Shown here one piece after another: positions 1 through 39,619 of a DNA stretch of 39,619 bases. The notes under the pieces are model-generated. The model did not search any database, was not told the DNA's origin, and was given only the letters and a program-made list of their open reading frames with translations. This stretch comes from an uncultured Pelagibacteraceae bacterium. Its GTDB lineage: Bacteria; Pseudomonadota; Alphaproteobacteria; Pelagibacterales; Pelagibacteraceae. The stretch lies in the NCBI GenBank assembly GCA_902519455.1, contig CABYJT010000004.1:1-39619 (forward strand), given 5' to 3'. A program made the translations under genes and the position numbers. Each line of letters opens with the position of its first letter. Within the stretch, counting starts at the first letter, position 1.

Positions 1-377
1 GAAAGTTTTTCTGAGAGAACTTTAATTGGAATAGAAGATGTATTTGAAGATACTATTGATCCTTTCTTTCTTTCTTTAAAAATTTTTTCATAAATATTGT
101 GTTTAATATCAATTCTCTCAACGACAGCTTCAACTATCCAGTCTGCTTCACCAACTTCATTAAAATTATCATTTATATTTCCAACATTTATATTGTTTAT
201 TTTTGACTTATCTATTAATAAAGGAGGTCTAGATTTTAAAATTCTTTCTCTAGCTTTTTCAGAAATTTCAGTAGTTAAGTCTAACAATGTAACTGGAACA
301 TTTGCATTACATAATTGAGCGGCTATTCCACTGCCCATTGTACCTGACCCTATGACTACTACTTTGTTAATTTTCAT
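1..377 (-). CDS. 3-hydroxyacyl-CoA dehydrogenase, NAD-binding N-terminal part (partial, runs off the left edge)
   Basis: Manual reverse-strand translation from ATG at 377: MKINKVVVIGSGTMGSGIAAQLCNANVPVTLLDL...WIVEAVVERIDIKHNIYEKIF...GSIVSSNTSSIPIKVLSEKL. It has the GxGxMGxGIA Rossmann motif and the SNTSS motif. It is absent from the supplied ORF track because it is open at the window edge. Confidence 0.88.
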   Translation of the reverse strand, partial: MKINKVVVIGSGTMGSGIAAQLCNANVPVTLLDLTTEISEKARERILKSRPPLLIDKSKINNINVGNINDNFNEVGEADWIVEAVVERIDIKHNIYEKIFKERKKGSIVSSNTSSIPIKVLSEKL

Positions 378-448
378 AATGAGAATTAAAACTTATAATG
401 AATATCTTATTCAAGAGCAACTTAAAGCGATTAAATATTTTTAAATTA

Positions 449-1012
449 TTATTTAATTATTTTTGTAATTGATGGAATTATTGCCACTGCTAGAGCAATT
501 TTGAATAATTCACTTGGTAAAAAAGGATATAGACCACCAGCTAAAGCCTTCTCATAACCTATAACTGAGCCCAAATAACCAACCCCAATAATAAAAATAA
601 TAGAAGTTGCTATTAAAAGAGAAAATAAACTTTTGATATAGGAGTCATTAAAATTTCTTTCTGCCAAATAACCAACAACACCAGCTGCAATGGTCATTCC
701 ATAAAGATAGCCAGCTGTCGGACCAGTTAAATAAAGTAATCCACCACCTTTTGCAAAAACTGGAAGTCCAATAGCTCCTTCTAAAAGATATAATAAGAGT
801 GTAAAAAACGCTAACTTTGAACCAAATGTCATTCCAATTATAAAAACAGCAAAAGTTTGCATTGTCATAGGAACAGGCCAAAATGGAACTTGAACTTTTG
901 ACGAAAAAGCTAGGATAAGTGATCCTATTAACATCAAAGAAATATTTTGAAAATAAATATTTATTCTAAAATCAGATAATAAGTTTTTAATCAATGTAGA
1001 ATTATTTTTCAT
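449..1012 (-). CDS. bioY: BioY-family biotin transporter (ECF S component)
   Basis: 187 aa, hydrophobic, with VPFWPVPMTMQTFAVFIIGMTFG and GLPVFAKGGGLLYLTGPTAGYLYG typical of BioY. Confidence 0.93.
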   Translation of the reverse strand: MKNNSTLIKNLLSDFRINIYFQNISLMLIGSLILAFSSKVQVPFWPVPMTMQTFAVFIIGMTFGSKLAFFTLLLYLLEGAIGLPVFAKGGGLLYLTGPTAGYLYGMTIAAGVVGYLAERNFNDSYIKSLFSLLIATSIIFIIGVGYLGSVIGYEKALAGGLYPFLPSELFKIALAVAIIPSITKIIK

Positions 1013-1069
1013 CCTAGGAGTTATTTAAACATACTTAAATAGAAATTTAAAATAATAAATATAACTTCT

Positions 1070-3097
1070 TTAATTAATCTGGTCTTTTTGCAATTCTTTT
1101 AAAGGTATGTGGCATCTAATAGAGTTTCCACTGTTAGTTATTTGCCATGGTGGTATCTCATTTTTACAAATATCACCTAATATTCTTGAACATCTCCCTT
1201 GAAAACTGCATCCTTTTTGAGGTGGTTTTTCTTCTACAATATCCTCAGCAACTAATTTTGGTTTTATATCTGGATCTGGTTCTAGCACTGCTCCTAATAA
1301 AACCTCTGTATAAGGGTGTGATGGAAATTGATAAACATCTTTTGATGGTCCCACTTCACACAATCTTCCTTGATAAAGAACAGCAACTCTATCACTTATA
1401 GCTCTTACGACAGCTAAATCATGTGAAACAAATATATATGTAGTTCCAAAATCTTCTTTAAGTTGTTGTAGCAAATTTAATACAGCTGCTTGAACTGACA
1501 CATCTAATGCAGATGTTACCTCATCACATAATATAATATCTGGTTTAGCTGCAAAAGCTCTTGCTACTGCAACTCTCTGTTTTTCACCACCAGATAATTG
1601 TCTGGGGTACCTGGACATATAAAATTCTCCAAGTCTTACTTTTTGTAATAGATCTATAATATTTTTTTTTAATTCTTCACCCTTTAAACCAAAATATAAC
1701 TTTAATGGTTGAGCTATTATTTCTTCAACAGTATGATTTGGGTTTAAAGACTCATCAGGATTTTGAAAAATTAATTGAATAATTCTTAAGTCATTGGGAT
1801 CTCTCTCTTTAAGGTCAGAAGATAAATTTCTATCTTGGTCAAATTTTATTATTCCACCTTTGGTTCTGAGTAACCCAGCAATAGATTTAAGAATTGTTGA
1901 TTTTCCGCTACCTGACTCTCCAACAAGAGCTATAGTTTCACCCTTCTTAATATTAATATTGATATCTTTAACAGTTGGGTTGTCGTCAGAAATTCTATTT
2001 AACACTTGATCTAAAAGTTTTTGCTTAGCGTAACTTATTGAAACTTCTGAAAGGTTTAATATTTCTTTATCCTGCAAACTCGTCTTAATTTTATTAACAG
2101 TTTGATTAACCTGACTGTCATTCATTAAACTCTTATAATTAAAACATCTAATACTTGTTTTTAATTCTTCTAAATACTCAAGTTGGGGAGAGTTATTTTT
2201 ACATTTTTCTTCTGAAAAATTGCACCTATCAAAGAAACTGCAGCCTCTATGCATTGTTCCAGGTTGAGGTTGGCTACCAGGCATTGATTGTGGAAGCCCT
2301 GCTAGTGATAATTTTGGTATAGATTTAAGCAAACCATAGGTATAAGGATGAATTGGTTTTTTAAGAATATCTCTAGAGGGTCCCTCTAAAACTATTTCAC
2401 CAGAGTACATTACAATAATACGGTCACTTACTTGAGCTATTGCTCCTAGATCATGGCTCACATAAACCATTGATGTTCCAGTGTCTTTGGCAATGAAATT
2501 AAGCAGTTCTAAAACGTGAGCTTGTGTTGTCACGTCTAAGCCAGTGGTAGGTTCGTCCAATAGTAAAAGGTCAGGAGTTCCAGCTAATGCCATAGCAACA
2601 GCAACTCTTTGTTGTTGTCCCCCTGAAAGTTCATGAGGATATCGAAGAGCAATTGTTTCTGGTGAAGGAAGTCTCACTTTATTTAACAATTCAGAAATTT
2701 TTTGTTCTCTTTCTTCTTCCTTTAAATCAGAATGCAACTGTAATGCTTCATCAATTTGATAACCTATTTTTAAATTTGGTGTTAATGCCTGCCCTGCATT
2801 TTGAGGTATCATTGCGATTTTTCTACCTCTGATTTTTTCCAAATCTCTATTTTTCATTTTTAAAAGATTTGATGAATTAAATTCACATTCTCCTCCAATA
2901 GTGTAGAGACCATGCTTAACATACCCCATCATTGCTAGTGCAAGAGTACTTTTTCCAGATCCAGACTCTCCAACAATACCAACTGTTTCTCCTTTTTTAA
3001 TATTTGTGGTAATGTTTCTTAATATTAAAATCTCTTCACCTTTTTTACTTTTAAATCCAATAGATAAATTTTTTACTTTTTGAATTATTTCAATCAT
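1070..3097 (-). CDS. Dipeptide/oligopeptide ABC transporter ATP-binding protein, two fused ATPase domains (DppD-DppF type)
   Basis: 675 aa with two Walker A motifs ([22 protein letters not shown]), two signature motifs (LSGGQQQR, LSGGEKQR), and CSFFDRC / CSFQGRC oligopeptide-ATPase C-terminal motifs. Confidence 0.95.
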   Translation of the reverse strand: MIEIIQKVKNLSIGFKSKKGEEILILRNITTNIKKGETVGIVGESGSGKSTLALAMMGYVKHGLYTIGGECEFNSSNLLKMKNRDLEKIRGRKIAMIPQNAGQALTPNLKIGYQIDEALQLHSDLKEEEREQKISELLNKVRLPSPETIALRYPHELSGGQQQRVAVAMALAGTPDLLLLDEPTTGLDVTTQAHVLELLNFIAKDTGTSMVYVSHDLGAIAQVSDRIIVMYSGEIVLEGPSRDILKKPIHPYTYGLLKSIPKLSLAGLPQSMPGSQPQPGTMHRGCSFFDRCNFSEEKCKNNSPQLEYLEELKTSIRCFNYKSLMNDSQVNQTVNKIKTSLQDKEILNLSEVSISYAKQKLLDQVLNRISDDNPTVKDININIKKGETIALVGESGSGKSTILKSIAGLLRTKGGIIKFDQDRNLSSDLKERDPNDLRIIQLIFQNPDESLNPNHTVEEIIAQPLKLYFGLKGEELKKNIIDLLQKVRLGEFYMSRYPRQLSGGEKQRVAVARAFAAKPDIILCDEVTSALDVSVQAAVLNLLQQLKEDFGTTYIFVSHDLAVVRAISDRVAVLYQGRLCEVGPSKDVYQFPSHPYTEVLLGAVLEPDPDIKPKLVAEDIVEEKPPQKGCSFQGRCSRILGDICKNEIPPWQITNSGNSIRCHIPLKELQKDQIN

Positions 3098-3099
3098 TT

Positions 3100-3993
3100 T
3101 TAAACAGGTGCTTTTGTTGATCTATCTATACCTAAGGCTTTAGCAAAAGCATCAGCTGTCAAATTGATGCCAATTATTAAGCTGCTTAAACCAACAATTG
3201 GAGCTATCACTGACCAATAAGCAAATGACATTAGACCTCTTGCGTTTGATATCATCAATCCCCAATCTGGAGTTGGAGGACTAACACCAAAACCTAGGAA
3301 CGACAAAGAACTAAAGCCAAGTAGCATCCATGACCATCTCATTGCACCTTCCACTAAAATTGCATCTCTTACATTTGGAATTATCTCATTCCATATTATT
3401 GAAAAATTACTATGCCCTCTTGCTCTGGCGGATACAATAAAGTCTTTTGCAATAACATCATGGGTTGCAGCTCTTGCTACTCTTACAATTCCTTTACCAT
3501 AAAAGAAACCTAAAGCAGGTATCAATACTTCAGTTGATGTACCTAACAAAGATACAATTAACAACATTGCTAATATCCACGGTATAGATAAAAATGCATC
3601 AACAATTCTCATCACTATATCGTCAGTTTTTCCACCAACCAGTCCACAAAAAATTCCTAATAGACCACCCCAAAGTAGTGCTATCAAAGATCCAAAGAAA
3701 GTAATTGTTAATGCTGTTCTTCCACCTAAAATTGTTCTAGTAAAAACATCTCTTCCAAGATCATCAGTTCCAAACCAATACTCAGCAGAAGGAGCCTGTA
3801 GCATTAAAGTTGGGTTAATTGCTTTAAAATCATATGGCGCAATATAAGGGCTAATAAATGCAAGAACTACATGGAAAATTAATATACTTAAACCAATGAA
3901 ACCCGATGGTCTTGAGGCCATTGTAATTATTATTTCAGCGACTTTTGCGAAATTACTTTTCTTTTCTTCCTGATAAATATTATCCAATTTCAT
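3100..3993 (-). CDS. Dipeptide/oligopeptide ABC transporter permease (DppC type)
   Basis: 297 aa with FGTDDLGRDVFTRTILGGRTAL and an EAA-like loop (ARARGHSNFSIIWNEIIPN); located within a Dpp-like operon. Confidence 0.94.
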   Translation of the reverse strand: MKLDNIYQEEKKSNFAKVAEIIITMASRPSGFIGLSILIFHVVLAFISPYIAPYDFKAINPTLMLQAPSAEYWFGTDDLGRDVFTRTILGGRTALTITFFGSLIALLWGGLLGIFCGLVGGKTDDIVMRIVDAFLSIPWILAMLLIVSLLGTSTEVLIPALGFFYGKGIVRVARAATHDVIAKDFIVSARARGHSNFSIIWNEIIPNVRDAILVEGAMRWSWMLLGFSSLSFLGFGVSPPTPDWGLMISNARGLMSFAYWSVIAPIVGLSSLIIGINLTADAFAKALGIDRSTKAPV

Positions 3994-3994
3994 A

Positions 3995-4951
3995 TTATTT
4001 TCTTATCTGTAAAGTCTTTAATCTTGGATTTAGCATCAATGTCATTAGATCCGCCAATAAATTTATACTAACATATATAGATGCAAGAATTATTGCTAAT
4101 GCTTGAACTGTAGGTAAATCTCTATTTGAAATCGACTCAATAACCAATCTTCCAAGACCTGGGTAATTAAATACAACTTCGGTTACAACAACTCCTCCTA
4201 ATAACCATGCAATTGTTAAAGCTACAACATTGATAGCCGGTAATAATGCATTTGGTAATACATGTTTAAAAACCATTTTCCAATATGGAACACCTTTTAA
4301 AATTGCCATTTGAACATATTCACTTGCCATAACTTGAATGACACTTGATCTCACCATCCGTGCCATATGAGCTGTCATAATCATTGCAATAGCGATTACT
4401 GGTAAAATAATATTTGGTAATAGTTCTAAAAATGAAACATCAGTTGGAACAATTACAATTCCTGGCAACCACTCTAACCATATTGCGATTATTAAGATTA
4501 ATAAAGTAGCACTAATAAACTCTGGGATAGTCATAGCAAATATAGTTACTGTTGAAATTGCTACATCAGGCAATTTATCTCTCCAAAGGGCAGTTACTAT
4601 TCCAAGTATTAGAGCGATTGGAATGCCAATAAAAATAGCAGCTGATGCTAGAACCAATGAATTTTTAATTCGTGGCCCTAGTACCTCTTTAATTGGCATT
4701 TCTCCACTCAATGAATAACCAAAGTCTCCTTGAATAGCATTTACTGCCCAGGATACATATCTCTCATATGCAGGAACATTCAAACCTAATCTTCTATAAC
4801 AAGCTTCTAATTGCTCTCCAAATGCTTGTCTTTCAAGATATGTTGTACATGCATCACCGGGTAAAATTTCTGTTCCAACAAAAGTGATTAATGATACAAT
4901 AAATAAAGTTATTAGACCTAATAGAATTCTCTTTATAATTAAAAAAAGCAT
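3995..4951 (-). CDS. Dipeptide/oligopeptide ABC transporter permease (DppB type)
   Basis: 318 aa with N-terminal RILLGLITLFIVSLITF, a C-terminal permease core, and GVVVTEVVFNYPGLGRLVIESISNRDLPTVQ. Confidence 0.94.
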   Translation of the reverse strand: MLFLIIKRILLGLITLFIVSLITFVGTEILPGDACTTYLERQAFGEQLEACYRRLGLNVPAYERYVSWAVNAIQGDFGYSLSGEMPIKEVLGPRIKNSLVLASAAIFIGIPIALILGIVTALWRDKLPDVAISTVTIFAMTIPEFISATLLILIIAIWLEWLPGIVIVPTDVSFLELLPNIILPVIAIAMIMTAHMARMVRSSVIQVMASEYVQMAILKGVPYWKMVFKHVLPNALLPAINVVALTIAWLLGGVVVTEVVFNYPGLGRLVIESISNRDLPTVQALAIILASIYVSINLLADLMTLMLNPRLKTLQIRK

Positions 4952-4995
4952 AAGAATACTTAAATTTTAAATTATTTATTTAGAAATGAAAGAGG

Positions 4996-5025
4996 TTTTA
5001 CAGGCCTGCTTAAAGGCCTGTAAAA
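4996..5025 (-). terminator. Intercistronic hairpin between the family-5 SBP gene and dppB-type permease; possible attenuator or 3-prime stabiliser
   Basis: Perfect 11-bp inverted repeat TTTTACAGGCC (4996-5006) / GGCCTGTAAAA (5015-5025) with an 8-nt loop, 8 nt past the SBP stop codon. The U-tract on the transcribed side is weak. Confidence 0.7.
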
Positions 5026-5033
5026 CAAAATTA

Positions 5034-6521
5034 TTATTGAACGCTAACTGTGTGCCATCTTATTGAAAAATACTCAACTTCGTCGAGATTTTTCACTTTA
5101 GAAGATGTGACAACCAGTCTAGATACGTGGTACGGAATCATAGTTCCAGATTCTTCCCATAGTGTTTTCTGAGCATTGATGTATGCTGCTTTTCTTTTGC
5201 TAAATTTTAACTCTCCTCTAGCTTCAGCTAAATTTTTGTCAAAAGAAGCACTTTTATAGAAAGACTCGTTCCATTTTGCTTCACTATGATAAGCTTCATG
5301 CAAAATACTGTCTGCAGGTCTCTCATTCCAACGTGTCATTGCTACAGCCTTTTTCATCCAAGTTTCATTCCAATAACTTTTTGAAGGTGTCATTTGGATA
5401 TCTGCTCTAATGTTAGCTTTTGCAAATTGTTGTTGTAAAACCTCAGCAATAGTGGGCCATGTTGGTTCTTTTGTAGAAACGTGAATTGTCATATCAATTC
5501 CATCTGGATAACCTGCTTCAGCAAGTAATTTTTTTGCAGTTGCTGGTTGAGGTGGACAACTCTTCTTCATTCTGTATTGGTCAGAAGGTGCAACAGGAGT
5601 ATCACAAGATACTGTTGCTGCTCCAGCCATAACTAGATCAACTAATTCTTGTCTATCTACAGCTATTCTTACAGCCTTTCTTACTCTCACATCATCAAAT
5701 GGTGCAACGTCAGTTCTCATTACCATACCTCTCCAGTTTCCTGTAGGAATAACTGAAACATTAAACTTTGAGTTACCATCAAATATTTTTTTCTGATTGA
5801 ATGGAACATATCTATTCATATCTATCTGACCTGTAAGTAGAGCTTGAATTCTAGCTTGACCATCTGGGATAGCTATTACATGTACTTCAGCAAGTTTAGG
5901 AGCCCCTTCCCAATAATCTGGGTTTGCTTTAAGAATTGTTGTTCCCTCAGCATCAAATTTTTCTACTATAAAAGGTCCAGTTCCAATACCTGTTTTTCCA
6001 ATAGTATCACCTGATCCGCTAGGTATCATTCTTAATCTATAGTCAGTTAATAAAAGTGGAAAATCTGCAAATGATGTATTCAACTTCATTTTAACTGTGT
6101 GTGAGTCTACAACTTCAATATCCGTTACTGCACTCATACTTTTCTTAGCAGGCGAACCAATTTCAGGATCTTTAACTCGCATCAAAGAATATTTTACATC
6201 CTCTGCATCGAACTCAGATCCATCATGGAATTTAACACCTTTTCTTAAATTAAAAGTCCATTCTGTTGCATCAGCATTTCCTGACCAGTCTGTTGCAAGC
6301 TCAGGCGATGTAACTCCTTTAAGATCTTTTCTAACAAGACGGTTCTGTGTCATTATTACTACCTGAAACAGTCGTCCCTTAGTAATTGCGTCTAAATTTG
6401 TATCTTTTCCAAAACCAACATCATGAGATAATTTAAAAACTCCACTTGATGCATTAGCAAAAGAAAACGTTACAAATAGTGATACCAATGAAACTGATAT
6501 CAATTTAAAAATGTTTTTCAT
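5034..6521 (-). CDS. Extracellular solute-binding protein family 5 (peptide/nickel/opine type)
   Basis: 495 aa with signal peptide and SBP_bac_5 features (ATEWTFNLRKGVKFHDGSEFDAEDVKYSLMRVKD; ADIQMTPSKSYWNETWMKK). Strong SD (AGAGAGGAA) upstream. Confidence 0.94.
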   Translation of the reverse strand: MKNIFKLISVSLVSLFVTFSFANASSGVFKLSHDVGFGKDTNLDAITKGRLFQVVIMTQNRLVRKDLKGVTSPELATDWSGNADATEWTFNLRKGVKFHDGSEFDAEDVKYSLMRVKDPEIGSPAKKSMSAVTDIEVVDSHTVKMKLNTSFADFPLLLTDYRLRMIPSGSGDTIGKTGIGTGPFIVEKFDAEGTTILKANPDYWEGAPKLAEVHVIAIPDGQARIQALLTGQIDMNRYVPFNQKKIFDGNSKFNVSVIPTGNWRGMVMRTDVAPFDDVRVRKAVRIAVDRQELVDLVMAGAATVSCDTPVAPSDQYRMKKSCPPQPATAKKLLAEAGYPDGIDMTIHVSTKEPTWPTIAEVLQQQFAKANIRADIQMTPSKSYWNETWMKKAVAMTRWNERPADSILHEAYHSEAKWNESFYKSASFDKNLAEARGELKFSKRKAAYINAQKTLWEESGTMIPYHVSRLVVTSSKVKNLDEVEYFSIRWHTVSVQ

Positions 6522-6524
6522 AAT

Positions 6525-6533
6525 TTCCTCTCT
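6525..6533 (-). promoter_or_regulatory. Strong Shine-Dalgarno site for the family-5 SBP
   Basis: Minus-strand AGAGAGGAA just upstream of the ATG at 6521. Confidence 0.75.
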
Positions 6534-6637
6534 TTAAAAAAATAAAAGGTAACAATTAGCAACTTATATAGCAACAGTGAAAATGGTTCTTTTTTATTTG
6601 TTTTATTGATGTATTTTGATTATTTAAAAAAAAAATA

Positions 6638-7867
6638 ATGAAAGATTTAATCAATAAATATAGGTTTACAGTTAAGCCTGTTAGCCTTGAAAAATCTAAC
6701 TCTTTGGAGCTTGCAAGGTCAATTCAAGTTCATCCACTAACTTATCAAGAACTTCCTTATAACCCTGAGTATTCTAATTATGCTGGAAGATTAACGCTTG
6801 AAAAATTGTCAAATGTTAGCCCTGAGGAAATGTATTGGAAAGGAAGGCAAGAAATAATATTTAGACATACTGGAGAACATCCATTTGAAATATCTGGTCC
6901 AGACTCATTAAAATTATTACAAAAAATATTTCCAAGAGATGTATCAAAAATATCAAAAGGAAGGTGTTCTTACCAGTTTGCTTGTTATCATGATGGAGGA
7001 ATGATCACGGATGGAGTTCTATTAAAAATTGATGAAGATAAATATTGGTTTGCCCAAGCAGATGGAGATCTTTTTTCTTGGTATAAAGCTCACTCTAATA
7101 ATATGGATGTTGAAATAAAAGATCCTGAAGTATGGGTAAGTCAAATCCAGGGTCCTTTATCAATGAAACTGTTAGAAAATATAGCAGATAGATTTTCTGA
7201 AAATGACTGGAAATATTTTGATTGGAAAGAATTACAAATCTTAGATCAAAAAGTAATTGTAAGTCGAAGTGGTTTTACAAATGAGCTTGGTTGGGAAATT
7301 TATTTTCGACCTGAAAATGAAACTGAAAAAATAGGAGATTACATTCTTGAAGAAGGAAAAAAATTAGGTATGATTTTAGTTGCCACTCCAGGTTTTAGAT
7401 GTAGAAGAATTGAGGCAGGTCTACTGTCTGCAGGACAAGATTTTACAAAAAAAACAAATCCATTTTCAGTTGGTCTTGGGCGTTTTATAAATTTTGATAA
7501 AGAAGATTTTATTGGAAAAGAAGCTCTCATGACATCAGATAAAAAATGCAAAACATGGGGGATTAGAGTTGCAGAGGGAACTGCTATTAAAGGTGAGAGC
7601 ATTAAAATAAATGAAAAAAATATTGGTAAAATAACTTCTAGCACTTGGTCACCATATCAAATTTGTGGAGTTGGTATTGTGCACCTCGATAATAATGAAA
7701 ATGGACCAGGAGATGTTGTTGATGTTAAATGCACTGATGGAAAAGTACATAAAGGAGAAATCTGTAAATTGCCAATGTATGATGCCAAAGGAGAAATTGT
7801 CAGAGGTCTAAATAGAAATATTCCTAAAGCACCTAATCCTTGGCCCGGTATTAAAACCACAAATTAA
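6638..7867 (+). CDS. GcvT-family (aminomethyltransferase / folate-binding) protein, divergent subfamily
   Basis: 409 aa with FEISGPDSLKLLQKIFPRDVSKISKGRCSYQFACYHDGGMITDGVLLKIDEDKYW, SRSGFTNELGWEIYF and a C-terminal barrel domain (FIGKEAL...). The usual D-[VL]-S motif before the SGPDA segment is replaced by FRHTGEHPFEI. Confidence 0.85.
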   Translation: MKDLINKYRFTVKPVSLEKSNSLELARSIQVHPLTYQELPYNPEYSNYAGRLTLEKLSNVSPEEMYWKGRQEIIFRHTGEHPFEISGPDSLKLLQKIFPRDVSKISKGRCSYQFACYHDGGMITDGVLLKIDEDKYWFAQADGDLFSWYKAHSNNMDVEIKDPEVWVSQIQGPLSMKLLENIADRFSENDWKYFDWKELQILDQKVIVSRSGFTNELGWEIYFRPENETEKIGDYILEEGKKLGMILVATPGFRCRRIEAGLLSAGQDFTKKTNPFSVGLGRFINFDKEDFIGKEALMTSDKKCKTWGIRVAEGTAIKGESIKINEKNIGKITSSTWSPYQICGVGIVHLDNNENGPGDVVDVKCTDGKVHKGEICKLPMYDAKGEIVRGLNRNIPKAPNPWPGIKTTN

Positions 7868-7880
7868 AAAAATTTATTTA

Positions 7881-8573
7881 GTGAAGGGTAAAAAACAAAT
7901 AATAGCAGTTGGAGGTGGTGGTTTCACTCATGATGAAGATAGCGATTTAGATCAATTTTTTTTAGATCAAATAAGTAAAAAAAAATGTTCTGTAGGGTTT
8001 TTGCCAACTGCTAGTAATGATGACGTAAAAAAAACTGAGCTATTCTATAAAAGATTTAAAAATACTAATTTTAAAGTTTCTCATTTCAATCTTGTCTCAA
8101 ATGTTAAGGGTTTTGAAAACTGGATTTCAAATTTAGATGCTATTTATGTTGGTGGAGGAAATACTAAATTTATGCTCGACTTATGGAAAAGAAATAATTT
8201 ATTTGAAATTTTTAAAGAAGTTTATAACTCAGGAATAATTCTATCTGGTGTTAGCGCTGGTGCAGCATGCTGGTTTGATTATTTTCTTACAGACTCTGAT
8301 GGACCTGGCTTTAAACCATTAAGTGGTATTGGACTTATATCTGGGAGTTTTACCCCACATTATTCAGATGCAAAAAGAGCAGATAAATATAGACAAAGTA
8401 TAAAAAACAAAAATTTACCAAATGGTATAGCTGTTGATGATGGAGTTGCAGTACTTTTTATTGACGGAAAACCAACTGAGGTTTATTCTTCAAGAGAAAG
8501 TCATAATGCTTATTTTGTTGATCAAAATAAACAACTTAATTTAAAAGAATATATTAAAATTAGTAATGAGTGA
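7881..8573 (+). CDS. Peptidase S51 (dipeptidase E / cyanophycinase-like)
   Basis: GTG start; nucleophile elbow GVSAGAACWFD, YVGGGNTKFMLDLW, and SGSFTPHYSDAKR, all characteristic of family S51. Confidence 0.87.
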   Translation: MKGKKQIIAVGGGGFTHDEDSDLDQFFLDQISKKKCSVGFLPTASNDDVKKTELFYKRFKNTNFKVSHFNLVSNVKGFENWISNLDAIYVGGGNTKFMLDLWKRNNLFEIFKEVYNSGIILSGVSAGAACWFDYFLTDSDGPGFKPLSGIGLISGSFTPHYSDAKRADKYRQSIKNKNLPNGIAVDDGVAVLFIDGKPTEVYSSRESHNAYFVDQNKQLNLKEYIKISNE

Positions 8574-9729
8574 TAATATTTTACCTAGCCAAAAAATTTT
8601 TAGCATTAAAGATGCAAGAGAACTGTCAAGAAAACGTCTACCTAAATTAGTTTTTGATTTTATTGATGGAGCATCTGGAGATGAAAAATTAGCAGAAATA
8701 AATAGCAAAGCGTTAGATCAGATTAGACTTGAACCAAAAGTTTTAAGAAATGTTGAGAAAAGATCTCTTAAGAAAAAAGTATTAGGTTATGAATTTGATT
8801 TTCCATTTGGTTTTGCTCCAATGGGAATGACTAATTTGTCATGGCCTGGAGCAGACGCTATGTTAGCAGCTGAAAGTGCGAGGAATAATATACCTACTTG
8901 TGTTTCTATGGCTTCTACTACAACGTTAGAAAAAATGTATGAACTTTCAGAAGGTCACTCCTGGATGCAGCTATATATATTTCAGGATGAAAATTTTGTT
9001 ATGGAACTTTTAGATAGAGCTAAGAATACTGGGTACGAGGTTGCAATATTAACTGTAGATGTTCCAGTGCTTTCAAGACGAACTAGGGATGATAAAAATG
9101 GTTTCTCCTATCCTTTTAAAATTGGTCCAAAACAATTTTTTGATTTTGCAACTCACCCTATCTGGTCTATTTCTACTTTGCTAAGTGGCATTCCTAAGCC
9201 AATGAATTATGTAACATCTAAAAGTGGTGATGGTATATTTAAAAGAAAAGAAAGTAGAGGTTCTACAGATTGGGATACTTTAAAGAGAGTAAGAGATAAA
9301 TGGAAAGGTAAATTGATAATTAAGGGAGTAATGTCTCCTGATGATGCAAAACAAATAAAAGAAGCAGGGGCTGATGCAATTCAAGTTTCAAATCATGGTG
9401 GTAGACAATTAGATAGTGCTACGGCTGCAATAAATATGCTTCCACTAATAAGAAAATCAGTTGGAAGTGACTTTCCTTTAATCTTTGATAGTGGAATAAG
9501 AAGTGGCAGTGATATAGTGAGAGCTCTTGCATTTGGTGCCGATTATGCAATGATTGGTAGACCCGTGATGTATGCAATGGGAGCTGATGGAAGAAAAGGA
9601 TTAAGGAGAATTGTGGAAATAATCAAAGAAGAAGCTAGCACTACACTCGGGTTAGTAGGATTAAATGATATTAATGATGTTACTTCTAATATAGTAATAG
9701 ATAGTACTGTAAATAAGGTAAATTACTAA
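8566..9729 (+). CDS. FMN-dependent alpha-hydroxy-acid dehydrogenase (LldD / glycolate oxidase / mandelate dehydrogenase family)
   Basis: 387 aa with KGVMSPDDAKQIKEAGADAIQVSNHGGRQLDSATA (SNHGGRQLD motif), FDSGIRSGSDIVRALAFGADYAMIGRP, and WMQLYIFQD. Confidence 0.95.
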   Translation: MSDNILPSQKIFSIKDARELSRKRLPKLVFDFIDGASGDEKLAEINSKALDQIRLEPKVLRNVEKRSLKKKVLGYEFDFPFGFAPMGMTNLSWPGADAMLAAESARNNIPTCVSMASTTTLEKMYELSEGHSWMQLYIFQDENFVMELLDRAKNTGYEVAILTVDVPVLSRRTRDDKNGFSYPFKIGPKQFFDFATHPIWSISTLLSGIPKPMNYVTSKSGDGIFKRKESRGSTDWDTLKRVRDKWKGKLIIKGVMSPDDAKQIKEAGADAIQVSNHGGRQLDSATAAINMLPLIRKSVGSDFPLIFDSGIRSGSDIVRALAFGADYAMIGRPVMYAMGADGRKGLRRIVEIIKEEASTTLGLVGLNDINDVTSNIVIDSTVNKVNY

Positions 9730-9730
9730 A

Positions 9731-11473
9731 ATGAGTGAAAATAAAATTAGAGGTGGGGCGTTACTTGCAAGAGCTCTTAAAGACAAAGGAATTAGTAAAG
9801 TTTTCACACTTTCAGGAGGTTTTTGTAATCCAGCAATTGAAGGTTTTGCTGAGTGCCAAATTGAGGTTATAAACACTCCTCATGAGCAGATTGCTGGGCA
9901 TTTAGCAGATGGCAATACAAGGATTACACGTAAACCATCAGTCTGTTTAGTTGGACCTGAAGGATTTACTAATGCTGTCCCTTCAATGATGGAAGCTTGG
10001 GGCGAGAGAAGTCCCATTATTTACATTACAGGATCTAGCAGTCTTAAAAGACAAGGTTCAGGTGGTTTTAAAGAAATTGACGATGTTTCAATTGCAGCCC
10101 CTTTAACCAAATATAGTGCAAGTATTACTGATGGAAATAGAATAAGAGAATTTGTAGACAAAGCATATCATATTGCAACTAATGGGTATCCTGGCGCTGT
10201 TCATCTTAGTCTTCCTGTTGATATAATGTTTTCATCTTTTGCTGAGGAAGTTGGTTTAGAAGAAAGACCATATTCTCAAAAAGCAAAACCTATAGCAAAA
10301 GCGTGGCCAGATCCAAATTCACTTTCAGAAGTTTTAGAACTTGCTTGTAATTCAAAAAAACCAGTCATCATTGGTGGACATGGTGTTTGGTGGTCACATT
10401 CAGAAAAAAATCTTGAAGCAGCTGGTAACAATTTAAATATACCAATATTTAATGTTCCGTATCATCAAAAATTATTAGGAGAGGAATCTAACGCTTACAT
10501 GGGGTTGGCTGATATACATCAATACCCTCCCTCAGAATTTGCATTACACAATTCAGATCTAGTTCTTGTTATTGGAGCGAGATTAGATAATCAATTAAAT
10601 TTTGGAAATCCACCTTTTATACCTGAATCAACAAAATTAGTTTGTGTAAATGGTTCACATGAAGAATTAGAACTTAATAGAGCTGCGGATTTAAGTTTAC
10701 TAAGTGATCCTGGTGTTTTTTTAGACACATTATCTAACTTAAAAAAAAATAATAAATGGTCTTTAGGTACAAATTGGTTTGAGGAAAATAAAAAAAAGAA
10801 GAAAGAGTGGGTTGATAAATCTTTAAAAGATTTAGAAATTGAAGCTGAAGCATCAAAAAAAAATGGAGGAAAAATTCACCCTCTACAACTTTCATTGGAT
10901 GTTCAAGATGCAATGAATGAAAATGATTGGCTTGTAATCGATGGAGGAAATACTCATTTTTGGTCAGAAATTGCTATCAACATTGCAGGTGCCAAAGGGA
11001 AAAAATTAAAAGGGATTTTGCATCCTGGAACTTTTAGTATGTTAGGTGTTGGAGTTTCATTCGCTCTATCTGCTAAAAATCATAATCCAGATTCAAATGT
11101 AGTTCTGATTAGCGGTGATGGTGCATTTTTATCAGGAGGTATGTCTATTGAAAGTGTATTTTATGAGAAAAAACCTATTACTGTTGTAATTGATAATAAC
11201 GGGGGCCTTGCTTCAATTGGTCAGCAACAAGAGAGGTTATTTAAAAGTGGAAAAAGTGTGGGAACTGATTTTCGTGATATACCATTTCACAAGATATTTG
11301 AGGGTTTTGGAGGCCATGGAGAATTAGTTAATAAAAGAGAAGAACTAGGTCCAGCGCTTAAAAGAGCTATGGAAAGTGGAAAACCCGCGTGCGTGAACGT
11401 TAAAGCAAAACCTGTATTAAGCCCAATAGTCTCTGCAGTTGCAAGTAAAAGAGAGAAATCATCAATAGAATAA
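9731..11473 (+). CDS. Thiamine-diphosphate-dependent enzyme (acetolactate synthase / benzoylformate decarboxylase-like superfamily), substrate unknown
   Basis: 580 aa with the Glu motif NTPHEQIAGHLADG, VCLVGPEGFTNAVPSMMEAWGERSPII, and TPP motif GDGAFLSGGMSIESVFYEKKPITVVIDNN. Confidence 0.92.
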   Translation: MSENKIRGGALLARALKDKGISKVFTLSGGFCNPAIEGFAECQIEVINTPHEQIAGHLADGNTRITRKPSVCLVGPEGFTNAVPSMMEAWGERSPIIYITGSSSLKRQGSGGFKEIDDVSIAAPLTKYSASITDGNRIREFVDKAYHIATNGYPGAVHLSLPVDIMFSSFAEEVGLEERPYSQKAKPIAKAWPDPNSLSEVLELACNSKKPVIIGGHGVWWSHSEKNLEAAGNNLNIPIFNVPYHQKLLGEESNAYMGLADIHQYPPSEFALHNSDLVLVIGARLDNQLNFGNPPFIPESTKLVCVNGSHEELELNRAADLSLLSDPGVFLDTLSNLKKNNKWSLGTNWFEENKKKKKEWVDKSLKDLEIEAEASKKNGGKIHPLQLSLDVQDAMNENDWLVIDGGNTHFWSEIAINIAGAKGKKLKGILHPGTFSMLGVGVSFALSAKNHNPDSNVVLISGDGAFLSGGMSIESVFYEKKPITVVIDNNGGLASIGQQQERLFKSGKSVGTDFRDIPFHKIFEGFGGHGELVNKREELGPALKRAMESGKPACVNVKAKPVLSPIVSAVASKREKSSIE

Positions 11474-11475
11474 TC

Positions 11476-11811
11476 GTGGCAACTTTTTCTTCTCACTTAT
11501 TGGATGCAACAAATGGCTCACACGCAGCAAATGTTGATGTAATTATTTATCAAATTAATGAAAATGGAAAAAAGAAAGTTTTCTGCGAAACTAAATCTGA
11601 TGAAGGTGGACGAATACTCCAAGAATTTGAATTAAGTAAAGACGACTGCAAGTGTGAGTATGAAATGGTTTGTAAAACTGGCAATTATTTTTCAGAAAAA
11701 AAAATAGTTTCAGAAATTAACATTAAATTTCAAATGGAAGATCAAAATAAAAAATATCATATTCCAATAATAATTTCTAAAAATAGCTACACAGTGTGGT
11801 GGTCTAAATAA
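11476..11811 (+). CDS. HIUase/transthyretin-family protein with a divergent C-terminus
   Basis: 111 aa, GTG start. FSSHLLDATNGSHAANVDVIIYQ resembles the HIUase N-terminus (TxHVLDxxxGxPA), with ...SDEGGRILQEF and YHIPIIISKNSYTVWWSK. The C-terminal YRGS tetrapeptide expected in HIUase is missing. Confidence 0.82.
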   Translation: MATFSSHLLDATNGSHAANVDVIIYQINENGKKKVFCETKSDEGGRILQEFELSKDDCKCEYEMVCKTGNYFSEKKIVSEINIKFQMEDQNKKYHIPIIISKNSYTVWWSK

Positions 11812-11812
11812 A

Positions 11813-12979
11813 ATGAGTAAAGAAAATTTAATTACACAAAAAAATATAAAATTAAATATGTCTAGGCGTATAAGACGAACTCCATTTACAAATAAAGTAG
11901 AGGAATGTGGAGTATCTGATTTTACTGTTGTTAATCACATGCTACTACCAAAAGGTTTTAAAAATACTGTAGAAGAAGACTACTGGCATTTAAGAGAACA
12001 GGTTCAAGTGTGGGATGTATCTTGCCAGAGACAAGTACAAATTACAGGGCCTGATGCTGAAAAATTGGTCCAAAAAATGACACCACGATCCATAAAAAAA
12101 ATGGAGACTGGTAAATGTTTTTATATTCCAATAATTGACGATACAGCTGGGATGATTAATGATCCAGTTTTATTAAAACTAGACGATGATATGTTTTGGA
12201 TTTCTATTGCAGACTCTGATATATTACTTTGGGCAAAAGGAATTGCTTTAGGATCAAAATTAAATGTAGAAATTATCGAACCAGATGTATATCCACTAGC
12301 TATTCAAGGTCCAAAATCTGAGGATCTACTAATTTCAATTTTTGGTGATGATATAAAAAAGTTAAAATTTTTTAATTTTAAAGTGTTTGATTTTTTTGGA
12401 ACTAAACAAATTATTGCAAGATCTGGTTACAGTAAACAAGATGGTTTTGAAATATATTTTAAAGGATTTGAAACACATTTTAATGAGATAGAACTCGGAG
12501 AAAAACTTTGGGAAACTATATGGGAGAATGGAAAAAAATTTAATATTTCTCCAGGATGTCCAAATTTAATTGATAGAATTGAGGCTGGGTTAATGTCTTA
12601 TGGAAATGACTTTACAAGAGAAAATAATCCACTTGAGTGTAATCTTGAAAAATACTGCAAACAAGAGGATGATCATGATTTTATAGGCAAAAAGGCTTTA
12701 AGAAAGATCCAATCTGATGGAATTGTACAAAGAATGAGAGGAATTTTGTTTGATGGAGATCCGTGTAAGCCAACCGGTGTGCCTTTACCAGTATACTCAA
12801 AAGATAATGTAAAAATTGGGCAAATTGCATCTGGAATATATTCTCCAGGATTTCAAAAGAATATAGGCCTTTCTATGATTTTAAAAGATTATTGGGAAAT
12901 TGGAAATGAGGTTTTTGTAAATACTTTCAATGGAAAAAATAGAAAAGGCATTATAACTTCTTTACCATTCCCAGATTAA
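11813..12979 (+). CDS. DmdA-like GcvT-family methyltransferase (DMSP demethylase family or close paralogue)
   Basis: 388 aa with SRRIRRTPFTNKVEECGVSDFTVVNHMLLPKGF, WDVSCQRQVQITGPDAEKLVQKMTPR, NDPVLLKLDDDMFWISIADSDILLWAKGIA, and ARSGYSKQDGFEIYF. Closely resembles the SAR11 DmdA sequence as remembered, with differences. Confidence 0.85.
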   Translation: MSKENLITQKNIKLNMSRRIRRTPFTNKVEECGVSDFTVVNHMLLPKGFKNTVEEDYWHLREQVQVWDVSCQRQVQITGPDAEKLVQKMTPRSIKKMETGKCFYIPIIDDTAGMINDPVLLKLDDDMFWISIADSDILLWAKGIALGSKLNVEIIEPDVYPLAIQGPKSEDLLISIFGDDIKKLKFFNFKVFDFFGTKQIIARSGYSKQDGFEIYFKGFETHFNEIELGEKLWETIWENGKKFNISPGCPNLIDRIEAGLMSYGNDFTRENNPLECNLEKYCKQEDDHDFIGKKALRKIQSDGIVQRMRGILFDGDPCKPTGVPLPVYSKDNVKIGQIASGIYSPGFQKNIGLSMILKDYWEIGNEVFVNTFNGKNRKGIITSLPFPD

Positions 12980-12995
12980 CCTTATATTTATTGAA

Positions 12996-14120
12996 ATGTT
13001 TAAACCTGTAATTGCTGGCTTCTCAAGATCGCCTTTCACAATGGCGAGAAAAGGTGCTCTCGTAGATACAAAGCCAGTAAATTTACTAGCGGAAGTGATT
13101 AAAAATTTAGTTGCTAAGTCCAATGTTAAAAAAGAGGATATTGAGGATATTGTTGTTGGTTGTGCATTTCAAACTGGAGAGCAGTCATTTAATATTGGAA
13201 AGTTAACAACATTTTTAACTAATATGGATGTTAAAACTTCTGGAATGACAGTTGATAGATGGTGTGGTTCCTCAATGGAAGCTATTCATATTGCTGCAGG
13301 TAAAATTTCGTTAGGAGCAGGAAAAGTATTTATATGTGGAGGTGTGGAAAGTATGACTAGAGTTAATACAGGTTTTGATCCAATACCTTATCCAGAAAAT
13401 AAAAATGATAATCCGCACGTTTATTTTTCAATGGGAACTACTGCTGAAAATGTTGCCAAAAAATATAATATTTCAAGAAATGAACAACAGGAATTTGCAA
13501 TCTCAAGTCATCAAAAAGCACATGAAGCACAAACAAAAGGTTATTTTAAAAATGAAATTGTATCAATCGGAGATTGTGATACCGATGGAAATATTAGACC
13601 AGGCAGCACAATGGAAAAGTTGGATGGATTAAAACTCGCGTTCGATGAAAATGGTACTGTTACAGCAGCCACTTCATCACCTTTAACCGATGGTGCAGCT
13701 GCAACATTAATTTGTGAAGAAAGTTATGCAAAAGAAAATAATTTAAATATTTTGGGAAGAATTGTATCTACTGCAGTACAAGGGTGTGACCCTGACTATA
13801 TGGGATTAGGTCCAATTGGAGCATCAAAAAAAGCTTTGGAAAGAGCTAAATTGACAGCAGATAAAATTGATATTGTTGAATTGAATGAGGCTTTTGCGTC
13901 GCAATCCTTAGCATGTATTAAAGATTTAGGTATTGATAAAGATAAAGTTAATTTAGATGGCGGAGCACTTGCCCTTGGACATCCTCTTGGAGCAACAGGC
14001 GCAAGAATTACGGGCAAAGCTGCTGAATTACTAAAAAGAGAAAATAAAAAATATGCACTTTCAACTCAGTGTATTGGTTTAGGTATGGGAATTGCTACAG
14101 TGATTGAGTCTGTAAACTAA
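12996..14120 (+). CDS. Thiolase (acetyl-CoA acetyltransferase family)
   Basis: 374 aa with MTVDRWCGSSMEAIHIAAG (active Cys), VELNEAFASQ, GGALALGHPLGATGARI, and CIGLGMGIA. Confidence 0.95.
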   Translation: MFKPVIAGFSRSPFTMARKGALVDTKPVNLLAEVIKNLVAKSNVKKEDIEDIVVGCAFQTGEQSFNIGKLTTFLTNMDVKTSGMTVDRWCGSSMEAIHIAAGKISLGAGKVFICGGVESMTRVNTGFDPIPYPENKNDNPHVYFSMGTTAENVAKKYNISRNEQQEFAISSHQKAHEAQTKGYFKNEIVSIGDCDTDGNIRPGSTMEKLDGLKLAFDENGTVTAATSSPLTDGAAATLICEESYAKENNLNILGRIVSTAVQGCDPDYMGLGPIGASKKALERAKLTADKIDIVELNEAFASQSLACIKDLGIDKDKVNLDGGALALGHPLGATGARITGKAAELLKRENKKYALSTQCIGLGMGIATVIESVN

Positions 14121-14121
14121 T

Positions 14122-14976
14122 TTATCTATTTATTCCTCTTAATCTCTCAGATCTTCTTCTCAAAAGTTCAGCAGTTAGTAAAATTAATACTGATAAAACT
14201 ATTAAGCAAGTTGCTACAGCTAAAATTGTAGGACTAAGCTGCTCTCTAAGACCTGTCCACATTTGAATTGGAATTGTTGTATTATCTAAGCCTGCTAAGA
14301 ATAATACGACTACAACCTCATCAAATGATGTTACAAAAGCAAATAAACCACCTGAAATTACTCCTGGTAATATTAATGGTAAGGTAATTTTCATAAATGT
14401 ATTATAAGGACTGCTTCCAAGACTAGATGCTGCACGTGTTATACTATGATCAAAACCTGATAATGTTGCAGTAACTGTTATTACAACAAAGGGAGTTCCA
14501 AGAATAATGTGTGCTAATATAATACCCAAGTGTGTTGCTGCTAAACCTACTTTTGCCATAAAAAAGAATATTGCAACACCTGAAATAATCAGTGGAACTA
14601 TCATTGGAGAAATTAAAATTGCCATTATCAAACCTTTATATGGCATATGTCTACTGCTTAAACCCAATGCAGCAAGAGTACCCAAAATAATTGATCCTAA
14701 AGTTGCAAATATAGCAATTATAAAACTATTTCTTGCTGCTAATCCCCACGGATTTTTCGTTCCATAAATCATATCATTATACCACCTTAATGAAAAAGCA
14801 TCTGGATCCAGTCTCTTCATTCCATCTGTAAAGACTAAAAATTCCTCCGCATTAAATGATAATGGAAAAATTACAAATAAAGGTGCAATTAAAAAGAAAA
14901 AAACACATCCACAAACAAAAAGATAAAAATAATGCCAAATTCTATAATGTGGTTCTGTATATTTCGGTAAAGCCAT
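14122..14976 (-). CDS. Spermidine/putrescine-type ABC transporter permease (PotC type)
   Basis: 284 aa with SRHMPYKGLIMAILISPMIVPLIISG and RAASSLGSSPYNTFMKITLPLILPGVISGGLFAFVTSFDEVVVVLFL. Confidence 0.94.
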   Translation of the reverse strand: MALPKYTEPHYRIWHYFYLFVCGCVFFFLIAPLFVIFPLSFNAEEFLVFTDGMKRLDPDAFSLRWYNDMIYGTKNPWGLAARNSFIIAIFATLGSIILGTLAALGLSSRHMPYKGLIMAILISPMIVPLIISGVAIFFFMAKVGLAATHLGIILAHIILGTPFVVITVTATLSGFDHSITRAASSLGSSPYNTFMKITLPLILPGVISGGLFAFVTSFDEVVVVLFLAGLDNTTIPIQMWTGLREQLSPTILAVATCLIVLSVLILLTAELLRRRSERLRGINR

Positions 14977-14978
14977 AA

Positions 14979-16232
14979 TTATCCTAGTTTAATATTATCA
15001 ACTCCTACAAGTTTGTTATAAATCCAATAGATTACAAGTACTCCTGTCAAAAGCATTAAACCCATCGCAGACGCAAAACTCCAATCTAAAGTACTCTTCA
15101 TGTGATATGCTATTTGGTTACTAATAAGTGTTCCTGAAGCTCCACCTACTAAGGCTGGGGTTATGTAATACCCAATTGCAAGGATAAATACTAATAAGCA
15201 ACCTGCCCCAATACCTGGAATTGTAAGTGGAAAATAAACTTTAAAAAAAGCAGTAGCTGGTGTTGCTCCTAAAGATTTGCCAGCTCTCATCAGACTAGGT
15301 GATATTGTTTTCATAACACTGTACAAAGGTAACACCATGAATGGTAATAATATTTGTGTCATTGCTACATAGGTACCAGTTTTATTGTACATCATTTCTG
15401 GTCTGTTATCGTCTGCAACGAGACCTATCCAAACAAAAAAGTCATTAACAATACCCTGTTGTTGTAAAAGAATCATCCAACTAGCAGTTCTTACAAGTAA
15501 AGAAGTCCAAAAAGGCAATAAGACACAAATCATTAGCAAATTACTATATTTCATGGGTAGAGTTGCCAATAAATGTGCAATTGGATAAGCCATTAAAAAA
15601 CAAAACAAAGTTACAAAAAAAGCAACCTCCACTGTTCTAATCCATAAAATTCTGTGAATTCGTCTATCCTCAGATACTTGAACAATTTTTCCATCTTCAT
15701 TTGAGTACATATCTATACCCTTAAGATATTTTGAATATGTATAAGATGGAGCTCTTCTTTTAATTGCTCTCCAATATTCAACATTTCTCCATCTTTTGTG
15801 AACTTTCATTATTTGTTCTTTGTAGTTTCCTTCCTCGAATTTCTTTTGTTTTCTGGCAAGTTTTTTTAAAACACTTTTAAAACCATTTTTTTCATAATTT
15901 AATTGTGTCTGTAATTTTCCTGCAGTTTTATTATTAACTAAAATTTTATAATCTAAATAAAATGCTTCAAAAACTTCTTCTGGTGGAAGTTCTTTACCAT
16001 CCCAGTTTTCCATTGCTTTATAGGTTTTGGGAAGCATATTTGTAACCATCTTATCATCTATGCTTCTAGAGAACATGTCTCCAATTGGAATCATGTATGT
16101 GATAATTAAAAATAATAATAATGGTGCAACTAGTAAAAAAGCTTTAATTTTATTTTTCTTTTCTGACTGTTTTAGACTTTCCTCTAGGGGAATTCCATCT
16201 GTTGTTAAAATTTTTCCTGTTTCTGAACTCAT
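14979..16232 (-). CDS. Spermidine/putrescine-type ABC transporter permease (PotB type) with a long insertion after TM1
   Basis: 417 aa with permease core LLPFWTSLLVRTASWMILLQQQGIVND and RAGKSLGATPATAFFKVYFPLTIPGIGAGCLLVFILAIGYYITPALVGG. A charged segment of roughly 140 aa lies between TM1 and TM2. Confidence 0.93.
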   Translation of the reverse strand: MSSETGKILTTDGIPLEESLKQSEKKNKIKAFLLVAPLLLFLIITYMIPIGDMFSRSIDDKMVTNMLPKTYKAMENWDGKELPPEEVFEAFYLDYKILVNNKTAGKLQTQLNYEKNGFKSVLKKLARKQKKFEEGNYKEQIMKVHKRWRNVEYWRAIKRRAPSYTYSKYLKGIDMYSNEDGKIVQVSEDRRIHRILWIRTVEVAFFVTLFCFLMAYPIAHLLATLPMKYSNLLMICVLLPFWTSLLVRTASWMILLQQQGIVNDFFVWIGLVADDNRPEMMYNKTGTYVAMTQILLPFMVLPLYSVMKTISPSLMRAGKSLGATPATAFFKVYFPLTIPGIGAGCLLVFILAIGYYITPALVGGASGTLISNQIAYHMKSTLDWSFASAMGLMLLTGVLVIYWIYNKLVGVDNIKLG

Positions 16233-16264
16233 AAAAAAAAAGGGCGGTCAATATGACCGCCCTT
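16232..16264 (-). terminator. Intrinsic terminator between SBP and permease; its U-run abuts the permease ATG
   Basis: Perfect inverted repeat AAGGGCGGTCA (16240-16250) / TGACCGCCCTT (16254-16264), 3-nt loop. On the minus strand it is followed by a run of T that ends directly at the ATG at 16232. Confidence 0.9.
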
Positions 16265-16299
16265 ACTATAATATAAAATTAAAGTGTTTAAAACTTTAA

Positions 16300-17418
16300 T
16301 TATTTAATACTAGCTTTCATAGCTTCCCATTTTTCACCAAGCTCTGTACCATTATCAGCCCAGTACTCAGCGTCTACTAAGAAGTATCTTTTAAGGTTAG
16401 CTGGTGCTGTTGGCATATGTGGAACCATATTAGTTTTTCCATCTTTATACCAAGGCTCTCCTGCTTGCATAACTGCAATTGATGATTTTCTCCATGGAGC
16501 ATAAGCAATATATTTTGCACTTCCTGCTAACATCTCAGTACTTGTCATCATTGCTAAAGCCTTCATAGCGTCTTCTTGGTTTGGTCCACCCTTCACTAAT
16601 GCAAAATATTCGTAGTCAAGACCTTGTCCATCCCAAACTTGAACTATTGGAGCACCTTCTCCAACTGCTGCATTGAAAAATCTACCATTCCAACCAGTTG
16701 CCATTACAACTTCACCACTCATTAATAATTCTGGTGGTTGAGCTCCAGCTGACCAGAATACACATCCGCCATTTGGATCCTCACAAAGTGCTTTGATTTT
16801 ATTCATTGCTCTGTCAACATATCCTGGTTCTTCTAATTTTTTGTAGATAAATTCTCCACCTTTACCCATTTTTACGCCATCTGCTGCTAGTGCAATTTCT
16901 AAGTTAGTTAATGCACTTTTGTAAATAGCTCTTTTTCCAGGAAATCTTTTTGTGTTAAAGAAATCTTTTAAAGTCTTTGGCGTGCTTTTTAATAAATCAC
17001 TGTTGTAAGCATAGTTCCAAGAATATAAGATATTTCCTACCGCACATTTACTTGGCATATCGGTAAAGAAGTCTTCACTAGCTGGTGTACCATCTGGTGC
17101 TGGTGGGAAATCTTTGTCAAAATCAAATTCAACAAAAATCCCTTCGTCACAACCATTAATAGTATCATAAGCGAATACATCTATAATATCCCATGTGACT
17201 GCTCCTGCCTCTATTTGCGCTTTAATTTCTGAAAGTCCACCTGAATAGTCAACCCATTCGATCGGTACACCTAATGCTTTAGATGTTGGATCACCATATC
17301 CTAACTTTTGACTTTCTGTGTATGCTCCACCCCATGATGCAACAACTACTGCAAAAGCGGATGTAGATACAGAAACTGCAAATGTTAAAGCAAGTAATAA
17401 TTTACTTAATTTTCTCAT
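16300..17418 (-). CDS. Spermidine/putrescine-type ABC transporter substrate-binding protein
   Basis: 372 aa with signal peptide MRKLSKLLLALTFAVSVSTSAFA and a PotD-like core (VVASWGGAYTESQKLGYGDPTSKALGVPIEWVDYSGGLSEIKAQIEAGAVTWDIIDV). Confidence 0.93.
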   Translation of the reverse strand: MRKLSKLLLALTFAVSVSTSAFAVVVASWGGAYTESQKLGYGDPTSKALGVPIEWVDYSGGLSEIKAQIEAGAVTWDIIDVFAYDTINGCDEGIFVEFDFDKDFPPAPDGTPASEDFFTDMPSKCAVGNILYSWNYAYNSDLLKSTPKTLKDFFNTKRFPGKRAIYKSALTNLEIALAADGVKMGKGGEFIYKKLEEPGYVDRAMNKIKALCEDPNGGCVFWSAGAQPPELLMSGEVVMATGWNGRFFNAAVGEGAPIVQVWDGQGLDYEYFALVKGGPNQEDAMKALAMMTSTEMLAGSAKYIAYAPWRKSSIAVMQAGEPWYKDGKTNMVPHMPTAPANLKRYFLVDAEYWADNGTELGEKWEAMKASIK

Positions 17419-17421
17419 TTA

Positions 17422-17427
17422 TCCTCC
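17422..17427 (-). promoter_or_regulatory. Strong Shine-Dalgarno site (GGAGGA) for the PotD-like SBP
   Basis: Minus-strand GGAGGATAAATG immediately upstream of the start at 17418. Confidence 0.8.
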
Positions 17428-17516
17428 GTTTAAACGTTTTTTTATAAAAAAAGAAGTACAGCAACATAGAATATAAGAGTCAACAGGTGATTTTGGCGAA
17501 AATGTAGTAATTTAGC

Positions 17517-18602
17517 TTATTTTAGGTCTAAAGCTCGAGCATCATGACTGTTCCAGCCGATATTAATTTCATTGCCAAGTTTTATATCTAAGTTTTGAGA
17601 ACTGTTTGGAACTTTCAATATAAATTCTGAATTGCCAAGTAAATTTAATCTAACTCTAGTGTGATCCCCATGATAAATGACCTCTTCGATTTTTCCTTTT
17701 TGATTGTTATCCATTTTATCTTTAGGATTAATTAATGCTCTCTCAGGTCTAATTGATACAGTAGTTTTTTCACCAACAGATTTTACTGAAATCGGATTAG
17801 CAATTATTTCACCCTTTTCTAATTTCACTCTACATGTTCCACTTGAAATTTCAGAAACCTCTCCACCGAAGGTATTATTTTCTCCAATAAATTCTGCAAC
17901 AAAGGAATTCACAGGTTCTTCATATAACTTATCAGGACTTGATAGTTGTTGAACTTTACCATCATTAAATACCGCGATTCTGTTTGACATAGTTAAAGCT
18001 TCGCCTTGATCATGAGTTACATAAACTACTGTTACACCAATACTTTCATGAATGTGTTTAATTTCGTACTGCATACTTTCTCTTAAATTTTTATCTAAGG
18101 CACCTAAAGGCTCATCCATTAATACAACAGATGGATCGAAAACTAATGCTCTTGCAACTGCTACTCTTTGTTGTTGACCTCCTGACAGCTGACCTGGCAT
18201 TCTGTTTGCAAATCCACCGAGTGAAACCATTGATAAAGCTTTATCTACTTTTTTTTCTATATCCACTTGAGACATTTTTCTTACTTTTAATGGAAATGCT
18301 AAATTTTCAAAAACTGTCATATGAGGAAACAGAGCATAATTCTGAAAAACCATTCCAATACCTCTTTTGTGAGGAGGGATATTTGAAATTGGATTTTTAT
18401 CTAAATAAATCTCTCCATTAGTTGGAGTTTCAAAACCTGCTAACATCATTAAGCATGTAGTTTTTCCTGAACCAGAGGGTCCGAGCATTGTTACGAATTC
18501 ACCTTCTTTGATATCTAAATTTAAATCTTTAACTACTAATACTTTTCCATCGTAGCTTTTGTCGACTTTATCAAATTTTACGAAATCTTCTTTTTTTGAC
18601 AT
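17517..18602 (-). CDS. Spermidine/putrescine-type ABC transporter ATP-binding protein (PotA type)
   Basis: 361 aa with GPSGSGKTTCLMMLAGFETPTNGEIYLD, LSGGQQQRVAVARAL, MDEPLGALDKNLRESMQ, and a C-terminal TOBE-like domain. Confidence 0.95.
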   Translation of the reverse strand: MSKKEDFVKFDKVDKSYDGKVLVVKDLNLDIKEGEFVTMLGPSGSGKTTCLMMLAGFETPTNGEIYLDKNPISNIPPHKRGIGMVFQNYALFPHMTVFENLAFPLKVRKMSQVDIEKKVDKALSMVSLGGFANRMPGQLSGGQQQRVAVARALVFDPSVVLMDEPLGALDKNLRESMQYEIKHIHESIGVTVVYVTHDQGEALTMSNRIAVFNDGKVQQLSSPDKLYEEPVNSFVAEFIGENNTFGGEVSEISSGTCRVKLEKGEIIANPISVKSVGEKTTVSIRPERALINPKDKMDNNQKGKIEEVIYHGDHTRVRLNLLGNSEFILKVPNSSQNLDIKLGNEINIGWNSHDARALDLK

Positions 18603-18647
18603 AAGGTAGTTTTTAAAACATTTAGTGAAGTTGTTTGCAACACTTAA

Positions 18648-19817
18648 TTAGCTCTTAATATGTAACTCTTTTGAAAAATTACAAAATAGTTCACACCCTT
18701 TATCTGTGACTCTTATAGCTTCAGATGCTTCAACTCCCCAGTCACCAAATTGCATTACAGCTATCATATGAAAACACGCATTCGGTACTAGTTCAGTCAT
18801 TTCTCCTTTATATATGTTAAGAGTATGCTCGCCCCAATCTGGTGGGTAACCTATTCCAATTGAATAACCAGTTCTTGATTTTTTCTCTATTCCATATTTA
18901 TCTAAAATACCCCAAAAAGCTTGAGCTACATCATTTGCAGTATTCCCAGGTTTTGTAGCATCTATTCCAGCTTGTAAAGCCTCGATAGTCTTGTTCATTG
19001 TGTCTATTTTTAATTGATCAGGTTTTCCAAGTAAGACTGTTCTAGCCATTGGCGCATGATATCTTTTATAAACTCCAGACAACTCAACAATAGTCGCCTC
19101 ACCTTCAACAAACTTATCTTGAGTTGCTGTTAAATGAGATGCGGATGTTCCTTTTCCTGTTGGTAAGAGTGTAGCGATACTAGAATATTCTCCACCAAAC
19201 TCTGGTGTCCCATAAAATAAAGTTTTTTGTATCTCTCCAACTGCATCGCATTGTCTGACACCCGGTTTAATTACTTCCATTGCAGTCTTCATTCCTTTTT
19301 CTGAAATTAGTGCGGCAGTTTTCATATAATTAATTTCTGCATCAGATTTTGCAAATCTTGCCCAGTTAACTAATCTCTCTGAGTCTTTTATTTTTGCATT
19401 AGGTAAACCTTGTTTTATCTTTTCATAACAAAAAGCAGTGAAGTAATGGGTATCCATCTCAACTCCAATTGAAAGCTTATCCCAATTTCTATCTTTAATG
19501 ATCTGTACTAAATAATCGTAAGGGTGTTTTGGCCATGTATGAATATAATTTTCATCATACACAATTATATTTTCATCTTTGAGATATGTTTTTATGTACG
19601 CACCTCCTGAATCTTGAGCTCTTACAAAACATAAAGGTTCATCAGCGTTAACATGAACAATTGCACACTGAGCATAATAAAAAGACCATGCATCATAACC
19701 AGTTAAATAATTCATATTATTTGTGTCGTGAGAAATTAATAGTTCAATACCTTTATCCTGCATCATCGACTGAACTTTTTTTAATCTTTCTTTATATTCG
19801 TCTTTAGTAAATGACAT
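18648..19817 (-). CDS. M24-family hydrolase resembling ectoine hydrolase (EutD/DoeA)
   Basis: 389 aa with GYDAWSFYYAQCAIVHVNADEPLCFVRAQDSGGAYIKTYL, RHPYDYL-like HPYDYLVQ, TIVELSGVYKRYHAPMARTVLLG, and VEASEAIRVTDKG. The canonical M24 Asp ligands are substituted. It neighbours an EutA-like gene. Confidence 0.82.
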   Translation of the reverse strand: MSFTKDEYKERLKKVQSMMQDKGIELLISHDTNNMNYLTGYDAWSFYYAQCAIVHVNADEPLCFVRAQDSGGAYIKTYLKDENIIVYDENYIHTWPKHPYDYLVQIIKDRNWDKLSIGVEMDTHYFTAFCYEKIKQGLPNAKIKDSERLVNWARFAKSDAEINYMKTAALISEKGMKTAMEVIKPGVRQCDAVGEIQKTLFYGTPEFGGEYSSIATLLPTGKGTSASHLTATQDKFVEGEATIVELSGVYKRYHAPMARTVLLGKPDQLKIDTMNKTIEALQAGIDATKPGNTANDVAQAFWGILDKYGIEKKSRTGYSIGIGYPPDWGEHTLNIYKGEMTELVPNACFHMIAVMQFGDWGVEASEAIRVTDKGCELFCNFSKELHIKS

Positions 19818-19823
19818 AAATTT

Positions 19824-20564
19824 CTATCTGAATAATTTACCAAAACCTTCGACGAGGTTATTTTTATTTATTTGGACAAGAGTATCCCAAATTAATGCCT
19901 GATTGCTTGATAAAACAATCGTATTAAGTTTTTTTTCAAGTTTATCGATTATTGGTAATACGGGAAGAGCTGTACAAGATACAAATAATGCGTCTGCTCC
20001 ATTTAAATCTATTTTAGACAAGACATCATACAAATAATTTTGGTCTACTTTACCTATGTCGTAATCTGCCTCTATATCAAAGTATGAATTGGATGTTATT
20101 TCAAATCCCTCTGACTTAAAATATCCCATAACCTCATCATTAAGTTTTTTACTGTAGGGAGTAAATAGCGAAAGTTTTTTAATATTTAACTTTTTTAATG
20201 CTTTTATTGCAGCTGTACTTGGTGTTGTAACCTGGGCCATTGGTTTTGCTGCTTTTACCTTTTGCTTAATGGAGTTATAACCTGCTGCAATAGTTCCAGA
20301 AGTACATCCGTAGACTACGCAATCAATATCTTGATCTGGTAAAATATCTTTTGTTACACTGGTTACTTTATCTGACATTTTGATCAGATTTTCTTTGGTT
20401 AAAGGATTATAACACTCTATTCTATTAACAAAAAAATCAATTTCTCTATCCTTAATTACATTTATAAAATCTCTTTCAATCATAAAATCACTTGCAAGAG
20501 CAATAAGGCCAACTCGTGGATTTGATTTACTTATGTATTTAGGTTCTATTTTTGTTGAATTCAT
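19824..20564 (-). CDS. Asp/Glu racemase / maleate isomerase-like protein (EutA-like)
   Basis: 246 aa with VVYGCTSGTIAAG and DALFVSCTALPVLPIIDKLE (the two Cys motifs of the superfamily). Adjacent to the EutD-like gene. Confidence 0.82.
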   Translation of the reverse strand: MNSTKIEPKYISKSNPRVGLIALASDFMIERDFINVIKDREIDFFVNRIECYNPLTKENLIKMSDKVTSVTKDILPDQDIDCVVYGCTSGTIAAGYNSIKQKVKAAKPMAQVTTPSTAAIKALKKLNIKKLSLFTPYSKKLNDEVMGYFKSEGFEITSNSYFDIEADYDIGKVDQNYLYDVLSKIDLNGADALFVSCTALPVLPIIDKLEKKLNTIVLSSNQALIWDTLVQINKNNLVEGFGKLFR

Positions 20565-20624
20565 ATTTTAAAAGAGTGAATATATCATAAGTTCTTGAAT
20601 AATCATTAATATTAAATGAATTGA

Positions 20625-21488
20625 ATGAATTTTAAAGATACTCTAGTTGCATCACTTGTTCCTATCTTTTTAGGTTTTGGTTTTGTAATTGCCAAACCTG
20701 CTTTTGAGTCTTTTCCTCCAATACTTCTAATGGGATTAAGATTTATTTTTGCTGCTTCTATTTTAATTTGGTGGTTTCCTATCCCAAAAGGTTTTTTAAA
20801 AAAAATTTTTATAGCTTCATTTATAGCAAACACCTTGCAATACAGTATTACCTATACTGGTTTAAATTTTATTGATGCATCTGCAGCAGTATTATTAGTA
20901 CAAACAGAAGTTCCATTTGGAGTAATATTTGCTTTTTTCATGTTGAAAGAGAAACCAACTATAAGAGCTTTGATTGGGATAGGAATTGCATTTGTAGGAG
21001 TTTATATTTTAACTGGCTCACCTAATTTAGATGGAAAAATATTTGGAATCGCTCTTACAATTTTAGGTTCAGCAATATGGGCACTTGGCCAAGTAATTGT
21101 TAAACCTTTGAGTAAAGAAATTAATCCTTTAGCTTTAGTTGCGTGGCTTGCATTATTTTCTGGACCCACTTTAATTTTAATTTCTGCGGTAATTGAAGGT
21201 GATACCATATCATATTTATCAACTGCTAAATTTAATCATTGGTTAATAGCATTTTACATTGGATTTATTATGCAACCTATAACTTATGGCTGCTTTTATT
21301 ATGTTCTAAAAAATAATCCATTATATAAAGTTTTACCCATAGTGACTATGGGTATACCACCCACTGGATTGCTTGCAGCAATATTTTTATTAGGCGAAAA
21401 GCCAACATCTGAATTATTTATTGGAGGAGTAATAATAATATTTGGTGTCATAATGATATTATATAAAAAGAAAGAGGAGGTAAATTAA
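20625..21488 (+). CDS. EamA-family (DMT superfamily) transporter
   Basis: 287 aa with about 10 TM segments; FVIAKPAFESFPPILLMGLRFIFAA and a duplicated EamA domain. Confidence 0.9.
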   Translation: MNFKDTLVASLVPIFLGFGFVIAKPAFESFPPILLMGLRFIFAASILIWWFPIPKGFLKKIFIASFIANTLQYSITYTGLNFIDASAAVLLVQTEVPFGVIFAFFMLKEKPTIRALIGIGIAFVGVYILTGSPNLDGKIFGIALTILGSAIWALGQVIVKPLSKEINPLALVAWLALFSGPTLILISAVIEGDTISYLSTAKFNHWLIAFYIGFIMQPITYGCFYYVLKNNPLYKVLPIVTMGIPPTGLLAAIFLLGEKPTSELFIGGVIIIFGVIMILYKKKEEVN

Positions 21489-22429
21489 TGAATGTAGGAT
21501 TTATTGGCTTGGGAAATGTTGGAGGAAAACTAGCTGGGAGTTTATTGAGGAATAAATTTAATTTAACAGTTAGAGATTTAGATAAAAATTTAACAAAACA
21601 GTTTAAAGACACTGGTGCTAAAATTGCAAACTCTGCTAAAGAGCTGGCTGAGGAAGTTGATTTAATAATAACTTGTCTTCCTTCTCCTAAAATTTGTGCA
21701 GAGGTTATGGAAGGAAAAGATGGAATATTGGAAGGTCTTTCTGAAAATAAAATTTGGCTAGAAATGAGCACTACAGATGAGGCAGAGGTTAAAAGAATTG
21801 GACAGAAAGTTATTGAAAAAAAAGCTATACCATTAGATGGTCCAGTAAGCGGTGGATGCCATAGAGCAGCGTCAGGAAATATAGCAATATTTGTTGGTGG
21901 AGAAAGGGAGGCATTTGAAAAGATTTTACCTGCTTTAACTGTAATGGGACGAAAAATATTACATACAGGAGTATTAGGTACTGCTTCAGTATTGAAAGTA
22001 ATTACAAATTATTTAGCGTCTGCACATTTGGTTGCCCTTGGGGAGGCATGGACAGTAGCCAAAAAGTCAAAACTAGATCTTGCAAAAACTTACAAGGGAA
22101 TTGCAGTTTCTTCGGGTAATTCATTTGTTCATGAAACTGAGAGCCAAGTTATATTAAATGGTTCTTACAATATTAACTTTACTATGGATCTTGTTTTAAA
22201 GGATACAGGTCTGTTTGATGAACTCGCAAAAAAATTAAATGCACCTTTAGAAATTTCTCCAAAAATTGTTGAAATATTTAAGGATGGTCAAAAAAAATAT
22301 GGATCAAGAGCTTGGTCCTCGATGATAGTAAAAAGAATGGAAGACTTAAATAAAATTAATTTTAGAGCTGAAGGTTTTCCTGATGAGTTAATTGACAATG
22401 AGTCTGAAGAAAAAGGTTATGAAATTTAA
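21488..22429 (+). CDS. NAD(P)-dependent beta-hydroxyacid dehydrogenase (3-hydroxyisobutyrate dehydrogenase family)
   Basis: 313 aa with MNVGFIGLGNVGGKLAGSLL, DGPVSGGCHRAASGNIAIFVGG, and KVITNYLASAHLVALGEAW. Confidence 0.93.
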   Translation: MNVGFIGLGNVGGKLAGSLLRNKFNLTVRDLDKNLTKQFKDTGAKIANSAKELAEEVDLIITCLPSPKICAEVMEGKDGILEGLSENKIWLEMSTTDEAEVKRIGQKVIEKKAIPLDGPVSGGCHRAASGNIAIFVGGEREAFEKILPALTVMGRKILHTGVLGTASVLKVITNYLASAHLVALGEAWTVAKKSKLDLAKTYKGIAVSSGNSFVHETESQVILNGSYNINFTMDLVLKDTGLFDELAKKLNAPLEISPKIVEIFKDGQKKYGSRAWSSMIVKRMEDLNKINFRAEGFPDELIDNESEEKGYEI

Positions 22430-22450
22430 ATTTTATGCTACAATAAATTT

Positions 22451-23881
22451 ATGATTGAAAAGAAAAATTTTTATATAAATGGAAAGTGGGTTTCTCCAGC
22501 TAAACCAAATGACTTTGAAGTAATTAATCCCTCAACTGAGGAAGCTTTTGCAATAATATCTTTGGGCTCTGCTGAAGATGCAGATAAAGCAATAAATGCC
22601 GCCAAGATCGCATTTGAGACTTGGAGAGAAACTACAAAGGAAGAAAGGTTAGCTTTACTTGAAAAGTTTGATGAAATTTATAATAGAAGATGGGATGAAA
22701 TGGTTGAGGCTCAATCTAAAGAAATGGGCGCCCCACTAGATTTTGCTTCCGAAACTCACACTAAAATGGGTGCAGATATTTGTAGAAATAACATTGAAAT
22801 TTTAAAAAATTTTAATTTTGAACATCAATTTGATCCTAAATCTAATAATCATATTAGATATGAACCAATTGGAGTTTGCGGATTAATAACCCCCTGGAAT
22901 TTTCCTATGAACCAAATCGTATTAAAGGTTATTCCTGCTTTAGCTGCTGGATGTACAATGATTTTAAAACCATCTGAAATTGCTCCAGTATCAGCAGTAT
23001 TGTTTGCTGAAATGATTGACGAGGCTGGCTTTCCTGCTGGAGTTTTTAATTTAGTGAATGGAAATGGAGAAGTTGTTGGAAATCATATTTCTGGTCATGC
23101 TGACATTGATATGGTCTCGTTCACAGGATCAACAAGAGCTGGAAAACTAATTCAGAAAAATGCAGCTGATACTATAAAAAAAGTAACTCTTGAATTGGGT
23201 GGTAAAGGTGGAAATATAGTTTTTGCAGATTCATATCCTAATGCTGTTAGAGATGGTGTAAGAAATATAATGAGTAACTCTGGACAATCATGTGATGCTC
23301 CAACAAGAATGTTGGTTGAAAAGCCAATTTATGAAAGAGCTGTTAAAGAAGCTGTTGATGAAGCAAATAAAATTAAAGTTGATCTGGCTTCTAAAAAAGG
23401 AAATCATATTGGACCTTTAGTTTCAAAAGTACAATATGATAAAGTTGTAAATCTTATCAATGAGGGAATAAAAGAAGGCGCAACATTAGCTGCAGGTGGA
23501 CCAGATTTGCCAAATGGACTTAACAAAGGTTATTTTGTTAAACCAACAATTTTTTCAGATGTAAATAATGACATGAAAATTGCAAGAACTGAAATTTTTG
23601 GACCTGTGCTTTCAATTATACCATTTGAAACTGAAGAAGAAGCAATAGCAATTACAAATGATACATCTTATGGACTAGGTAATTATCTACAAACTGAAGA
23701 TAAAGAAAAAGCCAAAAGAGTTGCTAGAAAAGTTAGAGCTGGAACGGTTTATATCAATGGTCAAGCCACAGATACTGGAATGCCGTTTGGTGGTTACAAA
23801 CAATCTGGTAATGGTCGTGAAGGTGGTGTCTGGGGTTTCACTGAATTTTTAGAAGTAAAAGCAATTACCGGTTGGAATTAA
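22451..23881 (+). CDS. Aldehyde dehydrogenase family protein
   Basis: 476 aa with PWNFPMNQIVLKVIPALAAGCTMILKPSE, VTLELGGKGGNIVFADS, NSGQSCDAPTRMLVE (active Cys), and EIFGPVLSIIPF. Confidence 0.96.
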   Translation: MIEKKNFYINGKWVSPAKPNDFEVINPSTEEAFAIISLGSAEDADKAINAAKIAFETWRETTKEERLALLEKFDEIYNRRWDEMVEAQSKEMGAPLDFASETHTKMGADICRNNIEILKNFNFEHQFDPKSNNHIRYEPIGVCGLITPWNFPMNQIVLKVIPALAAGCTMILKPSEIAPVSAVLFAEMIDEAGFPAGVFNLVNGNGEVVGNHISGHADIDMVSFTGSTRAGKLIQKNAADTIKKVTLELGGKGGNIVFADSYPNAVRDGVRNIMSNSGQSCDAPTRMLVEKPIYERAVKEAVDEANKIKVDLASKKGNHIGPLVSKVQYDKVVNLINEGIKEGATLAAGGPDLPNGLNKGYFVKPTIFSDVNNDMKIARTEIFGPVLSIIPFETEEEAIAITNDTSYGLGNYLQTEDKEKAKRVARKVRAGTVYINGQATDTGMPFGGYKQSGNGREGGVWGFTEFLEVKAITGWN

Positions 23882-23925
23882 GAGTTTAAATAACTTATAA
23901 TCAGAATTAGTTAATAGAGGTTTAT

Positions 23926-24312
23926 ATGATTGGTTATGTGATGGTAGGTACTAATAATTTGAATGATGCTATTACATTTTACGACAAAGTTTTAGAAGTA
24001 ATTGGTTTAGATAGAAACGAGACAATTGAAGATGATTATGCTGCATATGGAGCAAAAGGTACCAAAGATATTGAGTTTTACGTCACTAAACCTTTCAATA
24101 AAAAAGATGCTACCTTTGGAAATGGAACACAAATCACATTTTTAACTTCATCAAGATCTCATGTTGATAAATTTCATGAGGTTGGTTTAAAAGCTGGAGG
24201 AACTAGTGAGGGACCTGGTGGCGAAAGACCAGAAGGCTCAGGAGTTTATTATTCGTATCTTCGTGATTTAGATGGAAATAAAATTTGTGCATTTACAAAT
24301 AGTAAAGAATAA
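23926..24312 (+). CDS. VOC/glyoxalase-family protein
   Basis: 128 aa with MVGTNNLNDAITFYDKVLEVIGL, YYSYLRDLDGNKICAF. Confidence 0.9.
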   Translation: MIGYVMVGTNNLNDAITFYDKVLEVIGLDRNETIEDDYAAYGAKGTKDIEFYVTKPFNKKDATFGNGTQITFLTSSRSHVDKFHEVGLKAGGTSEGPGGERPEGSGVYYSYLRDLDGNKICAFTNSKE

Positions 24313-24317
24313 AATTT

Positions 24318-25232
24318 ATGTCATACGACCCAATCAAGGCAAAATTAGAAAACAATAAAATCATTATTTTAGATGGAGGTATGGGCGCAGAACTAGAAAA
24401 AAATGGTGCTGAGATGGATAAGCATATGTGGTGTGGGAAGTGTTCTGTTGATCATCCTGAATTAGTTAGAAAAGTGCATGAGGATTATATAAATGCTGGA
24501 GCCGATGTAATTACGACTAATACTTATAGTACTACTCCTATATCAATGAGACAATATGGTTATGAAGACTCTATAGAAAAATTCAATCAAAAAAGTGTTA
24601 AGGTTGCAAGAGAAGCAATTGAAAATACTAACAACAAAACTGCATTAGCTGGAAGTGTATCAACTTTTGGAAACTTTTATAAACTTGGTATCAAAGCAAT
24701 GATACCTGGTTTTCATGAACAACTAAAAATTTTATCTGAAGCTGGAGTAGACTTAATTATTTTAGAGGCTATGTCCTCACAAGCTGACATAGTTGAAACT
24801 ATGTTAAATTGTTCAACAAAAGTAAATATACCAGTTTGGTTATCTGTATCATGCGTAATGGATGATCGAAAAAATATAATGCTTGGATATAATGATACAA
24901 TTGACTCTGATACACATGTCTATGAAAACTTTGAGACATCCATAAATAATTTTAAAAAATTACACAGTGGTCCAATATTGGTTGCTCATTCAGATATAAA
25001 TATTACAGGAAAAGCAATTGAAACCGCAAAGAAGAATTATGAAGGAATAGTTGGAGCATATCCAAATAAAGGTTATTATGAAAAACCACACTGGCGATTT
25101 GTAGATGATATGACGCCAGCCGGATATTTAAATGAAGTTAGGTCATGGATTAAAAATGGAGCTCAGATTATTGGTGGTTGTTGTGGGATCGGAGTAGAGG
25201 AAATAAAAGCAATTTCAATTTTAAAAAACTAA
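24318..25232 (+). CDS. Homocysteine S-methyltransferase family protein (MmuM/BHMT-like), copy 1
   Basis: 304 aa with ILDGGMGAELEKNGAEM, AGADVITTNTYSTT, IIGGCCGIGVEEI. The upstream Cys position reads LVAHSDI (see findings). Confidence 0.88.
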   Translation: MSYDPIKAKLENNKIIILDGGMGAELEKNGAEMDKHMWCGKCSVDHPELVRKVHEDYINAGADVITTNTYSTTPISMRQYGYEDSIEKFNQKSVKVAREAIENTNNKTALAGSVSTFGNFYKLGIKAMIPGFHEQLKILSEAGVDLIILEAMSSQADIVETMLNCSTKVNIPVWLSVSCVMDDRKNIMLGYNDTIDSDTHVYENFETSINNFKKLHSGPILVAHSDINITGKAIETAKKNYEGIVGAYPNKGYYEKPHWRFVDDMTPAGYLNEVRSWIKNGAQIIGGCCGIGVEEIKAISILKN

Positions 25233-25249
25233 AGTATATATTAAATATT

Positions 25250-25702
25250 ATGAGAACATTTATTGGCGGTATTGGCTGTTTTTGGGACGAAAAAAAGTAT
25301 GAGGGCATCAAAGGTATAATATCTACAGAATGCGGTTACTGTGGTGGAGATGAGCCAAACGTTACATACAAGGCAGTTTGTGGTGGAGATACAGGACATA
25401 TAGAAGTGGTCAAAGTTGAGTATGACGATAAAGAAAAGTCATACGAGGACATGGTCAATTTATTTTTTGAATTACACGACTCAACTCAAGTAAATCGACA
25501 GGGTACATATGTGGGAATTCAATACCGTTCAGAAATTTTTTATAAAACAGATGAAGAAAGACAGATTGCAGAAAAAGTTCTAAACGAAGTTAACAGTAAA
25601 TTAGATGGAAAAGTTTCAACTAAGGTATCAAAAGAAAAAAATTATTGTAAAGCAGAAGCTTATCATCAAAAATACGAACAAAAAAAATCATTAAAATATT
25701 GA
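25250..25702 (+). CDS. Peptide methionine sulfoxide reductase A (MsrA)-like protein
   Basis: The track ORF begins at 25178, overlapping the upstream gene; the start at 25250 (MRTFIGGIGCFWDEKKYEG...) is more plausible. GCFW, TYKAVCGGDTGHIEVVKVEYD, GIQYRSEIFY, and AEAYHQKY are present. Confidence 0.87.
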   Translation: MRTFIGGIGCFWDEKKYEGIKGIISTECGYCGGDEPNVTYKAVCGGDTGHIEVVKVEYDDKEKSYEDMVNLFFELHDSTQVNRQGTYVGIQYRSEIFYKTDEERQIAEKVLNEVNSKLDGKVSTKVSKEKNYCKAEAYHQKYEQKKSLKY

Positions 25703-26862
25703 AGAAAAAAAAATTAGTCTCTGTTAGAAACCCAGAATTAACTACACTTAAAGATAATAAAGCTTCATGGAACCTTCCTAAAACAAGAAGGTTGGGTTAT
25801 AGAAATTTACATAAAATCAATAGATACAGTATTTTTTTAAGATCTGATTTAATATTAAAATTAAACTCTAAACCAAATAAAACTATCGCTAAGTTTCCTT
25901 TAGTAAAGAAGATGACTAAAAATAAATCTTTTTGTTCTTTAATTGTTGGCAACCGTCAAAATATATTATTTGAAAAATATGCTAAAGATTTTAAAAAAAA
26001 TCAGCCTCAAACAATTATGTCCATTACAAAAATGTTCGTTAATTTATTTATTGGAGAATTGGTTACGAACAGATTAATTGATCTTAATAAAAAAGTTTCT
26101 CACTATTTGCCAAAAATTGGAAGCGGATATGCAAACGCAAAGATCCAAGATGTCTTAAACATGAATGTTATAAACTCTTATACTGAAGATTATACTAAGG
26201 CATATTCATCTTCCTTTATGCATGAACCTGTTGGAGGATGGAGGCTGCCTAAAAATCTTAAAAATCATCTAAGTCAGGAAGAATATTTAAATACAATTAA
26301 AAATTCTAAAAATAAAAGTTTAATTAATAATTCTGAATATGCTTATTATAAATCTGCAAATACTGATGTGGTCGGATTATTAATTGAAAAAATTAGTGGA
26401 AGAACTTTAAGAGATTGGGTTTTATCTGCAGTTGAGGCTGCAGGATTTGAAGAAGGATTATATATTGCATCAGATAGATATGGTATGCCTTGGATGTCTG
26501 GAGGTGGTTGCTTAATAACAAGAGACTTTTTACGAATGGGATTACTTTTCGCAAGAAAAGGAATGGGTGTTGGGAATAGAAAAGTTGGATCTTCATCATT
26601 TTTAGACAAAACAATTGTTAATGTAGGACCCAAATATATGAATTTATCAAAAAACAAATATTTATATTATTCAAATTCTACAATGGTTTCAGGCAACATG
26701 ATTGGGCACTCAGGATATGGTGGTCAGTTTCTTGCAACTAATTTTAAAACTGGGAATGTAGCTGCTTTTTTTTCTGTTCTAGAAACGAAATCAGCAACAA
26801 AAGAAAGTTATAAAACTGATATGATAAACATGCTGATAGATTTAGTTAATAAAAAATATTAA
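25699..26862 (+). CDS. Serine hydrolase of the beta-lactamase fold, resembling NylB (6-aminohexanoate-oligomer hydrolase)
   Basis: 387 aa, TTG start; SITK (SxxK) motif, VLNMNVINSYTEDY, and YYKSANTDVVGLLIEKISGRTL resembling the NylB YCSANTDVLAWIVE segment as remembered. Confidence 0.82.
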   Translation: MKKKKLVSVRNPELTTLKDNKASWNLPKTRRLGYRNLHKINRYSIFLRSDLILKLNSKPNKTIAKFPLVKKMTKNKSFCSLIVGNRQNILFEKYAKDFKKNQPQTIMSITKMFVNLFIGELVTNRLIDLNKKVSHYLPKIGSGYANAKIQDVLNMNVINSYTEDYTKAYSSSFMHEPVGGWRLPKNLKNHLSQEEYLNTIKNSKNKSLINNSEYAYYKSANTDVVGLLIEKISGRTLRDWVLSAVEAAGFEEGLYIASDRYGMPWMSGGGCLITRDFLRMGLLFARKGMGVGNRKVGSSSFLDKTIVNVGPKYMNLSKNKYLYYSNSTMVSGNMIGHSGYGGQFLATNFKTGNVAAFFSVLETKSATKESYKTDMINMLIDLVNKKY

Positions 26863-26863
26863 A

Positions 26864-27853
26864 TTAAGAATATCTTTCAATTAGTTTTTTCAGATGTTTG
26901 TCTGTAACACCACAGCACCCGCCAATAATTTGAGTTTGGTTATCAATTAACTTTTCACATTCATTAGCAAATTCTTCTTCTGTAGAAGTCACGATAGCTT
27001 TATGGGACTTTGTATCAAACTTATGTATCTCAGGATAGAACATCATCGGACCATTCCAATTATTTTTAATTACACTCAATCCTTCAAATGCATCTACGAA
27101 CCAGGTATGCATGATACCATAAACATCTCCTCCCATATTTGTAAGGGATTTTACGATATCATTTAATAGTACAATTTTATCGTCAGGAATAAATTTTGGT
27201 TGCTCTTTATATTTGGTTTCATCGTAAATTAACGAATTTTCTTTTTCCGCACTAAAATTTCTGCCAATAACACTATTATCAAATTTGCTTATACAAGAAC
27301 TTAATCCAACCCAAACTGGTAATTCAGTTTCTAAGGCAGCATTCAATAAAATTTTTGAATGATCAACATCAAGTAACATTTCTAAAATTAAAACATCTGA
27401 CCCTTCCTCTTTAAGAATTTTTGCAGCTTCTTTATAATTTTGTTCCTCCTGTTTAAAAGAAGGTATGTACTTAGGATTTGGCACAAATTCATTTTCCTTT
27501 AATGAAAAAAAATTTGATAAACTTCCAGCAACCCCAATTTTACTTTCCTTACCTTTATTTTTAATTGCTTGTCTGGATAATTTTAATGATTGAATAATAA
27601 ATTCTTTAACTTCAGCTCCACGATTTATACTTTCAAGATTATGTCTGGTTGAACTAAAAGTATTTGCAGTAATTAGATCACAACCAGCATCAATAAACTT
27701 TTCATGAACCTTAATTACTATTTCTGGAGATGATATTGAGGCTAAGGCAGAAAAAGCAGGAGACATTTCACCTCCCAATTTTGCAATTTCAGAACCGTTT
27801 CCACCGTCTAAGAATATTTTTGAATTTGATTTTAACTTTTCTTTAAAAAGCAT
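26864..27853 (-). CDS. Homocysteine S-methyltransferase family protein, copy 2 (divergent)
   Basis: 329 aa with FLDGGNGSEIAKLGGEM, AGCDLITANTFSSTRHN, IIGGCCGVTDKHL. The upstream zinc-ligand position reads GIMHTWF. Confidence 0.87.
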   Translation of the reverse strand: MLFKEKLKSNSKIFLDGGNGSEIAKLGGEMSPAFSALASISSPEIVIKVHEKFIDAGCDLITANTFSSTRHNLESINRGAEVKEFIIQSLKLSRQAIKNKGKESKIGVAGSLSNFFSLKENEFVPNPKYIPSFKQEEQNYKEAAKILKEEGSDVLILEMLLDVDHSKILLNAALETELPVWVGLSSCISKFDNSVIGRNFSAEKENSLIYDETKYKEQPKFIPDDKIVLLNDIVKSLTNMGGDVYGIMHTWFVDAFEGLSVIKNNWNGPMMFYPEIHKFDTKSHKAIVTSTEEEFANECEKLIDNQTQIIGGCCGVTDKHLKKLIERYS

Positions 27854-28747
27854 TTATTTTTCGTCTTTTGGTGCAAGCACCACGGCTAATACTCCTCCTA
27901 ATACAATCATTGTACTTCCAACAACTTCTCGCCAACCAAATGTTTCGTCTGTTAAAATACCAGCAGAAATAACTCCAACAACTACTTCGCTTAAATATAA
28001 TATAGCACAAAGACCTGCTCCTAATACTGAGGGTGACCACATGATAACTACCCCTGTTGGAATAAAATAAAATACTGAAATAAGAACTAAAAAAGTAAAC
28101 ATTGATGTGAAAGCTTCAATAGGTGGCATAGGTCCTAGATAATCTTTTAAAATAAAGCCTGCAAAAATATTAAATATAGTTCCATAAACAAAAAATGAAA
28201 ATATTACAGGAAAAACACCATCTGTTTTTGTAATTTCTAAACGTACTAGGCCAGCTCCAAAAAGTACACCTCCGACCAGTGCCAACAAATCACCTGCATT
28301 TTGTGGTAATGGTATAATATTAGATTGACTGAATACAACCCACAAACCTCCAAGTGCTAAACTTAGCGTTAAAACCCTTTCTAAACCGGGTCTTTTCTTT
28401 AAAAAATATATTTCAAATATGGTTGTCCAGATAGGTATCATGTAAAACATGATCAATGCTCGAACAACATCTGTTAATAAAAAACTTAAAGCGTAACATA
28501 TAAAACCACTACCAGTTAAAAAACCAACAAAGGGAATTTCTAATCCTGATGTTCGACCTTTAAATTTTCTCCATAAAGAGAAGGGTGTAAGCAATATAAT
28601 ACCAATCATCATTTGAGAAATAGTTCCCCAACCTCCAGTAAGACCACCATCCTCTAAAATTCTTTGAGGAAGCCAATAAACTCCCCATGATCCAGCAGCT
28701 ATGGCTAATGCAAAAGCTATTTTAAAGTGATGTTTGTGTCTGACCAT
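27854..28747 (-). CDS. EamA-family (DMT superfamily) transporter
   Basis: 297 aa with about 10 TM segments; GSWGVYWLPQRILEDGGLTGGWGTISQMMIG. Confidence 0.88.
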   Translation of the reverse strand: MVRHKHHFKIAFALAIAAGSWGVYWLPQRILEDGGLTGGWGTISQMMIGIILLTPFSLWRKFKGRTSGLEIPFVGFLTGSGFICYALSFLLTDVVRALIMFYMIPIWTTIFEIYFLKKRPGLERVLTLSLALGGLWVVFSQSNIIPLPQNAGDLLALVGGVLFGAGLVRLEITKTDGVFPVIFSFFVYGTIFNIFAGFILKDYLGPMPPIEAFTSMFTFLVLISVFYFIPTGVVIMWSPSVLGAGLCAILYLSEVVVGVISAGILTDETFGWREVVGSTMIVLGGVLAVVLAPKDEK

Positions 28748-30165
28748 TAATTTAGATTTGGTTTATGGTTTGAAAAATTAAAAATTTCCTCATATTTTTT
28801 TGCAAAAGACATCACTTTTAAATCTTCTTTTTGCTTAGCTATAATTTGTATGCCAATTGGAAATCCATCTTTATTAAACCCAATAGGTAATGAAATCGAT
28901 GGTAAGTAAAAAAGACTAGCAAATATATGGATTTCGATCCATCTATGGTAAGTATCCATTGGTTGATCATTAATTTTTTCAGGGTGTCTTAAATTTTTGT
29001 CAAAAGGGAATGTTTGTTGAGATGGTAAAGCCAAAAAATCAAAACTCCCGAATAAATTATTTACATCATTTGATAGTTCAATTCTTGAACTAAGAGCAAA
29101 TTTAACATCTTCCTCTGTGAGCTTAATGCCTTTATTGTATTCCCATATCGCCTGTGGTGTCATTTGATTAATTTCCTTAATGTTCATTGTAATAATATCT
29201 TCATAAATACTTTTAGCCCTTAATGTTCCCCAGCAAGTCCATAATTTATGAGCATCTATTTTTGGTTTTAAGTATTCAATTATAACTTTATTTTTTTGAA
29301 GACTATTTAATAGTTTATTACTCATTTCAACTAACTCAGGATCATATTGATAATTACTATTCATATCAGATAACCATCCTATCTTTATATTTGAAAATTC
29401 TTGATCACTTATGTTGGTATCTTTAAATGAGTTTGTTAAACTAAAAGAGATTGGATCCTCTTTGTGTTCTCCAGCAATTACATCTAAAAGAATAGCCATA
29501 TCATCTGGTGTTCTTGCAAGGCATCCTGGAGTTGAGATAATTGGGAGATTTTTTTTTTTATCATTTGTTCGATAGTCAGGCAAAAGTCCTGGTGTTGGTC
29601 TAAAACCATATACATTTGCATAGGCTGCAGGAGTTCTGCAAGAACCCATCATATCTGTTCCATCTGCAAATGGTAGTAACTCAGCCGCAACGGCGACACC
29701 TGCTCCACCACTCGATCCTCCTGATGATTGAGTATTACCATAAATATTTGGTGTAATTCCAAATAGTCTATTTGCTGTATGTGCACCTACGCCTAGTTCT
29801 GCAGTATTAGTTTTGCCTATCATGATGCCACCAGCATCTAATTGACGATCAACAATAATAGAATTTTTTTTTGGGAAATAATCTTTATATCCTGGAAAAC
29901 CATAAGTAGTTGGAAAGTCCACTACATCTAATAAATCTTTTGATGCCAAAGGAAGACCAAACAATGGTTTACTTTTATCAAAGTGTCTATCTTTATCATT
30001 AGCCTCATTTAGTATTTGTTCTTCATCTTTAATTGAGACAATGGCGTTTAGAGAAGGGTTATATTTTTTAATTCTTTCTAAGTAAAAGTTAACAACTTCT
30101 CTTACTGAAATCTCTTTTTTATTAATTAAAGAGATAATTTCTTTAATTGATCTATTTTCAAGCAT
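28747..30165 (-). CDS. Amidase signature family protein
   Basis: 472 aa with PLFGLPLASKDLLDV (Lys), NTQSSGGSSGGAGVAVAAELLPFADGTDMMGSCRTPAAYANVYGFRPT (Ser-cisSer). Confidence 0.94.
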   Translation of the reverse strand: MLENRSIKEIISLINKKEISVREVVNFYLERIKKYNPSLNAIVSIKDEEQILNEANDKDRHFDKSKPLFGLPLASKDLLDVVDFPTTYGFPGYKDYFPKKNSIIVDRQLDAGGIMIGKTNTAELGVGAHTANRLFGITPNIYGNTQSSGGSSGGAGVAVAAELLPFADGTDMMGSCRTPAAYANVYGFRPTPGLLPDYRTNDKKKNLPIISTPGCLARTPDDMAILLDVIAGEHKEDPISFSLTNSFKDTNISDQEFSNIKIGWLSDMNSNYQYDPELVEMSNKLLNSLQKNKVIIEYLKPKIDAHKLWTCWGTLRAKSIYEDIITMNIKEINQMTPQAIWEYNKGIKLTEEDVKFALSSRIELSNDVNNLFGSFDFLALPSQQTFPFDKNLRHPEKINDQPMDTYHRWIEIHIFASLFYLPSISLPIGFNKDGFPIGIQIIAKQKEDLKVMSFAKKYEEIFNFSNHKPNLN

Positions 30166-30177
30166 TAGAATTTACTA

Positions 30178-31368
30178 TTACCGAGCTTTTTTTATAGATG
30201 CTAGAGTAATTTCCTTTATTTCTTCTAAAGTTGCTTTTCTAGGATTTTGTCCAAAGGCTTGATCCTTCATTGATTTTTCAGCTATTCTATCAACACAATC
30301 TTCAGGTACACCAATTTCACTTAAACTTTTTGGAATTTTAATTCTATCAAGAATGTTTTCAATGTTTGATATAAATGCATCTACAGAATGATCTTTAAAT
30401 TGCATAGCCTCTGACATTCTTTTAACTTTTTCTTCCATACCTGGTAGATTATATTTTAAAACTACAGGTAATATTATTGCATTCGTTAGTCCGTGATGAG
30501 TATTGTATTCGGCTCCAACCATATGAGCAATAGCATGTACTAATCCTAAACCTTTTAAAAAAGAAATTCCTGCTAAACAAGATCCAACATGCATTCCACC
30601 TCTTGCAACTATATTGCTAGGATCTTCTACAGCTGTGACTAAAGATTTTGATATCAAAGATAAACCTTCTAACGCTGCACCATCACACATTGGATTGAAA
30701 CCAGGAACACAATAACCCTCTATACCATGGATTAAAGCATCTGCACCAGTCCACGCGGTTAGATTTGCTGGCAATCCAATTGTAAGTTCTGGATCTAACA
30801 ATGCTAAGGAAGGTCTAACATCTGGATGCCACATACAAAATTTCATGCCTTCTTTTAAATAAGTAACCATAGCTGAAATTTCTGTTTCAGCTCCAGTTCC
30901 AGCAGTTGTTGGAATAGTTATAATTTTTGGAAAAGGATTATCCTTGCTAATTTTAGGTGGAGTTAATTCAAACTCAAAATCTCTTAATGGAACGTCATTG
31001 TTTGCTGTGAGGCAAATTAATTTGCCTCCATCCATAGCACTACCTCCGCCAATTGCAATTATAGCGTCATGGTTACCATCATTAAATTTACTAACACCAT
31101 TTGAAACTTCATCTTCTCGCGGATTTGGAGATATATCAAAAAATAAATCTGATTTTATATTTGAGCTATTTAGATAGCTTTGTAAATTTATTACAAATGG
31201 TAATTTTGGGCTTCCTTTATCTGTAACTATTAAAGGATTTTTAATATCTAAATTATTACAGATACTTCCTATTTCTTTTAATCTACCAGGACCATAAGCA
31301 ATGTTAGTAGGAAACGTCCAATCTTGATTGGATAGAATATCAGTTTCATTAAGTTTAAAACTTTGCAT
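30178..31368 (-). CDS. Iron-containing alcohol dehydrogenase
   Basis: 396 aa with AIGGGSAMDGGKLI, IPTTAGTGAETEISAM, and GLGLVHAIAHMVGAEYNTHHGLTNAIILP. Confidence 0.95.
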   Translation of the reverse strand: MQSFKLNETDILSNQDWTFPTNIAYGPGRLKEIGSICNNLDIKNPLIVTDKGSPKLPFVINLQSYLNSSNIKSDLFFDISPNPREDEVSNGVSKFNDGNHDAIIAIGGGSAMDGGKLICLTANNDVPLRDFEFELTPPKISKDNPFPKIITIPTTAGTGAETEISAMVTYLKEGMKFCMWHPDVRPSLALLDPELTIGLPANLTAWTGADALIHGIEGYCVPGFNPMCDGAALEGLSLISKSLVTAVEDPSNIVARGGMHVGSCLAGISFLKGLGLVHAIAHMVGAEYNTHHGLTNAIILPVVLKYNLPGMEEKVKRMSEAMQFKDHSVDAFISNIENILDRIKIPKSLSEIGVPEDCVDRIAEKSMKDQAFGQNPRKATLEEIKEITLASIKKAR

Positions 31369-31404
31369 ATCCTAGATAAAGTATACAATTTTAAAAAATT
31401 ATAA

Positions 31405-32337
31405 ATGAATATTTCGTCCGAAAAAACAGATTTAAAAAATACTTATCTGGCAATAGTTACAATGCTCTTAGCAATTCTATGCGTAGACATGTATATGGTT
31501 GTAATTAAGTTTTTAGGAGATGAGTATTCGGTAATTCAGCTTGCTGTTTTTAGAAATATTGCAGGTGTTATTCCTCTTTTTGTTCTAATTCTATTTACAA
31601 GAGAGTATTTCTCAATTTTCAAAAATTTAAACAACAAATTTATAATTTTAAGCTTTTTAAGAGGACTTGCTTTCTTGTCTATGAATATCTTCATATTTAT
31701 TTCAGTAATTAACCTTGAATTTGCAACTGCAATGGTTCTTACATTTTCGTCACCATTTTTCATAGTAATTTTATCAATAATTTTTTTAAATGATAAAGTG
31801 GGTATTTATAGATGGTCAGCAATATTTATTGGATTTTTTGGAGTTGTTTTAATTGTTCAGCCAGGAAGCGACATATTTAGTTTTTATTCAATATTTCCAA
31901 TATTAACTGCAATTGCTTGGGCTTTTACAGTTATAATTTTAAAATTTATACCAAATGGGCACTCAACGGCAAAAATACAACTTTATACTTTAATCTTTAA
32001 TGTAATTGGTGGAATAATATTATTTTTAGCAACCACTGGACATACAGATATTAAAAGTACTCAAGACTTTCTGTTAATGGTATTGACTGGAATACTAGGA
32101 GGGACTGCTGCAATACTTTTTATTTATGCTTATAGATTAATTTCTGCAAGCAAGATGGCATCTTTTGAATATTTTGGTATCCCATCATCTTTTGTTTTAG
32201 GTTGGTGGTTTTTTAATGAGGCGCCTTGGGAACAATTATTTCCTGGAGTTTTTGTGATTGTGTTTGCAGGAATGATAATTATTTGGAGAGATAAGGTTAA
32301 ACAAAAAAGTACTAAGGTAAGTAGAGAGATTAATTAG
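31405..32337 (+). CDS. EamA-family (DMT superfamily) transporter
   Basis: 310 aa with about 10 TM segments; FLRGLAFLSMNIFIFISVINLEFATAMVLTFSSPFFIVILSIIFL. Confidence 0.9.
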   Translation: MNISSEKTDLKNTYLAIVTMLLAILCVDMYMVVIKFLGDEYSVIQLAVFRNIAGVIPLFVLILFTREYFSIFKNLNNKFIILSFLRGLAFLSMNIFIFISVINLEFATAMVLTFSSPFFIVILSIIFLNDKVGIYRWSAIFIGFFGVVLIVQPGSDIFSFYSIFPILTAIAWAFTVIILKFIPNGHSTAKIQLYTLIFNVIGGIILFLATTGHTDIKSTQDFLLMVLTGILGGTAAILFIYAYRLISASKMASFEYFGIPSSFVLGWWFFNEAPWEQLFPGVFVIVFAGMIIIWRDKVKQKSTKVSREIN

Positions 32338-33376
32338 CAGACTTCATTGACTTCATAACTATTGCTCTATCAATTTCACCAATCAATTTTCCTGTATCTG
32401 TATCTACGACTGGAAATTTCTGATCTGTATCAACTAGTTTATCAATCAATGTCTCAATTTTTGAATCATGTGGAATATTATTAGATCCATCTTCAAACAA
32501 TTTTTTTGTATCATCACAACAATCTTCTCTCATTACCTTGCTTGCACTTAATACTTTATATTTTGGAACATCTTCACAGAAATCTTTTACATATTGATCT
32601 TTAGGATTTGCAACAATTTCCTCTGGAGTACCAACTTGTGAAACCTCTCCATCTTTCATAATAGCAATATGATCTCCCATCTTTATGGCTTCTAAGAAAT
32701 CGTGCGTAATAAAAACCATTGTCTTTTGAAGTTTTTCTTGAATTTTTAACAATTCATCCTGCATTTCTCTTCTAATTAGTGGGTCAAGTGCAGAAAAAGG
32801 TTCATCAAAAATTAAGATTTCTGGATCAACTGCAAGTGCCCTTGCTAGTCCAACTCTTTGTTGCATACCACCAGAAAGTTCTCTTGGATAATTATTGTGC
32901 CAACCTTCCAAGCCTACCATTTTTAAAACCTCCATTGACTTTTCTATTCGATCATTTTTTTTGTTACCTCTAATCTCTAGTCCATAACCAATATTTTCAA
33001 CTACTGTTCTATGTGGGAATAATCCAAAGTGTTGAAAAACCATACTCATTTTATTTCTTCTTAAATCTAAAAGGTCTCTTCCATTCATTTTTGTTACATC
33101 AACATCATCCATTTTAACTGTACCAGAAGTTGGTTCAATTAATCGTGAAATACATCTAACTAAAGTTGATTTTCCACTTCCAGATAAACCCATTACAACA
33201 AATGTTTCACCTTTCTCAATTGAAAAGCTTACATCTTTAACGGCAACGACATGTCCAGTTTTTTCTTGAACTTCTTTTATTGATAAATTTTTATCTAAAT
33301 CTTTAATAATTCTTTTTTCGTCTGGGCCAAATAATTTCCAAACATTAGTACAAGTTATTTTTGCTTGATTGCTCAT
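32330..33376 (-). CDS. proV: Glycine betaine/proline-type ABC transporter ATP-binding protein (ProV/OpuAA)
   Basis: 348 aa with [65 protein letters not shown], and [43 protein letters not shown]-like C-terminal tail. Confidence 0.94.
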
Positions 33377-33457
33377 ATTTTGTTATTTTAATAACATAAA
33401 AATAGACAATATTTTCCTTTAAAAGTAAAATTATTTATTTTAAAATTTTAAATAATT

Positions 33458-35575
33458 ATGTCATCTGAAGTCTCAAGTATTCAAGGTAAATCAACTTCAT
33501 CTAAAAATATAATTACATATTCTTTAGTTCTATTAACTTTTTTAGTTGCTTTATGGTTATCCTTTCAAAGTGAGGGTCCATCAAAAATGCCAAAGGTAGT
33601 AACTGATCAATTTACATTTACTGCATGGGTTAATGAAGGTGAAGATTATTTAAAAAAAAATTATAGATGGATTACGAAAATAATAGCTAGTTACATTAAA
33701 AATATTTATTATTTTGTTGAAGACTTTCTTCTCGACTCTCCTTGGCTTTTAATTGCGGCATTAATATTTTTACCTTGTTTAATTGCAGGTGGCTTGAGAT
33801 TGGGTCTATATTCTTTATTCGTAATTTATTTTTGGGGTGCTACAGGTATGTGGGAACCATCCCTTCAAACTGTAGCATTGATGGGCTTGTCTGTATTAAT
33901 GTGTGTAGTTGTGGGTGTAACCTTGGGAGTTATGTGCTCTCAGAGTGATCGATTTGAAAATTTTATGAAACCTATTTTAGATACAATGCAGGTGATGCCA
34001 GCATTTGTTTATCTGTTTCCTGCTCTATTCTTTTTTGGTATTGGAGGAGCTCCAGCTATATTGGCCACTATGATTTATTCCATGCCTCCAATAATTAGAT
34101 TAACAAATACAGGAATTAGACAAGTTTCAGCGGAGACAATAGAGTCTGCAACTTCATTTGGTTCAAGCAAATTACAGCTTTTATTTAAAATTAAAATTCC
34201 ACTTTCATTACCAAGTATAATGATGGGAATTAACCAAGTTATTATGATGGCATTGGCACTTGTGGTTCTTGCATGTTTTATCGGAGCGGAAGGAATTGGC
34301 GGTCAAGTGTGGCAAGCAATTAGAAGACTAGACGTTGGTTGGGCGATGGAAGGTGGGCTGTGTATTCTATTTATGGCAATAATGTTTGATAGATTTAGTA
34401 TGTCTTTCAGTAAAACAGAACAATCTCTACCCTCAAATGTTCAAAAATTTTATTTACTCCCTCAATCTTGGGAAAAATATTTAATTGCTAGAGTTATAGA
34501 AAAACCTTTAGAATTTATAAGTGGATTAACTAATTTTGTCTGTATTAATTTAACAAGGTCAATTGCTTATGTATTTGAATTTTGTATTTCATTATCAAAT
34601 AAAAATACTGCAAGAGATATAAGCGAAGCTATAACAAGAAGATATTATATCATACCTTCATTTTTACTTATTCTGGCAATTTCCTTTATCGACTCTTACA
34701 TGATTAGTATAGGATCTTTTCCTGAGGAATGGAGATTGTCAATTAGGCAACCAATTTCTAATGCTGTTGACTCTTTAACGGTAAATCCTGGCTTTATAGC
34801 TTTTACTAAAGCTCTTAGAGGGTTTGTTTATCTTAAACTTTTGCGCCCGCTTGACATATTCTTAACTCATGTGCCATGGTGGTATACATTAGGTGTATTC
34901 TCTGCAATTGGGTATTTCACTGTTGGTATAAGGTTTGCAATCATCACTGCTTTATTATTATTATTTATTGGTGCTTGTGGGATATGGCCCCAATCAATGA
35001 TAACACTATCATCTGTTTTGGTTTCTGTAGCTTTGTGTTTTATAATTGGAGTACCTCTAGGAATAATCGCATCTTATAATGAGAGATTTAGAAATGTTCA
35101 AAACGTTGTATTAGATGCTATGCAGACATTACCTTACTTCTGTTATTTAATTCCCGTATTAATGTTTTTTGGAGGAGGAGTTGTTTCAGCTATATTGGCA
35201 ACAGTTATATACTCTATTCCACCTATAATAAGATTAACTTCTTTAGGTTTAACTCAAGTATCTGGAACCTATTCAGAAGTTTCGCGATCATTTGGTGGTA
35301 CGTTATTACAAACTTTAAACAAAATTAAATTTCCCTTAGCAGTTCCAAGTTTAGTGATTGGATTTAATCAAACAGTAATTATGGCTTTTGCTATGCAAAT
35401 AGTTACACCTCTAATTGGCGGAAAGGGACTAGGTTTAGAAGTATTTAATGGATTAGCCAGATCAGATACTGGGAGAGGTTTGGCCGCAGGTATAGGAATA
35501 GTATTATTAGCAATAATTATAGATAGAATATCACTTGCTTGGACAAAAAAGCAAAGAGAAGCCTTGGGTTTATAA
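33458..35575 (+). CDS. proW: Glycine betaine/proline-type ABC permease, tandem fusion of two ProW domains
   Basis: 705 aa. Two similar permease cores: ILDTMQVMPAFVYLFPALFFFGIGGAPAILATMIYSMPPIIRLTNTGIRQVS and VLDAMQTLPYFCYLIPVLMFFGGGVVSAILATVIYSIPPIIRLTSLGLTQVS. Confidence 0.93.
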   Translation: MSSEVSSIQGKSTSSKNIITYSLVLLTFLVALWLSFQSEGPSKMPKVVTDQFTFTAWVNEGEDYLKKNYRWITKIIASYIKNIYYFVEDFLLDSPWLLIAALIFLPCLIAGGLRLGLYSLFVIYFWGATGMWEPSLQTVALMGLSVLMCVVVGVTLGVMCSQSDRFENFMKPILDTMQVMPAFVYLFPALFFFGIGGAPAILATMIYSMPPIIRLTNTGIRQVSAETIESATSFGSSKLQLLFKIKIPLSLPSIMMGINQVIMMALALVVLACFIGAEGIGGQVWQAIRRLDVGWAMEGGLCILFMAIMFDRFSMSFSKTEQSLPSNVQKFYLLPQSWEKYLIARVIEKPLEFISGLTNFVCINLTRSIAYVFEFCISLSNKNTARDISEAITRRYYIIPSFLLILAISFIDSYMISIGSFPEEWRLSIRQPISNAVDSLTVNPGFIAFTKALRGFVYLKLLRPLDIFLTHVPWWYTLGVFSAIGYFTVGIRFAIITALLLLFIGACGIWPQSMITLSSVLVSVALCFIIGVPLGIIASYNERFRNVQNVVLDAMQTLPYFCYLIPVLMFFGGGVVSAILATVIYSIPPIIRLTSLGLTQVSGTYSEVSRSFGGTLLQTLNKIKFPLAVPSLVIGFNQTVIMAFAMQIVTPLIGGKGLGLEVFNGLARSDTGRGLAAGIGIVLLAIIIDRISLAWTKKQREALGL

Positions 35576-35580
35576 AATCC

Positions 35581-35600
35581 AGAAAAAGTTACATTTTTCT
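35581..35600 (+). terminator. Small AT-rich hairpin between proW and proX (weak)
   Basis: AGAAAAA (35581-35587) / TTTTTCT (35594-35600), 6-nt loop, just after the proW stop. Confidence 0.35.
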
Positions 35601-35654
35601 CAGTTTACAAACTACTAGTTTTTGTTTTAAAATGTACCTTTAATTAATTAAATG

Positions 35655-35660
35655 AGAGGA
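35655..35660 (+). promoter_or_regulatory. Shine-Dalgarno site (AGAGGA) for the ProX-like SBP
   Basis: GAGAGGAAATAAATG upstream of the ATG at 35666. Confidence 0.7.
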
Positions 35661-35665
35661 AATAA

Positions 35666-36676
35666 ATGAGATTATCAAAAACAATATCAGCTCTATTTTT
35701 ATCTTTCGTAATTTTATTTGCTAGTCTTACTCAGGCAAATGCAAAAAGATTACATGCTGCTATTGCTGACTGGACAGGTGGAATAATTACTTGTGAAGTT
35801 GCAGTAGGAATTCTTGAAAGAGAAATGGGCTACAAAGTTAAACAAACAGTATTCCCTTCAGGAACTGGATTATGGGAAGCAATTGCTGCTGGTGAACTTG
35901 ATTTTGCTTGTGAAAGCTGGCCAAGTTATGCAGAAGCAGATGATGTTATGTTTAACGAAGATTTAATTTATGATGGTAAAGTTGTAAAATCATATAAGGG
36001 AGATGGAACAGTTGATCTTTTAGGAACAACTGGAATTATCGGTATGTCTGATTACTGGATCCCAAGATATGCAGCTGAAAAATTTGGAATTAAATCTTGG
36101 AGAGATTTAAACAAACATAAAAAAGAGTTTGCTACTATTGAAACAGGTGGTAAAGGAAGATTAATTGGATGTCCTGTAGCTGGTTGGAACTGTCATGACC
36201 AAAAAAGATTAGATCTTTTAGGAATTGACTTTCAAGCAGATGAACTAGGAACAGAGGCTGCTGCTGTTGCAGAAGCTAAAGCTGCTTACATGAGAAAAGA
36301 GCCATTCTTATTATACCTATGGTCACCACACTGGTTCTTTGGTGAGTTTGATATGGTAGGAGTAGGTCTTCCTGACTACAAAACTTGTGCAGGAGATACA
36401 TTTACTGAAGCAAACAACTGGAAGACTTGTGGTACAGATGGATGGCCAGCAACTGGTTGGGATAAAGATTATACTATGAACTATGGAAATCCTGATACAT
36501 TTGCAAAACCAGAACATGCTAAAGCAAAAGCTTTTTTTGAAAGAATGAAATTAGACAACTTAGATCAAGCTAAGATGCTTGTTGAAGTTGACATCAAAAA
36601 AAGAGATGTAAAAGAAGTTGTGAATGAATGGTTAGACAACAATCCAGATAAGTGGAAAAGTTGGTTACCTAACTAA
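35666..36676 (+). CDS. proX: Glycine betaine/proline-type substrate-binding protein (ProX/OpuAC)
   Basis: 336 aa with signal peptide and RLHAAIADWTGGIITCEVAVGILEREMGYKV, GELDFACESWPSYAEAD, and EPFLLYLWSPHWFFGEFDMVGVGLPDY. Confidence 0.93.
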   Translation: MRLSKTISALFLSFVILFASLTQANAKRLHAAIADWTGGIITCEVAVGILEREMGYKVKQTVFPSGTGLWEAIAAGELDFACESWPSYAEADDVMFNEDLIYDGKVVKSYKGDGTVDLLGTTGIIGMSDYWIPRYAAEKFGIKSWRDLNKHKKEFATIETGGKGRLIGCPVAGWNCHDQKRLDLLGIDFQADELGTEAAAVAEAKAAYMRKEPFLLYLWSPHWFFGEFDMVGVGLPDYKTCAGDTFTEANNWKTCGTDGWPATGWDKDYTMNYGNPDTFAKPEHAKAKAFFERMKLDNLDQAKMLVEVDIKKRDVKEVVNEWLDNNPDKWKSWLPN

Positions 36677-36699
36677 AATTTAAACTTTAAAAAATAATT

Positions 36700-36732
36700 A
36701 AGGGCTTTGTGAAAACAGAGCCCTTTTTTTTT
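36700..36732 (+). terminator. Intrinsic terminator after proX, U-run ends 2 nt before the next ATG
   Basis: AAGGGCTTTGT / ACAGAGCCCTT (one G-U pair), loop GAAA, then a T-run up to 36732; the next gene starts at 36735. Confidence 0.9.
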
Positions 36733-36734
36733 AC

Positions 36735-37358
36735 ATGCATATAATTCATCGAGGAATTGTAAATAAAAATTACAAAGAAAATTGTCTAGAGTCATTTAAA
36801 GTATCATTTAAAAGAAAATATGGAATTGAAACTGATATTCACGCAACTAAGGATAATAAATTTGTGTGTTTTCATGATTTTACTTTAAAAAGAATTTTTA
36901 AAATTAATCAGAGTATTAAAAATATTAATTATACAGATTTAAAAAAATTTAAAATACCTCTTCTAAAAGAAGTTTTAGAGCTATCAAAAAACAAATTTCC
37001 TATTTTTATAGAGATAAAACCATTACTAAATAAAAAGCTGTTATCTAAATTAATATATGAGACTAGAGTATTTAAAAAATGTATTTTTATCTCTTTCAAG
37101 CACAAAAATATCTATGATCTTTTAAAGCTTAATTCTAAAGTTAAAGTTGGGATATCATTTTCTAATAAAGACAGTGTTAAATCGATTTTAAAATATGGGT
37201 TAAATAAAAAAATAAAATATCTAATATTAGATAAGAAGTTTTTAGATAATAAGAAAGTGCAACTAATGAGTCAGGAAAAATATTACTATACAATAAAAAC
37301 TCAAAAAGAATTTTTAAAATATAATGAAAATAATAACCTTATATTTGAAAATTTATGA
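36735..37358 (+). CDS. Glycerophosphodiester phosphodiesterase family protein
   Basis: 207 aa with IIHRGIVNKNYKENCLESFKVSFKRKYGIETDIHATKDNKFVCFHDFTLKRI (HR...E...E.D.H...D...V..HD pattern) and PIFIEIKP. Confidence 0.9.
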   Translation: MHIIHRGIVNKNYKENCLESFKVSFKRKYGIETDIHATKDNKFVCFHDFTLKRIFKINQSIKNINYTDLKKFKIPLLKEVLELSKNKFPIFIEIKPLLNKKLLSKLIYETRVFKKCIFISFKHKNIYDLLKLNSKVKVGISFSNKDSVKSILKYGLNKKIKYLILDKKFLDNKKVQLMSQEKYYYTIKTQKEFLKYNENNNLIFENL

Positions 37359-38486
37359 TTTATATTGTTTAAGATATTCTAATCTGCCAATTATCTCATC
37401 TCTATCAAGATAATACCCTTGAAGATGACGATGACCTGAATTTGGATCAAAAGCTGTTCTGCCGTGTAAAACACGTCTATTATTAAAAGAAAATATGTCT
37501 CCTGGTCCTAGTCGAAATTTAATTTGAAATTTGTCATCATGTAAAAGATTACCAAATCTGTGGTGAGCTTTATAAACTTTATCCATTTGGTCTGGATGGC
37601 AGTCTAATGCATCCATAGTTGCAACACTAAATCTAATATCATGAAAATCTTTGTCTTTTGTTAAACTAATTGCTGGGGCATGAAAGCTTCGGTGAGATTC
37701 TTGAGTATAATCCTTATCTCTAAACTTTAGTGGTACAGAGATTAATGTTTCAAAAATCTCTTTTTCATTTTTCCTCAAATAATCAGCAACAGCAAAGCCA
37801 TCAATCGCAGAAGAGTCTCCACCCTTTGCATCATTTACTAAACAGTGTAAAAACTGATAACCAGGCGGTAATTCAAACCAAGGTAAATCCATGTGGTTTC
37901 TTAAAGCATGAGCTGTGTAAGCAGAATTATTTGGTTTTGGAATATTGATTACTTCAAAAGGGGTTTTAAAAAAGGTTTCTCTTACGTGACTTATTCTATG
38001 AAGAATATCAAAACCTGATTTTTTTTCTGTTGGTGAATTTTTTACTATTGCTATACCTTTATGATGTAATAGTTCTAACCACTTTATTAATCCTTCATCA
38101 GAATTAATTACTTCATCATGTTCAATACATATCGACGAAAATTCTTTTTCCAAATTATTATTCCAAAGATGATAAGGTGAGACATATTCTTGTTTATTTT
38201 TAATTGTATAACAATTTTCTCTCAACCACTTAGGATCATAATAACTTGTGTGGTCACCCTCACTCCACTCTATTTCTAATTTGCCATCACCATTTAAAGA
38301 ATATTTTTTGGGATTTATTTCTTTTGATACCTCTAAGATATTAAACATTCTATGTCTTGAGTCTTTATCATGTGCAGTAGGACAATTATCTCTTAACCAC
38401 ATGTAATTAAATTTACTTTCTTCACCATCATTCCAAGTAATTTGTAAATAAGTGCTGTTTTTTGTGATTTTAGAAATAGAATTCAT
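37353..38486 (-). CDS. Gamma-butyrobetaine dioxygenase-like 2-oxoglutarate/Fe(II) oxygenase (GBBH/TauD family)
   Basis: 377 aa with N-terminal domain MWLRDNCPTAHDKDSRHR; Fe site NHMDLPW...RRVLHGRTAF; LPPGYQFLHCLVNDAKGGDSSAIDGF resembles GBBH. Confidence 0.88.
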   Translation of the reverse strand: MNSISKITKNSTYLQITWNDGEESKFNYMWLRDNCPTAHDKDSRHRMFNILEVSKEINPKKYSLNGDGKLEIEWSEGDHTSYYDPKWLRENCYTIKNKQEYVSPYHLWNNNLEKEFSSICIEHDEVINSDEGLIKWLELLHHKGIAIVKNSPTEKKSGFDILHRISHVRETFFKTPFEVINIPKPNNSAYTAHALRNHMDLPWFELPPGYQFLHCLVNDAKGGDSSAIDGFAVADYLRKNEKEIFETLISVPLKFRDKDYTQESHRSFHAPAISLTKDKDFHDIRFSVATMDALDCHPDQMDKVYKAHHRFGNLLHDDKFQIKFRLGPGDIFSFNNRRVLHGRTAFDPNSGHRHLQGYYLDRDEIIGRLEYLKQYKS

Positions 38487-38600
38487 AATAAATAATTATC
38501 TAAAATCAAAAAAATTTCAATTCAATTAATAGTTGAATTTAATAAAGTTATTTTATTGTTGATTTGCTTTGATGTACTAAAAGAACTAAACTTTAAATAA

Positions 38601-39619
38601 ATGTCTAAAATCGAAATCAATAACGTATACAAAATTTTCGGTCCAAAACCTGATAGTGTTCTTAAAATGGTACAAGAAGGAGCTTCAAAAGAAGATGTTC
38701 TAGAAAAAACTGGACATACAGTTGGATTAGATAATGTATCTTTAAAAATTGAAGAAGGTGAAACATTTGTTTGTATGGGTTTGTCTGGATCAGGAAAATC
38801 AACACTAATTAGACATTTAAATAGATTAATAGACCCAACCTCTGGAGAAATTTTAGTAGAAGGCAAAGATGTTACTACTCTAAACAAAGAACAGTTAATT
38901 GAGTTTAGAAGACAGAAAATGAGTATGGTATTTCAACGATTTGGGCTATTCCCACATAAAACAGTTTTACAAAATGTTGGTTACGGACTCGAAATGCAAG
39001 GTATGGAGGTTGAAAAGAGAAATTCTGTTGCTATGGAAAAGATCGAGTCTGTCGGTTTGACTGGATTTGAAAATCAATATCCTGCACAACTTTCTGGAGG
39101 TATGCAACAGCGAGTAGGTCTTGCAAGAGCCTTGGCTACTAACACAGACATTATGTTAATGGATGAAGCTTTTTCTGCATTAGATCCTTTAATTAGAAGT
39201 GATATGCAGAAACAACTTATAGACCTCCAATCAGAATTAAAAAAGACAATAGTATTTATTACTCATGATCTTGATGAGTCATTAAGGTTAGGAGATCATA
39301 TTGGAATTTTGAATGCAGGAAAACTTGTACAGGTAGGAACACCTGTAGAAATCATAATGAACCCTGCTGATGAATATGTTGAGGCATTTGTTAAAGACGT
39401 AAATAGAACAAAGGTTATAAAAGCAAAAATTATAATGAAACCAGTAAATCAATCAGATGATATTGACAAATCAAACTTAATAAAAGTTGAAGAAGACCAA
39501 TTTATAGAGGAATTTCTACCTCAAGTTGTTTGTAGTAACTCTAATTGTGAGGTAGTTGATAAACAAGGAAATGCTAAAGGCTATATTTCTAATAAAGAAT
39601 TGCAAGAATCACTTTCAAA
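38601..39619 (+). CDS. proV: Second ProV-type glycine betaine/proline ABC transporter ATP-binding protein (partial, runs off the right edge)
   Basis: Manual translation from ATG 38601: [83 protein letters not shown]...[39 protein letters not shown]. Not in the ORF track because it is open at the edge. Confidence 0.94.
   Translation, partial: MSKIEINNVYKIFGPKPDSVLKMVQEGASKEDVLEKTGHTVGLDNVSLKIEEGETFVCMGLSGSGKSTLIRHLNRLIDPTSGEILVEGKDVTTLNKEQLIEFRRQKMSMVFQRFGLFPHKTVLQNVGYGLEMQGMEVEKRNSVAMEKIESVGLTGFENQYPAQLSGGMQQRVGLARALATNTDIMLMDEAFSALDPLIRSDMQKQLIDLQSELKKTIVFITHDLDESLRLGDHIGILNAGKLVQVGTPVEIIMNPADEYVEAFVKDVNRTKVIKAKIIMKPVNQSDDIDKSNLIKVEEDQFIEEFLPQVVCSNSNCEVVDKQGNAKGYISNKELQESLS

Follow-up and report, generated by a model that had tools for sequence, protein, structure and literature searches.

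A seven-gene operon in a SAR11 bacterium (Pelagibacteraceae) looks like a complete, undescribed pathway for a methylated compound, and its arrangement is real and widespread. Our preferred reading, to which we assign a probability of roughly 0.4, is that the operon breaks down one methyl-onium metabolite bearing an alpha-hydroxy acid, which would be taken up in conjugated form, as an amide or a short peptide, and would more probably be a quaternary ammonium compound than a sulfonium. The first-pass annotation of the window (the whole 39,619-nucleotide stretch that was analysed) had stated that it knew of no described pathway with this gene set, and indeed we found no description of the core gene set or of the cluster in the open-licence literature.

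The operon occupies positions 6638–14120 and comprises seven co-directional ORFs on the + strand, separated in order by 13 bp, an 8-bp overlap, 1, 2, 1 and 16 bp; the positions, spacing and families given by the first-pass annotation were all recovered from the ORF list and Pfam, with every family call above its gathering score. The first gene, gcvT1 (6638–7867), encodes a predicted methyltransferase of the GcvT/DmdA superfamily (PF01571/PF08669; GCV_T 138.9 bits) and is followed by a predicted S51 peptidase/amidohydrolase with a GTG start (7881–8573; PF03575, Peptidase_S51 134 bits). The next four genes, which we call the core, encode an FMN-dependent 2-hydroxyacid dehydrogenase resembling LldD and mandelate dehydrogenase (FMNdh, 8566–9729; PF01070, FMN_dh 397 bits), a predicted TPP-dependent lyase/decarboxylase with three TPP domains (TPP, 9731–11473), a paralog of the HIUase/transthyretin-fold hydrolases with a GTG start (HIU, 11476–11811; PF00576) and a DmdA-like methyltransferase (11813–12979; GCV_T 145 bits). 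A thiolase of the acetyl-CoA C-acyltransferase subfamily ends the operon (12996–14120; Thiolase_N/C 209/152, TIGR01930 419 bits). The start of gcvT1 is separated by 116 bp (6522–6637) from the start of a divergent importer, and alignment of 10 SAR11 loci revealed two conserved islands in this region (TAACA and CAACA) that are possibly a shared operator or promoters. An Rfam search of the region for a riboswitch gave no match, and a promoter/terminator scan returned no more hits than shuffled sequences did.

The whole arrangement was found again in about 70 SAR11 single-cell genomes, and orthologs of the TPP enzyme (61–80% identical) are present in four further alphaproteobacterial families. 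Neighbour genes were identified after a codon-usage filter, as clustering of unfiltered ORFs yielded mostly antisense ORFs in high-GC genomes. The order FMNdh-TPP-HIU-DmdA on one strand is common to all five families: of 135 loci, 134 have HIU immediately after TPP and 130 have DmdA after the pair, and FMNdh is upstream of TPP at 129 of the 134 loci with room for it. These four genes are the real, deeply conserved unit. The claim of a single co-directional catabolic unit is supported, and the neighbourhood analysis that the first-pass annotation had proposed as its check came out in its favour; the full set of seven recurs as the SAR11 form, and outside SAR11 the conserved unit is the four-gene core. 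Thiolase and gcvT1 are lineage-specific. The thiolase, present at 65 of 68 SAR11 loci, does not adjoin the core in the other families and is not part of it. In a plasmid collection we found no close orthologs of TPP, S51 or HIU; gcvT1 alone was matched (55%), and its neighbours on Phaeobacter plasmids present a different picture, a point against the preferred reading.

SAR11 genomes are compact and syntenic, and unrelated genes might in principle be held together in such streamlined genomes by common descent alone. For the core this account, to which we give almost no credence, is refuted: its order is kept amid quite different flanks and in genomes of up to 4.7 Mb, and genes at its edges have been replaced. 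Common descent may still explain the pot and eut genes further downstream. The former encode a convergent pot-type ABC importer (permeases, SBP and ATPase; 14122–18602, – strand) and the latter an EutD-like M24 hydrolase (18648–19817) and an EutA-like protein (19824–20564), both on the – strand and below the NCBIfam ectoine cut-offs; operon membership is uncertain for both sets. The pot system, named by the first-pass annotation as a possible importer of the substrate, is real and convergent, but its link to the operon is variable: a TRAP transporter intervenes in some SAR11 genomes and pot is missing in genome G004, though at locus L233 the core again has pot, EutA-like and M24 genes as neighbours. 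The divergent Dpp-type ABC importer (1070–6521, – strand) is linked to the operon. It consists of a fused double ATPase (1070–3097), two permeases (3100–3993 and 3995–4951) and a family 5 substrate-binding protein (SBP_bac_5, 5034–6521); at each of the 68 SAR11 loci with the TPP gene, dppA is a neighbour of the operon, and a Dpp system with roughly 52–65% identical subunits adjoins the core in SAR116-like genomes and in some that are Rhodobacteraceae-like, as the earlier coupling of this importer to the operon had implied.

Several observations at the upstream edge of the core bear on the substrate. gcvT1 scores below the curated cut-offs for both DmdA and the glycine cleavage T-protein (TIGR00528; 117 vs 235.85 bits), and elsewhere its slot is held by a gene of the corrinoid-type MttB methyltransferase family. 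SAR116-like loci L140, L203, L208 and L211 carry S51-MttB ahead of FMNdh, mostly with a LysR gene between, where the SAR11 counterpart has gcvT1-S51-FMNdh; likewise, MttB-PanE-FAH in L229 compares with PanE-FAH-gcvT1 in L126. In family f142 a homocysteine-methyltransferase-like gene directly precedes gcvT1. The MttB-like protein reaches 329 bits against a cut-off of 525 for the trimethylamine methyltransferase model, so its family can be assigned and its exact function cannot. Neither MttB nor gcvT1 is found near the core at 4 of 15 SAR116-like and 9 of 12 Rhodobacteraceae-like loci, where the first demethylation may be dispensable or depend on genes at another place in the genome. The S51 protein keeps the GxSAG (nucleophile Ser) and PH (His) motifs, which are conserved across families; it has the S51 fold and Ser motif and falls short of the curated models for PepE (38 vs 156) and cyanophycinase (35 vs 126.6). 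In L143 and L198 the order is asparaginase-TPP-HIU, the asparaginase being the S51 counterpart there. These swaps of demethylase and amidase genes favour a methylated compound with an amide. They uphold that part of the first-pass proposal of an N- or S-methylated, amide- or ring-containing compound; the choice between N- and S-methyl is not settled by them.

The closest described parallel for the gcvT1 slot is demethylation of glycine betaine by MtgBCDE (PMC12478193), which belongs to the MttB superfamily. There an MttB-type enzyme serves marine bacteria in aerobic methyl-onium demethylation, and an enzyme of that kind occupies the gcvT1 position of related clusters; SAR11 has a GcvT-type protein here, and the FMNdh-TPP-HIU-DmdA set lies outside the MtgBCDE system. 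Pelagibacteraceae are without MtgC, the cobalamin component of betaine demethylase (PMC12478193), which could explain why a folate enzyme would occupy this slot.

Within the core, FMNdh has the PF01070 fold with His/Arg/Lys active-site motifs (VS.HGgRQ and KG conserved) and scores below the curated cut-offs for L-lactate dehydrogenase LldD (236 vs 550) and PRK11197 (280 vs 376). The TPP enzyme likewise falls well short of curated models (HACL, 242 vs 600 bits; ALS PRK05858, 279 vs 587) and constitutes its own, highly conserved subfamily. Its closest solved structures are 2-hydroxyacyl-CoA lyase/oxalyl-CoA decarboxylase, with which it shares the TPP motif and catalytic Glu; it differs in having invariant motifs of its own, including DNNGGL and a C-terminal SIE. 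The first-pass comparison with the mandelate pathway holds for the tandem pair of enzyme classes (FMN mandelate dehydrogenase and benzoylformate decarboxylase) but only as an analogy, as the best matches of the TPP enzyme are not benzoylformate decarboxylases and the mandelate pathway has no place for HIU or DmdA. Further 2-hydroxyacid enzymes of the Ldh2 and PanE types adjoin the core.

The HIU-like protein has the transthyretin/HIUase fold (72.4 vs 25.3 bits) and, in alignment, the catalytic-type His/Arg/His positions of UraH, and a ureidoglycolate-dehydrogenase-family gene, below its cut-off, occurs in L142. These features would fit breakdown of a (methylated) purine or hydantoin in which HIU would play the part that HIUase has in urate catabolism, a reading that we think very improbable. 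The protein is below the UraH model TIGR02962 (73 vs 87.45; 15 operon copies, 47–72 bits), and the C-terminal YRGS is absent from every operon copy aligned, in contrast to the three aligned UraH proteins, which end in TYRGS; the operon copies have a C-terminus of W/x-x-S-x type and an additional invariant His. In every family the genes next to it are those of the core; no purine gene context was encountered, and neither urate oxidase nor OHCU decarboxylase was recognised near the core. Of the 15 genomes with a match, 10 carry a separate UraH that scores above the cut-off; a second UraH was not found in five SAR11 genomes. Judged by curated score, C-terminal signature and coexisting UraH, the HIU-like protein is therefore not a purine HIUase. 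Braakman et al. have similarly set a second HIUase homolog in SAR11/SAR116 apart from purine use, with a different function (PMC11698098).

The DmdA-like protein raises a different alternative, namely a side branch in which a sulfonium, 4-dimethylsulfonio-2-hydroxybutyrate (DMSHB) or S-methylmethionine, is converted to DMSP by FMN-dependent oxidation and TPP-dependent decarboxylation, the operon DmdA being a true DMSP demethylase. Operon copies pass the DmdA equivalog cut-off (NF009133, 410 bits), with 529 in the window, 565 in L197 and 630 in L140, compared with 589 for the true SAR11 DmdA; this favours a sulfonium and counts against a quaternary ammonium compound. Enzymes of the PanE and Ldh2 types convert 2-oxo acids to 2-hydroxy acids and back, and in L228 and L236 the core has acyl-CoA dehydrogenase and/or enoyl-CoA hydratase genes in its vicinity. 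The operon protein shares with P. ubique DmdA (PDB 3TFH) the fold, the folate-binding superfamily and 91 alignment positions that are invariant in the two groups, and is ~47% identical to it. In our tree 45 operon proteins form a separate clade with a support of 0.93; how the canonical DmdAs group with one another has little support (0.10). The operon copies also have other gene neighbours. Genomes G955, G1050 and G1164 hold a canonical dmdA-acuI at a site separate from the operon copy; an AcuI-like ORF, recognised by eye, adjoins the separate dmdA copies (L260–L262), and none was recognised beside operon copies in the neighbourhoods compared. Trp197 (3TFH numbering) was rejected as a diagnostic of DMSP binding, since the Tyr found here in the operon protein is shared by canonical Roseobacter DmdA encoded next to acuI, a point in the side branch's favour. 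As the branch leaves HIU, S51, asparaginase and the peptide importer without a step, and no dmdB was recognised within the operon, we consider it unlikely.

A variant route for demethylating glycine betaine or carnitine is also improbable, and rather more so. It would draw on gcvT1, MttB and homocysteine methyltransferase as alternative demethylase kinds, and a choline-sulfatase-like ORF, read by eye, is present in the gcvT1 locus L126. In L232, DmdA-HIU-TPP shares one co-directional block with genes for a BKACE-type protein, carnitine 3-dehydrogenase (LcdH; 647 > 592 bits) and sarcosine oxidase alpha (1214 > 1164), a block that also speaks for the preferred methyl-onium reading; the carnitine link is confined to this locus. 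Known betaine routes do not need a 2-hydroxyacid dehydrogenase, a TPP enzyme or HIU, and SAR11 Ia already has genes for betaine use, bhmT and dmgdh (PMC3160333). As further candidate substrates we rejected homarine, pantothenate, ergothioneine and guanidino compounds, since none accounts for all core enzymes; in the open-licence literature on homarine, gonyol and DMSHB catabolism we found no account of this cluster.

The methyl-onium reading that we prefer builds on direct observations of gene order, conservation, enzyme families, slot replacement and separation from purine and canonical DMSP genes; we infer import of the substrate and all chemistry beyond enzyme class, and the step order is not established. 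The Dpp system (elsewhere also TRAP) would import the substrate, and S51, or asparaginase in another family, would take off an acidic amino acid. gcvT1 would transfer one methyl to folate, a step that in SAR116-like bacteria would fall to a corrinoid MttB-type enzyme. By oxidation FMNdh would turn the alpha-hydroxy acid into an alpha-keto acid, from which the TPP enzyme would remove or split off the carboxyl carbon; the HIU-type protein may hydrolyse an adjacent amide or ring bond, and the DmdA-like protein would transfer a second methyl to folate. For a folate enzyme that takes a second methyl off a tertiary amine we know of no clear precedent. In SAR11 only, the thiolase would feed acetyl-CoA.

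SAR11, SAR116 and roseobacters consume a large share of the labile carbon that phytoplankton produce, and many of the compounds they live on have yet to be identified. A strict four-enzyme core with its own importer, common to all three, suggests a metabolite common enough for its pathway to be kept in streamlined genomes. The core supplies a context for the second SAR11/SAR116 HIUase homolog of Braakman et al. (PMC11698098) and a well-delimited group of proteins for assays, and the TPP subfamily is a specific marker gene for environmental surveys. Somewhat more tentatively than for the substrate, we propose that this may be an ocean-wide methyl-onium pathway with a TPP lyase of a new subfamily and an HIUase-derived hydrolase, in which gcvT1 would be a new folate-dependent onium demethylase that replaces the corrinoid MttB-type enzyme in SAR11, which is without MtgC.

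The window sequence bears out the seven forward-strand open reading frames that the first-pass annotation had placed at 6638-14120, separated in order by gaps of 13, -8, 1, 2, 1 and 16 bp, and Pfam and NCBIfam uphold their family assignments: gcvT1 (the first GcvT/DmdA-superfamily gene), an S51 peptidase gene, an FMN-dependent hydroxyacid dehydrogenase gene (FMNdh), a TPP enzyme gene, a HIUase/transthyretin-fold paralog gene (HIU), a DmdA-like gene and a thiolase gene. The thiolase reaches a subfamily cut-off; HIU, S51, FMNdh, TPP and gcvT1 score below every specific model, and annotation therefore does not supply their exact function. The 116-bp region between the operon and the divergent Dpp importer (1070-6521) contains two conserved islands; a riboswitch search of this region matched none known, and a promoter scan gave matches not above shuffles.

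Among public genome contigs, close gcvT1 matches come from uncultured Pelagibacteraceae single-cell genomes. An ortholog of at least 66% identity is found in 13 of 61 genomes of the window's genus, and in three further genomes a contig starting within the operon carries its 3' part. The TPP gene is present on 68 of the 80 SAR11 loci collected from gcvT1 matches; all 68 also contain gcvT1, S51, FMNdh and dppA, the solute-binding protein gene of Dpp, and HIU and DmdA follow downstream at 67/67 loci with room. Gene order is retained in SAR11 operons even where S51 and HIU fall to ~50-60% identity. Apparent frameshifts or stops in some single-cell genomes (FMNdh at locus L032, DmdA at L092, gcvT1 at L035) are probably assembly errors. 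The proposed link to the convergent pot importer (14122-18602) is variable in SAR11: TRAP transporter genes intervene at some loci (L037, L120), and pot is absent in genome G004. Next to the operon or to its importer, SAR11 and SAR116-like genomes also encode a solute-binding protein of SBP_bac_3 type (242 aa; L037:12918-13646 and L205:1235-1963, both forward strand, and L120) that has no obvious signal peptide.

The TPP enzyme is the most conserved of the core proteins (FMNdh-TPP-HIU-DmdA); across 30 aligned sequences it keeps long invariant stretches as well as the TPP motif (GDGAF...NN) and, in PHEQ, its catalytic Glu. Among solved structures, 2-hydroxyacyl-CoA lyases and oxalyl-CoA decarboxylases come closest to it. 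Searching 385 genomes of the class with this protein recovered orthologs, 68-79% identical, in five distant genomes, and a phylum sample of 399 genomes gave one more apart from the window itself. Orthologs occur in 22/61 genomes of the SAR116-like family f110 (2-2.8 Mb), in 43/120 genomes of the order of G261, all 43 in one genus of family f142 (~1.5 Mb), in 12/249 genomes of the Rhodobacteraceae-like family f24 and in 5/14 genomes of the order of G466 (family f82). The labels SAR116-like and Rhodobacteraceae-like were assigned from gene content and genome size. Since the non-SAR11 loci were picked on TPP alone, counts of its neighbours are a fair test of the gene-neighbourhood prediction, and the core does co-occur outside SAR11: HIU lies immediately 3' of TPP at 67/68 loci, DmdA 3' at 63/68 and FMNdh 5' at 61/66. 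Exceptions fall chiefly in f82, where other core partners are mostly missing and an asparaginase gene (L143:11559-12629; L198:10365-11360) lies ~35 bp upstream of TPP-HIU.

The strongest rival reading makes the operon a DMSP-branch pathway. The DmdA-like protein is the only operon product to reach a specific equivalog cut-off, that for DmdA (529 versus 410 bits). The operon form is a separate paralog, because the 45 operon proteins compared fall in a single clade (support 0.93) that shares ~47% identity with the DmdA of P. ubique, and another DmdA adjoins an AcuI-like ORF in genomes G955, G1050 and G1164. SAR11 Ia has four aminomethyltransferases, two of them with unknown substrate (PMC3160333).

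Operon HIU copies score 47-72 bits against a cut-off of 87.45, and of the 15 genomes in which anything matches, 10 also hold a separate gene above that cut-off; the window genome (~53% complete) has the operon copy only. The aligned His, Arg and His positions are retained, the terminal YRGS is lost, and an additional His in a GTH/GSH-type motif is invariant among the aligned operon copies. Braakman et al. (PMC11698098) described a second HIU homolog that lies away from the purine operon in SAR11 and SAR116, and judged its function to be different. The operon is likely the place of that homolog, and we infer that it and operon HIU are one gene.

Around the core, accessory genes vary by lineage. 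Five SAR116-like loci (L140, L203, L204, L208, L243) carry the Dpp importer (subunits ~52-65% identical), S51, a gene of the corrinoid-type methyltransferase family MttB and LysR, then the core; others have TRAP and Ldh2-type genes. MttB is close to the core at 11/15 SAR116-like loci and gcvT1 at 0/15. Rhodobacteraceae-like L229 has MttB-PanE-FAH-Ldh2 adjoining the core, and the gcvT1-only locus L126, labelled Planktomarina, reads by eye as sulfatase-PanE-FAH-gcvT1-Dpp. Thus gcvT1 and MttB take one and the same position, and do so in two distinct gene orders. In f142 the core is preceded by a homocysteine methyltransferase-like gene together with gcvT1, and followed by OsmC-like and enoyl-CoA hydratase-like genes. 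At L232, carnitine 3-dehydrogenase and BKACE-type genes stand in line with DmdA-HIU-TPP, with FolD and Fhs (both read by eye) and sarcosine oxidase further on.

Elsewhere in the window, 18648-20564 encodes an EutD-like M24 hydrolase and an EutA-like protein far under ectoine cut-offs; M24, EutA-like and pot genes are again together by the core in Rhodobacteraceae-like L233. The aldehyde dehydrogenase at 22451-23881 is 55% identical to one encoded two genes past gcvT1 on plasmids of Phaeobacter and Tritonibacter (L051, L052), whose common cluster (16001-31000) holds gcvT1, a GlxA-type regulator, a TRAP importer, a crotonase, an AMP-binding enzyme and a molybdopterin oxidoreductase. The window also holds two homocysteine S-methyltransferase-like genes (24318-25232 and 26864-27853, by reading the sequence) and an OpuA-type betaine-family importer (32330-36676).

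HIU-type enzymes cleave an amide beside a hydroxyl-bearing carbon, and GcvT/DmdA and MttB enzymes transfer methyl groups. The enzyme classes suggest that a 2-hydroxyacid would be oxidised and then undergo TPP-dependent decarboxylation or C-C cleavage. Without naming a substrate, the accessory genes found with the core suggest chemistry of methyl-onium, C1 and amide groups, and we infer that the FMNdh, TPP, HIU, GcvT/DmdA and MttB chemistries are joined in a single pathway.
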